This document shows, in pieces, positions 1-64,000 of a stretch of 64,000 bases of DNA (its first letter is position 1; each line of letters opens with the position of its first letter). The notes under the pieces are model-generated. The model ran no database searches and was not told where the DNA came from. It saw only the letters and a program-made list of their open reading frames with translations. This DNA comes from Algorimicrobium algoritergicola (GTDB taxonomy: Bacteria > Bacteroidota > Bacteroidia > Flavobacteriales > Flavobacteriaceae): the NCBI RefSeq assembly GCF_008086165.1, contig NZ_VSKL01000004.1:62001-126000 (forward strand). The letters are read 5' to 3'. The translations under genes were made by a program, and so were the position numbers.

Positions 1-1
1 A

Positions 2-280
2 GCTGTACAACAAAAACTTCGGGATTTAATCACGGAAACGGCCGAAGAGAAAAAGATTCCTTTTCAACGTGCTGCACTATCTAGAGCAACAGGAACAGAT
101 ACAGATGCCTTTGCTTATAGCAATGGTGGCGTACCTTCTGCCCTAATTTCGTTACCGCTGCGTTATATGCATACAACGGTGGAAATGGTTCATAGAGACG
201 ATGTTGAAAATGTCATTAAAATGATTTATGAAACATTATTGAAAATGAAAGAAGGCGAAACGTATTCGTATTTTAAATAG
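2..280 (+). CDS. M42 family metallopeptidase (glutamyl aminopeptidase-like), C-terminal part
   Basis: The open frame runs in from the left edge and ends in TAG at 278-280, giving 93 residues. They include ATGTDTDAFAY followed by LRYMHTTVEMVHRDDVE, the conserved tail of M42 (FrvX/cellulase M-type) metallo-aminopeptidases. In that family these segments line the active site and supply a late metal ligand (the His of the MHT motif). The family forms cytosolic dodecameric peptidases that trim peptides. The N-terminal part lies outside the window. A palindrome immediately downstream probably ends the transcript. Confidence 0.85.
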   Translation, partial: AVQQKLRDLITETAEEKKIPFQRAALSRATGTDTDAFAYSNGGVPSALISLPLRYMHTTVEMVHRDDVENVIKMIYETLLKMKEGETYSYFK

Positions 281-318
281 AAGGAGTTATAGCATAGAAA
301 AAGCTATTTAGCTCTAAA

Positions 319-388
319 TGTCACATTGAGCGAAGTCGAAATGTTTTAGTTTTCAAATAATAAAACTTCGACTGCGTTCAGTTTGACA
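319..388. repeat. REP-like imperfect palindrome between convergent genes
   Basis: The left arm (319-348, beginning TGTCACATTGAGCGAAG) pairs imperfectly with the right arm (361-388, ending GTTTGACA); the loop is about 12 bases. It lies between two convergent genes, so it may act as a bidirectional terminator. Elements with a TGTCA..TTGAGCG..AGTCGAA core are common in flavobacterial intergenic DNA (general knowledge). A related half-copy sits at 37087-37115. Confidence 0.65.
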
Positions 389-431
389 AATTATAAACAC
401 TCCTCAAATAGTTCTTCGTTTTGACAGTATT

Positions 432-2813
432 TTATTTTGCTGGCACAAATTCAATTTTTCTGGACTGCTCCATTATCTCCTCTTTATTAAGTAGCATTTT
501 TCTAAATTCTCCATTGATATACATGGCTGCTTGATCTGAATAATGTTCACTAAACGGATTTCCAGATTGACCGGTTGGTAAAATACTCATGCTATTTTCA
601 ACATCCGAGAAATCTATAATACGTCGCGTAGAAGGCCCACCTTTTGCTTCATATAAACCAGAATCTGTATAGTCAAATAATATATTATTTATAACTTCTT
701 TATTGCCTTCCGCAGGAAATGGACCAACATTAAATACCGGTTTTAAAGCTTCAACAGCACTTAAAGCATGGTTGTGTTCCAAAGTATGCACTTTTCCCCA
801 AGTCCAAGCGTTTATATCTGTTCCTAGCTGCGTATTTAAAGCCGCAACTGTTTCTTTTAAGGATTGGGTTAAAATAGCACTTTTAGTTTCTGTGGTATTC
901 GTTGCTGTATTATTCCACCATATAGACTCATCATTAACGAGTTGCTTAATAATGGTTCTTTTTATCAAATGAGTTTTTAATAATTGATTAAAAAGTGTTT
1001 CGCCTAATTCATCTTTATAGGTATTTTCTAAATAACGAAAGATAAACTTGGTGTAAATTGTTGGTGCAACTTCATCTGTATTACTATTACCTTTCCAGCT
1101 TTTTAAAACCTCTAAAGCGGCTATTTCTTGTTCGTTTAAATCAGAATTTGAAATATAATTCGAAACATGCTGAATGATGTCTAAATGAACTGGTGATGTA
1201 ACATCATTCATCATTTTAGTAGTACTTTCTATATCCCAATCATTTTTTGGATCTAATAACGCAACAATACGTTTGGCTCTGTTTTCAGGTAAATAGTAAC
1301 CAGGATATAACATATTTGCAGTAGAATCTGGTTGATTATTTGCTGAATACACATAGCCCCAATTTGGATTTTCGGCCATAGGGTTATCCTTAAAATCTAA
1401 ATATTCAATAGGATCATCTTCACCAGATGCGCCATTTAAAATAAACTTCGGATTCACGTGAGGCTTGTGTTTATAAAGCTTACCTGTTGCCCACCATGCT
1501 ACGTTACCTTTGGCATCTCCATACATGATATTTAAACCTGGTGCATGAATTAAAGAGGCACCTTCTTTGGCTTCACTCATATTTTTTGCATGCGAAATTT
1601 TATAAATAGCATCAAGAAGATTATTTTCTAATTGTGTATAAACCCATTGAATGGCAATGGGGCTATCTCCAATAATTTCATCTTGAACATCCGTCATTAT
1701 CGGTCCATGATATGATTTTTTGACCACCAAATCAATTGGGTCTTGATCCTTCACCTGAATAGTTTTAGTCGTATAGGTATATTTTTTATAACCATCTGCT
1801 GTTTTATAAAGCGTAGAATCCGTTGGATGATTTTCTTCTTTATAAAAATCTATATCATCGTTTTCAAACATGGTAATTCCATACGCATAGTCTCTATTAT
1901 GACCTAAAACAGGAAATGGAATTCCAGCCAGATAATAACCGTAAATTTCGCGATTAGGTGTTGTAATGTGCGCTTCATACCAAACCGAAGGTTGTGAATA
2001 TGCAATATGTGGATCGTTAGCTAAAATAACACGACCAGACTTGGTTTTACTTGGCGAAATAACCCAACTATTACTTCCTATAAATAACGGAATTGGCAGG
2101 TTTTCTGTGACAGCATGGATGTTTTGTGCTATGTTATCTAAAACCGTTTCAGGTAGTTCTACGCTATTCTTTATAAGTGTTGTTTGACTATTAGGCAGCA
2201 CATCTAGATCCAGAAGATAATCATCACCTAACTTTTGCTTGATATTGGTAATTACTGGATCTGTTTTTTGAGCTTGTGCAAAACTAAACGCCATATATCC
2301 GAAAACATTGTAGATATCAGTTAATGTAAAATATTCTTTCTCTACGCCTGCCAAAGTAAATTCTATGGGTGTTGGTCCTTCGTCTATAAATTGGTTGATT
2401 CCATCTAAATAAGCCATGGCTTCTAAATAGGGTTCGCCTGTTTTATCAAGCTTACTTATGGCCATTTCTGTGGCTTCATCAACAGATAATGTTTTAAAAA
2501 ATTTATCTGTTTGAATTAATTTTTCTCCTAAAATTTCCGACAAATTACCTGGCGCAATCCGTTTCATTAATTCCATTTGCCATAATCTATCTTGCGCATG
2601 CAAATACCCTAAAGCAGTCATGGCGTCTAAATTATTATTGGCATATATATGCGGAATACCATAGGCATCAAAATAAGCTTCTGTACCTTCTGAAATGTTT
2701 TTTAAATCAATGGTTCCAGAATAGGTTGGTTTTTGATAGCGCGTATAGACAAAACCACTAATTAAAATAAGTAGTACTAAAAAAACTAAAACTTTTAAAA
2801 TCTTTTTAATCAT
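432..2813 (-). CDS. Penicillin acylase family protein (Ntn-hydrolase amidase)
   Basis: About 793 residues, a normal length for unprocessed penicillin/acyl-homoserine-lactone acylases. The start at 2813 gives MIKKILKVLVFLVLLILISG, a signal anchor; an upstream in-frame ATG at 2900 would add 29 residues before it and is less likely. FIGSNSW near residue 247 is the autoproteolysis site: the Ser after Gly becomes the N-terminal nucleophile of the beta chain. AYGIPHIYA near the N-terminus and GHNRDYAYGITMFENDDIDFY are family hallmarks. The protein probably acts in the periplasm, cleaving an amide such as an N-acyl amino acid or acyl-homoserine lactone; the substrate cannot be read from sequence. 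It is divergent from the Nudix gene. Confidence 0.9.
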   Translation of the reverse strand: MIKKILKVLVFLVLLILISGFVYTRYQKPTYSGTIDLKNISEGTEAYFDAYGIPHIYANNNLDAMTALGYLHAQDRLWQMELMKRIAPGNLSEILGEKLIQTDKFFKTLSVDEATEMAISKLDKTGEPYLEAMAYLDGINQFIDEGPTPIEFTLAGVEKEYFTLTDIYNVFGYMAFSFAQAQKTDPVITNIKQKLGDDYLLDLDVLPNSQTTLIKNSVELPETVLDNIAQNIHAVTENLPIPLFIGSNSWVISPSKTKSGRVILANDPHIAYSQPSVWYEAHITTPNREIYGYYLAGIPFPVLGHNRDYAYGITMFENDDIDFYKEENHPTDSTLYKTADGYKKYTYTTKTIQVKDQDPIDLVVKKSYHGPIMTDVQDEIIGDSPIAIQWVYTQLENNLLDAIYKISHAKNMSEAKEGASLIHAPGLNIMYGDAKGNVAWWATGKLYKHKPHVNPKFILNGASGEDDPIEYLDFKDNPMAENPNWGYVYSANNQPDSTANMLYPGYYLPENRAKRIVALLDPKNDWDIESTTKMMNDVTSPVHLDIIQHVSNYISNSDLNEQEIAALEVLKSWKGNSNTDEVAPTIYTKFIFRYLENTYKDELGETLFNQLLKTHLIKRTIIKQLVNDESIWWNNTATNTTETKSAILTQSLKETVAALNTQLGTDINAWTWGKVHTLEHNHALSAVEALKPVFNVGPFPAEGNKEVINNILFDYTDSGLYEAKGGPSTRRIIDFSDVENSMSILPTGQSGNPFSEHYSDQAAMYINGEFRKMLLNKEEIMEQSRKIEFVPAK

Positions 2814-2873
2814 AATAAATTTGGATGTATGGAGGTAATCTGTAAATATAATACCTTTTGTGTTTATCTTCAT

Positions 2874-2881
2874 TAAATTTG
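2874..2881 (+). promoter_or_regulatory. Putative Bacteroidota -7 promoter box for the Nudix gene
   Basis: TAAATTTG fits the TAnnTTTG consensus exactly and lies 26 bases before the ATG at 2908. No TTG at the ideal -33 spacing was seen, so this is a motif match only. Confidence 0.4.
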
Positions 2882-2907
2882 CACCTAGTTCGAAAACCAA
2901 TTAGTGC

Positions 2908-3459
2908 ATGGAAGAAAATATTGACATCGTAACCAAAACGGGAAAACCAACGGGAAAAACCGCATTAAAATCGGAAATTCATAGTAAAGGATATTATCAC
3001 AATACAGCACATATTTGGTTTTATACGGAAGATGGACAGATATTATTAGCACAGCGTGCAGCAAGTAAAGTTATTTATCCATTGCTATGGGATGTTTCCG
3101 TTGCTGGACATGTAGATGCTGGCGAAACAATTGAAGAAGCTGCTATTCGGGAAATACACGAAGAAATTGGATTGATAATTACGCAAACGGATTTGCATAA
3201 AATTGATGTTTTTCCTTGTTTTCAAAGCTATGAAAATGGGATAATTGATAATGAATTTCACCATACTTATATAGCGAAATTACAAGTTCCCATTGAAAAT
3301 TTAAAACCCCAACTTGGCGAAGTTGAAGCTTTGCAATTAGTAACGCTTAATCAGTTTAAATCCCTTTTAGAGCAAAGTACAACGAACGGTTACTTTGTGG
3401 CTACGAATATTGGGTATTATAAAACGGTTTTAAAAGCCATAACATCGGTCACGCTGTAA
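2908..3459 (+). CDS. Nudix hydrolase
   Basis: 183 residues. A complete Nudix box spans residues 67-89: GHVDAGETIEEAAIREIHEE followed by IGL, matching GX5EX7REUXEEXGU, whose Glu residues bind the catalytic metal. The N-terminal part (VTKTGKPTGKT, then HNTAHIWFY) resembles the isopentenyl-diphosphate isomerase/YfcD-like Nudix branch. It hydrolyses a nucleoside-diphosphate-linked or similar pyrophosphate; the substrate is unknown. No signal peptide, so cytosolic. PrsW follows 27 bases downstream on the same strand. Confidence 0.9.
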   Translation: MEENIDIVTKTGKPTGKTALKSEIHSKGYYHNTAHIWFYTEDGQILLAQRAASKVIYPLLWDVSVAGHVDAGETIEEAAIREIHEEIGLIITQTDLHKIDVFPCFQSYENGIIDNEFHHTYIAKLQVPIENLKPQLGEVEALQLVTLNQFKSLLEQSTTNGYFVATNIGYYKTVLKAITSVTL

Positions 3460-3486
3460 GTCCCAATTTTTATTTACTTTTCAACC

Positions 3487-4158
3487 ATGAATTTATTCCT
3501 AGTCGCCATTGCGCCTGTTTGCATCATCATCCTCTATATTTATTTAAAAGATAAGTATGAGAAAGAGCCGAAGCTCCTACTCTTTTACTCCTTTCTTTTC
3601 GGTGCATTTGTTAGTGTAATTTTAACAACCATATTATATATTTTATTTGATTATTACTTCTTCCTAGATAAAGCAAGTGTTCTTCATATGTTTATAAGAG
3701 CCTTTTTCGTTGTCGGTTTAACAGAAGAATTTAGCAAATATATTATCGTTCGTTATTATGCCCAACCAAAAGATGCTTTTAACGAACCTTTTGATGGGAT
3801 TGTATATGCCGTAATGGTTTCCATGGGATTTGCGGCTACTGAAAACATTATGTATGTATTGGAAGGCGGTTTTGAAGCAGCGTTTTTACGAGCCTTTACG
3901 GCCATTCCAGCTCATGCAACCTTTGGGATATTAATGGGTTATTATATGGGGAAAGCCAAGTTTTCAAAAAATAAAAGACTGCTTAATGTATTTGGATTAA
4001 TGTTAGCCATTATCTTTCATGGTGCTTACGATTTTTTCCTGTTTATCGATTTTATACCTGGTATTTGGGTTGGCGCTTTTGTATCTTTATTTATTGGTCT
4101 TGTTTTATCCCGAAATGCCATTAAACGTCATCAAGACAATTCACATTTTAAACTCTAG
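3487..4158 (+). CDS. PrsW family intramembrane metalloprotease
   Basis: 223 residues with about six to seven hydrophobic segments. The PrsW-family motifs are present in order: EEFSK (Glu80, Glu81, Lys84), ATEN (Glu119, Asn120), AHATFG (His143) and FHGAYD (His178), all next to membrane helices as expected for a membrane-embedded zinc site. In Bacillus, PrsW cleaves an anti-sigma factor; the target here is unknown and no anti-sigma gene is adjacent. It lies between the Nudix gene and the carboxylase genes. Confidence 0.88.
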   Translation: MNLFLVAIAPVCIIILYIYLKDKYEKEPKLLLFYSFLFGAFVSVILTTILYILFDYYFFLDKASVLHMFIRAFFVVGLTEEFSKYIIVRYYAQPKDAFNEPFDGIVYAVMVSMGFAATENIMYVLEGGFEAAFLRAFTAIPAHATFGILMGYYMGKAKFSKNKRLLNVFGLMLAIIFHGAYDFFLFIDFIPGIWVGAFVSLFIGLVLSRNAIKRHQDNSHFKL

Positions 4159-4169
4159 TAAAATCTAAA

Positions 4170-4190
4170 AACCGTTTGAACAAAACGGTT
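4170..4190. other. Hairpin between prsW-like gene and biotin carrier gene
   Basis: AACCGTTT (4170-4177) pairs perfectly with AAACGGTT (4183-4190) across a five-base loop. No T tract follows, so it is not a clear intrinsic terminator. TTTG at 4175-4178 inside the left arm is spaced 21 bases from a TATATTTA box (4200-4207), so the hairpin may overlap a promoter. Confidence 0.45.
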
Positions 4191-4207
4191 CATATTCCTT
4201 ATATTTA
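4175..4207 (+). promoter_or_regulatory. Putative promoter of the acyl-CoA carboxylase operon
   Basis: TTTG at 4175-4178, a 21-base spacer, then TATATTTA at 4200-4207 resemble the Bacteroidota -33 TTTG / -7 TAnnTTTG pair, with one mismatch in the last base of the -7 box. The ATG of the biotin carrier gene is 19 bases downstream. Confidence 0.4.
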
Positions 4208-4226
4208 CACTTCTAAAATTAAATCA

Positions 4227-4712
4227 ATGAGTCAAACTTACCGTACAAAAGTTAACAACATCTACGATTTCGATCTACAACAGGAGTCTGTTGAAGCACT
4301 TGACAGTATTAAAGAAAGTGCCAACAACTATCATATATTAAGCAAAAACAAATCGTATAAAGCTGAAATTTTACAAAGTAATTTTAATGCGAAACAATAT
4401 CAAATAAAAATTAATGGCACCATGTATCAAATTGCCATTGAAGATTATTTAGATGTACTTATAAAAGAGTTAGGTTTCGAAATTGGTGCTTCTAAACAAG
4501 TGAACGATATTAAAGCACCTATGCCAGGATTGATTTTGGATATAGCGGTAAAAGTAGGACAAGAAGTACATGAAGATGATACCTTACTTATTTTGGAAGC
4601 CATGAAAATGGAAAACGTGATTACATCACCTAGAAGCGGTGTCATAAAATCGATTTCCGTAAATCAAGGAGATGCCGTTGATAAAAATCAACTATTAATT
4701 GAATTTGAATAA
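4227..4712 (+). CDS. Biotin carboxyl carrier subunit of acyl-CoA carboxylase
   Basis: 161 residues from the ATG at 4227; a TTG at 4176 would add 17 residues that lie in the hairpin region and is unlikely. The C-terminal biotinyl/lipoyl domain (about 90-161) has APMPGLIL and EAMKMEN; the Lys of MKM (about residue 127) is the biotinylation site. A less conserved N-terminal region (1-85) probably contacts the carboxylase. It carries CO2 from the biotin carboxylase to the carboxyltransferase encoded just downstream. The three-gene set differs from the usual accB/accC of fatty acid synthesis and is more like propionyl-CoA carboxylase. Confidence 0.9.
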   Translation: MSQTYRTKVNNIYDFDLQQESVEALDSIKESANNYHILSKNKSYKAEILQSNFNAKQYQIKINGTMYQIAIEDYLDVLIKELGFEIGASKQVNDIKAPMPGLILDIAVKVGQEVHEDDTLLILEAMKMENVITSPRSGVIKSISVNQGDAVDKNQLLIEFE

Positions 4713-4819
4713 AATTTAAGGCGTACACGTTATTCGCTTGAAAAAAGAATTATCCCTATAGGGAACACATAATAAAAAATAAGATTCCTGTTACCACAGG
4801 AACGATAATAAATTTATCG

Positions 4820-6262
4820 ATAAAAAAAATACTAATTGCAAATCGTGGTGAAATTGCTATTCGTGTCATGCGAACAGCAAAAAAAATGGGCATTAAAACG
4901 GTTGCTGTTTATTCAACTATAGACCGGAATGCACCACACGTAAAATATGCAGACGAAGCTGTTTTAATAGGTGAAGCACCTTCTAACCAATCCTATTTAT
5001 TAGGTGACAAAATTATTGAAGTTGCAAAAAGCCTTGATGTAGATGCTATTCACCCAGGGTATGGATTTCTTTCGGAAAATGCAGAATTCGCTGAATCATG
5101 TGAAGCTAATAACATCATTTTTATTGGCCCAAAATCTAAAGCCATAAAAGTTATGGGTAGTAAATTAGCCGCTAAAGAAGCTGTGAAACACTACAACATT
5201 CCTATGGTTCCTGGAACCGAAGAAGCTATAACGGATATTCCTGAAGCCAAAAAAATAGCTAAAAAAATCGGGTTTCCCATTCTAATTAAAGCCTCTGCTG
5301 GTGGTGGTGGAAAAGGTATGCGTATTGTTGAAAAAGAAGCAGATTTCGAGTCGCAAATGAATCGTGCTATTAGTGAAGCCACGTCTGCTTTTGGTGATGG
5401 TTCCGTATTTATTGAAAAGTATGTTACCTCACCTCGCCATATTGAAATTCAGATTATGGCAGATGCACATGGAAATATTATTCATCTGTTTGAGCGCGAA
5501 TGTAGTATTCAACGTCGTCATCAAAAAGTGGTGGAAGAAGCACCTTCATCCGTCTTATCCCCTGAATTACGCCATGAAATGGGTGAAGCAGCTATAAAAG
5601 TTGCCAAGGCTTGTGATTATCTTGGCGCGGGAACTGTTGAATTTCTATTGGATGACGATCATAATTTCTATTTTCTAGAAATGAATACACGGTTGCAAGT
5701 AGAACATCCGGTTACCGAATTAATCACAGATACCGATTTAGTGGAATTACAAATTCGTGTAGCGCGAGGAGAAGTTTTACCAATCAATCAAACGGATTTA
5801 AAAATAACCGGTCACGCATTAGAATTACGTGTCTATGCTGAAGATCCTTTAAACGATTTTTTACCTAGCGTTGGAAATCTTGAAGTTTATAAATTACCTG
5901 TTGGCAGAAACATTCGTGTTGACAACGGTTTTGAAGAAGGTATGGATATTCCAATTTATTATGATCCCATGCTCTCTAAACTCATTACCTACGGCAAAAC
6001 GCGTGAAGAAGCTATAGAGCTCATGATTTCTGCCATTGCAGATTATCAAATTGAAGGTATAGAAACAACTTTGCCTTTTGGAACGTTTGTTTGCAAACAT
6101 GAAGCGTTTCGTTCTGGAAATTTCGATACGCATTTTGTAAAAAACTATTATTCGCCAGAAGCACTTAAGGAAAGCCAAGAAGCTGAAGCAAAAATTGCTG
6201 CAATGATTGCCGTGAAACATTATTTGGAAGAACAAAAATTATTGCGATTACCCGTTAAATAG
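4820..6262 (+). CDS. Biotin carboxylase subunit of acyl-CoA carboxylase, start codon atypical
   Basis: ATP-dependent carboxylation of biotin. The first ATG (4868, MRTAKKMG) lies inside the conserved N-terminal motif; the frame upstream encodes KKILIANRGEIAIRV, which belongs to every biotin carboxylase. Between the previous gene's stop and 4868 there is no in-frame ATG, GTG or TTG; ATA at 4820 is where the family's Met is expected. Other motifs: GGGGKGMR (ATP grasp), HIEIQIMAD, ERECSIQRRHQK, EMNTRLQVEHPVTE. Length from 4820 is 480 residues, normal for the family. The coordinates follow homology, not a standard start codon. Confidence 0.88.
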   Translation: MKKILIANRGEIAIRVMRTAKKMGIKTVAVYSTIDRNAPHVKYADEAVLIGEAPSNQSYLLGDKIIEVAKSLDVDAIHPGYGFLSENAEFAESCEANNIIFIGPKSKAIKVMGSKLAAKEAVKHYNIPMVPGTEEAITDIPEAKKIAKKIGFPILIKASAGGGGKGMRIVEKEADFESQMNRAISEATSAFGDGSVFIEKYVTSPRHIEIQIMADAHGNIIHLFERECSIQRRHQKVVEEAPSSVLSPELRHEMGEAAIKVAKACDYLGAGTVEFLLDDDHNFYFLEMNTRLQVEHPVTELITDTDLVELQIRVARGEVLPINQTDLKITGHALELRVYAEDPLNDFLPSVGNLEVYKLPVGRNIRVDNGFEEGMDIPIYYDPMLSKLITYGKTREEAIELMISAIADYQIEGIETTLPFGTFVCKHEAFRSGNFDTHFVKNYYSPEALKESQEAEAKIAAMIAVKHYLEEQKLLRLPVK

Positions 6263-6266
6263 TTAA

Positions 6267-6326
6267 CAGTGTTCAGTGTTCAGTGTTCAGTGTTCAGTGT
6301 TCAGTGTTCAGTGTTCAGTGTTCAGT
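6267..6326 (+). repeat. Tandem heptamer array, unit TTCAGTG, about 8.5 copies
   Basis: Starting five bases after the biotin carboxylase stop codon, seven perfect copies of TTCAGTG run from 6272 to 6320, with partial units at each end. It sits inside the carboxylase operon between two subunit genes. Two other heptamer arrays occur at 44183 and 44344. Confidence 0.95.
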
Positions 6327-6461
6327 TAAGAAAAAAACATTTTGTTGCGATAACAAAATAATTAATCAATCCGCTTTGCGCTTTTGCGACTTGGCGAGAA
6401 AATAAAAACCCATACAACAAACCTTCCTTCGCCAGGCAGGCAACGAAACAACAAACAGTAT

Positions 6462-8003
6462 ATGGATTCAAAAATAAAAACCCTCAACGAAAAACTAGCC
6501 CTAGCCTATTTAGGTGGTGGCGAAAAACGAATTGAAAAGCAACATGCTAATAAAAAACTAACTGCTCGCGAGCGCGTTTTATATCTTTTAGATACGGGTT
6601 CATTTGAAGAAATTGGTGCTTTAGTTACACACCGAACCAAAGATTTTGGCATGGACAAGCAACAATATTATGGTGATGGTGTGGTTACAGGTTACGGAAC
6701 CGTATCTGGCAGATTAATTTATGTTTTTGCACAGGATTTTACGGTTTTTGGAGGTTCACTTTCTGAAACCCATGCGGAGAAAATATGCAAGGTGATGGAT
6801 TTAGCTGTAAAAGTTGGCGCACCAATTATTGGACTTAATGATTCTGGAGGCGCACGAATTCAAGAAGGCGTACGTTCACTTGGCGGTTATGCTGATATAT
6901 TTTATCGTAATGTGCAAGCATCGGGCGTCATTCCGCAGCTATCGGCTATTATGGGGCCTTGTGCTGGAGGTGCTGTGTATTCGCCAGCTATGACAGATTT
7001 CACACTTATGGTTCAAGATACCAGTTATATGTTTGTTACTGGGCCCAATGTGGTTAAAACAGTTACGAATGAAAACGTAACCAGTGAAGAATTAGGTGGA
7101 GCCAGCGCACATGCTACAAAATCTGGTGTCGCCCACATTACGTCTTCAAATGATGTGGAATGTTTAGAAGATATCAAAAAATTATTGAGCTATTTGCCTC
7201 AAAATAATCAGGAAAAAGCGAAGGATCTCCCTTTCGAATTAGCGGATGAAATGCGTGATGAATTATCACAAATCATTCCTGATAATGCGAATAAACCTTA
7301 TGATATGCATGCGGTTATTTCGGGAATAATTGATACGGATTCGTTTTATGACATTCATAAAGATTATGCCGAAAATATTATAGTAGGTTTTGCTAGATTA
7401 GGTGGAAAAAGTGTTGGTATTATTGCCAATCAGCCCCTGTTTTTAGCTGGCGTTTTAGATGTAAATAGCGCCAAAAAAGCTGCGAGATTTGTTCGCTTTT
7501 GCGATGCCTTTAATATTCCATTATTAGTATTAGAAGATGTACCAGGTTTTCTACCAGGAACAGATCAAGAATGGAATGGTATTATTGTTCATGGCGCCAA
7601 ATTGCTGTATGCTTTTAGCGAAGCAACTGTTCCAAGAATAACAGTTATTACAAGAAAAGCGTATGGTGGTGCTTATGATGTTATGAACTCCAAACATATT
7701 GGTGCTGATATGAATTATGCTTGGCCAAGTGCCGAAATTGCCGTTATGGGAGCCAAAGGTGCAGCCGAAATTATCTTTAAAAAGGAAATTAATGCTGCTG
7801 ATGATAAAGATGCTAAATGGAAAGAAAAAGAAGCGGAATATGCCAATTTATTTGCCAATCCTTACAGTGCTGCTCAACGTGGGTTTATAGATGAAGTCAT
7901 TTTACCAGAAACTACCAGACGTAAATTAATTAAAGCATTTGCAATGCTAGAGGACAAACAGGTTGAAAAACCAAAACGAAAGCATGGGAATATTCCATTA
8001 TAA
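6462..8003 (+). CDS. Acyl-CoA carboxylase carboxyltransferase subunit (propionyl-CoA carboxylase beta-like)
   Basis: 513 residues from ATG 6462; the longer frame from TTG 6384 adds low-complexity intergenic sequence. It has the two crotonase-like halves of the carboxyltransferase: N-terminal half with [18 protein letters not shown], and [13 protein letters not shown]-terminal half with [14 protein letters not shown] and [13 protein letters not shown]. The enzyme moves the carboxyl group from biotin to an acyl-CoA, most likely propionyl-CoA, feeding methylmalonyl-CoA to succinyl-CoA. It is the third gene of the carboxylase cluster, separated from the biotin carboxylase by the heptamer array and a short GCG-rich relic (about 6370-6400). 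Confidence 0.9.
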
Positions 8004-8058
8004 AAACGTAACGGGTTTAAATTAAAATTATAAATCTTAACACGCTTTTAAAAATTCC

Positions 8059-8103
8059 AAGCACATAATGATTATCTTTAATAGACTCATTATGTGCTTT
8101 TTT
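8059..8103 (+). terminator. Strong intrinsic terminator ending the carboxylase operon, abutting the permease start
   Basis: A perfect 13-bp stem, AAGCACATAATGA (8059-8071) with TCATTATGTGCTT (8087-8099), a 15-base loop and six Ts at 8098-8103. The ATG of the permease follows at 8104 with no gap, so this hairpin is either the end of the upstream operon or part of the permease leader. Confidence 0.85.
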
Positions 8104-9834
8104 ATGAAAAAACGTTTAAACCAATTGGCTGCAACTGCTATTTGTGGAAACGATATCAGTTCATCTTGTTTATATGTTTCAGCACTAGCCATTGTTTATG
8201 CTGGACAATATGCTTGGATTTCTCTACTAATTGTTGCGTTAATTCTCTTTTTATTTCGGAAAATCTACGGCGAAGTTGTTGGTGCTTTACCATTAAATGG
8301 TGGTGCTTACAATGCCTTACTGAATACAACTAAAAAATCGACCGCCTCATTTGCTGCAGCGCTTACCGTTTTATCTTATATGGCAACTGCGGTTATTTCT
8401 GCCAGTGAATCGGTTAAATATGCACACAGTCTTTGGACTGGTATCCCTATAATTTACAGCACCATTGGATTGTTGTCCCTATTTATGACTATTGTTATTT
8501 TGGGTATTGGCGAATCATCTAAAGTTGCGATCGTCATTTTTATTTTTCATTTAACATCGCTAACCATATTATGTGCCTTTTGTGGTATTTATTTATTTCA
8601 AAATGGAATGGACAACCTGTTTGCCAATTTTAAAAATCCCATTGAAGGTAGTATAACTACGGCCTTATTTTTTGGTTTTGCAGCTGCCATGTTAGGGATT
8701 AGTGGTTTTGAAAGTTCCGCCAACTATGTTGAAGAGCAGAAAGCTGGTGTATTTCCTAAAACGTTACGCAATATGTGGATTATTGTTACCGTTTTCAATC
8801 CGTTAATAGCCTTTTTAGCTTTAGCCATTATACCTATTGCAACTATTGGCAACCACGAAGAAACGTTACTGTCCTATTTAGGTCAAACAGCTGGTGGAAA
8901 TTGGTTGTTTTACGTTATTTCCATTGACGCTGTACTGGTATTAAGTGGAGCGGTTTTAACCTCTTTCGTGGGTGTTGGCGGTTTGGTAGAACGTATGGCT
9001 TTAGATCGTATTTTACCAAAGTTTCTTCTTAAGCGAAATAAAAGCGGAAGTTCTTATATTATTTTTATCAGTTTCTTTATACTATGTGTGACCATATTAA
9101 TTATTACTCAAGGGAATTTAAAAGCTTTAGCCGGTGTTTATACCATTGCGTTTTTAAGTGTCATGATTCTATTTGCTATTGGCAACATTCTATTGAAAAT
9201 AAATAGAAAAAATTTACCAAGACCTGAAAAAGCAAGTGTAGGCGCTCTAATTTTAGCTATGGCAGGCGTTCTTTTGGCGCTGATTGGAAACATTGTTTTA
9301 AATCCACCTTACTTAATTATTTTCATGGAATACTTAATTCCTACTTTATTAGTAGTCGGATTTATGTTGTTTCGGATTAAAATATTGAGAGGGTTTTTAC
9401 AATTTTTAAAATATATAATACCCTCCAAGCTACCACTTTTTGAAAAATTAAACAACAAAATCCTACTGACCATTCATCATATTAATAATCAAGAATTTGT
9501 ATTTTTCACAAACCATGATGACGTCTCTACTTTAAATAAAGTATTGCAATATATTCAGAAAAATGAACATACAAAACGCCTGAAAATTGTAACCGTTTTG
9601 AAGCCTGATTATGTTATACCTAAAAATTTACAAAATGATATTTCTGTTCTAGATCGCGCTTATCCTGAAATTCATATTGATTTTATAATAGAAGAAGGGC
9701 ACTTTAACCCCGATAAGATTAGGGAATTATCGAAAAAATACAATATCCCAATTAATTTTATGTTTATCGGTTCGCCAGGTGAAACTTTTCCGTATAAAAT
9801 TCAAGATTTAGGTGATGTTCGATTAATAATTTAA
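8104..9834 (+). CDS. APC-family amino acid permease with C-terminal soluble domain
   Basis: 576 residues from the ATG at 8104 (MKKRLNQLAATAICGNDISS); an ATG at 8068 lies inside the terminator stem. About 12 hydrophobic helices fill residues 15-425. AICGNDISSSCLY in helix 1 and ALPLNGGAYNALL in the following loop are typical of the APC superfamily, and GISGFESSANYVEEQ is a conserved cytoplasmic motif. Residues about 430-576 are hydrophilic (FVFFTNHDDVSTLNKVLQ and onward) and look like an alpha/beta regulatory domain similar in outline to universal-stress or TrkA-type domains, but the family was not identified. Substrate unknown. Confidence 0.85.
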   Translation: MKKRLNQLAATAICGNDISSSCLYVSALAIVYAGQYAWISLLIVALILFLFRKIYGEVVGALPLNGGAYNALLNTTKKSTASFAAALTVLSYMATAVISASESVKYAHSLWTGIPIIYSTIGLLSLFMTIVILGIGESSKVAIVIFIFHLTSLTILCAFCGIYLFQNGMDNLFANFKNPIEGSITTALFFGFAAAMLGISGFESSANYVEEQKAGVFPKTLRNMWIIVTVFNPLIAFLALAIIPIATIGNHEETLLSYLGQTAGGNWLFYVISIDAVLVLSGAVLTSFVGVGGLVERMALDRILPKFLLKRNKSGSSYIIFISFFILCVTILIITQGNLKALAGVYTIAFLSVMILFAIGNILLKINRKNLPRPEKASVGALILAMAGVLLALIGNIVLNPPYLIIFMEYLIPTLLVVGFMLFRIKILRGFLQFLKYIIPSKLPLFEKLNNKILLTIHHINNQEFVFFTNHDDVSTLNKVLQYIQKNEHTKRLKIVTVLKPDYVIPKNLQNDISVLDRAYPEIHIDFIIEEGHFNPDKIRELSKKYNIPINFMFIGSPGETFPYKIQDLGDVRLII

Positions 9835-9849
9835 TTCAAAACCAAGTTA

Positions 9850-9880
9850 ATTGGTGTGTTGATAGTCCCGATTCACCAAT
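9850..9880 (+). terminator. Weak hairpin after the permease gene
   Basis: ATTGGTG (9850-9856) pairs with CACCAAT (9874-9880), 16 bases past the permease stop. The T tract is poor, so termination is uncertain. The rest of the 281-base gap to 10115 holds AT-rich sequence and a possible TAAATTTA -7 box at 10033-10040, with no gene. Confidence 0.35.
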
Positions 9881-10115
9881 AAATTCAAAACCCTTTTAAG
9901 CGCTAATAATCAGTGTTTTAAACTCCATTTTCAGCTGTCGTTTGAAGCCTTAAAAAACCTCATGGCATAAAACTTGTATGCTAAAACATCAAAGCTTTCT
10001 ATCGATTGTCTTTTAAAAATGAATTATTTAATTAAATTTATATGAATTTATTAGTTGTTAGTCCCAACTTTCAACCGCTAACACCTTAAAAATCATATAT
10101 AAAACTAAACTATTT

Positions 10116-11528
10116 ATGAAGCCATTTTTATCAGTTATGATGCTCCTATTGTCCGTTTTTTCAATAGCGCATGCTCAAGAAAAATACCGCGTAATCTATG
10201 ATTATTCTACAGATGAAATTACCTACTACCACTTAGATAAGTACAATAAGGTAGATGATACATTAATGAAACCCAGATTTAAGCGAAACAGTCTAGTGGA
10301 AATGAAACTTAAAAATGTAAATCCATTTGCTGTTGACATTCAAACTGATGTTAGTGAAGAAGCAATTCATTCTGAATCTGGTGGATTCAATTTCAGTTCG
10401 TTATTAGGTGGTATCAGTTCATTTTCTGGTGGGGATCTTGGTTTAAATGTGGATAATCTACCCATTGATGAAAGCATGTTTAGCAATAAAGTTGCTTCAA
10501 GAGGTGCTGGCGTTTCAAATAAATTTTCCGAACTTAATAAACTATCCTCAAATGTAGATGCTATTAAATCAACATTGATGTCCAATTTGCTGAATCCAAA
10601 TTTAGATAAGGATGCTATTTTGAAGAACGTTAAAAATGCTGCACAAAAAGTTAGCGATTCCCGTGTTAGTGATCCAGATGATAATTTTTATGTGTTTTTA
10701 TCAAATATGAAGCGTGTGGTTAAAGAAGATTCACAAGAATTAGCTTCAGAATTAAATGCTTTAGCAACAGACATTAATGAACAAGCAACTTCAAACACCG
10801 AATTATCTCGTGGCGAATTGGTAGCTCAAAATAATGCATATTCAAACCTAAAAGGCATGCTCAAATCCTTAAACTCCTCTTCAATAAGTACTTCAGAAGA
10901 TTTAAATAAAATAGAAGAATTGTATGCAACCTTGGAAGCTTCATCATTTGAACAAACTTATGATTACTTAATTGAAGCAGATAAAGTGAATATTGAATTA
11001 AAATTTGTTCAAAGTGAATTTTCAAAATCATCTAATGTTGATAATTCGCAAAACACCTTAAAAACTAGGAATTTGAAGTTATTCTCAAAAGGTGGTTTTA
11101 AAATAAACTCGAGTGTTGCGTTAACATTAAACAATTTTGGTGATAATGCTCAAGATTTTTATATAGACGAAAATGGTGTTATTGGTGCAGACGTGAATGA
11201 TTATTTTGTACCAAACTTGAGTACCATGATAAATTTCTATCCAGTAATGGGTGAAAACTTTAATATTGGAGGAAGTTTTGGTTTATCAATTCCTATTACT
11301 GAAGATTTAAAAGGCATCAACTTCTTACTAGGTCCATCCCTGTTTTTTGGCAGTAAAAGTCGTTTGGCACTATCTGGAGGAATTGCTTATGGCCCTGTGA
11401 ATAAACTAACAAATGGTCTTGAGGTAGATCAAACAACCAATATTATAGATATTAGTAATTACACAAAAAACGCCTACGATTTCGGGTATTATTTTGGAAT
11501 TTCCTTCAGTCTTTTCGATTTAAATTAA
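10116..11528 (+). CDS. Exported protein of unknown family with helical N-terminal half and barrel-like C-terminus
   Basis: 470 residues. A clear signal peptide ends at about AHAQ (residue 21). Residues 130-310 are helix-rich and polar. From about 325 the pattern turns into alternating strands (KINSSVALTLNN, GGSFGLSIPI, FLLGPSLFFG, RLALSGGIAYG) and ends YYFGISFSLFDLN, resembling a small outer-membrane barrel. I do not recognise a family. It is the first gene of a tight three-gene block; the caspase-like gene follows 12 bases later. Role inferred only from context: possible outer-membrane partner or target of the adjacent exported proteases. An SRG tripeptide occurs at residue 128-130. Confidence 0.8.
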   Translation: MKPFLSVMMLLLSVFSIAHAQEKYRVIYDYSTDEITYYHLDKYNKVDDTLMKPRFKRNSLVEMKLKNVNPFAVDIQTDVSEEAIHSESGGFNFSSLLGGISSFSGGDLGLNVDNLPIDESMFSNKVASRGAGVSNKFSELNKLSSNVDAIKSTLMSNLLNPNLDKDAILKNVKNAAQKVSDSRVSDPDDNFYVFLSNMKRVVKEDSQELASELNALATDINEQATSNTELSRGELVAQNNAYSNLKGMLKSLNSSSISTSEDLNKIEELYATLEASSFEQTYDYLIEADKVNIELKFVQSEFSKSSNVDNSQNTLKTRNLKLFSKGGFKINSSVALTLNNFGDNAQDFYIDENGVIGADVNDYFVPNLSTMINFYPVMGENFNIGGSFGLSIPITEDLKGINFLLGPSLFFGSKSRLALSGGIAYGPVNKLTNGLEVDQTTNIIDISNYTKNAYDFGYYFGISFSLFDLN

Positions 11529-11540
11529 AACGCTATTCAC

Positions 11541-13514
11541 ATGAAAAAATTAAGCTTAATACTCCTGTTTTTTATTACCATTCAATATAGTTTTGCTGAT
11601 AAACATGCGCTTATTATTGCGGTTGGCGACTATCCTAAAAGCACTGGCTGGAGCTCAATTAGTTCGGTAAATGATGTACCATTAATAAAAGGTGCCTTAT
11701 TAAACCAAGGTTTTTTGGATAAGAATATTATAACACTTATTAACGAGCAAGCTACCAAACAAGGAATTTTAGATGCTTTAGCACTTTTACAATCTCAATT
11801 AAAACCAGGTGACGTGGTAGTGATTCACTATTCAGGACATGGACAGCAAATTTTTGATGATAATGGAGATGAAATTGATGATAAAGACGAAGCGCTTGTT
11901 CCTATTGATGCTTGGGTGCGATACACACATAATTATAAAGGCGAAAATCATTTACGTGATGATGAATTGAATAGCATTATTACCAATTTAAGGAACACAC
12001 TGGGTCTAGACGGTCAATTATTAATGATTTTAGATAGCTGCCATTCTGGATCTGCCACTCGTGGTGGTGTAACACGTGGTGGAGAAGCAACATTTGCTCC
12101 TGAAAATTGGAAAGCCAAAGACCAAGAAGACAGCGCAGGAAGCGCCATGTTGGAGCGTACAAAAGTAAGTGATAATGCGGCACCATTTGTGATGATTTCT
12201 GGAGCTTCGGCAAACGAACTTAATTATGAATATGATGGTGTAGGTTCATTAAGCTATGCGTTCTCTAAAGCCATGAGCGAATTGGGTAGTGATTTTACGT
12301 ATCGCCAATTGTTTTCCAACATTGCGGCCAATATGAATGTCATTTCACCAAAGCAAAAACCAACTATTGAAGGTGATATTGACTACAAATTATTTAAAGG
12401 TGACTATGTAAAACAACAACCCTATTTTGAAGTCACCAAAATTCCTACGTCTACCGTTATACAAATTAATGGTGGAAAATTACAACGTTTATTTAATAAA
12501 ACCACCGTGTTTGTCATGCCAGCTGGAACGACAACCGTTGACGCAAGTAAAGCATTAGCCAAAGGCGAAATTAGTAATGCCAAATTTAATGAATCATTTA
12601 TTAAATTAGATAAATCATTAGCAGATAGAAACGAAAAGAAATATTGGGTGTTTGTTGACAAACCGACCTATGGCGACATTGCTATTAATGTCTATATGCA
12701 ACCTGACACCGATACCGAAATCAAAAAAAGTGTCGCTTTGTTTTTGGACAAAAATGGATTAGGAACTGTTGTAAGTGATACGTTAAAAGCAGATGTTGTT
12801 ATTTCAAAAACCACAAACGGTTATACCTTAAATAACGCCAAAGGTTTGGATTCATTTGATGCTACCGAAAAGCAACGTGGTAGCGATTTAGAAGCAGATT
12901 TAAACAATAAACTGTTTAATTATGCACAAGGCATGTATTTGAAAAAATTAAGTTTAAAAAATTATGATTACGAATTCGATTTTAAACTATTACCTGTGGA
13001 ATATGTTGCTGAAATAGGCGAAGTTGGCGACTTTTTACCAGAAGATAGCTACAATAATTCCGAAGGCATTTTAGAGATAAAACCTGGAGTAGACCATGTA
13101 TTTCTTCAGGTAACCAATAAAAGTAAGCGTTCACTTTACTTTAGCATTATTGAAATTAACAGCAAAGGTGAAATTGCACCATTTATGCCAAGTAGAACTT
13201 GTCGTTTAACTGATGACGACCGGAAGTTAGCACCCGGAAAAACAATGATTTTCAAGGAATGTATTTATAAGTTTGGACCACCTTATGAGCGCCTTATTCT
13301 AAAGGGCTTTGCAACAGATTCGCCTATAAATTTTCAATCTACTGTGGAAACTCGTGGAGAAGGCACACGTAGTGCTAGTAATAATCCGTTAGAAAATTTT
13401 CTAAAAAACAGCTACTCGCAATCACGTGGATCTGAAGGCACCGAAACATCTGGAAACATGGATGGTTATAGTACCGAGTTTGTTTATGAGATAGTGGAAG
13501 AAAAAACTGATTAA
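11541..13514 (+). CDS. Exported caspase-family (C14) protease
   Basis: 657 residues. Signal peptide MKKLSLILLFFITIQYSFA. The p20-like domain covers about 22-280: ALIIAVGDYP, catalytic His100 in HYSGHG, the acidic loop DDNGDEIDDKDEALVPID, and catalytic Cys167 in LDSCHSG. Immediately after Cys167 comes SATRGGVTRGGE, two Arg-Gly sites in the position of the p20-p10 linker that metacaspases cleave (family knowledge; cleavage here is inference). Residues 285-657 form an unrecognised beta-rich extension. Twelve bases follow the previous stop and 11 precede the CHAT gene, so the three are probably co-transcribed. The signal peptide places it outside the cytoplasm, unlike defence-system caspases. Confidence 0.92.
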   Translation: MKKLSLILLFFITIQYSFADKHALIIAVGDYPKSTGWSSISSVNDVPLIKGALLNQGFLDKNIITLINEQATKQGILDALALLQSQLKPGDVVVIHYSGHGQQIFDDNGDEIDDKDEALVPIDAWVRYTHNYKGENHLRDDELNSIITNLRNTLGLDGQLLMILDSCHSGSATRGGVTRGGEATFAPENWKAKDQEDSAGSAMLERTKVSDNAAPFVMISGASANELNYEYDGVGSLSYAFSKAMSELGSDFTYRQLFSNIAANMNVISPKQKPTIEGDIDYKLFKGDYVKQQPYFEVTKIPTSTVIQINGGKLQRLFNKTTVFVMPAGTTTVDASKALAKGEISNAKFNESFIKLDKSLADRNEKKYWVFVDKPTYGDIAINVYMQPDTDTEIKKSVALFLDKNGLGTVVSDTLKADVVISKTTNGYTLNNAKGLDSFDATEKQRGSDLEADLNNKLFNYAQGMYLKKLSLKNYDYEFDFKLLPVEYVAEIGEVGDFLPEDSYNNSEGILEIKPGVDHVFLQVTNKSKRSLYFSIIEINSKGEIAPFMPSRTCRLTDDDRKLAPGKTMIFKECIYKFGPPYERLILKGFATDSPINFQSTVETRGEGTRSASNNPLENFLKNSYSQSRGSEGTETSGNMDGYSTEFVYEIVEEKTD

Positions 13515-13525
13515 TGGTTTAAAAT

Positions 13526-14827
13526 ATGATCATAACAAAACGTTTATATTTAATACCTATTTATTTGTTGAGTTTGGTGGTTAATGCTCAAACTATTGAT
13601 GACCTTATTCAATACAATAAAGAGAATCTAACCGATTTATATGGAAAGAGAGGTGCACCAGCTGATTGGTTGTTTACTGGTCATGTGAATGAAATGTACC
13701 TTATTGATGCCTTAAATAGTTACGAAGATGAAGTAGGTATTATTATATATTCGCATCAAAACAACGAACTTACTATTAGTTTGATAAACAAAAAAGGTAT
13801 ACTCCAATCAGTAAAACATACAATTTCAAAAGATACTATTATAGAACAAGTTAATGATGTTAATCAGTTGTTTTCATCAAATTTAAGCTCTCAAATACCA
13901 TCCTTTCGAGGTTCAATTTCTACAAATCTTAAAAAAAGCACGAAGGTTACTGAAAAAGCATACAGAAATTTAAATACTATACTATTGCCAAACGAATGGC
14001 AGTTAGAAGATTACGATCATCTTATTATTGTTCCAACGCTTAATTTATCAACCTTACCATTCGCTGCATTTAAAATGGGAGAAACATTTTTAATTGATAA
14101 AATGAGTTTTTCCATAGCGCCTAGTCTTTTTGAATTTATGGTATCAACGAACATTAATTATAACGATGCTCAATCAAATAACGATGGTTATAATTGGACA
14201 AATGCTCTATTTGTGGCAAACCCTAAATACCCTAAAACTACGGATTGGCAATTTCCAGATTTACCTGGAACCGTAGAAGAAATCAATTATATTACCAGGT
14301 CTTTGCAACAAGAGACTTTTACGATACTTACGGCTGAAAACGCAACAAAGCACGCGGTAATGGATAATATTTGTAATTATGATTTATTATATTTTGCAAC
14401 ACATGGTATTTCAGATGCAACAAATCCACTAGATAATAGTTTTTTGGTTTTAGCTGAAGGCGAAAACAACACCGCATTTTTAACTGCAAAAGAAATTATG
14501 AATTTGCGGCAAAAATGCATGCTTCAAGCCGACTTGGTGGTATTAAGTGCTTGCCAAACAGGAATTGGCGCATCGCATGATGGTGGCATCATTGGAATGG
14601 CTAGATCATTTCAAATTGCTGGTGCCAATCATGTATTAATGAGTTTGTGGAGTATTAATGATAAGGAAACAGCAACCCTTATGGGATTTTTCTTCGATTT
14701 TCTGAATCAAAGTGGGCGTTTACAACCACATGAAGCTTTACGACAAGCTATTTTGAAATATAAATCAGAAGTTAACAATGATCCAAAATATTGGGCTGCC
14801 TTTTCAATTTTTGGCGTACCATACTAA
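13526..14827 (+). CDS. Exported CHAT-domain protease
   Basis: 433 residues. Signal peptide MIITKRLYLIPIYLLSLVVNAQ. The C-terminal two thirds form a CHAT domain (caspase HetF associated with TPRs; clan CD): LIIVPTLNLSTLPFAAF, LFVANPKYP, LPGTVEEI, catalytic His293 in YFATHG, catalytic Cys343 in LSACQTG, and the terminal ANHVLMSLWSINDKET with YWAAFSIFG. The usual N-terminal TPR array is missing, and residues 25-150 match no repeat I know. Third gene of the block with the barrel-like protein and the C14 protease. Confidence 0.92.
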   Translation: MIITKRLYLIPIYLLSLVVNAQTIDDLIQYNKENLTDLYGKRGAPADWLFTGHVNEMYLIDALNSYEDEVGIIIYSHQNNELTISLINKKGILQSVKHTISKDTIIEQVNDVNQLFSSNLSSQIPSFRGSISTNLKKSTKVTEKAYRNLNTILLPNEWQLEDYDHLIIVPTLNLSTLPFAAFKMGETFLIDKMSFSIAPSLFEFMVSTNINYNDAQSNNDGYNWTNALFVANPKYPKTTDWQFPDLPGTVEEINYITRSLQQETFTILTAENATKHAVMDNICNYDLLYFATHGISDATNPLDNSFLVLAEGENNTAFLTAKEIMNLRQKCMLQADLVVLSACQTGIGASHDGGIIGMARSFQIAGANHVLMSLWSINDKETATLMGFFFDFLNQSGRLQPHEALRQAILKYKSEVNNDPKYWAAFSIFGVPY

Positions 14828-14895
14828 AAATTTATAATGTAAAGAAGATTTAAATTTATGTTTTATCCAATTACATATCTTGATTCATACTAAAT

Positions 14896-17800
14896 CTAAA
14901 ACCCACTAACAACCTCAAAGTCATTTTCAAGATTCTCTTGTCTAGATGTTGGTTTTTGTAAACCATTTGTAAGTTTTTCGACCGTTTTAGAAACGTATTC
15001 TTTAAGTTCGTAAACTGTAATTGTTCCGTTAGCATCTAAATCAGCTTTACGATTTTCAATACCTTCCCGAACCGCAAAGGTAAACGCACCATTTTTCCAA
15101 TCGCTATTTTCTAGAGCATATTCTTTTCCTCCTGATGCTGAAATGACTACGGCTCCATTTCCACGAGATAAATCGGCAAATAGAGATTGCATTAAGGTAT
15201 AACTCGTTTCTAATGGTACTGCAATTGTACTTGTTCCAATAGCACCTTTTGTATTATAAGCTGCTGCTGTTTCTGTTAACTGAACGGTTTCACCTTCAAT
15301 TGTTGGATTTTCAACCACCAATTCCTCATCATCTTGATCTAATGTACCCGAATGACAGGCATCAATAAAAACGAGTTTTTTTCTACTCGGAATCCCATCT
15401 AATAACCATTCTAAATCCGTGTAATTTAATCCGTTTTGTTCTGGGTTTTCAAAATCAATATCATAAGTAGCACAATAGAAATCTTGATTTTCAGCTAGAA
15501 GTCCGTGACCACTAAAACTTAATATTACGGTATCGTCAACTGATGTTTTTTGTAAGGTTTCTTTAAGTTTTAAAATATTGGCTTTGGTAGCGTTTTCATC
15601 CAAATACAAAAATGTTTCCACCGATTCAGATGCTGTTTTAAACATATGCTCTAAATCCAGTGCATCCTTTTTTGCATAAGAAAGATTGTAAGTACTATCT
15701 TGATATTTGGACACACCAATTCCGATAAAATAGGTTTTAGGTTTTTCAGATTGACCATCAAAAAATACGGATTGCGTTAGTTTTAGAGATTGTAATCCTT
15801 TATTATTCGTACACGATATTTGAATGGTATTATTCCCTTGAGATAAGGTAATGACTTGTTCAGCTTGAAAATCATGTAATTTCCCCTCAATAATCTGACC
15901 TTGTTGACCAAAAACTGGCACGCCATTCACCCAAATATCCCAGGAATTTAAGGCATGTTTTTCATCAATAAAAGAAGCTTTAATTTCATAATCTCTGGTT
16001 TTAGAAGTGAATGATAAATTTTTAGTTAATAAATTTATTTGAGGTATTTCATTTTTATTTAAAGCCTCCACATCTACTTTAACTGGTGAATTTACCAAAC
16101 GCTTTTCATATGCTCTTTTATAAAGACTTAAAACATCTTTAGGTAACACATCCATCTGACCTAATACAATATCAGGACGATTAAAGATCATATCAAACTG
16201 TGTAAATGGATAGCCATTTTCTCCTATTAAAAAACCAAACTGATTACTGTTTAGTCCCGACGAACTCATGTAATAACCCGATTGATTAATAGCCATCTGA
16301 TTATCGTCATCAAAAAAGTAATATTGAACAACCTGATCTGAACTTGTGTCAAAAAACGCTAAATAATCGCCACCATCCATAACTATCTTTTTTAAATCTG
16401 GAAATAAAGCTGGTTTGGATGACGTAGATGACGCTCTTGATTGCCAAACCACGGTATTGGTGATTAAATCTATTTGTTTCAGGTAATCTGTTGAATATAA
16501 ATAAAGCATTTGGCCTTCCACGATAAAATCATGATAGTATGCACCCGAATGAACGGTTTTAATTGCCTGAACACCTAATTTAATTGGAACTTCTTTCAGT
16601 TGAAGAATTTCATCATCAGTTTCCGATTGACTGGTTTCCTTAAAGTATAATTTGGTTCCTTCCATGTTAAACCGAACAGCTGAAAAGTATAATTGTTTGA
16701 TGGTATGCGTCCACAATAATTCCCAACTATTCGTATTGAAAACAGATATGGTATTTTGCCATTTACCAGAATCGCCATCAGATATTGCAAAAAACTCACC
16801 CGAATTGGAGACATCCCACTTTAAATCATATTCCGATTTAAATTGCTTGATAGTTTTTCCTGTGTTATCAATAATGGCATAAAACACCTTTTCTTTATGT
16901 CTCATATTGACTAGAAAATACTCGGAATTAGGAAAATAATGATAAACACCTTGGATACTAAAACCCGTCTCTAATGCTGTTAAATGAAATACCTTTTTAT
17001 TCTTAAATCTTAAATCCGCTTTTGTTATTTCCTTGAAGCTTTTGATATCAATTGTTGTTTGAGGATTCTTTAATAGCGTTTTAGTTGGGTCAGCAACAAT
17101 AATAATTTTTTCTTTATAATACCCTTTTCTATAAAAAAGCCATGTTTCTGAACCGGGATTAACTGTCATTAAACAAGACTCACAATTTACAACTGTCGTT
17201 TTTCTGGTTTCAGGATTTAGCAATCTCAAACTATCTAAATTATAGGGATTGTTTTCTTTTTTAGAATAGCCAAAAACATACTGATCGGATACTTTAATCA
17301 GTGTTTTAAAATTTAATAATGGTCCTTGAATCTCACTAAATTCATAGGTGAATTTTCTAGAGTTATAATTATAAATTGCCAAATTATCATATGATGCAAT
17401 AAACTTTTGCTCGCCATAAGAAACGAATAGTTCTTTAGATTTCTGATTTAATATAATTTTCCCAATGGCACCTTTAAAATCTTTTGGACTAATATCAGTT
17501 ATTGTTAAATTTTTAGAGTCTACTTTAACTAATTTACTATATCCATAATTAATAAAAATACTTTCGTCCGTAGAATCTACTTGAATATCATCAACAAGAT
17601 TAGAAGGTAACAATTTTAGAGCGTAGGGATCATTTTGTTCAGCAGGCTCTTGTTCTTGAAAACTAATTTCCTTTTCAAATTTAGGTTTTTTAAGATGTTT
17701 AATAACTATAACTCCCTCTCCTATATCCATTTCGTATTCATTTTTATCCATAGATAAGGCTGAATTCGCGAATAAATAACCATCAGCTGTCAGATGTAAA

Positions 17801-18474
17801 AATCGTGCAGGCTTCTTTCTAAAGAAGTTAATTTCTTGTTGTGTTTCTAAATTATTTTCCAGTAACAAAACGTCGCCTTTATTATTCGAAATAAGAAACT
17901 GATTATTTTTTACGGAATAGGTTATATAAGGAATTTCAAACTCATAAGCATTTTGATAGACTATTGTTTTTGTATTCAAATTATATAGATACAATTTGGA
18001 GTTATTGGTAATATCATAAATTAAACCATTTTCCTTGTCTGGATAAATTTTTGTTGATACTATTAAAAGGGAATCATTCACCACTGCTTTCGCGTGAATA
18101 TACTCGGGATAAACTGTTGTGAAAACCGTATCAGTCTTATTGTTTAAAAGATCGACTTTCAATAAACTATGATTAGTGCTAATAATAAATTTACCGTGAT
18201 TTAATAAGTTTATTTTACCCGAACCAGGACCATTTTCAGAATCGAACCAACGCTCGGCAATCATAATTTTTGATTGATAATCCCATAACATCACAGTAAT
18301 CCCGCCATTAGACTGAATATCACCTATATAGGTCATAAAATGCTTGTCATCTGGACTTATATATAAATTTTGAGTAGCTGAAGTTTTCTGTAAGATTGCT
18401 TTTGCATTCTGCCCATAAAGAAACAAACTAGAAACAGTAAATAGAATAACTAATACGTGGCTTTTTATGGTCAT
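14896..18474 (-). CDS. Exported beta-propeller / caspase-family fusion protein
   Basis: 1192 residues. Signal peptide ending near LFLYGQ. Residues about 30-740 read as repeated WD40/YVTN-like blades (for example HFMTYIGDIQSNGGITVMLWD near the start, and DVSNSGEFFAISDGDSG). About 800-905 is an Ig-like beta segment (KNLSFTSKTRDYEIKASF). The C-terminal caspase domain (about 915-1190) has YFIGIGVSKYQD, catalytic His990 in LSFSGHG and catalytic Cys1040 in FIDACHSG; ADLDANGTITVYEL near the end is EF-hand-like. It converges on the CHAT gene with a 68-base gap and heads away from the lipoprotein gene upstream. Propellers commonly serve as recognition platforms, so it may sense or dock a partner. Confidence 0.92.
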   Translation of the reverse strand: MTIKSHVLVILFTVSSLFLYGQNAKAILQKTSATQNLYISPDDKHFMTYIGDIQSNGGITVMLWDYQSKIMIAERWFDSENGPGSGKINLLNHGKFIISTNHSLLKVDLLNNKTDTVFTTVYPEYIHAKAVVNDSLLIVSTKIYPDKENGLIYDITNNSKLYLYNLNTKTIVYQNAYEFEIPYITYSVKNNQFLISNNKGDVLLLENNLETQQEINFFRKKPARFLHLTADGYLFANSALSMDKNEYEMDIGEGVIVIKHLKKPKFEKEISFQEQEPAEQNDPYALKLLPSNLVDDIQVDSTDESIFINYGYSKLVKVDSKNLTITDISPKDFKGAIGKIILNQKSKELFVSYGEQKFIASYDNLAIYNYNSRKFTYEFSEIQGPLLNFKTLIKVSDQYVFGYSKKENNPYNLDSLRLLNPETRKTTVVNCESCLMTVNPGSETWLFYRKGYYKEKIIIVADPTKTLLKNPQTTIDIKSFKEITKADLRFKNKKVFHLTALETGFSIQGVYHYFPNSEYFLVNMRHKEKVFYAIIDNTGKTIKQFKSEYDLKWDVSNSGEFFAISDGDSGKWQNTISVFNTNSWELLWTHTIKQLYFSAVRFNMEGTKLYFKETSQSETDDEILQLKEVPIKLGVQAIKTVHSGAYYHDFIVEGQMLYLYSTDYLKQIDLITNTVVWQSRASSTSSKPALFPDLKKIVMDGGDYLAFFDTSSDQVVQYYFFDDDNQMAINQSGYYMSSSGLNSNQFGFLIGENGYPFTQFDMIFNRPDIVLGQMDVLPKDVLSLYKRAYEKRLVNSPVKVDVEALNKNEIPQINLLTKNLSFTSKTRDYEIKASFIDEKHALNSWDIWVNGVPVFGQQGQIIEGKLHDFQAEQVITLSQGNNTIQISCTNNKGLQSLKLTQSVFFDGQSEKPKTYFIGIGVSKYQDSTYNLSYAKKDALDLEHMFKTASESVETFLYLDENATKANILKLKETLQKTSVDDTVILSFSGHGLLAENQDFYCATYDIDFENPEQNGLNYTDLEWLLDGIPSRKKLVFIDACHSGTLDQDDEELVVENPTIEGETVQLTETAAAYNTKGAIGTSTIAVPLETSYTLMQSLFADLSRGNGAVVISASGGKEYALENSDWKNGAFTFAVREGIENRKADLDANGTITVYELKEYVSKTVEKLTNGLQKPTSRQENLENDFEVVSGF

Positions 18475-18497
18475 AACGGAATTATTTGCGTGACGTT

Positions 18498-19400
18498 CTA
18501 TTTGGTAATTTTCATAATTGTAGAAGCGCCATCTTTTACAATAGCATCTTTGTTTTTACTTAATATACTTGGTAGCTGATTAATATATTTACTCTTGTTA
18601 CCTTCATATTCCTCCAACTGAACATTTACTTTTAAAACACCATACGTGCTATTATTTGCTATTTCAGAGGTGATAGGAATGTCATAATACCAAGGAGACA
18701 ATATTGGTTTTGTAATTTGATTGTCAGCACCATACTTTAGATTTTTAAAATCGTACTCCTGCTCTATCAAAATCTTTTTCATTGGTGATCCGTCTGTACT
18801 ACGCCATTGTCCTTCAATTGAAATAGAAATACGTGCGTTTAAATTTTCATCGGTGAATACCTTCGTTTTTGAAAAAAACACACGCAAAGCATCAAAACTA
18901 ATCCGAGTTACTCCAGGATTATCAGGGTCACTTATAAAATCTATTTTCGCATAAAAATTTAAGAGGTCATCCTTTTCATCTCGAATCACATCTTTTAATT
19001 CTAAAGCACCTTCGGTTCCACGGCTTTTTGGTAATGCGTTAACATCGCTGGTGATTAGCCGAGTCATATTTGTTTTTTCCTCAACCACCTGTGGTTTGGC
19101 ATATTTAAAAATTTCGATTGATTGGTAGGTTTTTTCTATTTTATCAGAAAAGGTATTATAATAATTGTTTACAGAAATAGATTGTGCGTAGGAACTTGTT
19201 AATTGTTTCGCACTTTGATCTGCCAGATATTTGGCACCAATAAATAATCCTTGAAGTGCTATTTCTACCATGCCACCACGAGATTCCGGTTGTTTTAGGG
19301 ATACAACGAATTCTTCCTCTGCCTTAATATGAGACCGTTGATGCGCGCCACAAGAACTAAATAGAATTGCGACTAAAATAATAGATGTTATATGTTTCAT
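18498..19400 (-). CDS. Lipoprotein of unknown family in the exported-protease cluster
   Basis: 300 residues. MKHITSIILVAILFSSCG is a lipoprotein signal with the acylated Cys at 17. Residues 40-75 contain a Gly-rich, possibly amphipathic segment (GGMVEIALQGLFIGAKY). The C-terminal half is beta-rich. Two SRG tripeptides lie at residues 40-42 and 126-128. No family recognised. It sits between the propeller-caspase gene (23 bases) and the trypsin-ankyrin gene (39 bases), same strand, so probably in one operon and membrane-anchored beside them. Confidence 0.8.
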   Translation of the reverse strand: MKHITSIILVAILFSSCGAHQRSHIKAEEEFVVSLKQPESRGGMVEIALQGLFIGAKYLADQSAKQLTSSYAQSISVNNYYNTFSDKIEKTYQSIEIFKYAKPQVVEEKTNMTRLITSDVNALPKSRGTEGALELKDVIRDEKDDLLNFYAKIDFISDPDNPGVTRISFDALRVFFSKTKVFTDENLNARISISIEGQWRSTDGSPMKKILIEQEYDFKNLKYGADNQITKPILSPWYYDIPITSEIANNSTYGVLKVNVQLEEYEGNKSKYINQLPSILSKNKDAIVKDGASTIMKITK

Positions 19401-19439
19401 AATTTCGAAATAAATTAATTATTGACTTGTGAATAAACA

Positions 19440-20981
19440 TTATAACTTGCCTTTACGCACGTTTTTTAAATATTTATAATTTGATTTAAAATCGGCGTTT
19501 TTTGCTGTTTTTTCAGGATAATCGCCTTCATAATTTTTTTCATCTACCAAAACACCATGTTTAACTAACAGTTGGAGTAAAGCCATATCGCCAATTTGAG
19601 CGGCTAGATGTAACAAATTATTTCCATTTGAATCTTTTACCGTTTTATCAGCTCCGGCATCTAATAAAAGACGAAAGCCTTTTGTGAAATTATTTTTAAC
19701 GGCTAATTGAATCGGTGTTGGAAGATTATCATAAGTAACATCTGGATAAATAGAGTTCTCTAAAAGAATTTTTAACAGATTATCGTCTTGTGAGTCAATA
19801 GCTTCTTTCATGAGTTTATAGCCATCAACAGGACTTAATGCATCGTTAGTCATGGCTAGGATAGACTGTAACATGTCATATTCTTTATTACGAGCCGCAA
19901 GAAGCTCTAGCCTTCCCTGAATATTAGTATAAGTATGGTTATAAATCCAAGAATACGAACTCCAACTGCTAAAACGATCAGCTAATCCGTTTTTTATCGC
20001 GTATTCTAAATTCTCATAGACAGCCATAATTAAAATTTCTCCTGGTAATTTATGAATTTTATGGGCTTGACATCCTGCATTATTTTCTGCAGATGAAAAT
20101 TGAACAGTTTTTACACAGTCGCAATCTGGATCATATTTATAATCGCCAGAATACGTTCCATTACTATATTGTGTGGCTCCACGAACCAAAATACCTTCTA
20201 TAAACCCGTTAGGGTCAAAAACGGGACCGCCAGAATTTCCTGGAAATGCATCAATATCACTTTTAAAAAACTGTTCTTCTTCATTACTGACAACAATGGC
20301 ATTTTCTGAAAATTTTAAGGGTAATCCTGTTGGAGTTCCTATGGTATTAACCCGACTATTTTTTGAAACCTCACCACTTGTTCTAAAACGGTAAGGTGCT
20401 CTTTCGGACTTTCTATCTAGTTTTAGTACGGCATAATCTTGATTGGTGTCATCATCTAAAACTGAAGCTAAAACATCAACCACCTCATACATGTTATTTT
20501 CAGGAACTTCTATGTACTTGTAATATTCATCATACTTTAGCTCATTTGTATAATCAAATACCCAAATCCATCTTTGGGCATCTTCTAGTGTTTTCACACA
20601 ATGTCCAGCGGTAATTAATACATCTGGCGCAATTAAAAATCCTGTACAATTTGCTACTGTTGGTTGATCAAGATACCGAACGTTGGCATCAAAGTTTTCT
20701 GTTTCAAAACGGTCGGTGAGCATTTCGCGTAACGTATAACCAACAAGTTCATTTCCATCAATAACATCTTTGGAGACCATTGCTGCTGTAGCGCGAACAA
20801 AGTCTTTGATGCCATCAGCATCTTTAACTTCTTTTCTATCATCATTTCCAAAAATGCCTCGTGGTGTGGAACCAATTTCTCCAAATGGATATTGGAATGG
20901 TTCGGGTTGATTCTTTTCTTGAGCAAACAGGGTCGTTGAACAGCAAAACAATGCTGAACAAATAAAGATTTTTGTTTTCAT
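19440..20981 (-). CDS. Exported trypsin-like serine protease with C-terminal ankyrin repeats
   Basis: 513 residues from ATG 20981, which gives the signal peptide MKTKIFICSALFCCSTTLFA; an upstream in-frame ATG at 21062 would bury it. The S1-type domain (about 60-300) has a full triad: His127 in LITAGHC, Asp182 in NQDYAVLKLD, Ser250 in FPGNSGGPVFD. Residues about 400-510 form ankyrin repeats (TPIQLAVKNNFTKGFRLLLD, NLLHLAAQIGDMALLQLLVK). Protease and ankyrin domains are joined in one exported chain, an unusual pairing. First gene of the leftward block with the lipoprotein and propeller-caspase. Confidence 0.92.
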   Translation of the reverse strand: MKTKIFICSALFCCSTTLFAQEKNQPEPFQYPFGEIGSTPRGIFGNDDRKEVKDADGIKDFVRATAAMVSKDVIDGNELVGYTLREMLTDRFETENFDANVRYLDQPTVANCTGFLIAPDVLITAGHCVKTLEDAQRWIWVFDYTNELKYDEYYKYIEVPENNMYEVVDVLASVLDDDTNQDYAVLKLDRKSERAPYRFRTSGEVSKNSRVNTIGTPTGLPLKFSENAIVVSNEEEQFFKSDIDAFPGNSGGPVFDPNGFIEGILVRGATQYSNGTYSGDYKYDPDCDCVKTVQFSSAENNAGCQAHKIHKLPGEILIMAVYENLEYAIKNGLADRFSSWSSYSWIYNHTYTNIQGRLELLAARNKEYDMLQSILAMTNDALSPVDGYKLMKEAIDSQDDNLLKILLENSIYPDVTYDNLPTPIQLAVKNNFTKGFRLLLDAGADKTVKDSNGNNLLHLAAQIGDMALLQLLVKHGVLVDEKNYEGDYPEKTAKNADFKSNYKYLKNVRKGKL

Positions 20982-21138
20982 GGTATGTAAGTATTGATAA
21001 AATAGCGTTATTATCGAAAACTTAATTAAAACTCCTGTATTTGTTGGGACAGAAATTTTCAAGTAAGCATATTGCTAATTAACCAATTATTATTCCAAGT
21101 CCTAATTTTATTTAAAAAAAAGCCTACAAAACACACAT

Positions 21139-21160
21139 AAATACTTAATTTTAAGTATTT
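21139..21160. promoter_or_regulatory. Perfect inverted repeat upstream of the trypsin-ankyrin gene
   Basis: AAATACTTAA (21139-21148) and TTAAGTATTT (21151-21160) are perfect inverted repeats separated by TT. It lies about 160 bases upstream of the start of the leftward protease block and downstream of the gdh operon terminator. It could be an operator; no promoter box was securely linked to it. The rest of 20982-21207 shows no gene. Confidence 0.35.
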
Positions 21161-21207
21161 ATTTTCTGTGAAATAATTATAATAATTTAGTTTCAGGCCT
21201 AAAACAA

Positions 21208-21241
21208 AACAAGCCATACACTAATGCGTGTATGGCTTGTT
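21208..21241 (-). terminator. Intrinsic terminator of the gdhA operon
   Basis: A perfect 14-bp stem (21208-21221 with 21228-21241) and six-base loop; reading the minus strand, a T-rich run TTTGTTTT follows. It lies 26 bases past the stop of the last gene of the operon. Confidence 0.85.
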
Positions 21242-21266
21242 CAAAAATTAAAATATTAAAAAATTA

Positions 21267-21644
21267 CTACATGAGTATTTTTAAATATACTTCATTCTTA
21301 ATCTTCCGATAACTATCAATATGTTTCACATATTTAGATAGATACGTATCATGTAAATTAATGTAATATACATCACATTCTAAATCATCACATTCATTAT
21401 ACTTTACAATAGATGTTCTATAATTGTATAACTCGTTTAATATGCTTGCGTTTTGTTCAGATTCCTCCAAAAGCAAATCTCGCAACGCTTTGTCATTCAA
21501 TTTATTAGATGCTATTTTCGCTAGCCAATCACTCTCGTCGGTCACGTAACTTAAATGAGAAATCCAAACGTCAAGCTCTTGTGTCCGCTTTACATGAATT
21601 ATTTCTTCATCAGTATCATGATTAAAAAAGGTATTTGATTCCAT
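21267..21644 (-). CDS. Hypothetical protein, 125 aa, translationally coupled to a GreA/GreB-like gene
   Basis: The start codon overlaps the stop of the upstream gene by one base (TAATG), a coupling arrangement. The protein is acidic and helix-rich (HVKRTQELDVWISHLSYVTD, then LRDLLLEESEQNASILNELY), without a signal peptide or membrane segment. Two Cys occur in ECDDLECD. No family recognised. It is the last gene before the operon terminator, downstream of gdhA. Confidence 0.75.
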   Translation of the reverse strand: MESNTFFNHDTDEEIIHVKRTQELDVWISHLSYVTDESDWLAKIASNKLNDKALRDLLLEESEQNASILNELYNYRTSIVKYNECDDLECDVYYINLHDTYLSKYVKHIDSYRKIKNEVYLKILM

Positions 21645-22057
21645 TATAATTGATAGTGTTTGTTTGATTTATTTTGCTTCACATTTACAATACGGAGCTT
21701 TTTGATACCGCCAGGAAATTCCCAGTCAATGACATCGCCTTGAGCATAACCCATAACAGCAGATCCCATTGGTGTTAACACCGAAACCTTATTGTTTTGA
21801 TAGTTTTTATCATTAGGCGTTACCAATTCAAAGGTGTTTTCCCAACCATCATCCGTTGCCACAGTAATTACAGAATTAAACCTAATAACATCTTGAGGAA
21901 CTAATTCCTCATCACTTATTACGGCATTCTGCAATTCGGTTTCTAGCCTTTTTACGGAGTATTTACGCGTATCTTCTTTATAGTTTATAGATAAATTTAA
22001 TAAGCGTTTTAAAACAACATACTCCTTTTTTTCTAATATCAAGCTTCCGTATTTCAT
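21644..22057 (-). CDS. GreA/GreB-family C-terminal domain protein (Rnk-like)
   Basis: 137 residues. The C-terminal portion (about 60-125) contains VLTPMGSAVMGYAQGDVIDW and PGGIKKLRIV, the FKBP-like domain of GreA/GreB and Rnk. The N-terminal helical part is shorter than the GreA coiled coil, more like Rnk. Such proteins bind RNA polymerase near the secondary channel. It follows gdhA by 16 bases. Confidence 0.82.
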   Translation of the reverse strand: MKYGSLILEKKEYVVLKRLLNLSINYKEDTRKYSVKRLETELQNAVISDEELVPQDVIRFNSVITVATDDGWENTFELVTPNDKNYQNNKVSVLTPMGSAVMGYAQGDVIDWEFPGGIKKLRIVNVKQNKSNKHYQL

Positions 22058-22073
22058 ATTAAATTAAAGTTTA

Positions 22074-23369
22074 TTATGGAAAAATTCCACGTTGAATATA
22101 TGCTTTTTCAATACGCTCAATTGCTATAAAGTAAGCAGCTGATCGCATATCGATTTGTTTCTCTTCGGAAGTTTTTAAAACTTTTCTAAAAACCTCTCTA
22201 ATCTTTTTATCAATTTTAGCAAGTATTTCATCAAGCTCCCAAAGTTCACCATTACGGTTTTGTAACCATTCAAAATAACTTCCAATAACACCACCAGAAT
22301 TACATAAGATATCTGGAATAACCGTTATTCCTTTTTCTTGTAATACTTTTTCTGCCTCAACAGTTGTTGGTCCATTAGCACCTTCAGCAATTAAAAATGC
22401 TTTAATTTGAGATGCATTTTCAGCCGTAATTTGATTTCCTAAAGCTGCAGGAATACAAATATCACAGTCTAATCCGAAGAAATCTTCCTTCAATACTTCT
22501 GTTGATCCTGGGAATCCTTGAACAGCTCCATTATTATTTTTAATAAACTCGAATAAACCTTCTACTGAAATGCCTTCGGTATTTGAAATTGAACCAAATG
22601 CATCTTGAACACCAACTAGTTTAGCACCTTCTAATTCTAAAAAGTGTGCTGCCCAATAGCCTACATTTCCAAAACCTTGAACAATAAAACGCTTATCTTT
22701 TAAATCTATTTTCTTGCTTTCAGCCCAATACTTAATCGTTAAAAATACACCAAACCCAGTTGCTCTATCACGACCTTCTAATCCACCAGAACCAACTGGC
22801 TTTCCAGTAACTACGTGCTGATTTTTTGAACGCTCTGATGGCGCTTTTGTAGACATATACGTATCTGCAATCCAAGCCATAGTTTGTGCACTTGTATTGA
22901 CATCTGGAGCTGGAATATCGTGTTCTGGTCCAATATTTTCACCTAAAGCATAAGTAAAACGTCTTGTAATACGCTCTAATTCTGTATTAGAATATTTTTT
23001 AGGGTCCATTTGAATTCCTCCTTTAGCACCACCATAAGGTAAACCTGCTAAAGACGTTTTCCATGTCATCCACATAGCTAATGCCTTAACGGAGTCGATA
23101 TCAATTGTTGGATGGTAACGCAATCCGCCTTTGTATGGTCCTAATGCGTTGTTGTGCTGTACACGGTAACCTTTAAAAATTTCGACTTCACCATTGTCCA
23201 TACGAACTGGGAAATGAATAATTAACTCGTTATTCGTTACAGCTAATATTTTTTTAATGTTTGGATTCAATTCAACCATATCTGCAGCAGCATTGAATTG
23301 CTTCATAACATTTTCTAGCATGCCTTGTTTAGGTTGTTTTTTCTTTTTTACTTCTTTTGTTAAAGTCAT
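22074..23369 (-). CDS. gdhA: Glutamate dehydrogenase (Glu/Leu/Phe/Val dehydrogenase family)
   Basis: 431 residues, typical of hexameric glutamate dehydrogenases. The catalytic part has GPYKGGLRYHP, LPYGGAKGGI (substrate-binding and catalytic Lys region) and DIPAPDVNT. The Rossmann part has FIVQGFGNVG followed by an acidic residue region. It interconverts glutamate with 2-oxoglutarate and ammonia, a junction of nitrogen and carbon metabolism. It lies 12 bases after a small Cys-rich gene, and the operon is preceded by a sigma-54-type promoter. Confidence 0.95.
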   Translation of the reverse strand: MTLTKEVKKKKQPKQGMLENVMKQFNAAADMVELNPNIKKILAVTNNELIIHFPVRMDNGEVEIFKGYRVQHNNALGPYKGGLRYHPTIDIDSVKALAMWMTWKTSLAGLPYGGAKGGIQMDPKKYSNTELERITRRFTYALGENIGPEHDIPAPDVNTSAQTMAWIADTYMSTKAPSERSKNQHVVTGKPVGSGGLEGRDRATGFGVFLTIKYWAESKKIDLKDKRFIVQGFGNVGYWAAHFLELEGAKLVGVQDAFGSISNTEGISVEGLFEFIKNNNGAVQGFPGSTEVLKEDFFGLDCDICIPAALGNQITAENASQIKAFLIAEGANGPTTVEAEKVLQEKGITVIPDILCNSGGVIGSYFEWLQNRNGELWELDEILAKIDKKIREVFRKVLKTSEEKQIDMRSAAYFIAIERIEKAYIQRGIFP

Positions 23370-23381
23370 TTTTTTTATTTT

Positions 23382-23585
23382 TTAGATAAGTTCAACAGTG
23401 GGATTATTCAACACGCGGTTGAATTTTTGATTATTATTATTATTATTATTGGAATATTTGTTCGTGTCTGTTTTAGCTAGTTCATATTCACTACAGGACC
23501 AAATAGAACTTTTATTTGTTGTTAAGTTGCACGTATGTACAAATATACAATCTTGGCACAAACTTCTTTCCATAGTATGATTCAT
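23382..23585 (-). CDS. Small Cys-rich protein upstream of gdhA
   Basis: 67 residues. CQDCIFVHTC and WSCSEYE give a CxxC-x6-C...C arrangement that could bind zinc or iron; SLCQDC and SIWSCSEYE look like conserved motifs. The middle is a run of seven Asn encoded by an ATT/AAT trinucleotide repeat (23430-23450). It starts about 20 bases after the predicted sigma-54 start site and ends 12 bases before gdhA, so the reading frame is in the expected place for a genuine first gene of the operon. No known function. Confidence 0.7.
   Translation of the reverse strand: MNHTMERSLCQDCIFVHTCNLTTNKSSIWSCSEYELAKTDTNKYSNNNNNNNQKFNRVLNNPTVELI
23430..23450. repeat. Trinucleotide microsatellite (ATT)7
   Basis: Seven perfect ATT units on the plus strand, read as AAT (Asn) codons in the small Cys-rich gene. 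Copy changes keep frame and would only alter the Asn run. Confidence 0.95.
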
Positions 23586-23616
23586 AAACTAGTCTTTAAT
23601 TTCCATGAACCAATAG

Positions 23617-23633
23617 GCAATAGGCGTGCCAAT
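23617..23633 (-). promoter_or_regulatory. Sigma-54 (-24/-12) promoter of the gdhA operon
   Basis: On the minus strand the sequence reads TTGGCACGCCTATTGCC. It matches the sigma-54 consensus TGGCACG-N4-TTGC in all fixed positions, with GG at 23631-23630 and GC at 23619-23618, the required 12-base spacing. Expected transcription start is near 23606, about 21 bases before the small Cys-rich gene. The nearest upstream genes encode a GAFTGA-type sigma-54 activator and its kinase. Confidence 0.78.
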
Positions 23634-23634
23634 C

Positions 23635-23663
23635 AAAAATACAAACCACAAATCAATTACAAT
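23635..23663 (-). promoter_or_regulatory. Possible housekeeping promoter overlapping the sigma-54 site
   Basis: Minus strand TATTTTTG (23642-23635) fits TAnnTTTG, with TTG at 23663-23661 after an 18-base spacer. The box ends one base from the sigma-54 element, so the two promoters would compete for the same DNA. Confidence 0.45.
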
Positions 23664-23768
23664 AATCTGACTACTATTTACTTACAATTAATATGCTTGA
23701 AATCTCTTAAAGTGATATTGAGGAGAAATTGACCAACTGCGTAAAAATCACCCAGTAATTAAATTCGC

Positions 23769-25097
23769 TTATTTTATTTTTTCGCTTAAAGTCTTCCTAT
23801 CAATTTGAAGAATTTTAGCCGCTTGAGATTTATTGTTGTTAGTAGCCTCAAGTACTTTTAATATGTATTTTTTTTCAATTTCTTTAAGTGGTAACAGTTC
23901 ATTATCATATTCTGGAAATGATATGTGATGTTTTAATTGTTCAGGTAAATCAGCAATCGTAATTTGCTTGTCACACATTATCACAGCACGTTGAATAACA
24001 TTTTCTAACTCCCTAATATTACCTGGCCAGTGATAGCGCTCCAATACAGCCAGCGCATCTGGTGCGATAGAAATTAATTTGTCCTTATATTCAACACCAT
24101 ATTTAAACAAAAACTTATCGGTTAATAACGAAATGTCTCCTTTTCGTTCTTGTAATGTTGGTACATCAATTTCAACAACCGTTAATCGGTAATAAAGATC
24201 TTCACGAAAACGCCCTTTATCAATAAGTTCCTTTAAATCGCTGTTTGTTGCTGCAATAACACGAACATCTACAGGTTCAATTTTTTGAGATCCTACGCGA
24301 GTCACTTCCTTTTCTTGAAGTACGCGAAGTAAGCGTGATTGTGTAGCTAATGAGGCATTTCCTATTTCATCTAAAAAAATAGTTCCCTTATTTGCGGCCT
24401 GAAAAAAACCATTTCTATTTTCATCAGCTCCCGTAAAGGCGCCTTTGACATAGCCAAATAATTCGGATTCTAAAAGGTTTTCAGGAATCGCACCACAGTT
24501 TACAGCAATAAAAGGAGCCGACGCATATTTTCCTAAATAATGAATGGAACGTGCTACTAATTCTTTTCCCGTTCCACTTTCCCCTTTTATAAATATGGTG
24601 GCCTTATTGTCTTTAACCCGATCTATAACTTCCGTAACTCTCTTTATGGCTTCTGATTGTCCAATTAATTCACCATAACTTTTGGAATCTTTTGGCAACT
24701 CTGGTTTGCTAGTGACTCTTTTTGGTCTACTTTCAAACGCTTTTATAACAGCTAATTTAAGTTCTTCTTTGGTAAATGGTTTGGTAAGATATTCCATGGC
24801 TCCAGATTTCATAACCTCTAATGCTCCATCAACGGAAGGATAACCTGTAACTACTAATTTTGGAATATTTGGAAAATGCTCTGATACATATTTTACCAAC
24901 TCTAAACCATCAACACCTGGCATTTTTAAATCGGTTATGAGTAAATCTATTGATTCATCCTGTAAAATAGTCATGGCTTCTTTTACAGAAACCGCTTTAA
25001 ACGTATGATAATTTAAGGTTTGTAAATGACGTTGTAGGAGTTCTAAAATATGAACATCATCATCTACTAATAATATATTTTCTTGATGTAATGACAT
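23769..25097 (-). CDS. Sigma-54-dependent response regulator (NtrC family)
   Basis: 442 residues with the full three-domain layout. Receiver 1-120 with Asp56 (LLITDLKMP) and the switch Lys in LTKPF. AAA+ domain about 145-375: Walker A GESGTGKE, GAFTGA loop (GYVKGAFTGADENRNG) that contacts sigma-54, Walker B FLDEIG. C-terminal Fis-type HTH about 400-442 (NNKSQAAKILQIDRKTLSEK). It activates sigma-54 promoters; one lies 136 bases beyond its stop, in front of the gdhA operon. The kinase gene precedes it by three bases. Confidence 0.95.
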   Translation of the reverse strand: MSLHQENILLVDDDVHILELLQRHLQTLNYHTFKAVSVKEAMTILQDESIDLLITDLKMPGVDGLELVKYVSEHFPNIPKLVVTGYPSVDGALEVMKSGAMEYLTKPFTKEELKLAVIKAFESRPKRVTSKPELPKDSKSYGELIGQSEAIKRVTEVIDRVKDNKATIFIKGESGTGKELVARSIHYLGKYASAPFIAVNCGAIPENLLESELFGYVKGAFTGADENRNGFFQAANKGTIFLDEIGNASLATQSRLLRVLQEKEVTRVGSQKIEPVDVRVIAATNSDLKELIDKGRFREDLYYRLTVVEIDVPTLQERKGDISLLTDKFLFKYGVEYKDKLISIAPDALAVLERYHWPGNIRELENVIQRAVIMCDKQITIADLPEQLKHHISFPEYDNELLPLKEIEKKYILKVLEATNNNKSQAAKILQIDRKTLSEKIK

Positions 25098-25100
25098 AAT

Positions 25101-26201
25101 TTAATTTTTTGGAAAACTAATATGAAATATAGTGCCTTTTGGCGAATTTTGTCTATGTTTTATGGTGCCTTTATGACTTTTTACAATACCGTGAACAACG
25201 CTTAATCCTAAACCAGAACCTTCACCAACTGGTTTTGTTGTAAAGAAAGGATTGAAAATATTGTCTCCTTTTTTTGGATCAATACCCGGCCCTTCATCGC
25301 TAATTTCAATTATAATTTGTTTTTCATTTTGGCTAACAGTCACATTTATAACACCTTTTTCCGGTGAAAAATAAATAGCATTAATCACCAAATTAAAGAT
25401 AACTTGTGTGAGTTGAATAGCGTCTACTCGGAAAGGAATATTTTCATCGGTAATGGTTACATGACAAGTAATATCTTTTTTAGAAAAATTAGGTTTCAAT
25501 AAACTAATCGCATCTTTTATTATAGGTGTCATATTAGTTAGTTCCATTTGGTGTGGCATATCACACGAAAAGAACATCAATTTTTTGACCACTTCTCGCG
25601 AATAAATGGCACTATTCATTATTTTATCTAAATCGTTTAAAACCGCTTTTTGATCGTGAAATTGATCTTTTAATAATTCCGAATAGCCTAAAATATTAGC
25701 CAATGGTGTATTGAGCTCATGTGCGATTCCGGCTGTAATTTCACCTAGAATAGACAACCTATCGGCACGTTCTACTTGCCGTCTAGACACGACTTCCTTT
25801 TCTATAATTTGCTTACGTTCAAACAAATTACCAAGTTCTAAAGTAATTTTAGCTAACAGTCGTTTTTCTTCATTTAAAAAACTGTTTTCGTTAAATTTAG
25901 CTTTAGAATAGCCTACTTTAATGGAGCCGATTGCAATATTAAATTCTTTAATAGCAGATAACATAAAAACCTTATCTACCGACTGCTGCCCGACTTCAAT
26001 ATGAAAATCGGCAACGGTTAACTCCACAGAAGCTTCTTTTGGAAACCGAATAGCTTCCTGTAAACTTAAGGCAATAGCTTGAAGTGTTGGCTCCAAATTA
26101 TCTAAATCACAATTGGATATATGCGAACTGATTGTGTATAAACAAGATAATTCTTTTATGCGTTCTTTTAATTTATCTTCAGCCGTATTTAATTGTGACA
26201 T
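25101..26201 (-). CDS. Soluble sensor histidine kinase partner of the sigma-54 regulator
   Basis: 366 residues, no membrane segment. The N-terminal GAF-like region (about 10-130) starts with LKERIKELSCLYTIS, common to cytosolic kinases. The phosphoacceptor is His161 in GIAHELNTPLANI; the ATPase domain has QVIFNLVINAIYFSPE (N box), DEGPGID (G1) and GEGSGLGLSVV (G2). Being cytosolic, it likely senses an internal signal or a partner protein. Three bases separate it from the regulator gene. It resembles NtrB/HupT-type kinases in outline only. Confidence 0.93.
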   Translation of the reverse strand: MSQLNTAEDKLKERIKELSCLYTISSHISNCDLDNLEPTLQAIALSLQEAIRFPKEASVELTVADFHIEVGQQSVDKVFMLSAIKEFNIAIGSIKVGYSKAKFNENSFLNEEKRLLAKITLELGNLFERKQIIEKEVVSRRQVERADRLSILGEITAGIAHELNTPLANILGYSELLKDQFHDQKAVLNDLDKIMNSAIYSREVVKKLMFFSCDMPHQMELTNMTPIIKDAISLLKPNFSKKDITCHVTITDENIPFRVDAIQLTQVIFNLVINAIYFSPEKGVINVTVSQNEKQIIIEISDEGPGIDPKKGDNIFNPFFTTKPVGEGSGLGLSVVHGIVKSHKGTIKHRQNSPKGTIFHISFPKN

Positions 26202-26326
26202 ATTGTTTTTTATGGTAGATATGTAAAATTACATTTTTAAAAAATAGGATTCAAGATTCGCCATACAATTAAGATTATTTAACAATGAATTAGTTATTAA
26301 AATCAAGCATCCTAATAATTTATAAA

Positions 26327-26334
26327 TACTTTTG
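26327..26334 (+). promoter_or_regulatory. -7 box immediately before the Bcr/CflA gene
   Basis: TACTTTTG fits TAnnTTTG and ends four bases before ATG 26339. The predicted start site would fall on or near the A of the ATG, so the message could be leaderless. Confidence 0.4.
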
Positions 26335-26338
26335 CAGG

Positions 26339-27559
26339 ATGCAAAATACAAAACCAAATATAGAAAAAGTTAATATTGAATTTATTGCATTAATGGCATC
26401 ATTAATGGCTATTGTAGCACTTTCAATTGATGCACTTCTTCCAGCTTTACCAGACATTGCATCTGATTTTGGTGTAACTGATGTTTCAAAAAACCAACTT
26501 TTAGTTACCATGATTTTTTTGGGCTTGGGTTTTGGTCAACTTATTTTTGGCCCTCTTTCTGATAGTTTTGGGAGAAAATCCATTATTTATGTTGGATTTC
26601 TACTATTTGTATTTGCTAGTATTTTATGTGTTACAACGGGAAGTTTTGAAATTTTGATTTTAGGTAGAATTCTTCAAGGTGTTGGATTAGCTGCGCCCAG
26701 AACCATTAGTATTGCTATGGTTCGGGATTCTTATAGCGGTGATTATATGGCCAAAGTGATGTCATTCGTAGTTATGATTTTTATTTTAGTTCCTGTAATT
26801 GCGCCAACTTTAGGTCAGTTTCTAATTACGTTTTATGATTGGCATTCTATTTTTTATGTCAATTTAATATTTGGAATTGTTGTAATGTTTTGGTTTTGGA
26901 AAAAACAACCAGAAACACACACCAAAGAAAAGCGAACCAAATTAACACCACAACTTTTTATTGCAGGTGCCAAAGAGTTTTACAGGCATAAAGATGCCGT
27001 TGCCTATACAGTAATATCCGGTTTAATTACGGGTTCTTTTATGGTGTATTTAAGCACATCACAACAAATATTTGAACACCAATATAATTTAGCAGAATTG
27101 TTCCCTTACATTTTTGCCAGTTTAGCCATTTCTGTTGGGTTTTCCACATTTATTAATAGCACGTTGGTAATTCGTTTTGGAATGAGACGTATTGCCTTCA
27201 CAGCTGCAGTTTGCTTTTCAATTATATCCGTTTTGTATGTTATTATATTTTCTTCAGGCGTAAATCCAGACTTATCTATATTGGTGATATTTTTTGCGTT
27301 GCAATTTACAGCTATCGGGTTTTTATTTGGAAATCTACGATCATTAGCCATGGAGCCTGTTGGTCATATTGCTGGTGTTGGAGCAGCAATTAACGGCTTT
27401 TTTAGCACCATCATGGCTGTTCCTATAGCTAGTTTTATAGGTGGTTTTGTAACTGAAAGTGTGTTGCCTTTGTTTATAGGCTTTTCAATCTGTGGCATTC
27501 TATCTGTTGTATTATTTCTTTCGGTTAAAAAACCAATTAAAACTGAATTGACTCAATAA
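26339..27559 (+). CDS. Bcr/CflA family multidrug efflux MFS transporter
   Basis: 406 residues, 12 predicted helices. ALSIDALLPALPDIASDFGV and GQLIFGPLSDSFGRKSI (the MFS motif A loop) are signatures of the Bcr/CflA drug:H+ antiporters, followed by GRILQGVGLAAPRTISIAMVRD. It probably exports drugs such as bicyclomycin or chloramphenicol-like compounds; the substrate is unproven. It runs divergent from the kinase gene, and its 3' end overlaps the convergent marC-like gene by 23 bases. Confidence 0.92.
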   Translation: MQNTKPNIEKVNIEFIALMASLMAIVALSIDALLPALPDIASDFGVTDVSKNQLLVTMIFLGLGFGQLIFGPLSDSFGRKSIIYVGFLLFVFASILCVTTGSFEILILGRILQGVGLAAPRTISIAMVRDSYSGDYMAKVMSFVVMIFILVPVIAPTLGQFLITFYDWHSIFYVNLIFGIVVMFWFWKKQPETHTKEKRTKLTPQLFIAGAKEFYRHKDAVAYTVISGLITGSFMVYLSTSQQIFEHQYNLAELFPYIFASLAISVGFSTFINSTLVIRFGMRRIAFTAAVCFSIISVLYVIIFSSGVNPDLSILVIFFALQFTAIGFLFGNLRSLAMEPVGHIAGVGAAINGFFSTIMAVPIASFIGGFVTESVLPLFIGFSICGILSVVLFLSVKKPIKTELTQ

Positions 27560-28169
27560 TATCAACAACTGATGAAATAATATACTCGACACCAATAGCA
27601 ATTACAATAAATCCGATAACGCGTGACAAAGCATTGATTCCAGATGCTCCTAAAAATTTCACGATGAGATGTGATGATTTTAAAATCAGGTAAATACTGA
27701 TCGTTGTTACTAAAATCGCGATTAATATAATACAGATTTGTAAAACAGTTTGGTATTCCTGATTAAACGTAATCAATAAAGAAATAGTCCCTGGACCCGC
27801 TAACATTGGAATAGCCAAAGGTGTTAAAGAAATAGCATCACGTGAGTGAATATCTTTTTGAACTTTATCACGTTTCATACCTTTATGTTCTTTGAATTTG
27901 CCCGTTAACAATGCAAATCCTGAAGACGCAATAATGAGTCCGCCTGCAATTTTTAAGGCATTTAAACTAATACCGAAAAAGGACAGAATATATTTACCTG
28001 CAAAAAAAGACAGTAATAATATAATTAACACATTAAACGCTGTCCAAAATGCCGTTAATGCACGCTGACGTTTGGTACTTTCTTGAGTTAAACCAACAAA
28101 CACAGGAACAGTGCCGAGTGGGTTCATGATGGAAAATAACGCTCCAAAACTGATTAAAAATAAATCCAT
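27537..28169 (-). CDS. MarC family integral membrane protein
   Basis: 210 residues with six hydrophobic segments. MNPLGTVPVFVGLT near the N-terminus and AIPMLAGPGTISLLI are the paired MarC family motifs. The function of MarC proteins is not settled (once tied to antibiotic resistance; the NAAT group moves neutral amino acids). The C-terminal codons overlap the tail of the convergent MFS gene. Confidence 0.9.
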   Translation of the reverse strand: MDLFLISFGALFSIMNPLGTVPVFVGLTQESTKRQRALTAFWTAFNVLIILLLSFFAGKYILSFFGISLNALKIAGGLIIASSGFALLTGKFKEHKGMKRDKVQKDIHSRDAISLTPLAIPMLAGPGTISLLITFNQEYQTVLQICIILIAILVTTISIYLILKSSHLIVKFLGASGINALSRVIGFIVIAIGVEYIISSVVDIIESIQF

Positions 28170-28250
28170 AGTTTTTTACTACAAATTCACTGCTTTTTAT
28201 CAAGTTTAAGGTTACGCGAATTTTAACCTATGATATGAAAATTGTTAAAT

Positions 28251-29033
28251 TTAATCGGATCTTTTACGACGTGTATGTTTTTTCGGTTTCTTTTCATCAA
28301 TCCGAACATACACTAATTTAAAGCGACCATTACCGCTTTCACGTTTATCAATTTCAAAATCATCAATAGAACTAATTAATGGTGTTAGTTTGGCGAAACC
28401 GTAATTACGCGAATCAAAGTTTGGTTGTTTTTTCTGCAATAAACTTCCAACATCACCTAAAAAAGCCCAACCATCATCATCAGCTAGATCTTCGATGGTT
28501 TGTGAGATTAACCGAATAACTTTTGGTGTAATTTTATCGTAGGAATCTTTGGTAGATTTCTTTTCATCTTCTGGATCGGTGTCAGAATCCGTATCACTAG
28601 AAGCTTGCTTTAAAATTTCAATATAAATAAATTTATCACAAGCAACAATAAAAGGTTTTGGTGTTTTCTTTTCTCCAATACCATATACTTTCATTCCAGC
28701 TTCACGCAGTCTGGTTGCTAATCGCGTAAAATCGCTATCACTAGAAACCAAACAGAAACCGTTTACTTTTTCACTGTATAAAATGTCCATAGCGTCAATA
28801 ATCATGGCGCTATCGGTTGCATTTTTTCCAGTTGTATATCCGTATTGCTGAATAGGTGTAATGGCATTTTCAAGTAACATGTTTTTCCATTTTGCTAAAT
28901 GAGGTTTGGTCCAATCGCCATAAATACGTTTAATCGTTGGATTGCCATATTTGGCAATTTCTTCCATCATTTCTTTTACGTAAGCGGATGGTATATTGTC
29001 ACCATCAATTAACACTGCTAGTTTAATTTCCAT
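28251..29033 (-). CDS. NYN-domain putative RNase with C-terminal OST-HTH (LOTUS) domain
   Basis: 260 residues. The N-terminal NYN/PIN-like domain (1-145) has LIDGDNIP, IYGDWT, DSAMIIDAMD and VSSDSDFTRLATRLREAGM, giving the conserved acidic residues (Asp10, Asp12, and later Asp in DSAM and SDSD) that bind metal in LabA/MARF1-like RNases. Residues about 170-250 (KVIRLISQTIEDLADDDGWA, GDVGSLLQKKQPNF) read as an OST-HTH/LOTUS RNA-binding domain. The C-terminus is basic (KKPKKHTRRKRSD). Likely an RNA-cleaving or RNA-binding protein. Confidence 0.9.
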   Translation of the reverse strand: MEIKLAVLIDGDNIPSAYVKEMMEEIAKYGNPTIKRIYGDWTKPHLAKWKNMLLENAITPIQQYGYTTGKNATDSAMIIDAMDILYSEKVNGFCLVSSDSDFTRLATRLREAGMKVYGIGEKKTPKPFIVACDKFIYIEILKQASSDTDSDTDPEDEKKSTKDSYDKITPKVIRLISQTIEDLADDDGWAFLGDVGSLLQKKQPNFDSRNYGFAKLTPLISSIDDFEIDKRESGNGRFKLVYVRIDEKKPKKHTRRKRSD

Positions 29034-29134
29034 TATATATTTTAGTTAGTCGGTATTTCGTAAAGTTAACAAACTGCCATTTAAAACCCAGTTTTTTGAT
29101 TGCTTATTTCAGCAAGAACAATTAACAAGACCTA

Positions 29135-30853
29135 TTACTCTATTTTATTTCCTGGTATATTTTGCCCGTTTTGATGAAGCGTTAAACTTTCCACAACACC
29201 TTCATTAGTTACATGAAAAGTAACTTGAGCATCTACTACTTTTAAATAAAATTTATGTTCTGCGGATGGAAACAATTGAAACTGCGGCTGTCCTGTGGCT
29301 TGTGCTAAAAGTTGTGTGCCATCACGTGTTACCGTTATAATAAAATCTGGCGCCAATTGATATGCGCCTAAATAGGTTTCTAAAACAGCTTCCGAAACCT
29401 CCATATCTGAAACAATGTCACTAACATCAACACCTATTGATTTTAAAACAACTTTCGCATTTTCGTTTGCGGGATTTAGCTTCAATGATTTTTTATAATT
29501 TGAACTTGCTAACGCAGAATCACCTTGTTTTAAATAAACTTCGGCTAAAGAGTCAAATACATTGGATGACTCTGGAAATGTGTTCGCATTTAATTGAAAT
29601 AGTTTAAAAGCTATTGCGTTTTTATCAACATTTAAATACTCATACCCTAAACGATTCAATTCGGATTCATTAAAGACATAATCATTTGGTGTAGCCTTTT
29701 TAGTTTGATGATATAAGGCAATAGCCGAATCTACACCATTCTTTGAAATTTCTTTTTTCAGTAACATGACAATAGACGGTTTCGGGTTCACTAAAGGCGT
29801 CGGACTTCCCAATAAATGAAAGCCTAAAGCATTTATGTTTTCGGTAGCATTAGTCAACACAACAACCCCTTTCTTTGTCCCTTGAACAAACCCTGAAAAT
29901 GATGTGTAACCACCTGTTCTTCCGTTATGCCACGTTACATTCCCTTTTTTTTCATGATGCCAGCCTAAACCAATATTAAATGTGCTATCAGCATTAGAAA
30001 AAGCTTCCTGATGTGCCAATTGCATAGCCGGGTTGATGGGTGTTTTAGAAATTTCTAAATTGGCTTTTAAAAACGAAATCATATCAATAGCCGTGGAACG
30101 AATGCCGCCTGCGGAAGCTATGACATCAAAATCCCAATTAGAAACTTGAACGCCTTCACTATGTCCATAAGCTAAATGGTTCCGCATATTATCAGATAGC
30201 TTTAATGCTGTGTTTGGCATACCACAAGATGTTGTAATACGCTCTTTGATTAAAGTTTCATAGGTTTTTCCTGTATGCAATTCTAAAATATGGCCTAACA
30301 ATCCCATACCTAAATTAGAATACTCATATTTTACACCAATATCTCTGGTCAATTCCAGCTGGTTTAAAAACGCATACATCATTGTTGGTGTATAATCCAC
30401 ATACGGATTTAAAGGATCTTTCGGGTTGAAATTATCTGGCATTCTTGGCAAAGCTGATGTATGTGTTGCTAAATCATTTAACGTGATTTCTTTACCATTT
30501 CGGGTTGGTAATGTTACGGATTTAGGTAAATATTTAGAGGCTAGATCCGTTAAAGCCATATGGCCTTTTAAAACTTCATCTGCCAATAAAGTGGTTGTAA
30601 ATACTTTGGAAATAGAACCAATTTCAAAAACGGAATGTTCATCAACTGGTTTGCCTGATTTTGCAGCTGTCGTACCAAAACTATAGTATTCAATGGTTTC
30701 ACCATCAATCATACCGACGACTATGCCAACATTCACACCGCTTTCTACACGTGCTTGAATATGATTTTTAACCTCTTGCGAAATAAGTTGCGCTTGCGAA
30801 AAAGTGGTAAGACTCAAACAAACTGCAAAGAATAATATGATGTATTTTTTCAT
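29135..30853 (-). CDS. Class C beta-lactamase-like serine hydrolase with TPR tail
   Basis: 572 residues. Signal peptide MKKYIILFFAVCLSLTTFS. Catalytic SxxK is Ser80-Lys83 (GSISK), then YSNLG (YxN) and WHNGRTGG (HxG-like), the three AmpC/DD-peptidase motifs. A helical TPR stretch (about 375-470; YLKQGDSALASSNYKKSLKL) follows, then a beta-rich C-terminal domain (about 480-572) like that often found after flavobacterial serine hydrolases. Probably a periplasmic peptidase or esterase; true beta-lactam resistance is not implied. Confidence 0.9.
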   Translation of the reverse strand: MKKYIILFFAVCLSLTTFSQAQLISQEVKNHIQARVESGVNVGIVVGMIDGETIEYYSFGTTAAKSGKPVDEHSVFEIGSISKVFTTTLLADEVLKGHMALTDLASKYLPKSVTLPTRNGKEITLNDLATHTSALPRMPDNFNPKDPLNPYVDYTPTMMYAFLNQLELTRDIGVKYEYSNLGMGLLGHILELHTGKTYETLIKERITTSCGMPNTALKLSDNMRNHLAYGHSEGVQVSNWDFDVIASAGGIRSTAIDMISFLKANLEISKTPINPAMQLAHQEAFSNADSTFNIGLGWHHEKKGNVTWHNGRTGGYTSFSGFVQGTKKGVVVLTNATENINALGFHLLGSPTPLVNPKPSIVMLLKKEISKNGVDSAIALYHQTKKATPNDYVFNESELNRLGYEYLNVDKNAIAFKLFQLNANTFPESSNVFDSLAEVYLKQGDSALASSNYKKSLKLNPANENAKVVLKSIGVDVSDIVSDMEVSEAVLETYLGAYQLAPDFIITVTRDGTQLLAQATGQPQFQLFPSAEHKFYLKVVDAQVTFHVTNEGVVESLTLHQNGQNIPGNKIE

Positions 30854-30908
30854 GATATGGATGGTTATATTTAATTATAGGACGATTATTTTTATGAAGT
30901 GTTACAAA

Positions 30909-32816
30909 TTAAAGCGCCTCATCAATAATATCCTGCACACATTCTGGATTCAGTAACGTACTAATATCACCCAAATTAGAGGTGTCTTTTTCGGCTATTT
31001 TCCGAAGAATACGTCGCATAATTTTTCCAGATCGTGTTTTTGGCAAACCTTCAGTAAACTGAATTTTATCTAGTTTGGCAATGGGTCCAATATGTTCGGT
31101 TATAATTTGGTTGATTTCGTTTCGTAAATTAGTATGATCCCGACTTTCACCAGATTCCTTCAACGTCACATAGCCATACAACGCATTTCCTTTAATATCA
31201 TGTGGGAAACCAACAATGGCGGATTCAGAAACTGCTGGATGTTCGTTAATAGCATCTTCAATGGGTGCTGTTCCTAAATTGTGTCCAGATACGATAATGA
31301 CATCGTCCACACGACCAGTAATTCGGTAGTAACCAACTTCATCACGAAGTGCGCCATCTCCCGTAAAATACATGTTTTTATAGGTGGAAAAATACGTATC
31401 TTTATAACGCTGATGATCTCCCCAAATCGTTCGGGCAATACTTGGCCACGGAAATTTAATACACAATCTGCCATCCACTTGATTGCCTTTTAATTCGTCC
31501 CCGTTTTCATCCATAATACACGGTTGAACACCTATAAATGGTAAAGTTGCGTAGGTTGGTTTGGTTGGTGTTACATACGGAAGTGGTGTAATCATGATAC
31601 CACCTGTTTCGGTTTGCCACCACGAATCGATAATTGGACTTTTTCGTTTTCCAACATTATCATTATACCAATGCCAAGCTTCTTCATTAATAGGTTCGCC
31701 AACGGAACCTAAAACTTTTAAAGACGATAAGTCATACGGCTCTATTAATTCTGTTCCTTGTTTTGCTAACGCGCGTATAGCTGTTGGCGCTGTATAAAAC
31801 TGATTAATTTTATGCTTCTGAATAATATCCCAAAAGCGTCCAAAATCCGGATAACTCGGTACACCTTCAAACATAACAGTCGTTGCACCATTACAAAGCG
31901 GGCCGTAAACTATATAGCTATGGCCTGTAATCCAGCCAATATCAGCGGTACACCAATACACATCATCCTCCTTATATTGAAACACATTTTTAAACGTGTA
32001 TGCCGTATAAACCATATATCCAGCTGTGGTATGTACCATGCCTTTGGGTTTTCCGGTGGAACCAGACGTATATAAAATAAACAAAGGGTCTTCAGCTTTC
32101 ATAATTTCTGCTTGTCCGTCTTTAGATGCTTTATCAAGTAAAGGCTGCAACCAAAAATCCCGACCTGCCTTCATGGTAATTTCTGAATGTATGCGTTTTA
32201 CCACTAAAACGGATTTTACACCATCGCAACTTTCCAAAGCTTCATCTACAATACCTTTTAAGTCGATGGTTTTGGCACCACGATAAGAGCCATCTGCTGT
32301 TATTACTAATTTACAATCCGAATCATTGATTCGTGTAGATACTGCTTTTGAAGAAAAACCTGCAAATACCACAGAATGAATGGCACCAATTCTAGCACAA
32401 GCTAAAATGGCAACCGCCAATTCTGGAATCATGGGTACATAAATACATACGCGATCGCCTTTTTTAATGCCTTGATCTTTAAGTACATTCGCCATTTGGT
32501 TTACGCGCTCATACAATTGTTGGTATGTAATATGTTCTGCTGGCTCATCTGGATTATTCGGTTCAAAAAGAATGGCCGTTTTATCGCCTCGAGTAGCTAA
32601 ATGCCTATCTAAACAGTTTTCGGTAATATTTAATTCGGCACCTTCAAACCATTTTATTTCTGGTTTTGAAAAATCCCAACTTAAAACGTTGTCCCATTTT
32701 TTTCGCCATAAAAAATGCTCTTCAGCAATTTCCTCCCAGAAATTCTCGGGCTCACGAATGGATTTTCTATAAATTTGATAGTACTCTTCTAAATGTTTAA
32801 TATGGTAGTTACTCAT
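30909..32816 (-). CDS. acs: Acetyl-CoA synthetase (acetate--CoA ligase)
   Basis: 635 residues from ATG 32816; an upstream ATG at 32861 adds a hydrophobic stretch foreign to the family. Motifs in order: YTSGSTGKPKG (P-loop of AMP-binding enzymes), WWQTETGG, TGDGALRDEVGYY, GRVDDVI and the C-terminal LPKTRSGKIMRR with the regulated, acetylatable Lys. It makes acetyl-CoA from acetate, ATP and CoA in the cytosol. A promoter candidate lies 20-49 bases upstream. Confidence 0.95.
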   Translation of the reverse strand: MSNYHIKHLEEYYQIYRKSIREPENFWEEIAEEHFLWRKKWDNVLSWDFSKPEIKWFEGAELNITENCLDRHLATRGDKTAILFEPNNPDEPAEHITYQQLYERVNQMANVLKDQGIKKGDRVCIYVPMIPELAVAILACARIGAIHSVVFAGFSSKAVSTRINDSDCKLVITADGSYRGAKTIDLKGIVDEALESCDGVKSVLVVKRIHSEITMKAGRDFWLQPLLDKASKDGQAEIMKAEDPLFILYTSGSTGKPKGMVHTTAGYMVYTAYTFKNVFQYKEDDVYWCTADIGWITGHSYIVYGPLCNGATTVMFEGVPSYPDFGRFWDIIQKHKINQFYTAPTAIRALAKQGTELIEPYDLSSLKVLGSVGEPINEEAWHWYNDNVGKRKSPIIDSWWQTETGGIMITPLPYVTPTKPTYATLPFIGVQPCIMDENGDELKGNQVDGRLCIKFPWPSIARTIWGDHQRYKDTYFSTYKNMYFTGDGALRDEVGYYRITGRVDDVIIVSGHNLGTAPIEDAINEHPAVSESAIVGFPHDIKGNALYGYVTLKESGESRDHTNLRNEINQIITEHIGPIAKLDKIQFTEGLPKTRSGKIMRRILRKIAEKDTSNLGDISTLLNPECVQDIIDEAL

Positions 32817-32835
32817 GTGAATTATAATTATGATG

Positions 32836-32865
32836 AAAAGATAGGACAAAGCCGAAAACAATCAA
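32836..32865 (-). promoter_or_regulatory. Putative promoter of acs
   Basis: Minus strand TTG (32865-32863), 19-base spacer, TATCTTTT (32843-32836): a one-mismatch fit to the Bacteroidota -33/-7 pair, 19 bases before the acs ATG. Confidence 0.45.
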
Positions 32866-32940
32866 AAAAAAACGTTATTAAAAAAGTGTATAGATTTTTT
32901 ACATTAATTTTTATATTAGCAATCTAAACTTCCTGAAATC

Positions 32941-34860
32941 TTGAAAAATCACCTCACGCTCCTACTCGTTTTTACGTTTACTATATTTTCATTTGCTCAA
33001 AAAAAGACAGAACCAACGCCTAAAGAAATACAACTTGCCGAAACGCTTAAAGAAACCTATCCGGATGATCACGTAGCTTCTGAAAGTGAGAATTATCACA
33101 TTACATTTGAGTTCAACAAGAAAACAGAAAAGGTGGAGGTCCTGGAAACTATTACCAAAAAACTCATCAGTTTAGATTCTCGAGCAGACATTCAAGTGTA
33201 TAGTTTTTATAATGGCGAGTCGGAAATTGAATCTTTTGAAATCAAATATAAAACGGATCGTGATGCTGATTTTTACATTAAAGATGAAGCTATGAAAAGT
33301 GACGATTTATTTCATAATGATGCACGCGTAAAATATACGAATTTAGATTTCCCACTTAAAGGCTATAAATATCAAATTGAGACTGTTAAGCGCTACAAAG
33401 ACATTAAATATTTTACCAGTTTGTATTTTAATGATGATTATCCAGCTGTAAAAAAAACGTTTACTATTGCTATTCCAAATTGGTTAGATTTAGAATTAAA
33501 AGAAATGAATTTTGACGGCTTTCCAATTCAAAAATCAGTAAAAGCGAATGAGGATACTGATGGTAAAATCCATACGTTTATAATAGAAAACGTACCAGCT
33601 ATGTTTGATGATAGCAGTGCGCCTGGACCATCCTACATTTATCCGCATATTTTAATTTTAGCAAAATCATTTACTATAGATGCTGTAAAAACAAACATCT
33701 TCGAATCTACTCAAGATTTATACAATTGGTATAAAACATTGGTAAATAGTTTAGAAAATGACAATACGGATTTACAGGAGAAAGTGGTTGAATTAACCCA
33801 AGATGCAGCAACGGACGAAGAAAAAATAAAAAACATCTACTATTGGGTCCAAGATAATATTCGCTACATCGCCTTTGTGGACGGAATTGCTGGTTTTAAA
33901 CCTGATGAAGCTTCTAGTGTTTTCAAAAAACGTTATGGTGACTGTAAAGGGATGGCAAACCTGACCAAACAAATGCTAATTGAGGCTGGTTTTGACGCAC
34001 GATTAACATGGATTGGTACTAACCGAATTGCTTATGATTATTCAACACCAAGCCTATCTGTAGACAACCACATGATTTGCACCATTTATAATGATGGGGA
34101 ACCAACGTATTTAGATGGAACCGAAAAATTCAACGCTTACAAAGAATACGCAAACAGAATTCAGGGCAAACAAGTATTAATTGAAAATGGTGATGAATTC
34201 ATTTTAAACATCGTACCGAAAGCGGCCGCCAATTTCAATAAAGAGACCGTTAATTATAATTTATCCCTTGAAAACGAACAATTAAGTGGAACCGTTTCCA
34301 AAACCTACAATGGCGAAAGTCGCTCGGGATTATTACAGTATTTAAGTCAACTGCAAACTGATAAAAAAGACACCTTTTTAATGTGGTATTTGGATGGAGG
34401 CGATTCAAATATTAAAGTAGAAGATATAACGACATCTAATTTAACAGACAGAGAGATTCCTGTAAATATTGATTACAACATTACTATTAATAATGCGGTT
34501 TCTTCCTTTGATGATACCATGTATATTGATTTGGATTTAGAGAAAGAATTATCAGGTTATAATTTTGAAAAGCGTAAAACCGATTATGTTTTCGATTATA
34601 AAAAGCATTTAGAATCTACAACCACCTTAAAAATTCCTGACGGTTATAAAATTGGAAGCCTTCCAAAGGATATTGCTATTTCCAATGATAATTACAATTT
34701 AAAAGTCTCCTTTACAAAAACGAATAATACCATTATATATAAAAAGGATTTTGAAATCACCGATAGCGTAATTAAAAAAACAAGTTTTAATGAATGGAAT
34801 GATTTCATAAAAAATCTTAATTCAGTTTACAACGAACAAATCACCCTAACCAAACAATAA
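32941..34860 (+). CDS. Exported DUF3857/transglutaminase-fold protein
   Basis: 639 residues with a TTG start at 32941 that gives a proper signal peptide (MKNHLTLLLVFTFTIFSFAQ); no ATG is suitably placed. DUF3857 covers about 55-235. A transglutaminase-like core (about 280-400) keeps the expected triad: Cys335 in YGDCKG, His377 in VDNHM and Asp392 in YLDGTEK. The remainder is beta-rich. Found in Bacteroidota as periplasmic or surface proteins whose job is unknown. The paralogue follows seven bases later. Confidence 0.88.
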   Translation: MKNHLTLLLVFTFTIFSFAQKKTEPTPKEIQLAETLKETYPDDHVASESENYHITFEFNKKTEKVEVLETITKKLISLDSRADIQVYSFYNGESEIESFEIKYKTDRDADFYIKDEAMKSDDLFHNDARVKYTNLDFPLKGYKYQIETVKRYKDIKYFTSLYFNDDYPAVKKTFTIAIPNWLDLELKEMNFDGFPIQKSVKANEDTDGKIHTFIIENVPAMFDDSSAPGPSYIYPHILILAKSFTIDAVKTNIFESTQDLYNWYKTLVNSLENDNTDLQEKVVELTQDAATDEEKIKNIYYWVQDNIRYIAFVDGIAGFKPDEASSVFKKRYGDCKGMANLTKQMLIEAGFDARLTWIGTNRIAYDYSTPSLSVDNHMICTIYNDGEPTYLDGTEKFNAYKEYANRIQGKQVLIENGDEFILNIVPKAAANFNKETVNYNLSLENEQLSGTVSKTYNGESRSGLLQYLSQLQTDKKDTFLMWYLDGGDSNIKVEDITTSNLTDREIPVNIDYNITINNAVSSFDDTMYIDLDLEKELSGYNFEKRKTDYVFDYKKHLESTTTLKIPDGYKIGSLPKDIAISNDNYNLKVSFTKTNNTIIYKKDFEITDSVIKKTSFNEWNDFIKNLNSVYNEQITLTKQ

Positions 34861-34867
34861 AAAGCGC

Positions 34868-37033
34868 ATGAAAATAAAATTACTCCTACTATGCACATTT
34901 GCGTGCACTACCCTGTTTTTTGGGCAATCTAAACTAGAAAAGGAAGCCCAAAGATTTTTTTGGGGAGAAAATGACACCTTTAAAAACACGGTTGATATTC
35001 CTAAAAAATGGGAAAACGAATCGGCTGTAATTATCTATAAGAATGAAAATTATGATTTTCATAAGTTTGGTAAACGTGTGGAATATAAATCATCAATTCG
35101 CAAACGTATTAAGTTATTAGACCAAGCATCTGTTACCGAATTTTCAACCTTCACCTATCAAAAACGTTTCAACTCATCAAAAGGCGTTTATGTTTACAAT
35201 CCATCCAATGTTATTGTAGGTATTAAAATTATTAAGCCCGATGCCACAGAAACCATTATTGATATTGAAAAAGAAGCGGTAGAAGTTGATGGTGAAACAA
35301 AAGTAGCGATGGCTAATTTGGAAATTGGTGATATAATTGACTATTTCTATTATAGTATTGAGCCGTTTAAATCTATTGAGGCGTTTGGTTTTAATCCTGT
35401 TGAACAGACATTAAGTGAAGAATATCCCATAATGGATTACAAGCTTTCTTTTGAAACTGAAAATGACTTTTTTATAAATTTCAACTCCTATAATGGCGCT
35501 CCAGAACTAAAAGAAATTCCCACCGAAAAGAATAATATGAGACGGTATGAATTGATTGAAAAAGACATTGATAAACATAAATATGAGCGTTGGTTTTATC
35601 CTTTAGTAGAATTACCATGTTATAAATTCCAAGTGTATTTTGCTAGATCCGGAAAGTTTGAAGATCGTGCATTAGCTTTTTTACCAGAGAAAGAGGAAAT
35701 CATAAAAAAGACAGTTTCAAAGGAAGAAATTTTAGACTTTTATGAGAAATACACACCATATGGCGATTTAGGTTCTATAGAGCGTTTTGTAAAAGAAAAC
35801 GACTTTACAAGCGAGCGCGAAAAGGTAATGGCTGTTTATTATTTTGCGCGCCATCATTTTCTAACGCAATATGTAGATGGTATTATTGTTGGTGAAGCGA
35901 ACATTTTGGCCTCACCATTTATTACCACCAGAACGGTTCCGTATTTATTTTCAAATGAGAAATCGTTTATACGGCATTTTATGGCTTTTTTATATGAATC
36001 TGATTATGATTACGACGTTATAGTTGGTAAAAAACGCTATGATGGTCATTTAGACGATTTGCTACTAGAAAGAAACACGAACGTTATTATCAAAGTAAAC
36101 ACGGAAATACCTGTTTATTTAGAAGCTTTCAAGATTCATTCGGATGCCAATCAATTTCATCATTTATTAGAAGGTACTGATGTGTATAAATTATCGGCAA
36201 GCAAAAAACGATTGGATGAAATTTCAACCGGAAAATTACCGCAATCAACGTACAACGATAATGAATCCTTTAAAGACATTACAGTTACTTTAAACGATGA
36301 TATTTCAGGATTTAAGTATCAAGGTGTTAATAAATATAAGGGTTACGAAAAAGAAGATCATCAATATGACAAGCTTATTTTTAAAGATTATGTAGATGAG
36401 GATTACCAGAAATATGGAACAGAACTTTTTATTGATAAAATAAGAAATAAAAAAACACGCGAAAAAACAAGTAAAGAACTTGCTGCATTAGTTGAAAAAC
36501 TTCGTGAGAAACAATCTGAAAGTTTAAAGAAAAATATAGAAGCTGAATTGGATATTCCAGAGGTTTCAGACTATACTTATGCCATTAAAGAAACGGGGCG
36601 TTATGGATTTGACACGTACTTTATTTATGATGAAAGCTTCATTATTTCAGATGCACTCATTAAAAAAGCAGGGCCTAATTACATTTTGGAAGTTGGTAAA
36701 TTAATTGGTGGTCAAGTGGATTTATCTGATGAAGAACGCAAGCGTACTGAAAATGTGCACATGAACTATCCACGAAGTTATAATTACAACATAACACTAA
36801 ATATTCCTGAAGGGTATTCGGTTTCTGGTTTGGATAAATTAAACAAATCGGTTGATAACAAAACTGGCGCTTTTATCAGTACCGCATCAATGTCGGGTAA
36901 TCAGTTAATTATCACCTCTACAAAACAATACAAAAACAATTATGAAGACCATGCCGATTGGCCATTAATGATGGCGTTTCTAGATGAAGCGTTTCAATTT
37001 ACCAATGAAAAAATCTTATTGAAGAAAGATTAA
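34868..37033 (+). CDS. Exported DUF3857 paralogue with degenerate transglutaminase site
   Basis: 721 residues. Signal peptide MKIKLLLLCTFACTTLFFGQ. Same architecture as the gene just upstream (DUF3857 domain, then a transglutaminase-like region about 310-440), but where the paralogue has YGDCKG this protein reads SNEKSFIRHFMAFLYESDYD, without Cys; no VDNH-type His motif follows either. It therefore looks like a catalytically dead partner. The C-terminal part again resembles the paralogue's (NYNITLNIPEGY). Confidence 0.85.
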   Translation: MKIKLLLLCTFACTTLFFGQSKLEKEAQRFFWGENDTFKNTVDIPKKWENESAVIIYKNENYDFHKFGKRVEYKSSIRKRIKLLDQASVTEFSTFTYQKRFNSSKGVYVYNPSNVIVGIKIIKPDATETIIDIEKEAVEVDGETKVAMANLEIGDIIDYFYYSIEPFKSIEAFGFNPVEQTLSEEYPIMDYKLSFETENDFFINFNSYNGAPELKEIPTEKNNMRRYELIEKDIDKHKYERWFYPLVELPCYKFQVYFARSGKFEDRALAFLPEKEEIIKKTVSKEEILDFYEKYTPYGDLGSIERFVKENDFTSEREKVMAVYYFARHHFLTQYVDGIIVGEANILASPFITTRTVPYLFSNEKSFIRHFMAFLYESDYDYDVIVGKKRYDGHLDDLLLERNTNVIIKVNTEIPVYLEAFKIHSDANQFHHLLEGTDVYKLSASKKRLDEISTGKLPQSTYNDNESFKDITVTLNDDISGFKYQGVNKYKGYEKEDHQYDKLIFKDYVDEDYQKYGTELFIDKIRNKKTREKTSKELAALVEKLREKQSESLKKNIEAELDIPEVSDYTYAIKETGRYGFDTYFIYDESFIISDALIKKAGPNYILEVGKLIGGQVDLSDEERKRTENVHMNYPRSYNYNITLNIPEGYSVSGLDKLNKSVDNKTGAFISTASMSGNQLIITSTKQYKNNYEDHADWPLMMAFLDEAFQFTNEKILLKKD

Positions 37034-37056
37034 TAATTCTTAATCGTATAAATTTT

Positions 37057-37144
37057 AAAAGCTGTCTGAAAAAAGATACTATAAATCGTCAAACTGAATT
37101 GGTTTCAATTTGACGAGAATTATCTAAACGTTCAGACAGCTTTT
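37057..37144. terminator. Bidirectional nested hairpin between convergent genes
   Basis: The outer stem is 14 bp (AAAAGCTGTCTGAA at 37057-37070 with TTCAGACAGCTTTT at 37131-37144), flanked by T runs in both directions. An inner hairpin CGTCAAA (37087-37093) with TTTGACG (37109-37115) lies inside it. The inner part shares GTCAAACTGAA with the REP-like element at 319-388. Confidence 0.85.
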
Positions 37145-38518
37145 TTATTTATTAAAAGTCCGTAATTTATAAGCTTTTATTTCTTTAACCACGCGTGGCG
37201 CTAGCATAAGCGTTGTAAACATGGTTGGGAAAGCCATGAGTGCAAAAAAGCCATCAATTAAGTTAATCATCATACTAAGTGACGTGGTTGCTCCTAAAAG
37301 AATACTCACGATATACATGTAATTATAGTAATGTTTTTTATCGGCTCCAATCAAAAATGACAAACATTTACTACCATAGTAGGAATATGAAAATAGCGAT
37401 GAAATACTAAAAACGGCAATACAAATTAATAGCAAGTATTTACCAAATCCTGGCATGGCATTTCCAAAGGCAGACGCTGTTAAACTCACACCATTAGCAT
37501 CGGTTGTTTGCCAAACACCTGTTACCAAAATGGCTAAAGCCGTTAACGTACAAACCACCAAGGTGTCAATAGCTGGTCCAAGCATGGCAACCAAACCTTC
37601 ACGAACGGGTTCAGAAGTTTTTGCTGCTCCATGAGCCATTGGTGCAGTACCAATTCCCGCTTCATTAGAAAACGCACCACGACGAATACCGAGTAGCATT
37701 AAACCCCCAATAACACCACCTAAAAAGGTGTCGCCCTTATAAAAGCTGGCACTAAAAGCATCGGTGAATATGAGGCTAAAATATTTAGGTACTTCCTCAA
37801 AATTTACTATCAGAATAATAACAACCGAAACAAAATATAGTAATACCATAGCAGGCACGAGTTTGGAAGCCGTTTTACTAATCCTATTCAATCCACCTAA
37901 AATAACAATGGAAGTGATAATGACTAAAACAATACCAACTGCTAAATTAGAGGTAAAACCAACTTCCACACCATTAGGACGCAATAAAATATCATTAATG
38001 GCTTGGGTTAATTGATTCACATTAAAAACGGGTAACGCACCAACTAGACCACAAACACTAAAGAATACAGCTAATGGTTTCCATGATTTACCTAAACCTT
38101 CGGTAATAAAATACATGGGACCACCTTGCAAATCGCCAGCACTATCTCTGCCACGATACATAATGGCTAATGTGGATGTAAAGAATTTAGTAGACATCCC
38201 AATAACGGCACTCACCCACATCCAAAAAACAGCACCTGGACCACCAATGGAAATAGCAACGGCTACGCCTGCAATATTCCCCATACCTATAGTAGAAGAT
38301 AAGGCTGTTGTTAAAGCTTGAAAATGCGTAATTTCACCGGGATCATCTGGATTATCATATTTTCCACGCAACACGTTAATGGCATGTCCAAAAAATCGAA
38401 ACGGCAAGAATCTGGACAAAATTAGCAAGTAAAATCCACCACCAATAAGCAAAATAAGTAATGGCAAACCCCAAGCAAACGAGGCGAAATCAGAAATGTA
38501 TTGATTGAGTTGTTCCAT
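37145..38518 (-). CDS. Alanine/sodium symporter (AGCS family)
   Basis: 457 residues, about 10-11 helices. ALSSTIGMGNIAGVAVAISI followed by GGPGAVFWMW is the AGCS signature region, and GGLMLLGIRRGAFSNEAGIG is the other family hallmark. It imports alanine or glycine with sodium. Its stop lies within the T run of the composite terminator at 37057-37144. The next gene (38724) diverges from it. Confidence 0.93.
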   Translation of the reverse strand: MEQLNQYISDFASFAWGLPLLILLIGGGFYLLILSRFLPFRFFGHAINVLRGKYDNPDDPGEITHFQALTTALSSTIGMGNIAGVAVAISIGGPGAVFWMWVSAVIGMSTKFFTSTLAIMYRGRDSAGDLQGGPMYFITEGLGKSWKPLAVFFSVCGLVGALPVFNVNQLTQAINDILLRPNGVEVGFTSNLAVGIVLVIITSIVILGGLNRISKTASKLVPAMVLLYFVSVVIILIVNFEEVPKYFSLIFTDAFSASFYKGDTFLGGVIGGLMLLGIRRGAFSNEAGIGTAPMAHGAAKTSEPVREGLVAMLGPAIDTLVVCTLTALAILVTGVWQTTDANGVSLTASAFGNAMPGFGKYLLLICIAVFSISSLFSYSYYGSKCLSFLIGADKKHYYNYMYIVSILLGATTSLSMMINLIDGFFALMAFPTMFTTLMLAPRVVKEIKAYKLRTFNK

Positions 38519-38723
38519 AAATTAATTTGTAGTCATAAAAGTAACAAAGTCATTACAATATTTAGGTATATTTAAAAGTTTAAACCATTCAAGCTGCTTG
38601 TTTCTTCGGATTCTATCTATTAAAAGTTAACTTTGGAGTTCAATAATTAGAATATTTTTACGCATTTTTTAAAGAAAACAAAAGCTTGCTTTTATTAACG
38701 ACCCAGATTAAAAATTAATTAAA

Positions 38724-39251
38724 ATGAAATTCGTCTTTTCACTATATATCATATGTTTTAACTCTTTTATCAGTTTGGCACAAACTGGATATCCAGAACC
38801 TGAAAAGACAGAAACACGTTTGTTCTATATACAACATAGCAACAACCATAATACTTATGTTTATGATGCAAATTTAAATGGGAGCGTAATTAATCAATTA
38901 GAACCTATTAAAGAGTACCGCATTATTTATACTGAAAATGGTATAAAAAGGCCACTGACTTATTTACAGAAAAGCAGAGCCTATGGATTAATACGTTTAG
39001 ATGATCAAAACAATTTGTTTACGTTTCAATTGGCTGCATCAGATAAGCTAGACTTCCATCTTCAAGTTACCAAAAATGATGTCGCTAAAATGTTTGTTAC
39101 CATTAACGAGCATAAAATATATTTAGAAAAGATGTTTATTCAACTTAAAGCTGGTTTGTTTTCTATCAATGCTAAAGCCGATTATGTTTTATTTTATGGC
39201 ACAGATTTTTATTCTGGAAAACCTGCTATGGAAAAGGTTTTAATGGACTAA
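38724..39251 (+). CDS. Small exported DUF4833-like protein
   Basis: 175 residues. Signal peptide ends at ISLAQ (about residue 20). RLFYIQHSNNHNTYVYDANL, GLIRLDDQNNLFTFQLAAS and YVLFYGTDFYSGKPAMEKVL fit the conserved pattern I associate with DUF4833 (a DUF assignment from memory, not searched). Probably periplasmic; function unknown. A weak hairpin (39253-39272) follows the stop. Confidence 0.7.
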   Translation: MKFVFSLYIICFNSFISLAQTGYPEPEKTETRLFYIQHSNNHNTYVYDANLNGSVINQLEPIKEYRIIYTENGIKRPLTYLQKSRAYGLIRLDDQNNLFTFQLAASDKLDFHLQVTKNDVAKMFVTINEHKIYLEKMFIQLKAGLFSINAKADYVLFYGTDFYSGKPAMEKVLMD

Positions 39252-39252
39252 T

Positions 39253-39272
39253 TTCACAAAATAAATTGTGAA
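39253..39272 (+). terminator. Weak hairpin after the DUF4833-like gene
   Basis: TTCACAA (39253-39259) with TTGTGAA (39266-39272), loop six bases. No T tract, so only a candidate. Confidence 0.3.
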
Positions 39273-39322
39273 TATTCTAATAAGAACCCAATTACAATCA
39301 ATTTTTATCTCAAATTCCATTA

Positions 39323-40150
39323 ATGAAAACTCAATATTTTATAATCCTATTTTTAATTTTTAGCAGCTGCTCAAATTTGAAATATTTGACCCCTTTTGAA
39401 GGGTATGCTAATAAGCCTAAGGAGGTTGAATTACAATATTATATAGTAAGCACTGTGGACAGTATAAAAACTATCAGAGCATCTTCAAAAAGTATCTCTT
39501 ATTATGACAGAAAAGGTAGATTACTAAAAACAACATCATTTAAAGCGGACGGACCAAGCACTAAATACCGCCTTTTTACCTATGATAAATTTGGAAACCT
39601 AACGGAAGTAGCATCATTCAACAACACCAATAAAAAATCATACCAATTAAATTATTATTATAATAAACAGGGGCAAATAATAAAAAAAGAGAATATCAGA
39701 GAAAATAGCAAGATGGTAACAAATACCGTTTATGACCAAAAAAAAAGAATGAGTAAATCAATCATGGTAAAAAATGATAGTATCTTCTTTGATAGTAGTA
39801 TGTTTAAATATAATAAAGATTGGCAAGAAATAGAGCTAACATCCTATCTTGAGTCAGGTGAACAAAAATCAAGAATAGAATTCTTCTATGATAAAAAAAA
39901 GAATCAAATCTTAAGTAAATGGTATAGGAGTGATAATTCGCTTAAAAAATTTTACGAAACAACCTTCAACGATAAAGGTGATAAAATAGCGGTTAAAAGA
40001 TATAATTTTTTGGATGGTAAAACGAAATTGATAAGTCATAACCAAACCGATTTTATATATGACAAATATGGAAATTGCATTGAAAAAAGATACTTTGAGA
40101 ATGGTGTTTTGAAAATGATTTTAAAATATAAATTCAGATATAAAAAATAA
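39323..40150 (+). CDS. Lipoprotein with YD/RHS-like repeats
   Basis: 275 residues. MKTQYFIILFLIFSSCSN is a lipoprotein signal (Cys at about 16). The body repeats an approximately 30-residue unit: YDRKGRLLKTTSF, YDKFGNLTEVASF, YNKQGQIIKKENI, YDQKKRMSKSI, YDKYGNCIEKRYF. This Y-D-x-x-G-x-L-x pattern is seen in RHS/YD-repeat and related outer-surface beta-repeat proteins. Too short to be a full RHS toxin shell; function unknown. Confidence 0.72.
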   Translation: MKTQYFIILFLIFSSCSNLKYLTPFEGYANKPKEVELQYYIVSTVDSIKTIRASSKSISYYDRKGRLLKTTSFKADGPSTKYRLFTYDKFGNLTEVASFNNTNKKSYQLNYYYNKQGQIIKKENIRENSKMVTNTVYDQKKRMSKSIMVKNDSIFFDSSMFKYNKDWQEIELTSYLESGEQKSRIEFFYDKKKNQILSKWYRSDNSLKKFYETTFNDKGDKIAVKRYNFLDGKTKLISHNQTDFIYDKYGNCIEKRYFENGVLKMILKYKFRYKK

Positions 40151-40214
40151 AATTCTAGTAGCATTCAGATACAGAGATATAAATATGATATTAAAAAAAA
40201 ATCAAATGCATAAA

Positions 40215-41162
40215 TTATCTATTCAAATAATCTTCCACATGCGTTTTAATACGATTTTGAATATCCGTTAAATCACCTTTTACAAAGGCTTCTCCTGTAA
40301 TATTCTCATATAACTCAATATAGCGTTCGCTAACAGATTGGATGTATGCATCACTCATGTCCGGAACAGTTTGTCCTTCTAATCCTTGAAAATTATTGGC
40401 AATAAGCCACTGACGTACAAATTCTTTGGAAAGTTGTTTTTGAGCTTCACCTCTATCTTGACGTTCTTGATAGCCATCCGCATAAAAATAACGTGAGGAA
40501 TCCGGCGTGTGAATTTCATCAATCAATACAATTTTTCCATCTTGTGTTTTTCCAAATTCATATTTCGTATCAACCAAAATAAGTCCTCTGGAAGTTGCTA
40601 TTTCTGAACCACGCTGAAATAATTTGCGGGTGTAATCTTCTAAAACAATATAATCCGCTTCTGAAACAATACCTTTTTTCAGAATGTCTTCGCGTGAAAT
40701 ATCTTCATCATGATCTCCCATCTCTGCTTTGGTTGCAGGTGTAATAATTGGGTTTGGAAATTTGTCGTTTTCTTTCATGCCTTCTGGCAAAGTAACACCA
40801 CACAGCATACGTTTTCCAGCTTTATATTCACGAGCTGCATGACCGGACATATAACCACGAATAACCATTTCTACTTTAAAAGGCGTACATAAATGTCCAA
40901 CAGCTACGTTTGGATCTGGTGTGGCAATAAGCCAGTTTGGAACAACATCTTCGGTGGCTTTCATCATTTTGGTCGCAATCTGATTCAGAATTTGTCCTTT
41001 GTACGGAATCCCTTTCGGCATCACCACATCAAAAGCGCTTAATCTGTCGGTAGCAACCATAACCAACTGCTCGTTGTTAATATTATAAACCTCCCGAACT
41101 TTACCTTTATAAAGGTTTTTTTGTCCTGGAAAATTAAAATTGGTATCTATTATGGTATTCAT
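40215..41162 (-). CDS. purC: Phosphoribosylaminoimidazole-succinocarboxamide synthase
   Basis: 315 residues, the longer bacterial/eukaryotic-like SAICAR synthetase form. Motifs: [12 protein letters not shown] (ATP-binding loop), [47 protein letters not shown] and [13 protein letters not shown] (catalytic and metal-binding). It joins CAIR and aspartate in purine synthesis. Confidence 0.95.
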
Positions 41163-41229
41163 GGGAAGTAGCCTGTTGTTTGTGACACAAAAGTAATTTG
41201 TTTACAATCGCGAAACAAATCTAAATAAA

Positions 41230-41257
41230 AAAAGGAGAAAAATTAATTTCTCCTTTT
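41230..41257 (-). terminator. Intrinsic terminator after the outer-membrane barrel gene
   Basis: AAAAGGAGAAA (41230-41240) with TTTCTCCTTTT (41247-41257), six-base loop, then a T-rich run on the minus strand. Confidence 0.8.
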
Positions 41258-41281
41258 AAGTATATCTAAAATATGCGTGAT

Positions 41282-41794
41282 TTAGTTGAATCTAATATTA
41301 TACGTTACGCCAACACCGACGTTCTGCAAATCTAAATCGTTTTCTGCAAAAGTGTTTTGGTAATACGCATAAAAATTCCAATCTCGGTTATGGTAACCAA
41401 TTTGTGGGTTTACATACAGCCCACCATCATTATTATCAATATTGGCTAAAAAACCGTAACCAACATCAGCACCTAAAAATAGGCCACTTGGCGTAAAGTA
41501 ATAGCGAAAGAAACCAGCTACTGGAATAACGCCAAAATCTTCAACATTGTCTTTACCAAAATAATGGGTATAACCTGATGCTAAACCAATAGCTACATTT
41601 GGATTGAACAAATATTGTCCTCTAATGTCTGCGCCTAAAGTAAAAGACGATGCATCACTAGCATCACCAACAGGAATTCCACCTGTTAAACCTACTTTTA
41701 ACCAGGAATTATCTGGTGTTAGTTCTACATTGTCATCTTGTGCGAAAATTGGACTAAATCCAAATAATAATGCTACTAAAAATAATTTTTTCAT
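41282..41794 (-). CDS. Small outer-membrane beta-barrel protein
   Basis: 170 residues from ATG 41794, which yields signal peptide MKKLFLVALLFGFSPIFAQ; an ATG at 41821 would add nine polar residues before it. The body alternates strand-like segments rich in aromatic residues (SFTLGADIRGQYLF, GVIPVAGFFRYYFTP, GLFLGADVGYGF) and ends VGVTYNIRFN, the usual C-terminal barrel signal. Similar to the outer membrane protein beta-barrel family (OprW/OmpW-like). Confidence 0.85.
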   Translation of the reverse strand: MKKLFLVALLFGFSPIFAQDDNVELTPDNSWLKVGLTGGIPVGDASDASSFTLGADIRGQYLFNPNVAIGLASGYTHYFGKDNVEDFGVIPVAGFFRYYFTPSGLFLGADVGYGFLANIDNNDGGLYVNPQIGYHNRDWNFYAYYQNTFAENDLDLQNVGVGVTYNIRFN

Positions 41795-41943
41795 TTTGTC
41801 TCTTTTTTGATTAGAGTACAAAGTTCAACAATACACAGAGAAATATCTTACAGCATTTAAGGCAATGTTTATAGAATTATAAGAAACCACCACAAACAAA
41901 CACCACAACAAACTGATTATCAATACAAAACAGGGCAATAAAA

Positions 41944-41967
41944 AAAGCCAGTTAAAAAACTGGCTTT
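41944..41967 (-). terminator. Intrinsic terminator of the phoH-like gene
   Basis: AAAGCCAGTT (41944-41953) with AACTGGCTTT (41958-41967), four-base loop, then TTTTTT-rich sequence on the minus strand; 20 bases past the phoH stop. Confidence 0.8.
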
Positions 41968-41987
41968 CATATCAATGAAATAATAAA

Positions 41988-42941
41988 CTAATCTACGTTC
42001 TCAATACTTTTATAAGCTTCAATAACTTTCTTAACCAATTTATGGCGAATCACATCCTTATCATCTAAAAATATCATGCCCACACCTTCTACGTTCTTCA
42101 AAATGAGCAAGGCTTCTTTTAATCCGGAAATGGTGCGTCTTGGTAAATCTATTTGACCAGGATCTCCTGTTAGTAAGAATTTGGCATCTTTACCCATACG
42201 TGTTAAAAACATTTTCATTTGGGCATGTGTGGTGTTCTGACCTTCATCTAAAATTACAAATGCATGATCTAAGGTCCGACCGCGCATAAAAGCTAAAGGT
42301 GCAATCTGAATCGTTCCGTTTTCAATATAATGCGCTAATTTTTCAGGTGCAATCATATCGCGTAAAGCATCATATAAAGGTTGCATGTATGGATCTAATT
42401 TTTCCTTTAAATCGCCTGGAAGAAACCCTAAATTTTCACCAGCCTCAACCGCAGGACGCGTTAAGATAATCCGTTTAACTTCTTTATTTTTCAAAGCGCG
42501 AACCGCTAAAGCCACACCCGTGTATGTTTTCCCTGTTCCAGCTGGACCAATAGCAAAAACCATATCGTTTTTACGCATGCTTTCTACCAATTTACGCTGA
42601 TTGGCTGTTTGGGCTTTAATTAATCGGCCGTTGACACCATGGACAATTACCTCGCCACTTCTTGCACTGGTTTCATAATCCGCTTTGCTCTCACTGGTTA
42701 AAACGCGTTCAATAACATTTTCATCTATCTTATTGTATTTCATGTAATGCTCCATGAGCATATTGAAACGCTTATCAAATTCTTCCAGTAAATCTTCATC
42801 GCCATAGGCTTTAATTTTATTTCCTCTGGCAACAATTTTAAGTTTAGGATAATACTTTTTAAGGAGTTCTATATTAACGTTTTGTGCACCAAAAAAATCC
42901 TTTGGTGATACGTCTTCAAGTTCTATTATGATTTCGTTCAA
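41988..42941 (-). CDS. PhoH family protein (ATPase, RNA-related)
   Basis: 317 residues. N-terminal KH-like part, then the PhoH ATPase domain: Walker A GPAGTGKTYTG, RPAVEAGENLGFLPGDLKEK, and Walker B with ILDEGQNTTHAQMKMFLTRM, ending LTGDPGQIDLP. PhoH proteins are single-domain RecD/SF1-like ATPases that act on RNA in several bacteria. No signal peptide. It diverges from the SAM hydroxide adenosyltransferase gene. Confidence 0.93.
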   Translation of the reverse strand: MNEIIIELEDVSPKDFFGAQNVNIELLKKYYPKLKIVARGNKIKAYGDEDLLEEFDKRFNMLMEHYMKYNKIDENVIERVLTSESKADYETSARSGEVIVHGVNGRLIKAQTANQRKLVESMRKNDMVFAIGPAGTGKTYTGVALAVRALKNKEVKRIILTRPAVEAGENLGFLPGDLKEKLDPYMQPLYDALRDMIAPEKLAHYIENGTIQIAPLAFMRGRTLDHAFVILDEGQNTTHAQMKMFLTRMGKDAKFLLTGDPGQIDLPRRTISGLKEALLILKNVEGVGMIFLDDKDVIRHKLVKKVIEAYKSIENVD

Positions 42942-42981
42942 AAGCTAGGCGATTTAATTAAATTAATCTATTTAGTTTTAT

Positions 42982-43005
42982 TAGTTTTGTGTTTAAACAA
43001 AAATA
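42982..43005. promoter_or_regulatory. Overlapping divergent promoter boxes for phoH and the SAM hydroxide adenosyltransferase gene
   Basis: On the plus strand TAGTTTTG (42982-42989) and on the minus strand TATTTTTG (43005-42998) both fit TAnnTTTG. Leaders would be about 50-60 bases in each direction. No clear -33 elements were identified. Confidence 0.35.
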
Positions 43006-43051
43006 CACATTTTAATTTCGTATTAGGTTAAAAAAATATCAACAATTCTAA

Positions 43052-43888
43052 ATGGCAATCATTACATTAACAACTGACTTTGGGGAGAGAGATCACTTTG
43101 CAGGCGCAACCAAAGGTGCTATTTATAGCGAATTACCGGATGTAAAAATTGTTGATATCTCGCATTCCATTTCACCATTTAGTATTCCTGAAGCGGCTTA
43201 TATTATTTTAAACGCTTTTAGTAGTTTCCCGAAAGGAACGATCCATATCATTGGTGTGGATTCAGAATTAAACGAAGAGAATAAACATATAGCCGTAAAA
43301 CTAGATGGTCATTATTTTATTTGTGCCAACAATGGGATTATGAGTATGATTTGTGCCGAAATAGCACCCGAGAAAATTGTAGAAATTAATATTCACGATG
43401 CTATTATAACCAGTTTTCCGGTTTTAGATGTGTTTGTAAAAGTAGCCTGCCATATTGCTCGTGGCGGAACTTTAGAAGTGATTGGAAAAGTAATAGACAC
43501 CATAAAACCCATAAAAAATATCATTCCGTTTGTTAATGATGAACGCACACAAATAATTGGTCATATTATTTATATTGACAATTACGGGAATGTTATAACA
43601 AATATTAAACGGGCCTTTTTTGAAAAAGTGCAACTAGGTCGTACGTTTGAAATTTCCGCCAGAAACAAAACCTTCAATAAAATTTACAACAAATATAGTG
43701 ATGTGGTAGATTTTAGTAAAGCGCCGGAAATACGGAATATTGAAGGCCATAGAATGGTTGTTTTTAATTCCTCAAGTTATCTGGAAATTGCCGTTTATAA
43801 GAGCAATCCGAACACCACAGGTAGTGCCTCATCATTATTAGGCTTGGAACTTATGGATACTGTTACAGTTAATTTTTTAAAAGAATAA
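43052..43888 (+). CDS. SAM hydroxide adenosyltransferase (DUF62 family)
   Basis: 278 residues. LTTDFGERDHFAGATKGAI at the N-terminus, VDISHSISPFSIPEAAYI, GTIHIIGVDSELN and DNYGNVITNI are the conserved blocks of the duf62/SAM hydrolase family, which splits S-adenosylmethionine with water into adenosine and methionine, related to fluorinase. The next gene starts three bases after its stop. Confidence 0.9.
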   Translation: MAIITLTTDFGERDHFAGATKGAIYSELPDVKIVDISHSISPFSIPEAAYIILNAFSSFPKGTIHIIGVDSELNEENKHIAVKLDGHYFICANNGIMSMICAEIAPEKIVEINIHDAIITSFPVLDVFVKVACHIARGGTLEVIGKVIDTIKPIKNIIPFVNDERTQIIGHIIYIDNYGNVITNIKRAFFEKVQLGRTFEISARNKTFNKIYNKYSDVVDFSKAPEIRNIEGHRMVVFNSSSYLEIAVYKSNPNTTGSASSLLGLELMDTVTVNFLKE

Positions 43889-43891
43889 TAT

Positions 43892-44188
43892 ATGTTTGTA
43901 CGTATTGTAAAATTGGGCTTTGAACCGAAACATATTGATACGTTTCTAGAAAATTTCCATAAAAATAAACAAGCTATTCGTGATTTTGAAGGTTGCCAAT
44001 TTTTAGAATTATACCGCGATAAAAACAATACAAATGTGTTTTTTACGTATAGTTATTGGCAAAGTGAAAACGATTTAGAAAATTACAGGCATTCCGATTT
44101 ATTTAAAAGCATATGGTCTGTAACGAAACCCATGTTTAATATGAAACCCGAAGCTTGGAGTGTTGACAAGTTGGAAACGCTTGAATAG
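43892..44188 (+). CDS. Antibiotic biosynthesis monooxygenase (ABM)-like protein
   Basis: 98 residues, a dimeric ferredoxin-like ABM fold. HIDTFLENFHKNKQAIRDFEGCQFLELYRD and FFTYSYWQSENDLENYRHSDLFKSIW fit the family. Cytosolic, function unknown. Its stop codon lies within the first unit of the tandem heptamer array that follows. Confidence 0.82.
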   Translation: MFVRIVKLGFEPKHIDTFLENFHKNKQAIRDFEGCQFLELYRDKNNTNVFFTYSYWQSENDLENYRHSDLFKSIWSVTKPMFNMKPEAWSVDKLETLE

Positions 44189-44284
44189 TGAATAGTGAAT
44201 AGTGAATAGTGAATAGTGAATAGTGAATAGTGAATAGTGAATAGTGAATAGTGAATAGTGAATAGTGAATAGTGAATAGTGAAT
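44183..44284 (+). repeat. Tandem heptamer array, unit GAATAGT, 14 copies
   Basis: Fourteen perfect copies from 44183 to 44280 plus GAAT. The ABM stop codon (44186-44188) is inside the first unit, so copy-number changes cannot alter that protein. Frames on the minus strand give spurious heptapeptide-repeat ORFs. Confidence 0.97.
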
Positions 44285-44343
44285 TTGGTTTTTGAAAAGG
44301 ACAATACAAAAGAAATTTTATTTTTATTTTACTCACCGCTAAC

Positions 44344-44384
44344 ACCTAATACCTAATACCTAATACCTAATACCTAATACCTAA
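44344..44384 (+). repeat. Tandem heptamer array, unit ACCTAAT, about 5.9 copies
   Basis: Five perfect copies of ACCTAAT (44344-44378) and a partial sixth (44379-44384), ending six bases before the ATG of the gldF-gldG gene at 44391. It is in the presumed leader or promoter of that gene. Confidence 0.95.
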
Positions 44385-44390
44385 AATAGC

Positions 44391-46775
44391 ATGTTTGCAA
44401 TCCTCAAAAAAGAAATAAATGCCTTCTTCGCCTCCTCGATTGGCTATTTAGTGATTGCCATTTTTCTTATTTTAAACGGCTTATTTTTGTGGCTATTTAT
44501 AGGCGAATTTAATATTCTAGATAACGGCTTTGCTGATTTGTCTAGCTTCTTTTTATTAGCACCTTGGATTCTATTGTTTCTAATTCCGGCTGTTACTATG
44601 CGGAGTTTTTCAGACGAAAAAAAACAAGGAACATTAGAACTATTAGTCACCAAACCCATCAGTTTATTTAAAATTGTTTTAGGAAAATATTTAGGCGCTT
44701 TTATACTAATTGTCCTAGCGTTACTTCCTACATTACTCTATGTTTACACGGTTTATCAATTAGGAAATCCAGTAGGAAATATTGATTTTGGGAGTACGTT
44801 TGGCTCCTATTTAGGCTTATTATTTTTGGCAGCAGCATATACGGCAATTGGTGTATTTGCATCTAGTTTAACAGACAATCAAATAGTGGCATTTATTTCT
44901 GCTGTATTTCTGTGTTTCTTCTTTTATATAGGTTTAGAAGGTATTGCCGATTTTATGTCTAGTAGTTTTATAGACCAACTCGGTATGAGTGCACATTATA
45001 AAAGCATTAGTCGTGGTGTTATTGATACGCGCGATTTAATTTACTTTATCAGTATTATTTTAGTGTTTTTGGTGTTTACAGTTCGGTTTATAACCACCAA
45101 ACCATTTCACAAAAAAGAATTGACAACGCTAGTAGTACTTCCTTTAGGCTTACTCGTGTTGAATATTTTTACCTATAATTTTTATGAGCGTTTTGATTTA
45201 ACAAAAGACCAACGCTATACCTTAAGTCAAGCATCTCGCGGCATTATAGAATCGGTGGAATCGCCTATTATTATTGATGTGTTTTTAGATGGAACGAATC
45301 TCCCTTCAGAATTCAGACGCTTACAAACGGAAACACGTCAACTTTTAGAAGAGTTTAAATCGGAAAACAGTCAAATTTATTTCAATTTTATCAACCCGTT
45401 AGAAGATGATAAAACACGTGAACAAAGTATTCAGAAACTAAATGAACGTGGTTTAAAACCCATGCAAGTTACCGTTCAAGATGCAGGGAAATCTAGTCAA
45501 GAAGTTATTTTTCCTTGGGCTTTGGCAAGTTATAATGATGTAACCATTAAAATTCCTTTAATTAAAAATAAAATCGGCGCTGATGTTCAAGAATTGGCTA
45601 GCAATTCCATTCAGCATTTAGAATATGCGTTTGCAGATGGTTTAAGCAAGCTGGTGAATCCAAAACGTCGTAAAATTGCTATTCTTAAAGGAAATAATCA
45701 GTTGAAGGATGCGCAAATTTTCGACTTTGCAAAAACAATAAAAGACTATTATTACATAGCTGCCTTTACCTTGGATAGCGTTCAAAGCACACCACAAAAA
45801 ACGTTGGACGATTTAAAATCTTACGATTTAATTATTTCAGCCAAACCAACCGAGGCGTTTACAGAAGCTGAAAAATTGGTGTTGGATCAATTTACCATGT
45901 CGGGTGGAAAAAGCCTGTGGTTGTTAGATAGAGTGGTTATTGAGCAGGATAGTTTATTTAATGCCGAAGGAAAAAACATTGCGGTTGCTCGCGATTTGAA
46001 TTTAACCGATTTCTTTTTCAAATACGGTGTGCGAATCAATCCTGTTTTAATAAACGATCTCTACTCCGCGCCTATTACATTGGCAACTGGAGATGGCAGC
46101 CAGTCGCAATTTCAACAATTACCATGGTATTATTCACCTTTGGTAACTGCCACATCCAAGCATCCGATTGTTAATAATTTGAACTTAATAAAATTCGATT
46201 TTGCCAATCAAATTGACACGTTGAAAAACGATGTTCAAAAAACGATATTGTTACAAAGTTCCATACTTACCAAAATTGATGGCACACCTCGTGAAGTGAG
46301 TCTAGACATGACAAACGAAGAGCCAGACCCAAATAGTTATATAAATGGGCCTCAAAATTTGGCCGTTTTATTAGAGGGGAATTTTACATCTGTTTACAAT
46401 AATCGTGTGAAACCTTTTAACGTTTCTGATGTTAAAAACACCAGTGTTCCAACCAAAATGATTGTGATTGCCGATGGTGATGTGATTAAAAACGATGTTG
46501 GCAGAAATGGGCCTTTGGAATTAGGTTTTGATCGTTGGACCGGACAAAATTATGGCAACAAGGATTTTTTACTGAATGCCGTTAATTACCTTTTAGATGA
46601 TAGTGGACTTATAAACATTCGATCAAAAGATATTTCTATTGCCTTTTTAGACTATCAAAAAGTATCGGACGAAAAAACAAAATGGCAAATTATAAATATC
46701 GTCTTACCTCTAGTGTTTCTAGCTGTTTTCGGATTTTTATTCAACTTTTTTAGGAGGCGAAAATACGCCAGATAA
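44391..46775 (+). CDS. Fused gliding-motility ABC transporter proteins GldF-GldG
   Basis: 794 residues. Residues about 1-240 are a six-helix ABC-2 permease like GldF (ALKKEINAFFASSIGYL; RSFSDEKKQGTLELLVTKPI). From about 250 the chain is GldG-like: membrane helix, FYERFDLTKDQRYTLSQASR, a long periplasmic domain, and a C-terminal helix (LPLVFLAVFGFLFNFFRRRK). In Flavobacterium gldF and gldG are separate genes; here one frame runs through without a stop. The ATPase partner (gldA-like) is not in this window. dnaN follows. Confidence 0.88.
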   Translation: MFAILKKEINAFFASSIGYLVIAIFLILNGLFLWLFIGEFNILDNGFADLSSFFLLAPWILLFLIPAVTMRSFSDEKKQGTLELLVTKPISLFKIVLGKYLGAFILIVLALLPTLLYVYTVYQLGNPVGNIDFGSTFGSYLGLLFLAAAYTAIGVFASSLTDNQIVAFISAVFLCFFFYIGLEGIADFMSSSFIDQLGMSAHYKSISRGVIDTRDLIYFISIILVFLVFTVRFITTKPFHKKELTTLVVLPLGLLVLNIFTYNFYERFDLTKDQRYTLSQASRGIIESVESPIIIDVFLDGTNLPSEFRRLQTETRQLLEEFKSENSQIYFNFINPLEDDKTREQSIQKLNERGLKPMQVTVQDAGKSSQEVIFPWALASYNDVTIKIPLIKNKIGADVQELASNSIQHLEYAFADGLSKLVNPKRRKIAILKGNNQLKDAQIFDFAKTIKDYYYIAAFTLDSVQSTPQKTLDDLKSYDLIISAKPTEAFTEAEKLVLDQFTMSGGKSLWLLDRVVIEQDSLFNAEGKNIAVARDLNLTDFFFKYGVRINPVLINDLYSAPITLATGDGSQSQFQQLPWYYSPLVTATSKHPIVNNLNLIKFDFANQIDTLKNDVQKTILLQSSILTKIDGTPREVSLDMTNEEPDPNSYINGPQNLAVLLEGNFTSVYNNRVKPFNVSDVKNTSVPTKMIVIADGDVIKNDVGRNGPLELGFDRWTGQNYGNKDFLLNAVNYLLDDSGLINIRSKDISIAFLDYQKVSDEKTKWQIINIVLPLVFLAVFGFLFNFFRRRKYAR

Positions 46776-46795
46776 GCTAATAATTTCAGGATGAA

Positions 46796-46815
46796 ATTCC
46801 CTTTTTCGAGGGAAT
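46796..46815 (+). terminator. Weak terminator-like hairpin after gldF-gldG
   Basis: ATTCCCT (46796-46802) with AGGGAAT (46809-46815) and a TTTTCG loop; no T tract. Confidence 0.35.
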
Positions 46816-46829
46816 GATTTGTTAATAAG

Positions 46830-46865
46830 TTTGTTTCCTAAATTAACCGGTTTAGGATATATTTG
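46830..46865 (+). promoter_or_regulatory. Putative promoter of dnaN
   Basis: TATATTTG (46858-46865) matches the -7 consensus; TTTG at 46830-46833 is 24 bases upstream, slightly longer than usual. The ATG follows 40 bases later. Confidence 0.45.
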
Positions 46866-46905
46866 TATGATTAACTTATTGAACACATAAACGCATTTTA
46901 CATAG

Positions 46906-48024
46906 ATGAAATTTATAGTATCAAGTACCTATTTACTGAAACAATTACAAGTTCTTGGCGGTGTTATAAACAGTTCAAACACCTTACCCATTTTAGATAA
47001 TTTCCTTTTCGAATTAAACCAAACGGAATTAATTATATCAGCTAGTGATTTAGAAACAACTATGTCTTCTAAACTAGAAGTGGAAAGTGATAATAGTGGT
47101 AGCGTTGCAGTTCCTGCAAGACTATTATTAGATACGTTGAAGACATTTCCAGAGCAACCCTTAACTTTTGTGGTTGAAGAAAATAACACGATTGAAATCA
47201 GCTCTAATCACGGTAAATATGCTTTGGCTTATGCGGATGGTGCCGAGTTTCCTAAACCAGTGACTTTAGAAGATGCTACAGCAACAACCTTAAATGGTGA
47301 TATTTTAGCAACGGCTATCAACAAAACTATTTTTGCTGCAGGAAACGATGATTTACGTCCAGTAATGAGTGGTGTCTTTTTTCAATTTTCTACGGAAGGT
47401 TTAACCTTTGTAGCGACGGATGCCCACAAATTGGTCAAATATTCGCGTGCAGATGTGCAAGCATCAGAAGTTACCGAATTCATTATGCCGAAAAAACCTT
47501 TAAATTTATTGAAAGGTATTTTAGCCGCTAGTGATGATGATGTGACTATTGAATACAACGATTCGAATGCGAAGTTCACATTTGAAAACGTAGAATTAAT
47601 TTGCCGATTAATCGATGGAAAATATCCAAACTATGAAGCGGTAATCCCAAAGGAGAATCCAAACAAATTAGTCATTAATCGTAATCAGTTTTTAAACTCG
47701 GTTCGTCGTGTGAGTATTTTCTCAAATAAAACAACACACCAAATTCGTTTAAAAATTGCTGGTGCTGAATTAAATATTTCTGCTGAAGATATTGATTACT
47801 CAAACAAAGCAGAAGAACGTTTGACGTGTGATTACCAAGGTGATGATATGCAAATTGGTTTTAACTCGCGTTTCTTAACGGAGATGTTAAACAATCTAAC
47901 CAGTGACGATGTGCAGTTAGAAATGAGCTTACCAAATAGAGCTGGAATTCTAACACCTGTTGATGGTTTAGATGAAGGCGAAAATGTAACCATGTTGGTA
48001 ATGCCTGTTATGTTGAATAACTAA
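46906..48024 (+). CDS. dnaN: DNA polymerase III beta subunit (sliding clamp)
   Basis: 372 residues, the normal length for the three-domain clamp. MKFIVSSTYLLKQLQVLGGVI, ILDNFLFELNQTELIISASD, FQFSTEGLTFVATDAHKLV and the C-terminal TMLVMPVMLNN (the family's MPxR region is here MPVM) are recognisable. Position next to gld genes is common in flavobacteria. Confidence 0.95.
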   Translation: MKFIVSSTYLLKQLQVLGGVINSSNTLPILDNFLFELNQTELIISASDLETTMSSKLEVESDNSGSVAVPARLLLDTLKTFPEQPLTFVVEENNTIEISSNHGKYALAYADGAEFPKPVTLEDATATTLNGDILATAINKTIFAAGNDDLRPVMSGVFFQFSTEGLTFVATDAHKLVKYSRADVQASEVTEFIMPKKPLNLLKGILAASDDDVTIEYNDSNAKFTFENVELICRLIDGKYPNYEAVIPKENPNKLVINRNQFLNSVRRVSIFSNKTTHQIRLKIAGAELNISAEDIDYSNKAEERLTCDYQGDDMQIGFNSRFLTEMLNNLTSDDVQLEMSLPNRAGILTPVDGLDEGENVTMLVMPVMLNN

Positions 48025-48062
48025 CACAAATTCCTTCTAAAGAGCAGGAATCTCTAATAAAT

Positions 48063-48096
48063 AAAAAAAACCACAACAAATGTTGTGGTTTTTTTT
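48063..48096. terminator. Bidirectional terminator between dnaN and the DUF4870 gene
   Basis: CCACAAC (48071-48077) with GTTGTGG (48082-48088), extended by an A run on the left and a T run on the right, giving a strong intrinsic terminator for both directions. Confidence 0.85.
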
Positions 48097-48128
48097 ATAC
48101 AAGTTAATTAGTAAAAAACTTTATAATA

Positions 48129-48467
48129 TTACTTTATAAACGTAATAGAAAGCGGATAACTAGTTACTTCACCATTACTTGCTTTAATCGCATTTATTAT
48201 AGGGAACACAAAAGCAATAACGCCAATTATAATAAGCATTAAAAAGCCTAATCCTAATAATATAATGGCTGGAATACTTAAAATAGCATATATAAACATG
48301 CTGATTTGAAAGTTGACTATTTTCTTCCCTTGTTCGTCCATTTTAAACACTTTATCTTTTTGAGTCACCCAAATAATAAGTGGCACAATAAGTCCGCCAA
48401 AACCTGTAATATACGTTAGTAGTTGACTTAAATGGGTTAAAACTAATAATTGATTATCTTCTCTCAT
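48129..48467 (-). CDS. DUF4870-domain small membrane protein
   Basis: 112 residues from ATG 48467; an ATG at 48518 would add 17 atypical residues. LLTYITGFGGLIVPLIIWVTQKDKVFKMDEQGKKIVNFQISM is the DUF4870 signature, followed by hydrophobic helices (about 55-105). Function unknown; usually a small inner-membrane protein. A stretch of mixed intergenic sequence separates it from the OmpA-like gene. Confidence 0.85.
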   Translation of the reverse strand: MREDNQLLVLTHLSQLLTYITGFGGLIVPLIIWVTQKDKVFKMDEQGKKIVNFQISMFIYAILSIPAIILLGLGFLMLIIIGVIAFVFPIINAIKASNGEVTSYPLSITFIK

Positions 48468-48556
48468 GATGATTTTGTATTTTAATTGATGTATTGATTG
48501 GACGTGAAACTCTAACAAATGTTACAAGTATTACATAAAAATTATAGAGTTTATAA

Positions 48557-49417
48557 TTATTTTTTTAATACAATTAACTCAATACGTCTGTTAAGCTGAC
48601 GCTCCTTATCATTCTTTTCTGGATAGTAAAGCGGCTCCAAAAACCCCATACCTTTTATACGTATTCGATTAGCATCAATCCCATTCTCAATCAAATAATT
48701 TTTAACAGCAAATGCACGATTACGCGATAACTTCAGATTAGAATCTGATTGCTGTGGTTTAGGCATATCTTCTGACGTTTCTGGAATAACACCACAACAC
48801 ACATGGCCTCTAATTTCTACAACAAGATTTGGATTTTTAAGTAAAACTTCTTTAAGGGATAACAATTCGGAATATGAACTTGGTATAATGACCGCTATTC
48901 CTAAATAAAACAAGATATTACGGAGTACAATCCGCTCACCAACTTCTAATTGATTGATTGAATCGAGATAATTGGCCGATGAATCTGGCAAACTAACATC
49001 ATTTTCTGCGAGCAAATTGTTAGAGTACATGACATAACAAATAACCTTTCTATCCATTGCGTTACCTTGATATTCATTATAGTTTTTAGGCTTGGGTTGT
49101 TCGCTTTTTGAAAAAACACTTATAGAATCTATAAACTGTTCGTTAATTATAAAGTCACTAATATTTTCTGCCCTCTTAAATGCCAATACATGATTACTTG
49201 TATCAGATCCAACATAATCCGCAAATCCTTCAACCTTAATTTTTAGTAACTTTTTGTTGGTTAAAAAATTCAGTATTTCTGTTTCTTGATTTGAGGACAA
49301 TTTATAAGCGTCCGTTTTGTAATAGAAAACTAAAGTATCGTTTAAAATGTTAGACTCTTGGGCATTTAAAATGGTAAAGCTCCCTAATAAATATAAACCG
49401 ACAATCATTAATCTCAT
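48557..49417 (-). CDS. Protein with two tandem OmpA-like domains
   Basis: 286 residues. Signal peptide ends at ILNAQ (about 20). First OmpA-like domain about 27-130 (IKVEGFADYVGSDTSNHVLA, RAENISDFI); second about 160-286 (NLVVEIRGHVCC, LKLSRNRAFAVKNYLIENG, IKGMGFLEP, RQLNRRIEL). The GH and NRR positions match peptidoglycan-binding OmpA domains. No barrel and no lipobox, so a soluble periplasmic protein. Divergent from the FUSC-type gene. Confidence 0.85.
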   Translation of the reverse strand: MRLMIVGLYLLGSFTILNAQESNILNDTLVFYYKTDAYKLSSNQETEILNFLTNKKLLKIKVEGFADYVGSDTSNHVLAFKRAENISDFIINEQFIDSISVFSKSEQPKPKNYNEYQGNAMDRKVICYVMYSNNLLAENDVSLPDSSANYLDSINQLEVGERIVLRNILFYLGIAVIIPSSYSELLSLKEVLLKNPNLVVEIRGHVCCGVIPETSEDMPKPQQSDSNLKLSRNRAFAVKNYLIENGIDANRIRIKGMGFLEPLYYPEKNDKERQLNRRIELIVLKK

Positions 49418-49531
49418 AAAAATTATATTTTAACTTGTGAACACTAAAAATAGGGTATCATATTTAATTTGAGTTGCATTTATTACTTTAACTGCAAAGT
49501 TAATAGGTAAAAAATCTCGTAATAATTAAAG

Positions 49532-49539
49532 TACCTTTG
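49532..49539 (+). promoter_or_regulatory. -7 promoter box of the FUSC-type gene
   Basis: TACCTTTG is an exact TAnnTTTG match, 19 bases before the start codon. Confidence 0.5.
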
Positions 49540-49558
49540 CTCTTAAGAAATTATAATA

Positions 49559-51814
49559 TTGAAAAAATTCCTAACGAACATAGAGCTATTTTTAAAAGGC
49601 TCCGATTTTTACAGAGGTCTTAAAATTACTTTTGCTGTTTTAATTCCTCTAATAGCACTTAATTTTATAGGCTATTTTGAATTTGCGCCTGCCATAGTAA
49701 TTGGTGCTTTTTTAAATGCACCAGGTGATATTGCTGGCAGTATAAAACGAAAAGTAAATGCCATATTAATTAGTATTGGTTTAACCATGCTAATTACAGC
49801 TATCATTTTATTTCTAAAACCATACCTCCCACTTTTAGTTATTGCGCTGGCCGTTATATCATTTGTTGTATCCTTTATTTCGGTTTATGGGTTCCGCGCT
49901 TCATTGGTGTCGTTTTCAGGATTACTTGCTATGGTACTGGCATTTGCAATTGAGAAAGAAACAGCACAAGAAATTTTCATACATATTGGACTCATGGGAA
50001 TTGGTGGACTTTGGTATTTATTGGTGTCCTACCTATTTCAAAAATTAGCACCCAAAAAAGAAGAGAACCAACTCCTATCGGATACGCTTTTACTTATTGG
50101 CGACTATTTAAAACTACGAGCAAGGCTATTAACGAAAAGCAATAAACGAGAAGAGCTCATACAGAAAACCTTTTTACTTCAAACGCAAATTAATGAGAAA
50201 CACGAAACCTTAAGAGAAGTACTTTTTACAGGAAGAAAACGATCTGGTCGCTCACATTACGATGAAAAACAAGTGTTAATCTTTATATCATCTGTAAATA
50301 TATTTGAACTCATTGAGGCAAAGCATTTAGATTACAATGAATTAGACAGATTGTTTGGCAGCAATAAAAAGCATCTTAAAGCTGCTAAAAAATTGAATAC
50401 CGTAATGGGCAACCACCTAATTAAGCTGTCCGAGTTATTAATTCAGAATGATGAGCTGCCTAATAGAGATAATTTATTAAAAGCACTTGCAAATGCACGT
50501 CAAGCTATTACAGATTATGTTAACGATGTTAAACTTCCAAAAGCCCTAGAAGGCTCACTTCTTTTGCGGAATCATTATGATTATCAAGAGCTTTTACTGG
50601 AAGAAATACGATCTATCAGACGTGTCATGGCAAACGTACAACATGCTTCTAAAGTGTCATTAAAACGTCAAGATGCCAAGCAATTCTTAACGCTTCAAGA
50701 ATATCGTTTTAATGTTATTCTCCAAAACTTAAGTTTCAATTCAACATTATTTAGTCATGCCCTTCGATTTACAGTGGCTATTGTATTTGCTTTTATTTTG
50801 GGAACAGTTTTTAATATTCATAATACCTATTGGATTCTATTAACCATTATTGTGATTATGAGGCCCAATTACGGTTTAACTAAAGAGCGCTCCAAAGATC
50901 GTATTATAGGCACGCTTATTGGTTCAGCCTTTGCCATTGGTATTGTATTAATAACCCAAAATATCATGGTGTATGGTGTGTTAGCTATTATATCATTAAC
51001 CTTAACATTTGCTTTAATTCAGCAAAACTATAAGTCTGGAGCTGCATTCCTGACTATTAATATCATTTTTGTGTATTCATTAATGAATCCGAATACGTTT
51101 GAAGTTATTCAATACCGAATAATAGACACCATTATTGGTGCAAGTATTGCTGTAATTGCTAATTATTTTTTATGGCCATGCTGGGAAAGTAATAATTTAA
51201 AAGATGTATTATTAAGCACAGTTCAAAAAAATAAAATTTACTTATTAGCCACTAAAGATTTATATCATGATAAAAATGAAAATCAGTTGGCATATAAAAT
51301 TGCTAGAAAAGAAGTGTTTTTAGCCATTAGCAATCTGAATGCAGCTTTTCAGAGGTTAACACAAGACCCAAAATCAAAGCAGAAGGAATTTCAATTAATT
51401 TATAATTTAGTAACCTTAAACCAAACCATGGTTTCCGCTATTGCGTCTATTGGTAGTTTTATTCTAAATCATAATACCACAAAAGCTTCTGAACAGTTTG
51501 ATGCCGTATTATTAAACATTGTGGATAACCTGCATGAGTCCTGCGAGGTATTAGAAGGCGTTGTTCCTGCTAATAATCCAAATGAGAAATCGGTAATCCG
51601 TGCTGAAGAATCCTTATTAAGAGCCTATCAGAATTTATCTTGCTTACGTGATAGAGATATCCAAGAAGGCAATACTGAAATCGATACGGATACCTTAAAC
51701 CAATTGCAAGAAGCCTATTTAATATCCAATCAACTTATTTGGTTAAAAACCTTATCTGAAAATTTAAAGAAAGCTACAACTCGCTACCAAGAGGTTTATA
51801 GCAAAAGCGTATAA
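49559..51814 (+). CDS. FUSC/YccS-type integral membrane transporter-like protein
   Basis: 751 residues; TTG start. The first 170 residues hold about six membrane helices (GLKITFAVLIPLIALNFIGY), then a helical cytosolic region (about 180-390). A second membrane block (about 400-545) has the FUSC domain: TYWILLTIIVIMRPNYGLTK, ERSKDRIIGTLIGSA and IDTIIGASIAVIANYF. Related to fusaric-acid-resistance and YccS-type proteins, possibly exporting aromatic compounds. It stands alone, divergent from the OmpA-like gene. Confidence 0.88.
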   Translation: MKKFLTNIELFLKGSDFYRGLKITFAVLIPLIALNFIGYFEFAPAIVIGAFLNAPGDIAGSIKRKVNAILISIGLTMLITAIILFLKPYLPLLVIALAVISFVVSFISVYGFRASLVSFSGLLAMVLAFAIEKETAQEIFIHIGLMGIGGLWYLLVSYLFQKLAPKKEENQLLSDTLLLIGDYLKLRARLLTKSNKREELIQKTFLLQTQINEKHETLREVLFTGRKRSGRSHYDEKQVLIFISSVNIFELIEAKHLDYNELDRLFGSNKKHLKAAKKLNTVMGNHLIKLSELLIQNDELPNRDNLLKALANARQAITDYVNDVKLPKALEGSLLLRNHYDYQELLLEEIRSIRRVMANVQHASKVSLKRQDAKQFLTLQEYRFNVILQNLSFNSTLFSHALRFTVAIVFAFILGTVFNIHNTYWILLTIIVIMRPNYGLTKERSKDRIIGTLIGSAFAIGIVLITQNIMVYGVLAIISLTLTFALIQQNYKSGAAFLTINIIFVYSLMNPNTFEVIQYRIIDTIIGASIAVIANYFLWPCWESNNLKDVLLSTVQKNKIYLLATKDLYHDKNENQLAYKIARKEVFLAISNLNAAFQRLTQDPKSKQKEFQLIYNLVTLNQTMVSAIASIGSFILNHNTTKASEQFDAVLLNIVDNLHESCEVLEGVVPANNPNEKSVIRAEESLLRAYQNLSCLRDRDIQEGNTEIDTDTLNQLQEAYLISNQLIWLKTLSENLKKATTRYQEVYSKSV

Positions 51815-51980
51815 ACGGGACCAAACCTTATTATTCTTACAACCATGGTCTGCATTCCATTAAAAAAAGTATTCAGACTACATTGACAAATTAACAAATA
51901 CAATCAATTAGGAACAAAAAGAACTATTAAAGAAATAAAAAATCCTTTCTAATACTATAAAATGATAAAGGTCTCACACA

Positions 51981-52001
51981 TATATTTGTAAGTATATACT
52001 T
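51981..52001 (+). promoter_or_regulatory. Promoter box followed by a perfect palindrome upstream of the propeller kinase gene
   Basis: TATATTTG (51981-51988) fits the -7 consensus. One base later starts AAGTATATACTT (51990-52001), a perfect 12-base palindrome, at the expected start site, suggesting operator-type control. The kinase ATG is at 52059. The rest of the 244-base gap shows no gene. Confidence 0.5.
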
Positions 52002-52058
52002 AATTATAAGTAGATTATTTTTATATTCAGTTCAAAATTTTGTTACTTAACAGTCCCT

Positions 52059-55000
52059 ATGTCTCATAAGTTGTTTAAAAAATACACGCTTTATTTTGCT
52101 CTATTTTCTACAGTATTTTATGCTGTAGGTCAAAATGATGTGCAAGTAGACACGTTGAAAATTAAACAAATAGGCCAAAAAGAAGGTTTAATACAGCTTA
52201 ATGTAAAAGCCTTGGTTCAAGATGATTTGGATTATCTTTGGTTAGCTACGGAAGATGGTTTACACCGTTATAATAGTGCTGATTTTAAAGTCTACAACAA
52301 CAACCCTTTGAATTCCTTGAGCATACCAGAAGATCACGCTAGGGATTTATTTATAGCAAACGATACACTTTTTATAGCCTCCAACTCCAAAGGTATTTTT
52401 GGTTTGAAGTTATCCACAGGTAAATTTATTGAGCTTTCAAAAAATTTGGAGGTTTTAAATACGAATACATCTTATAAAATTCGCCCTTTAGGCAAAAAGG
52501 CACTATTGTTTTCTTTTCGGAATTCGTTCATGATTTTCGACCGAAAAAATAAAACACTTAAAACAAAGAACCTACCAAAAAGCAAGATTGAAAATTACGT
52601 ACAAGATGTGTTTGCGCTTGATAACGAAAATTATATTTTGGCTACTACGGCATCCGGCCTTTTAAATTACAATATTAAAAGTGACGTTATAAGCAACTTC
52701 AATATGCTAGATGACAGCTCACATAACGCAATCTTTATTCAAGATAGCTCCATGTACATTGGTACAGATATAGGTTTTTATAGTTATGATTTACAAACAA
52801 ATAAAACAAACATTATTATCAATAATGATGGCGTTAATTGTTTTTATTTAGGCCAAAATAATCGGATTTTAATTGGTACAGATACAGGATCTTATACTTA
52901 TTTTATGCAACAAGAAAACTTGGTAAAACATGTGTTTGTTGATCAAAATAATATGAGTTTCACACCTATTGAAATCAATGATATTAAAGGTGACAAAGAA
53001 GGGAATTTATGGTTTGCTACAGATGGCGAAGGTTTGTTTCATTTTAATAGCTATCGCGAAAAATTTAAAACGCTCAAGTTAAAAATACCTGATTTTTCAG
53101 CTTCAAAAAAAATAAGCACCTTTCAATTTCTTCCTCTTAAAGATTCCACTTTACTGATAGGAAGCACTGTAGGTATTATTAAGTATGATTTCAAAACACA
53201 AACATTTAAGCAGTATCAAAATCATAAAGACGAATTAATTTACACCTTAATCAAAGATTTTAATGGTACTATTTGGGCTGGTGGATTTACCACGGGTTTA
53301 TTAAAATATAATCCAGAAAGCGATAGATTTTTAGAAGTAAAAGGTGCAAAAAACAACATATCAGATCGTGATGTTATTCAAGTTACACCACGTTCTAAAA
53401 CTGAACTTCTAGTAGCTACATGGTCTGGTGGACTGTATATTTACAATATAGAAACCAATACTTTTTCGGAATTCCGTATTAATAATAAACCGTTGAATAG
53501 AGCACGAACATCATTCGTAGATTCAAAAAACAATTTGTGGTTAGGTACAGATGAAGGTGTTTTTAGGTTAGATAAAAACGGACACGCGCAAAAACTTACA
53601 GCCGAAGATGAAAATAACAAAAAGTTAAGTAGTAACCGTATTTTCGGTATCGCTGAAGACTCAAAAGGAAACATGTGGTTTGGCACCAGTGTTGGCCTAA
53701 CAAAATTAGATTTCAAGACCTTAAAAACCACCATATACTATAAACAAAAGGGCCTTCCTAACGATTTTATCTACACCGTTATAGTGGATGATAAGGATGA
53801 TATTTGGCTTAGCACCAATTATGGTATTTCCGTGCTGAACACAAACAACAACACCTTTACAAATTATACCCAAAGTGACGGGTTGCAGAATAATGAATTT
53901 AATGGTAAAGCCGGGTTTAAGGATTCCCATGAATCGTTTTATTTTGGCGGTATAGATGGCATCAATATATTCCAGCCAACCACCATAAAAACAAGTCCGT
54001 TTTTACCAAAAGTACATATTGAATCTATTGAGTTGTTTAATACAGACATAAATAGAAATGACCTATATAGTAACAAAATGGAATTTAAGAGTGACGAAAA
54101 CGTATTAACGTTTAATTATAGGGCTATCAATTTCATCAATTCTGACAAAGTGGATTATGCCTATTACATGGAAGGATTTGATGAATCCTGGAGACCCATT
54201 ACCAAAAACAAAAACATTACTTATACCAACCTAAATCCAGGAACCTATACCTTTAAAGTTAAAGCAACTAATGCAAATGGAATTTGGAGTCCTCATGAAG
54301 ACACCATGCAACTCACCATTGTACCGCCATGGTATCAAACCACCCTTTTTAATATAATAATTCTAATTATACTTCTAAGCTCAATTTTCGGTTTCTACTA
54401 CTACAAAACCTATCGCTTAAATCAAGAGAAGCACTTATTAGAAAAGACCGTTACAGCGCGTACAAAAGAAGTACAAGCTAAAAACGATGCATTAAATGAA
54501 GCATATGAAGTTTCAATTTCGCAAAGAGAAAATATTAAATTCCTGATGCGTGAATTACAACATCGCGTAAAAAACAACCTACAAATTGTGTCTAGTTTAT
54601 TAAACATACAATCACGACATATTCAAGATGACGTGGCGCATGAAGCCTTACAAGTTGCAAAAAACAGAATCTTGGCCATTGCTTTTGTGGAAGATGCTCT
54701 TAAACTGGATTCCAAGACTATAGAAATAAAAAAATTCACGATTAATTTGTGTAATAACATATTAGAGGCCTTGGGCGAATCGGAACAATTAAAATTTAGA
54801 ATGCAATACCAAATTAAGCCCTTTGAATTACATAATTTAAATACAACGGTATACGGTTTAATTTTAAACGAACTAATAACAAACATATCTAAACATGCAT
54901 TTAACACATTTAGCGAAGATAATTTGGTTACCATAACCTGTACAGAAAACAACACTATTTTGACATTAATAGTCAACGATAACGGCAAAGGTTACACGGA

Positions 55001-55133
55001 AAACGATACCAAATCCAATTCCATGGGACTGGATCTAGTGCGAGATATGGTAACACAAGTAGATGGAACTTTAAATATAGAAAGTCATTTTGGAACTAAA
55101 AATATAATAAACATACCCTTAAAAAATTTATAA
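52059..55133 (+). CDS. Propeller-domain sensor histidine kinase (Y_Y_Y, HisKA_2)
   Basis: 1024 residues. Signal peptide, then two-component regulator propeller repeats over about 35-650 (for example WLATEDGLHRYNSADFKVYN, DKEGNLWFATDGEGLFHF, DSKNNLWLGTDEGVFRL). Y_Y_Y domain about 680-765 (NYRAINFINSDKVDYAYYME) and a membrane helix about 768-790. The kinase core is the HisKA_2 type with His835 in LMRELQHRVKNNLQIV, then an HATPase with NELITNISKHA and NDNGKGY. It senses a periplasmic, perhaps carbohydrate-linked, signal. The response regulator gene starts 17 bases later. Confidence 0.93.
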   Translation: MSHKLFKKYTLYFALFSTVFYAVGQNDVQVDTLKIKQIGQKEGLIQLNVKALVQDDLDYLWLATEDGLHRYNSADFKVYNNNPLNSLSIPEDHARDLFIANDTLFIASNSKGIFGLKLSTGKFIELSKNLEVLNTNTSYKIRPLGKKALLFSFRNSFMIFDRKNKTLKTKNLPKSKIENYVQDVFALDNENYILATTASGLLNYNIKSDVISNFNMLDDSSHNAIFIQDSSMYIGTDIGFYSYDLQTNKTNIIINNDGVNCFYLGQNNRILIGTDTGSYTYFMQQENLVKHVFVDQNNMSFTPIEINDIKGDKEGNLWFATDGEGLFHFNSYREKFKTLKLKIPDFSASKKISTFQFLPLKDSTLLIGSTVGIIKYDFKTQTFKQYQNHKDELIYTLIKDFNGTIWAGGFTTGLLKYNPESDRFLEVKGAKNNISDRDVIQVTPRSKTELLVATWSGGLYIYNIETNTFSEFRINNKPLNRARTSFVDSKNNLWLGTDEGVFRLDKNGHAQKLTAEDENNKKLSSNRIFGIAEDSKGNMWFGTSVGLTKLDFKTLKTTIYYKQKGLPNDFIYTVIVDDKDDIWLSTNYGISVLNTNNNTFTNYTQSDGLQNNEFNGKAGFKDSHESFYFGGIDGINIFQPTTIKTSPFLPKVHIESIELFNTDINRNDLYSNKMEFKSDENVLTFNYRAINFINSDKVDYAYYMEGFDESWRPITKNKNITYTNLNPGTYTFKVKATNANGIWSPHEDTMQLTIVPPWYQTTLFNIIILIILLSSIFGFYYYKTYRLNQEKHLLEKTVTARTKEVQAKNDALNEAYEVSISQRENIKFLMRELQHRVKNNLQIVSSLLNIQSRHIQDDVAHEALQVAKNRILAIAFVEDALKLDSKTIEIKKFTINLCNNILEALGESEQLKFRMQYQIKPFELHNLNTTVYGLILNELITNISKHAFNTFSEDNLVTITCTENNTILTLIVNDNGKGYTENDTKSNSMGLDLVRDMVTQVDGTLNIESHFGTKNIINIPLKNL

Positions 55134-55150
55134 GTAAAGCACGTAAAATT

Positions 55151-55768
55151 ATGTTACACATATTACTAATAGAAGATGAATTGATAATAGCCAAGGATCT
55201 CCAATTGTCCTTAAACAAAGATCAATTTGCTCAAATAGATGTGGCAAGAAACTATGAAAGTGCCATAGCTCTATTTTTAAAAAATGATTACAACTTGATT
55301 ATTTCAGACATCAACCTGAAATCGGATAAGGATGGTATAGACATTATAGAAAAAATCAGTGAAACCACAATAATTCCCGTGGTATATCTTACCGCCTATT
55401 CAGATGCAGACATCGTGGAGCGCGCAAAAAAAACAATGCCATTTGCCTATATTCTTAAACCGTTTAATCTTAATCAGCTGAAATTAACCATAAATTTGGC
55501 ACTCTTAAACTATAAGAAATATCAGGAAAATATGGAACCTTCCGATGCGAATGCGGCTTTAGTGAAAACACTAACCAAGCGTGAAAAGGAAATTTTGGTC
55601 GTCCTAGCCTCTGGTAAATTAAGTAAAGAAATAGCCGCTACCCTAAATATTTCCGTACTAACCGTTGAAAAACACAAACAAAATATTAGAAAAAAACTGG
55701 ACCTGGTAACCATTGGCGAGTTAATTAATTTTGCATTAACCTCTAGGTTGTATGTGTTGAGTGATTAA
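55151..55768 (+). CDS. Response regulator with LuxR-type HTH
   Basis: 205 residues. Receiver (1-120) has IEDE near the N-terminus, Asp53 in IISDINL, Thr in LTAYS and Lys in LKPF. The C-terminal GerE/LuxR HTH (about 140-200) has LTKREKEILVVLASGKLSKE and LNISVLTVEKHKQNIRKKL. It pairs with the propeller kinase encoded directly upstream. Confidence 0.95.
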   Translation: MLHILLIEDELIIAKDLQLSLNKDQFAQIDVARNYESAIALFLKNDYNLIISDINLKSDKDGIDIIEKISETTIIPVVYLTAYSDADIVERAKKTMPFAYILKPFNLNQLKLTINLALLNYKKYQENMEPSDANAALVKTLTKREKEILVVLASGKLSKEIAATLNISVLTVEKHKQNIRKKLDLVTIGELINFALTSRLYVLSD

Positions 55769-55979
55769 TGTCATGTAATAAAAAGAAATTTATTTTAAAG
55801 TTTTTTAATCTTAATTTAGGGTTTCATCATGTGAAATCAACGCGTTTTTCTAATTTGTTAAAGTCCTGTTGAAACTAAAAGTTGAGGCACGTATGATTAT
55901 AATATAATTATATTTAGAACGTGAAATTTGTAACAACTTTATATTATTAAAACATAAAATAAGCCTAAACACCACAACT

Positions 55980-57293
55980 ATGAAATTGACCAAAGCCTAT
56001 ATTATAATAGCCACTGCCCTAGTATTTGTTAGTTGTAAAACATCTCAAATTGCTACTAAATCGACTGTTGAAACGTCAACCTTCGAGAAGTTAGCAACTC
56101 TAAAAAATGTGGTACGTATTGAAAAAAGAGAAGCGGTTAGCCATTTTGATGAAAATTATGAAATTTGGTTTCAGCAACCCATTGATCATAATGATTTAAC
56201 GAAAGGCACTTTTAAGCAACGTGTTTTTTTAGGTTTCGAAAATATAAACAAACCCGTAATTGTAGAACTTCAAGGTTATGGTATTGGTTCTGAAAAAGCG
56301 GGAGAATTGGCAAATCATTATCAAGCAAATCAGTTAAGCATTGAGCACCGTTATTTTAATAATTCGCGTCCCGAAAATATTGACTGGAATACCTTAACCG
56401 TTGAAAATGCGGCAAAAGACCAAAATTTTATTATTAGTGAAATTAAAAATGCGCTCTATCCCAACGCGAAGTTTGTTACGACAGGAATCTCTAAAGGCTG
56501 CCAAACAACCATGGCACACAGAAGTTATTTTCCAAAGAATGTTGATGCCAGCGTCTGTTATGTGGGACCGTTAAATTATCAGCGTGAAGACCCAAGAGTG
56601 TATTCGTTTTTAAAAAATGTAGGCACAAAAGAAGATCGTGAGAAAATTAAGGCCTTTCAAAATCTATGCTTTGAAAATAGAAACGCCCTTTTAGAAATAA
56701 TGAAAAAAGTTGGTCAGGAAAAAGAGTTGTCTTGGGAATTTGGCGTTGAAAAGGCCATAGATTATACTATTTTAGAATATTCATTCGCCTTTTGGCAATG
56801 GGGAACGTCGGTTGATAGTATTCCTTCTGGAAGTGTGAAAGTGGAAGAACTATACAAGCACTTAATAGATGTGGTTGGTTATGGTTTTTTTGAAAAGCAA
56901 TCTGTTACCGGTTTACAACCTTATTTTTGGGCGGCATTAACCGAACAAGGCATTTATGGTTATGAAACGGCACCATTTAAAACGTATTTAAACACCGAAG
57001 AAATTTATAAATTCGATTGGGCTTTTCCTGAAGGCATTAGTAAAGCCTATAACTTAAAACCGATGCAGGATATTAAAACCTTTTTAGATACTTCGGCTCA
57101 AGATATGTTGTTTATTTATGGCGAATACGATTCTTGGAGTGCAACGGCCGTAGAGCTTACAGAAGACGCTTCACAAAGAGCCGTTTATAAGTTTGTAAAT
57201 CCTAAAGGGAGTCACACCACAAGAATCAATAGTTTTAAGCCAGAAACGAAACAAGAAATTTATACCATTATAGATGGATGGTTAGCCGATTAG
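55980..57293 (+). CDS. S37-like (PS-10) exported tripeptidyl aminopeptidase
   Basis: 437 residues. Lipoprotein signal MKLTKAYIIIATALVFVSCK (Cys about 20). WFQQPIDHND, SIEHRYFNNSRPE and TGISKGCQTTMAHRS fit the S37/PS-10 family, with the nucleophile probably the Ser of GISKG; the late Asp/His are in YGEYDSWSA and PKGSHTTR. Expected to cleave peptides in the periplasm. A 14-bp AT palindrome (55901-55914) lies upstream. Convergent with the M24 genes. Confidence 0.85.
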   Translation: MKLTKAYIIIATALVFVSCKTSQIATKSTVETSTFEKLATLKNVVRIEKREAVSHFDENYEIWFQQPIDHNDLTKGTFKQRVFLGFENINKPVIVELQGYGIGSEKAGELANHYQANQLSIEHRYFNNSRPENIDWNTLTVENAAKDQNFIISEIKNALYPNAKFVTTGISKGCQTTMAHRSYFPKNVDASVCYVGPLNYQREDPRVYSFLKNVGTKEDREKIKAFQNLCFENRNALLEIMKKVGQEKELSWEFGVEKAIDYTILEYSFAFWQWGTSVDSIPSGSVKVEELYKHLIDVVGYGFFEKQSVTGLQPYFWAALTEQGIYGYETAPFKTYLNTEEIYKFDWAFPEGISKAYNLKPMQDIKTFLDTSAQDMLFIYGEYDSWSATAVELTEDASQRAVYKFVNPKGSHTTRINSFKPETKQEIYTIIDGWLAD

Positions 57294-57318
57294 CTTTCCA
57301 TTACGTAAAAAATGAAAA

Positions 57319-57350
57319 CTATTCCGCCTCCCGAAAAGAAGGCGAAATAG
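57319..57350. terminator. Hairpin between convergent peptidase genes
   Basis: Arms 57319-57329 and 57340-57350 pair over 11 bases with one mismatch; loop 10. No long T tract; candidate bidirectional terminator. Confidence 0.5.
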
Positions 57351-57408
57351 AAGTCTGATTATTTGTATATAAAATGGAAATCTAATGGTTTATTATTAAA
57401 CAATTAAA

Positions 57409-58617
57409 TTAATAACCAAAAGGGTTGTCTATGCTGTGTATAGGTTGAGTAAACCATTTAGGCCCCGAGTTTGTCATATATACATGGTCTTCATGACGGA
57501 TTCCAAAAGCATCTGGCACGCAAATCATAGGTTCAATACTAAACGTCATGCCAGGCTCCAAAACCGTGTGGTCGTTTTTAACAATATAGGGCCATTCGTG
57601 AATTCCTAAACCAATACCATGACCGGTTCTATGTGGTAATCCCGGTAATTTATAATCAGGACCTAAACCATGTTTTTCTAAAGCAACTCGAGCTGCTTTA
57701 TCAATATCTGCACAGGTATTTCCTAATTGAGACGCCTTAAAAGCGGCTAACTGGGTTTCTTTTTCAATGTTCCAAATACGGGTTTGCTCCTCATTAGCAG
57801 TTCCAAAAACATAGGTTCTGGTAATGTCCGAAAGATAATCATGAAGCATACACCCGGTATCAATTAGAACCATGTCGTTTTCTTCTAAATTTTTAGGCGA
57901 TTTGACGCCATGTGGAAAAGAGGAATCGACTCCAAACAAGACGATACAAAAATAAGAGCCAGTTGGAATACCATGCTTTTTATGGGCCTCGTGAATAAAA
58001 TCGGTTACGTCTTTTGCTGAAATCCCCACGCGTAAAATTCTAGCTGTCGCTTTTTGAACCTCCAGCGTAATATCCATAGCATGTTGCATAATAGCAATTT
58101 CTGTTTCAGACTTTACCATTCTACAGCCTGCCGTAATTGGTTTTGAGTTGACTAAAGTATAGGAGTTTTGCGCATTTTTAATGCCATCAATTACAAAAAA
58201 TGGTGTGGATTCATCCATCGCAATGTCGCCAGCTTCTACCCCATTATTTTTCAGAATGTCTACAAATAGTTTGTACGGCGATTCATGCTCTATCCAACAT
58301 GCAATAGTGCCGTCAATCAACATAAAATCTAATATGGTTCCTTTTTCAAATTCCGGAGCTATATAAATAAGGGTTCCATTTGGAAATAATAAAGCACCTA
58401 CCATGCGCTCACTAGCACTCCATTTCATGCCTGTAAAATAAAATAAATTGGCGCCAGCATTCAAGTACATCGCTGGTATATTTTGATCTTGCATTAACTG
58501 ACAAGCTTTGTTTATGCGTTGTTGAAATTCTTCTTTTTCTATGGGCTTAATTAAATGTGCTGTTGGTTTTATAGCGTTTAACTCTGCTTCTATTGTTGAT
58601 CCTCCTATTCCTATCAT
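57409..58617 (-). CDS. Xaa-Pro peptidase (M24 family)
   Basis: 402 residues. Creatinase-type N-terminal domain, then pita-bread M24 domain with the five metal ligands in IDTGCMLHDYLSDITRT (two Asp), RTGHGIGLGIHE (His), SIEPMI (Glu) and RHEDH (Glu). No signal peptide, so cytosolic unless secreted otherwise. Eight bases follow the neighbouring M24 gene, so the two are co-transcribed. Confidence 0.92.
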   Translation of the reverse strand: MIGIGGSTIEAELNAIKPTAHLIKPIEKEEFQQRINKACQLMQDQNIPAMYLNAGANLFYFTGMKWSASERMVGALLFPNGTLIYIAPEFEKGTILDFMLIDGTIACWIEHESPYKLFVDILKNNGVEAGDIAMDESTPFFVIDGIKNAQNSYTLVNSKPITAGCRMVKSETEIAIMQHAMDITLEVQKATARILRVGISAKDVTDFIHEAHKKHGIPTGSYFCIVLFGVDSSFPHGVKSPKNLEENDMVLIDTGCMLHDYLSDITRTYVFGTANEEQTRIWNIEKETQLAAFKASQLGNTCADIDKAARVALEKHGLGPDYKLPGLPHRTGHGIGLGIHEWPYIVKNDHTVLEPGMTFSIEPMICVPDAFGIRHEDHVYMTNSGPKWFTQPIHSIDNPFGY

Positions 58618-58625
58618 CTTATTTT

Positions 58626-59918
58626 TTATTTGATCATTAATGCTTCAATATCACTAATTTCAATTGGCATTTTTTCTGTTAAATTTATAGTTCCATTTTC
58701 CGTAATGAGGTAATCATTTTCTAATCTGCAACCAATACCTTCTTCAGGAATATAAATTCCAGGTTCGCAAGTGAGTACCATTCCCGCTTCTAAAGGACGC
58801 GAATACAATCCAACATCATGCACGTCTAATCCAATATGGTGCGCAGTACCATGCATAAAATATTTTTTATACAAGGGTTTTTCTGGGTCCTGATTTGCAA
58901 CCTCATCAGCGTTTAATAACCCTAAAGCTATCAATTCAGTTTCCACCAATCGCGCCATTTGAGTTTCGTAATCTGAAGGTAAAACACCAGGTTTTAATAA
59001 TTTACGCCCTTCTTTTAAACACTTTAAAACAGAAGAATAGACTTCTTTTTGTCTTTCTGAAAATGTGCCATTTACCGGAAAACAACGGGTTGTATCACTA
59101 TTATAATTGGCATAGCAAACGCCAAAATCTAATAATATCATATCGCCAGCTTCACATAAAGCATCATTTGCATTATAATGCAAAGCGCAGGCATTTTTAC
59201 CCGAAGCCACAATGGGTTTAAAGGCATGTCGGGTTGCGCCAGATTGTATTAAATTATAGGATAATTCGGCTTCCAACTCGTATTCCTTCATCTCTGGTTT
59301 ACACGCTTTTAAAACACGCATAAAACTAACGACGCTAATAGCTGCGGCCTTCTTAATTTGAAGAATTTCTTCTTCATGTTTTATTGGCCGTAACGCTCTC
59401 GTTATTTTCGCAGCGCGATAATAATCATGCAAAGGATATTTTTCTTTACACCATTTAATCATTCTGTCTTGTTGCGTTTCTTGGTCTTTTGTAACCCGTT
59501 TTAAATGTTCATTATGTCCAAGATAAAACCCATCGGCTTCAAAAGCCATGTATTGTAAAGTCATTTCAAAATCTTGAACCCACACTACGCGTTCAATCCC
59601 TGAAATTTCTATTGCTTGTTCTTTGGTGAGTTTTTCACCATCCCAAACTTTTATCTGCTCATTGGTTTCCTTAATAAATAAAATGGCTTTATTTTCTTTT
59701 TTGTAGGCATCAGGATAAAGCACTAAAATAGTGTCTTCTTGATCAATTCCAGAGAGATAAAATAAATCGTTGTTTTGAGTAAATCCCATAACATCGTCGG
59801 CATTGTTATGTTTTACATCATTAGATGTTAAAATAGCCATGGTGTTTGGTTGCATTTTAGAAATAAAGTTCTTTCTGTTTTTTTTGAATAAGGTGTTTTG
59901 AATGGATTCGTATCTCAT
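58626..59918 (-). CDS. Aminopeptidase P family protein (M24B)
   Basis: 430 residues with the AMP N-domain (FFKKNRKNFISKMQP region, NNDLFYLSGIDQEDTILVLYP) and a C-terminal M24 domain: LLDFGVCYANYNSDTTR (two Asp), HGTAHHIGLDVHDVG (His), CEPGIY (Glu) and GCRLENDYL (Glu). It removes N-terminal residues ahead of proline. First of a tandem pair of M24 genes. Confidence 0.94.
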   Translation of the reverse strand: MRYESIQNTLFKKNRKNFISKMQPNTMAILTSNDVKHNNADDVMGFTQNNDLFYLSGIDQEDTILVLYPDAYKKENKAILFIKETNEQIKVWDGEKLTKEQAIEISGIERVVWVQDFEMTLQYMAFEADGFYLGHNEHLKRVTKDQETQQDRMIKWCKEKYPLHDYYRAAKITRALRPIKHEEEILQIKKAAAISVVSFMRVLKACKPEMKEYELEAELSYNLIQSGATRHAFKPIVASGKNACALHYNANDALCEAGDMILLDFGVCYANYNSDTTRCFPVNGTFSERQKEVYSSVLKCLKEGRKLLKPGVLPSDYETQMARLVETELIALGLLNADEVANQDPEKPLYKKYFMHGTAHHIGLDVHDVGLYSRPLEAGMVLTCEPGIYIPEEGIGCRLENDYLITENGTINLTEKMPIEISDIEALMIK

Positions 59919-60108
59919 ATTGAAATTTTGTGTAGATATAAAGTAGCTATAAAATGGATAAAATCGAAAGTAGTCTTTTTATTTGAAAATAGCAATCCGT
60001 TGCGCTGGTATTGATACTGAAATTAGGCGCTCATCTCCCACTTTTATAGTCGTGTAATGCGTTGCTGCGAATTAAGCTTTTCAAGAAAATATGCGTACGT
60101 TTTTATAT

Positions 60109-60150
60109 AAAAAAGGCTGACTAAAATATAAGTTTTAGTCAGCCTTTTTT
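60109..60150. terminator. Strong terminator at the end of the metal operon
   Basis: An 18-bp perfect stem (60109-60126 with 60133-60150), loop TATAAG, A/T runs on both ends, so effective in both directions. It lies 14 bases from the stop of the HMA lipoprotein gene. Confidence 0.88.
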
Positions 60151-60163
60151 CATTATTTAAGAA

Positions 60164-60616
60164 TTAACCGTCGTGATTAGTATGATCTTCTGCTTTCATG
60201 TCACCAGATTGGTTCATTTCCATATCATGGTCATATTTACAACAGCCTGGTAAATTTTCATAGGCATCTAAATCACCCGTTGCTTTTTCAGTATCGTAAC
60301 CCGATGCTGCAATGGCATTATGAATCGCCATGGCATCTGTTTTGGTATCATCAAAAGTCACGTCAATTTTCTTTTTATCAACGTCCCAATTGGCGCTTGC
60401 AACACCTTCCACGCCATTCGCGGCTTTTTCAATAGTGGATTTACACATCCCACAATTTCCTCTCACTCCAAAAGATAGGTCTGCCATGGCTAGTTCTTGT
60501 GATACTTCCGTTGTTGGTGTTTCTGTTTCTTGTTTCGCTTCGTTTTTACAACTTGTGAAACCTATAGCTGCTAGTAGCGCTACACCTAAAATTACATGTT
60601 TGTTTGAAAAATTCAT
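60164..60616 (-). CDS. Lipoprotein with heavy-metal-associated (HMA) domain
   Basis: 150 residues. ALLAAIGFTSCKN gives a lipoprotein signal (Cys about 23). HMA domain about 45-115 with GNCGMCKSTIEKA (CxxC metal-binding pair). The C-terminus has LPGCCKYDHDMEMNQSGD and a His/Asp/Met-rich end. HMA chaperones are normally cytosolic; this one is membrane-anchored outside. Last gene of the leftward metal operon, 41 bases after the CusB-like gene. Confidence 0.9.
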   Translation of the reverse strand: MNFSNKHVILGVALLAAIGFTSCKNEAKQETETPTTEVSQELAMADLSFGVRGNCGMCKSTIEKAANGVEGVASANWDVDKKKIDVTFDDTKTDAMAIHNAIAASGYDTEKATGDLDAYENLPGCCKYDHDMEMNQSGDMKAEDHTNHDG

Positions 60617-60657
60617 AGTTTAAAATTTAATTATTAATTATTGATTACTTGTTTTAC

Positions 60658-62436
60658 TTATTCTATTACTTGTTTTACGTCACCACAAGTTAACATGGCA
60701 TCCCCAAAATAAGGGTTAAAAACGGTTTCTTCCTTACTTAACCAATAGGCGCCTTTGTTATTATCGGCCATCGGACAATACTGATGATACACTTTTTCAT
60801 TGATACCAAACACTTCAATAGCATTGGTTAATTGTGTGGACAAGTTTTTGAAATAGCTTCGTTGTTCCTTGATGTCTGCTGTTTTTGAAATGGCTATTGC
60901 TGCAGCCTTAATCTCTGTTTGTAAGGCCATCCAATGGTTATGAGCGTTATTATCTTTTAGAAGTTTCATATCCACTTTAGATACATTATCTATTAGTTTT
61001 TTTGATGCTACTTCTACATCTTTTGAAGCATCTTTTACCAAAGCATCTTTTAATTGGATATAATCATTAAAAACTGTTTTCAATTGATTTTGAAATGCTT
61101 CTGAAACGCTTACCCTTTCATTCAAATTGAAATGAGATTTTTGATCTTCTGAAGCGGCACCTTCCATTCCAAGATGGCCTTCGTGACCAGTTGACGTTTT
61201 AACACCTGTCTTATTCATCATGGATTTTTTTCCTTGTAATTGCGCGGCTGCATCAACAGTAAACGTGCCGTTAGTTACAATGTGGTCGCCATTATTTAAA
61301 CCTTCTAAAACGTGATAGTTATCGCCTATTTTAGTGCCTAAAGTGATGTTGCGCATTTCAAAAACAGGTTGATTAGGATCGGTTTTTAAATACACGACTG
61401 AACGTTCTCCTGTCCATAAAACGGCTGATGATGGAACCGTCAACATTTGGTCTTTAGTTGAAGCAACACCCTTAATGTGCCCTGCAACAAACATACCTGG
61501 TTTGAACGTATTATCTGTATTGTTAAGTACAGCTCTTAATTTTACAGTCCGTGTTTGGGTATCTAAAATGGGGTTTATAAAATCGACTTTTGCTTTAATT
61601 TCTTCATTAGTATTTGCATTAGTCGTTATAGAAATATCTTGACCTTTTTTAAATAAATCAATTTGATTTTCATACACATCAAAACTCGCCCAAACCGTAT
61701 TGAGATTGGCTATTTTAAGTAGCGGTTGACCTTGCTTAATATAGTCGCCTTGTTCTACCAGTTTTTCTGAAACCGTACCAGAAACCGTAGCATATACAGG
61801 AAAGTTTTCTTGTACTTTTCCCGATTCTTCAATCTGATTGATTTGGTTTTCAGACAATTTCCATAATTTCAGTTTGTTTCGAACTGCTTTGTATAATGCA
61901 GGTTGCGACTCTTTTAAAGACGACGTTGTAATAAGTTCCTGTTGTGCGGCATACAATTCTGGGGAATAAATGGTTGCTAATAGTTGTCCTTTCTTAATTT
62001 CTTCTCCTGTAAAACTCACATTAAGACGTTCTAGTCTCCCAGAAAAATAACTGACTTGTACGGCATTTGCTTCTTCATTGGCAATAATCTTTCCAGATAA
62101 TTTAAGGGTATTATCTTCTGTTTTTCCATTACCTACAATCGATGTTTGAATGTTTGCCAAAGCCAGAGCATTTTCAGTGAGCTTGAATTGATCTGCTAAT
62201 AAACCATCGGCACTACTTTCGGCAGGAATTAAATCCATACCACAAATAGGACAATCGCCAGGTTCAGGTTGCATAATTTGTGGATGCATGGAACAGGTCC
62301 ACATTTGATTCGTTTCTGCTACGGCATCGTGATTGTGCTCTGTTTCGTTGTTGGATGTGCCACTGAAAAGAAACCAGCCAAATAGGATCCCTATAGCAAG
62401 TAAACCAACATAAATGACAGCTTTATTATTTTTCAT
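60658..62436 (-). CDS. CusB-like periplasmic adaptor of an RND metal efflux pump
   Basis: 592 residues. N-terminal membrane anchor, then a heavy-metal-binding domain (about 45-75; WTCSMHPQIMQPEPGDCPIC and GMDLIP), barrel-sandwich, beta-barrel and helical parts of the HlyD/CusB type (GKIIANEEANAVQVSYFSG; GDYIKQGQPLLKIAN), and a DUF3347 domain about 440-592 (VSVSEAFQNQLKTVFNDYIQ, YHQYCPMADNNKGAYWLS). It binds Cu/Ag and feeds the pump; the pump and outer-membrane genes are not in view. It overlaps the DUF305 gene by 11 bases. Confidence 0.93.
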   Translation of the reverse strand: MKNNKAVIYVGLLAIGILFGWFLFSGTSNNETEHNHDAVAETNQMWTCSMHPQIMQPEPGDCPICGMDLIPAESSADGLLADQFKLTENALALANIQTSIVGNGKTEDNTLKLSGKIIANEEANAVQVSYFSGRLERLNVSFTGEEIKKGQLLATIYSPELYAAQQELITTSSLKESQPALYKAVRNKLKLWKLSENQINQIEESGKVQENFPVYATVSGTVSEKLVEQGDYIKQGQPLLKIANLNTVWASFDVYENQIDLFKKGQDISITTNANTNEEIKAKVDFINPILDTQTRTVKLRAVLNNTDNTFKPGMFVAGHIKGVASTKDQMLTVPSSAVLWTGERSVVYLKTDPNQPVFEMRNITLGTKIGDNYHVLEGLNNGDHIVTNGTFTVDAAAQLQGKKSMMNKTGVKTSTGHEGHLGMEGAASEDQKSHFNLNERVSVSEAFQNQLKTVFNDYIQLKDALVKDASKDVEVASKKLIDNVSKVDMKLLKDNNAHNHWMALQTEIKAAAIAISKTADIKEQRSYFKNLSTQLTNAIEVFGINEKVYHQYCPMADNNKGAYWLSKEETVFNPYFGDAMLTCGDVKQVIE

Positions 62437-62917
62437 TTTCTAATCGTTTTATCATGACTTTCATTTGTTCAATTTCTTTTCGTTGGGCTTCAATAATAGC
62501 ATCTGCTAATTTTTTAACTTCTGGATCCTGAATAGCTGCTCTCTCACTAGTTAAAATGGCAATTGAGTGATGTGGAATCATACCTTTTAGCCAAAGTAGG
62601 TCCCCTACAATGGGTGCCTGTGCTCTTACCAAACCTAATGCGCTCATAAAAAGTATAAAACTCCCAACGAGAATACCAATATTCTTCTTTTTATTTTGAT
62701 ACATGTTCCGCATAAAAAACCACATGATGACTGCCATAGTTGAAATCCCTAAACACACCATATAAAAACGAGTCATACTAAAATAAACATGATCGATTGC
62801 ATACGTGTTTAAATACATGGTGATGTACATAGCTATAAATGACAAACCCAGCATTAAGAAGAATTTAGTATAATTCTTCATACCGCTTTTCTGTTTGTTG
62901 TGTTCTTGTGAATTCAT
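62426..62917 (-). CDS. DUF305 membrane protein
   Basis: 163 residues, three hydrophobic segments, then the DUF305 signature LWLKGMIPHHSIAILTSERA and IIEAQRKEIEQMKVMIKRL. DUF305 proteins are frequent in metal and copper clusters, with the HH pair suspected of metal binding. Its last bases overlap the start of the cusB-like gene, implying coupled translation. Confidence 0.88.
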   Translation of the reverse strand: MNSQEHNKQKSGMKNYTKFFLMLGLSFIAMYITMYLNTYAIDHVYFSMTRFYMVCLGISTMAVIMWFFMRNMYQNKKKNIGILVGSFILFMSALGLVRAQAPIVGDLLWLKGMIPHHSIAILTSERAAIQDPEVKKLADAIIEAQRKEIEQMKVMIKRLENEK

Positions 62918-62953
62918 AATTTTTTAGTTTTATAATTACTATTTCGTTTTAAA

Positions 62954-63550
62954 TTAATTAACCGTAAATGGAAATTCAATTTTCACCTTTTCCCAACTCA
63001 TACCTATTGCACCAGAATTATCACTTGTTTTAGTGACTTTATATTCTAGGTGTTCTTGAATGTTTTCAGAAATATCAGGCGTTACTTTAAATCGAATTAC
63101 ATCATCTTTTTCATCATACTCATCCTTACCATGCTGGTCCCAATTTTTATTAATCATGACCGTCCATTGATCTTTAGATGGAATTGTAAAAAAACCATAT
63201 TTTCCTTTTGGTAGTACGTCTCCGAAAATAACCAAATCTTTATCAGTTTCTATCCAAGTTGCCATATGTGCACCAGCTTGCCAAACATGGTCATAACCCA
63301 CTAAACCTCCAAAAATAATTCTATCTCTAACGCCTGGTGACGAATAATCTATATGAATATGAGCGTTGTTAATCATTGCCATGGCAGTCGTATGTGGACT
63401 TAATACTTTCTTTTTTGGTGCTTCATCTTTTTCTGAAGTTGTAACATGATTTTTATGATTATTTTTCTCCGTTTGTTTTGTTTCGTTTTTACAACTTAAA
63501 ACGGAAAACACCATTACTAGTACTACAATTAAATTTTTCATATTATACAT
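62954..63550 (-). CDS. DUF2911 lipoprotein
   Basis: 198 residues. The ATG at 63550 overlaps the upstream stop (TAATG); an ATG at 63541 would give the compact lipoprotein signal MKNLIVVLVMVFSVLSC, so either start is possible. DUF2911 region about 45-190: SPGVRDRIIFGGLVGYDHVW, GAHMATWIET and GKYGFFTIPS. Periplasmic or outer-membrane-anchored, function unknown. Position in a copper operon suggests a link with metal stress. Confidence 0.85.
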   Translation of the reverse strand: MYNMKNLIVVLVMVFSVLSCKNETKQTEKNNHKNHVTTSEKDEAPKKKVLSPHTTAMAMINNAHIHIDYSSPGVRDRIIFGGLVGYDHVWQAGAHMATWIETDKDLVIFGDVLPKGKYGFFTIPSKDQWTVMINKNWDQHGKDEYDEKDDVIRFKVTPDISENIQEHLEYKVTKTSDNSGAIGMSWEKVKIEFPFTVN

Positions 63551-64000
63551 TATATTTTAATAGTTCGTAATCGTAAGGCATTCCCAATAACGGAAACCGA
63601 ACTGAAGCTCATGGCTAATGCTGCAATCATTGGCGACAATAATAGTCCGAAAACCGGGAATAACACACCTGCAGCAATTGGAACGCCTAACGTGTTATAT
63701 ACCAATGCGAAAAACAGATTTTGTTTGATGTTTTTCATCACACCATGACTTAAGTTTTTAGCTTTTACAATGCCGTGTAAATCACCTTTAACCAAAGTTA
63801 TCATGGCGCTTTCAATAGCCACATCTGTTCCTGTTCCCATGGCAATACCAACATCACTTTTTGCTAATGCTGGCGCATCGTTGATACCATCACCAGCCAT
63901 GGCCACAACTTTACCTTGCGCCTGTAGTTTTTCTACCACTTTGAGTTTGTCTTCGGGTAACATACTGGCTTGAAAATCGGTGAGATTTAACTCGGACGCT
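63550..64000 (-). CDS. Copper-type P-type ATPase, C-terminal part
   Basis: The minus-strand frame runs in from the right edge: [20 protein letters not shown] (hinge and Mg-binding region of P-type ATPases) and then two membrane helices ([39 protein letters not shown]). The YN and MxxxSS motifs in the last helices mark the Cu(I)/Ag(I) subgroup. 150 residues seen. It ends at 63550 and overlaps the DUF2911 start by one base. Confidence 0.92.

Follow-up and report, generated by a model that had tools for sequence, protein, structure and literature searches.

The window analysed here, a 64,000-nucleotide stretch of an Algorimicrobium algoritergicola contig (NZ_VSKL01000004.1), contains six adjacent genes, named A to F, whose coordinates and conserved sites are collected in table 1. 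They form two tight three-gene blocks on opposite strands that converge between C and D, as an initial annotation of positions 10116-20981 had described, and the successive gaps measure 12 and 11 bp, then 68 bp at the convergent junction, then 23 and 39 bp. F was taken from the ATG at 20981; the ORF list also permits a TTG start at 21062. Promoter- and terminator-like sites are no more frequent at the locus than shuffles predict, and the five terminator-like sites include a strong 15-pair hairpin (21207-21242) upstream of F. All six products had been said to carry a signal peptide or a lipobox, and by pattern they do: the leaders of A, C, D, and F end in an Ala/Gly-Gln cleavage site of the Bacteroidetes type, the hydrophobic leader of B ends in ...SFA, and E has the lipobox LFSSC. 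Such Ala/Gly-Gln sites, typical of Bacteroidetes, are described as the Q-rule in PMC5837995.

Table 1. Genes and Arg-Gly (RG) sites of the locus, in window coordinates; fractions give homologues with RG at the site.
Feature	Position	Strand	Evidence
A, exported protein, 470 aa, no known family	10116..11528	+	ORF; no Pfam family above cut-off
A motif site 1, Arg129-Gly130	10500..10505	+	20/20; flanking columns 0.51 conserved
A motif site 2, Arg232-Gly233	10809..10814	+	20/20; flanking columns 0.52 conserved
B, exported metacaspase-type protease, 657 aa, H100/C167	11541..13514	+	Pfam Peptidase_C14 1.7e-20
B linker motif sites, Arg174-Gly and Arg179-Gly	12060..12080	+	19/19 and 18/19
B C-terminal tail motif site, Arg605-Gly	13353..13358	+	18/19
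B C-terminal tail motif site, Arg629-Gly	13425..13430	+	18/19; flanks 0.49 conserved
C, exported small CHAT protease, 433 aa, H293/C343	13526..14827	+	Pfam CHAT 8.8e-59
C N-terminal motif site, Arg42-Gly	13649..13654	+	3/4 small CHAT proteins
C motif site ahead of CHAT domain, Arg128-Gly	13907..13912	+	4/4 small CHAT proteins
Convergent junction between C and D	14828..14895		68 bp
D, exported propeller-like caspase, 1192 aa, H990/C1040	14896..18474	-	Pfam Peptidase_C14 4.8e-17
D caspase-linker motif position, Lys1076-Gly1077	15244..15249	-	RG 8/15, KG 4/15 D-type proteins
E, lipoprotein, 300 aa, no known family	18498..19400	-	lipobox; no Pfam family above cut-off
E motif site 2, Arg127-Gly	19017..19022	-	14/16
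E motif site, Arg41-Gly, 24 residues past lipobox Cys	19275..19280	-	16/16
F, exported trypsin-like protease, 513 aa, C-terminal ankyrin repeats	19440..20981	-	Pfam Trypsin_2 5.7e-17
F possible zymogen-activation site, Arg41-Gly42	20856..20861	-	16/16; flanks 0.76 conserved

The genome has three matches to PF00656, all within the locus, in B, D and, weakly, C. The closest PDB relatives of B are metacaspases (4f6o, 3.5e-19), and its p10 part is present: the Pfam C14 match spans positions 2-225 of 233, and the alignment to 7qp0 covers profile positions 43-276. H100, C167, D45, and D165 are kept in the sequences of all 18 B homologues, and D45 and D165 may be the acidic residues of the S1 pocket. 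In D, Pfam matches to the propeller are weak. The protease part of F has as its closest PDB relative the glutamyl endopeptidase 1p3c (5.9e-06), and the triad H127/D182/S250 is invariant (6/6, and 12/12 at matching columns). The complete catalytic residues that the initial annotation had read in four proteases (B, C, D, and F) were recovered from the sequence. Searches of Pfam and PDB gave no credible relative of A, the single TCAD2 match (E 0.046) not reaching the cut-off; its sequence reads as an N-terminal part, a helical middle and a beta-rich C-terminal part, and A is a suspected outer-membrane barrel. For E, the PDB search likewise gave nothing credible.

We then consider how far this arrangement is shared. 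Of the 19 named loci, which come from six genera and several MAGs, 17 have A next to B and the remaining two end at a contig edge; the locus is not a chance assembly. In its fuller form, the order is F, hydrolase, A, B, and a variable caspase/CHAT array, faced by an opposite block of E, CHASE2, small protein, and propeller-caspase; the window has no CHASE2 gene. The E profile was detected in 12 of 14 A-holding genomes, those of 14 of the 19 named loci, and not found in the other two; in 11 of the 12, E shares a contig with A and is located downstream of it on the other strand, and in the twelfth the two are split over contigs. Among the relatives, where L089, L090, L101, L105, and L106 were searched separately as G001, G053, G067, G020, and G054, E is present in five of seven with a strong A, and it was not found in G020 and G067 (both 84% complete). 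The convergent two-block layout holds in most loci where it is testable and fails in Flaviramulus (G054/L106), where E is divergent and adjoins F. F itself was seen in the second block, where the initial annotation had placed it, in Bizionia alone; elsewhere among the named loci it is in the A/B block, not seen (L098 and L103), or not placeable.

Closer relatives show which parts are exchanged. A, B, E, and F retain 84-91% identity in G001 (B. echini) and G002; there, the slot of C holds an unrelated caspase-TPR protein, and the protein in the slot of D matches only residues 720-1186 of D, at 37%. This exchange of two facing genes within one genus, around a core at 84-91%, is a pattern expected of a system in conflict. 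In G003, the locus is absent from the corresponding site, and in the other named loci A (51-61%) and B (54-64%) remain side by side. Catalytic residues are largely conserved across the homologues: the His pattern is unmatched in 3/14 and the Cys pattern in 1/14 large CHATs, and the Cys pattern in 2/8 caspase-TPR proteins and 1/7 double caspases, some of the cargo proteins without a match being cut by contig ends. Neither the co-occurrence in related genomes nor the state of the catalytic residues refutes the exported proteolytic cascade that had been proposed.

Several members of the locus also share a short motif, Arg-Gly, mostly (S/T)-Arg-Gly, which is conserved in otherwise variable linkers and is common to proteins of several unrelated classes. 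Its locations are the p20/p10 linker of caspases, the vicinity of CHAT domains, the stretches that follow signal peptides and, in E, the lipobox, and the region N-terminal to the serine-protease domain of F. The two sites in the p20/p10-type linker of B are C-terminal to the catalytic Cys and have conserved flanks as well (0.87 and 0.83). Among proteins other than those of table 1, the site reads RG in 10/10 hydrolases, 14/14 TPR-CHAT, 6/8 caspase-TPR, and 5/7 double-caspase proteins (KG in 1/7 of the last); these site-by-site counts omit seven unassigned fragments, the duplicate loci L065, L070, L072, L078, L089, and L090, and loci not considered part of the system. At the linker position of D, 3 of the 15 D-type proteins, a set in which L184_4 was placed by hand without a match to the D models, have neither RG nor KG, and D-type proteins have no RG excess (16 versus 13.5 expected). 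Any RG at all is found in 2/14 CHASE2 proteins. The P2 residue is Ser or Thr at 127 of 166 sites in seven families; the strict form (S/T)RG(S/G/A/E/K) occurs in 1/16 F and 2/10 hydrolases, whose sites read RG(V/I), mostly DRG. A distant F homologue in G309 keeps the Arg of Arg41-Gly42 and has the Gly replaced, and the N-terminal stretch of F after Arg41, searched alone against PDB, gave no match to S1 proteases.

The idea of a common Arg-Gly motif arose from these same proteins; the dipeptide ranking, the CHAT controls, and the later-fetched arrays and E set are partly independent tests of it. In 117 system proteins, RG was observed 302 times versus 130 expected (maximum of 200 shuffles, 165), whereas 120 background ORFs, which are neighbouring ORFs rather than whole genomes, had 87 versus 112 expected; a system protein is here any match to the system models, some of which were built from those same proteins. 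This count covered 24 loci (the window, L091-L107, L062, L063, L064, L073, L074, and L075), several per genome (L062 and L073-L075 from G053; L063 and L105 from G020), leaving aside L089, a near copy of L064, and ORFs <150 aa. The strict motif occurred in 70/117 system proteins versus 5/120 background ORFs, and in 5/73 of the other exported ORFs of the same loci. When all dipeptides were ranked without bias, RG was the one most often fixed in variable stretches, in 6 of 10 families (A, B tail, hydrolase, two CHAT groups, and caspase-TPR), followed by GS in 3; the ten families are partly related, including two CHAT groups with sites apparently at the same place and four families with caspase domains. 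RG accounted for 7/61 fixed-dipeptide sites in variable stretches versus 8/751 in conserved ones; Fisher values for these sites are not true probabilities because proteins within a family are related. In control TPR-CHAT proteins, a full alignment that took the motif of a system protein as its anchor, and used the 14 large CHAT proteins without the 4 small ones, placed RG at the system position in 1/20. By domain envelope, whose start is unreliable, RG lay near the CHAT start in 2/20 controls and 9/18 system proteins.

The shared linker motif suggests that the proteases activate each other through extracytoplasmic cleavage. We favour, with a probability of roughly 0.63, a periplasmic or envelope protease-zymogen system that cuts its partners between Arg and Gly and has swappable effectors. 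The products would be sent to the periplasm or envelope, where an envelope signal, perhaps received by the CHASE2/small-protein/lipoprotein block, would activate the propeller-caspase D or the metacaspase B. B, presumed Arg-specific, would then cleave the Arg-Gly bond in its own chain and in those of its partners. By this cleavage, F would be unblocked at the N-terminus, E would leave its lipid anchor, A would be divided, and CHAT and caspase domains would come apart from TPR or propeller parts; the effectors at the exchangeable end of the system would be those of the variable caspase/CHAT array. The metacaspase family prefers basic P1 residues. Orthocaspases are stated to cleave after basic residues in PMC6426788; the characterised orthocaspase MaOC1 prefers clusters of basic residues (PMC7935541), not Arg-Gly. 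The likeliest purpose would be a controlled reaction at the envelope, for instance defence or self-destruction; this is the weakest step of the proposal. None of the analyses ties the locus to phage or stress. In phages, B had a single weak match (26.6%, covering 39% of the protein), and plasmids yielded no A. More tentatively, and with somewhat less than even confidence, the locus may exemplify a zymogen cascade of the Bacteroidota periplasm, with a logic like that of complement, clotting, or the inflammasome, serving envelope defence or self-destruction through a common code, (S/T)-Arg-Gly cut between Arg and Gly. Its receptor block would consist of lipoprotein, CHASE2, small protein, and propeller-caspase, and its effector block of metacaspase, V8-like protease, hydrolase, outer-membrane protein, and exchangeable CHAT/caspase proteases.

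The exported cascade of the initial annotation is supported in part, by the co-occurrence, the largely conserved catalytic residues, and the shared Arg-Gly motif; the initiator role of F and its place in the second block are not supported. The trypsin-ankyrin protein F is unlikely to be an initiator, as had been suggested: the motif occurs in its own N-terminus, at the expected activation cut of a chymotrypsin-type zymogen, and F thus resembles a protein that is itself activated. The proposal of A and E as anchors or substrates would fit the two conserved motif sites of each.

Another reading of the motif, which we regard as unlikely, is that the proteins are co-exported and cleavage at Arg-Gly is the work of a general housekeeping enzyme with Arg specificity, such as another clan CD protease of the secretion pathway; the locus would then encode a set of digestive or surface enzymes that require maturation, and no cascade. 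It would agree with the export of nearly all members of the system families, of which 107/111 have a leader by pattern, with A, E, and the hydrolase not being proteases by sequence, and with the locus proteases being putative cutters of the motif. However, the motif is enriched in the locus and not in the other exported ORFs there, and its double occurrence in the linker of B suggests self-processing; moreover, a Pfam search with the type IX sorting domain Por_Secre_tail found no match among the six proteins, and we rejected them as type IX substrates. Arg-Gly might instead be a site for docking or modification by which the proteins are kept together, since it recurs in most parts of the system and sits where the chain is hydrophilic (the sites have a median hydropathy percentile of 22 relative to the rest of their protein; n = 168). 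We find this improbable, as the sites are places of zymogen cutting (the p20/p10 linker, before the S1 domain, by CHAT, and between anchor and body) and a basic P1 position would tolerate the Lys that some D proteins have instead of Arg. Finally, an accidental or weakly selected grouping of exported proteases that share no function, to which the replacement of C and D in G001 and G002 and the absence of the locus from that site in G003 might point, is very improbable given the retention of A, B, E, and F in the same two genomes, the similar wider layout elsewhere and the shared motif, and is refuted for A-B by their adjacency and largely so for E.

If the protease-zymogen reading holds, the locus would provide a naturally occurring caspase cascade that operates extracytoplasmically. 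A motif common to proteases and partners of an exported set would yield a directly readable list of candidate substrates and would let the cascade be tested by one point change per protein. The bacterial caspase-family systems considered here (canu, gasdermin, CARD-NLR, and NTPase conflict systems) appear to run from inside the cell: canu and trypsin-pronuclease systems are probably intracellular, the word 'periplasm' being absent from PMC12799240, and the bacterial gasdermin system probably also acts from within. Periplasmic sensor proteins are predicted in such systems in one paper (PMC10907252).

Among known systems, metacaspases and orthocaspases resemble B in the structure match to 4f6o, the Cys-His dyad, and the acidic D45/D165, whereas B is exported and has a long C-terminal extension and a partner set with a common motif. 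F shares its catalytic domain and His-Asp-Ser triad with V8/glutamyl-endopeptidase S1 proteases and differs by its C-terminal ankyrin repeats, its activation site being proposed here. In the canu and trypsin-pronuclease antiphage systems, as outlined in PMC12799240, a caspase- or trypsin-like protease cuts a proenzyme active and TPR parts occur; these are nuclease systems, whereas the six proteins contain no nuclease family, nor, in Pfam, the MBL family of the canu pronuclease. In the bacterial gasdermin system, lytic activity is unleashed when a caspase-like protease cleaves a partner protein ahead of a P1' Gly; the cut described for Runella in PMC9079055 has Leu at P1 and thus gives no support for P1 Arg, and the six proteins have no gasdermin match. 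PADLOC matches of the six were to models sharing caspase, protease, or ankyrin domains, or were weak. Assignment of the locus to the gasdermin, canu, or NTPase conflict systems was rejected. Craspase, the type III-E CRISPR TPR-CHAT system, was rejected: C matches the Csx29 model at 27 bits (cut-off 300), and no Cas7-11 or other Cas family occurs among the six. The NTPase-core conflict systems, according to PMC7159879, also have trypsin- and caspase-like effectors exchanged within gene neighbourhoods, but the proteins here are exported, and no MoxR, vWA, STAND, GTPase, or other NTPase match was found in the six, the relatives' arrays having been scanned in part. CHASE2-linked prokaryotic metacaspases likewise combine a CHASE2 receptor domain and a metacaspase in one system, for which PMC3501461 proposes fusion with a cytoplasmic metacaspase, whereas here the genes are separate and the protease is exported; the same paper mentions multi-metacaspase operons in Bacteroidetes.

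Re-reading the sequence upheld the convergent layout proposed in the initial annotation, with genes A-C on the plus strand facing D-F on the minus strand, as well as the completeness of the proteases' catalytic residues. Family searches of the six proteins classified B and D as caspase-like (C14), C as CHAT and F as trypsin-like with ankyrin repeats, and assigned A and E to no known family. In the whole genome, PF00656 matched B, D and, weakly, C, and no other protein.

Matches (E ≤ 0.001) to A were obtained in 9 of 119 relatives (a count that includes the window's own genome), to B in 17, to C in 36, to D in 11, to E in 5 and to F in 48. When position and length are taken into account, fewer qualify as full-size: 7 genomes with a strong A, 6 with a near full-length F and 5 with E; from the match table, B was near full-length in 8 of 296 relatives. 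Scanning a named genome collection with A by two patterns yielded 19 loci, five of them contigs already met among the relatives (G001, G020, G053, G054 and G067); one is in Parapedobacter and the others are in MAGs or in genera of the Flavobacteriaceae. The co-occurrence check gave B directly after A in 17 of the 19 (L100 holds only a piece of B), the contig ending directly behind A in the remaining two (L090 and L105). The order F - DUF900 hydrolase - A - B occurs in seven of eight Winogradskyella loci and in L101 (F of Winogradskyella L102 being a 97-aa piece only), A - B - F in all three Leeuwenhoekiella loci, and F - A - B in L095 and L106; L098 and L103 showed no F. Across a larger sample of 395 genomes of the class, the A profile matched 10; in the nine other than the window, the match mostly covered the C-terminal part only. 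In one of these, G309, genes resembling A, B and F still lie together in a single stretch, and three more Bacteroidia genomes of this group have an A-like gene adjoining a caspase (L146, L148) or a trypsin-like gene (L149). The L148 caspase carries TRGGE C-terminal to its catalytic Cys.

Of the 14 genomes searched among those that carry the 19 loci, 12 have E. In 11 of them, E shares a contig with the A block, which it faces from the opposite strand; in the twelfth, G689, the contigs break. The three Bizionia genomes (G001, G002 and the window's, whose host is taken to be a Bizionia) are likewise convergent. The layout is mostly conserved; Flaviramulus (G054) departs from it, with E divergent and beside F. 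Ten of 11 arrays, that is, the variable caspase/CHAT genes 3' of A - B, have a CHASE2 protein and a protein of ~258 aa between E and the array. An E-strand caspase matches the D models in seven of the 11; that of L173 matches weakly, that of L184 is of D-like size without a match, and among the 11 arrays L177 yielded no D-type caspase on the E strand. L178 has a 1441-aa caspase on the strand opposite to E. The forward arrays differ in how many TPR-CHAT, small CHAT, double-caspase and caspase-TPR proteins they contain. The Bizionia locus is a reduced form, without CHASE2, small protein and hydrolase, and with F shifted into the E block.

The same neighbours as in the window flank the locus in G001 (B. 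echini) and G002, where it occupies the same site. Identity to the window is 84-91% for A, B, E and F and 82-98% for neighbouring genes. The D slot is occupied by a 1484-aa propeller-caspase matching D over residues 720-1186 only (37%), and the C slot by a 995-aa caspase-TPR protein unrelated to C. In G003, of the same genus, the whole insert is absent from this site, where a 126-aa homologue of a small window ORF is followed by 82 bp and a carboxyltransferase gene. The adjoining amino-acid permease is absent there together with the six genes and may therefore belong to the same insertion. The G004 contig stops just past its homologue of the small ORF, and A, B and E had no match in G003, G004 and G005.

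A leader was recognized by pattern in 107 of 111 family members, the other four being, as far as can be told, fragments or split ORFs. Catalytic residues are also retained: the B dyad in 18/18, the F triad in 12/12, and both His and Cys patterns in 9/9 D-type proteins; a few cargo proteins lacked a match to one or other pattern. The interpretation of the initial annotation is partly upheld and strengthened, and we consider with high confidence that the locus encodes a genuine system of exported proteases that are inherited together.

When the proteins were read side by side, an Arg-Gly motif, (S/T)RG, emerged in the linkers of several of them. The 117 system proteins of 24 loci contain RG 302 times, versus 130 expected (maximum of 200 shuffles, 165), with the reverse dipeptide GR at 0.58 of expectation and RG in background ORFs at 87 versus 112 expected. 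The strict form, (S/T)RG(S/G/A/E/K), is found in 70/117 system proteins versus 5/120 background ORFs (5/73 exported), although in only 1/16 F and 2/10 hydrolase proteins; D-type proteins showed no RG excess in the dipeptide count. Leaving aside plainly structural pairs (F R267 and the second sites of hydrolase and D-type proteins), RG is fixed at two sites in A (20/20 each), in F (16/16), in the hydrolase (10/10) and in TPR-CHAT proteins (14/14, one a short CHAT-caspase protein). It occupies four sites in B (19/19, 18/19, 18/19 and 18/19), two in small CHAT proteins (3/4 and 4/4) and one in caspase-TPR (6/8) and double-caspase proteins (RG in five of seven, KG in one). With fetched arrays included, it is present at two sites in E (16/16 and 14/16), at the motif position in eight of 15 D-type proteins (KG in four) and, in a conserved context that is perhaps structural, in the ~258-aa protein (14/14); any RG was found in 2/14 CHASE2 proteins.

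An unbiased dipeptide ranking over locally variable stretches placed RG first, fixed in six of ten families (A, B tail, hydrolase, large CHAT, small CHAT and caspase-TPR, about four unrelated classes), followed by GS in three, two of which continue RGS. Fixed RG accounts for 7/61 in variable versus 8/751 in conserved stretches, and the surroundings of RG sites are hydrophilic (median percentile 22, n=168). When CHAT proteins are aligned, the position preceding the core holds RG in 14/14 system proteins versus 1/20 control TPR-CHATs; of these controls, five belong to the window's genome, and the other 15 to seven further genomes in which A had no match. The single RG-bearing control comes from the window's own genome and may be an unlinked system member; together with a nearby PF00144 protein it possibly makes up another, remote portion of the system. 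The distantly related F of G309 retains the Arg of the site, but not the Gly.

Coordinates of features in the window and in other loci
Feature	Sequence	Position	Strand	Observation
Six-gene locus	window	10116-20981	A-C plus, D-F minus	
Junction of the two blocks	window	14828-14895		
Amino-acid permease	window	8068-9834		
Small ORF	window	21267-21644		
Terminator-like hairpin	window	21207-21242	minus	strong, 15 pairs, between F and a 125-aa gene
Small unit	L077	8418-12398		B-like caspase, CHASE2 protein, relative of ~258-aa protein; no A in fetched 20 kb
Protease pair	L067	9077-13916		papain-family protease with DUF4384 adjoining caspase weakly matching D; leaders by pattern in both
RHS-repeat/DUF6531 protein	L180	8840-10522		within Leeuwenhoekiella array; four RG pairs
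Unlinked TPR-CHAT	L110 (G000:C23)	2231-5635		NTRGSE at system position
Exported PF00144 beta-lactamase-family protein	near L110 TPR-CHAT	109-1224		SRG

B matches metacaspases. It retains the dyad together with two acidic residues that presumably form the S1 pocket, and the two motif sites in its p20/p10 linker are what self-processing would require. Cleavage by metacaspases and orthocaspases takes place after basic residues (PMC6426788). Together, these points suggest cleavage of the set at Arg-Gly by B, or by D; we propose this dipeptide with moderate confidence, from sequence patterns, as the cut-site of the system. Cleavage would then activate F at R41, free E from its lipid anchor at its own R41, split A into three pieces and release CHAT domains from their TPR parts. 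Gene exchange within the genus, presence or absence at one site and immune-system-like parts are all that suggests a role in defence or self-destruction, and our confidence in this biological purpose is low.

Closest in logic are canu and trypsin-pronuclease pairs (PMC12799240), gasdermin-caspase (PMC9079055) and NTPase conflict systems (PMC7159879); the CARD-NLR-like LypABC (PMC13236601) also has trypsin-like parts. Family searches found none of the defining partner families of these systems in the six proteins. Exported caspases as such are not new, because leader-like helices, CHASE2 fusions and multi-caspase operons were noted in surveys of prokaryotic caspases (PMC3501461). Among the open PubMed Central papers searched, what appears to be new is a defined locus with a common motif.
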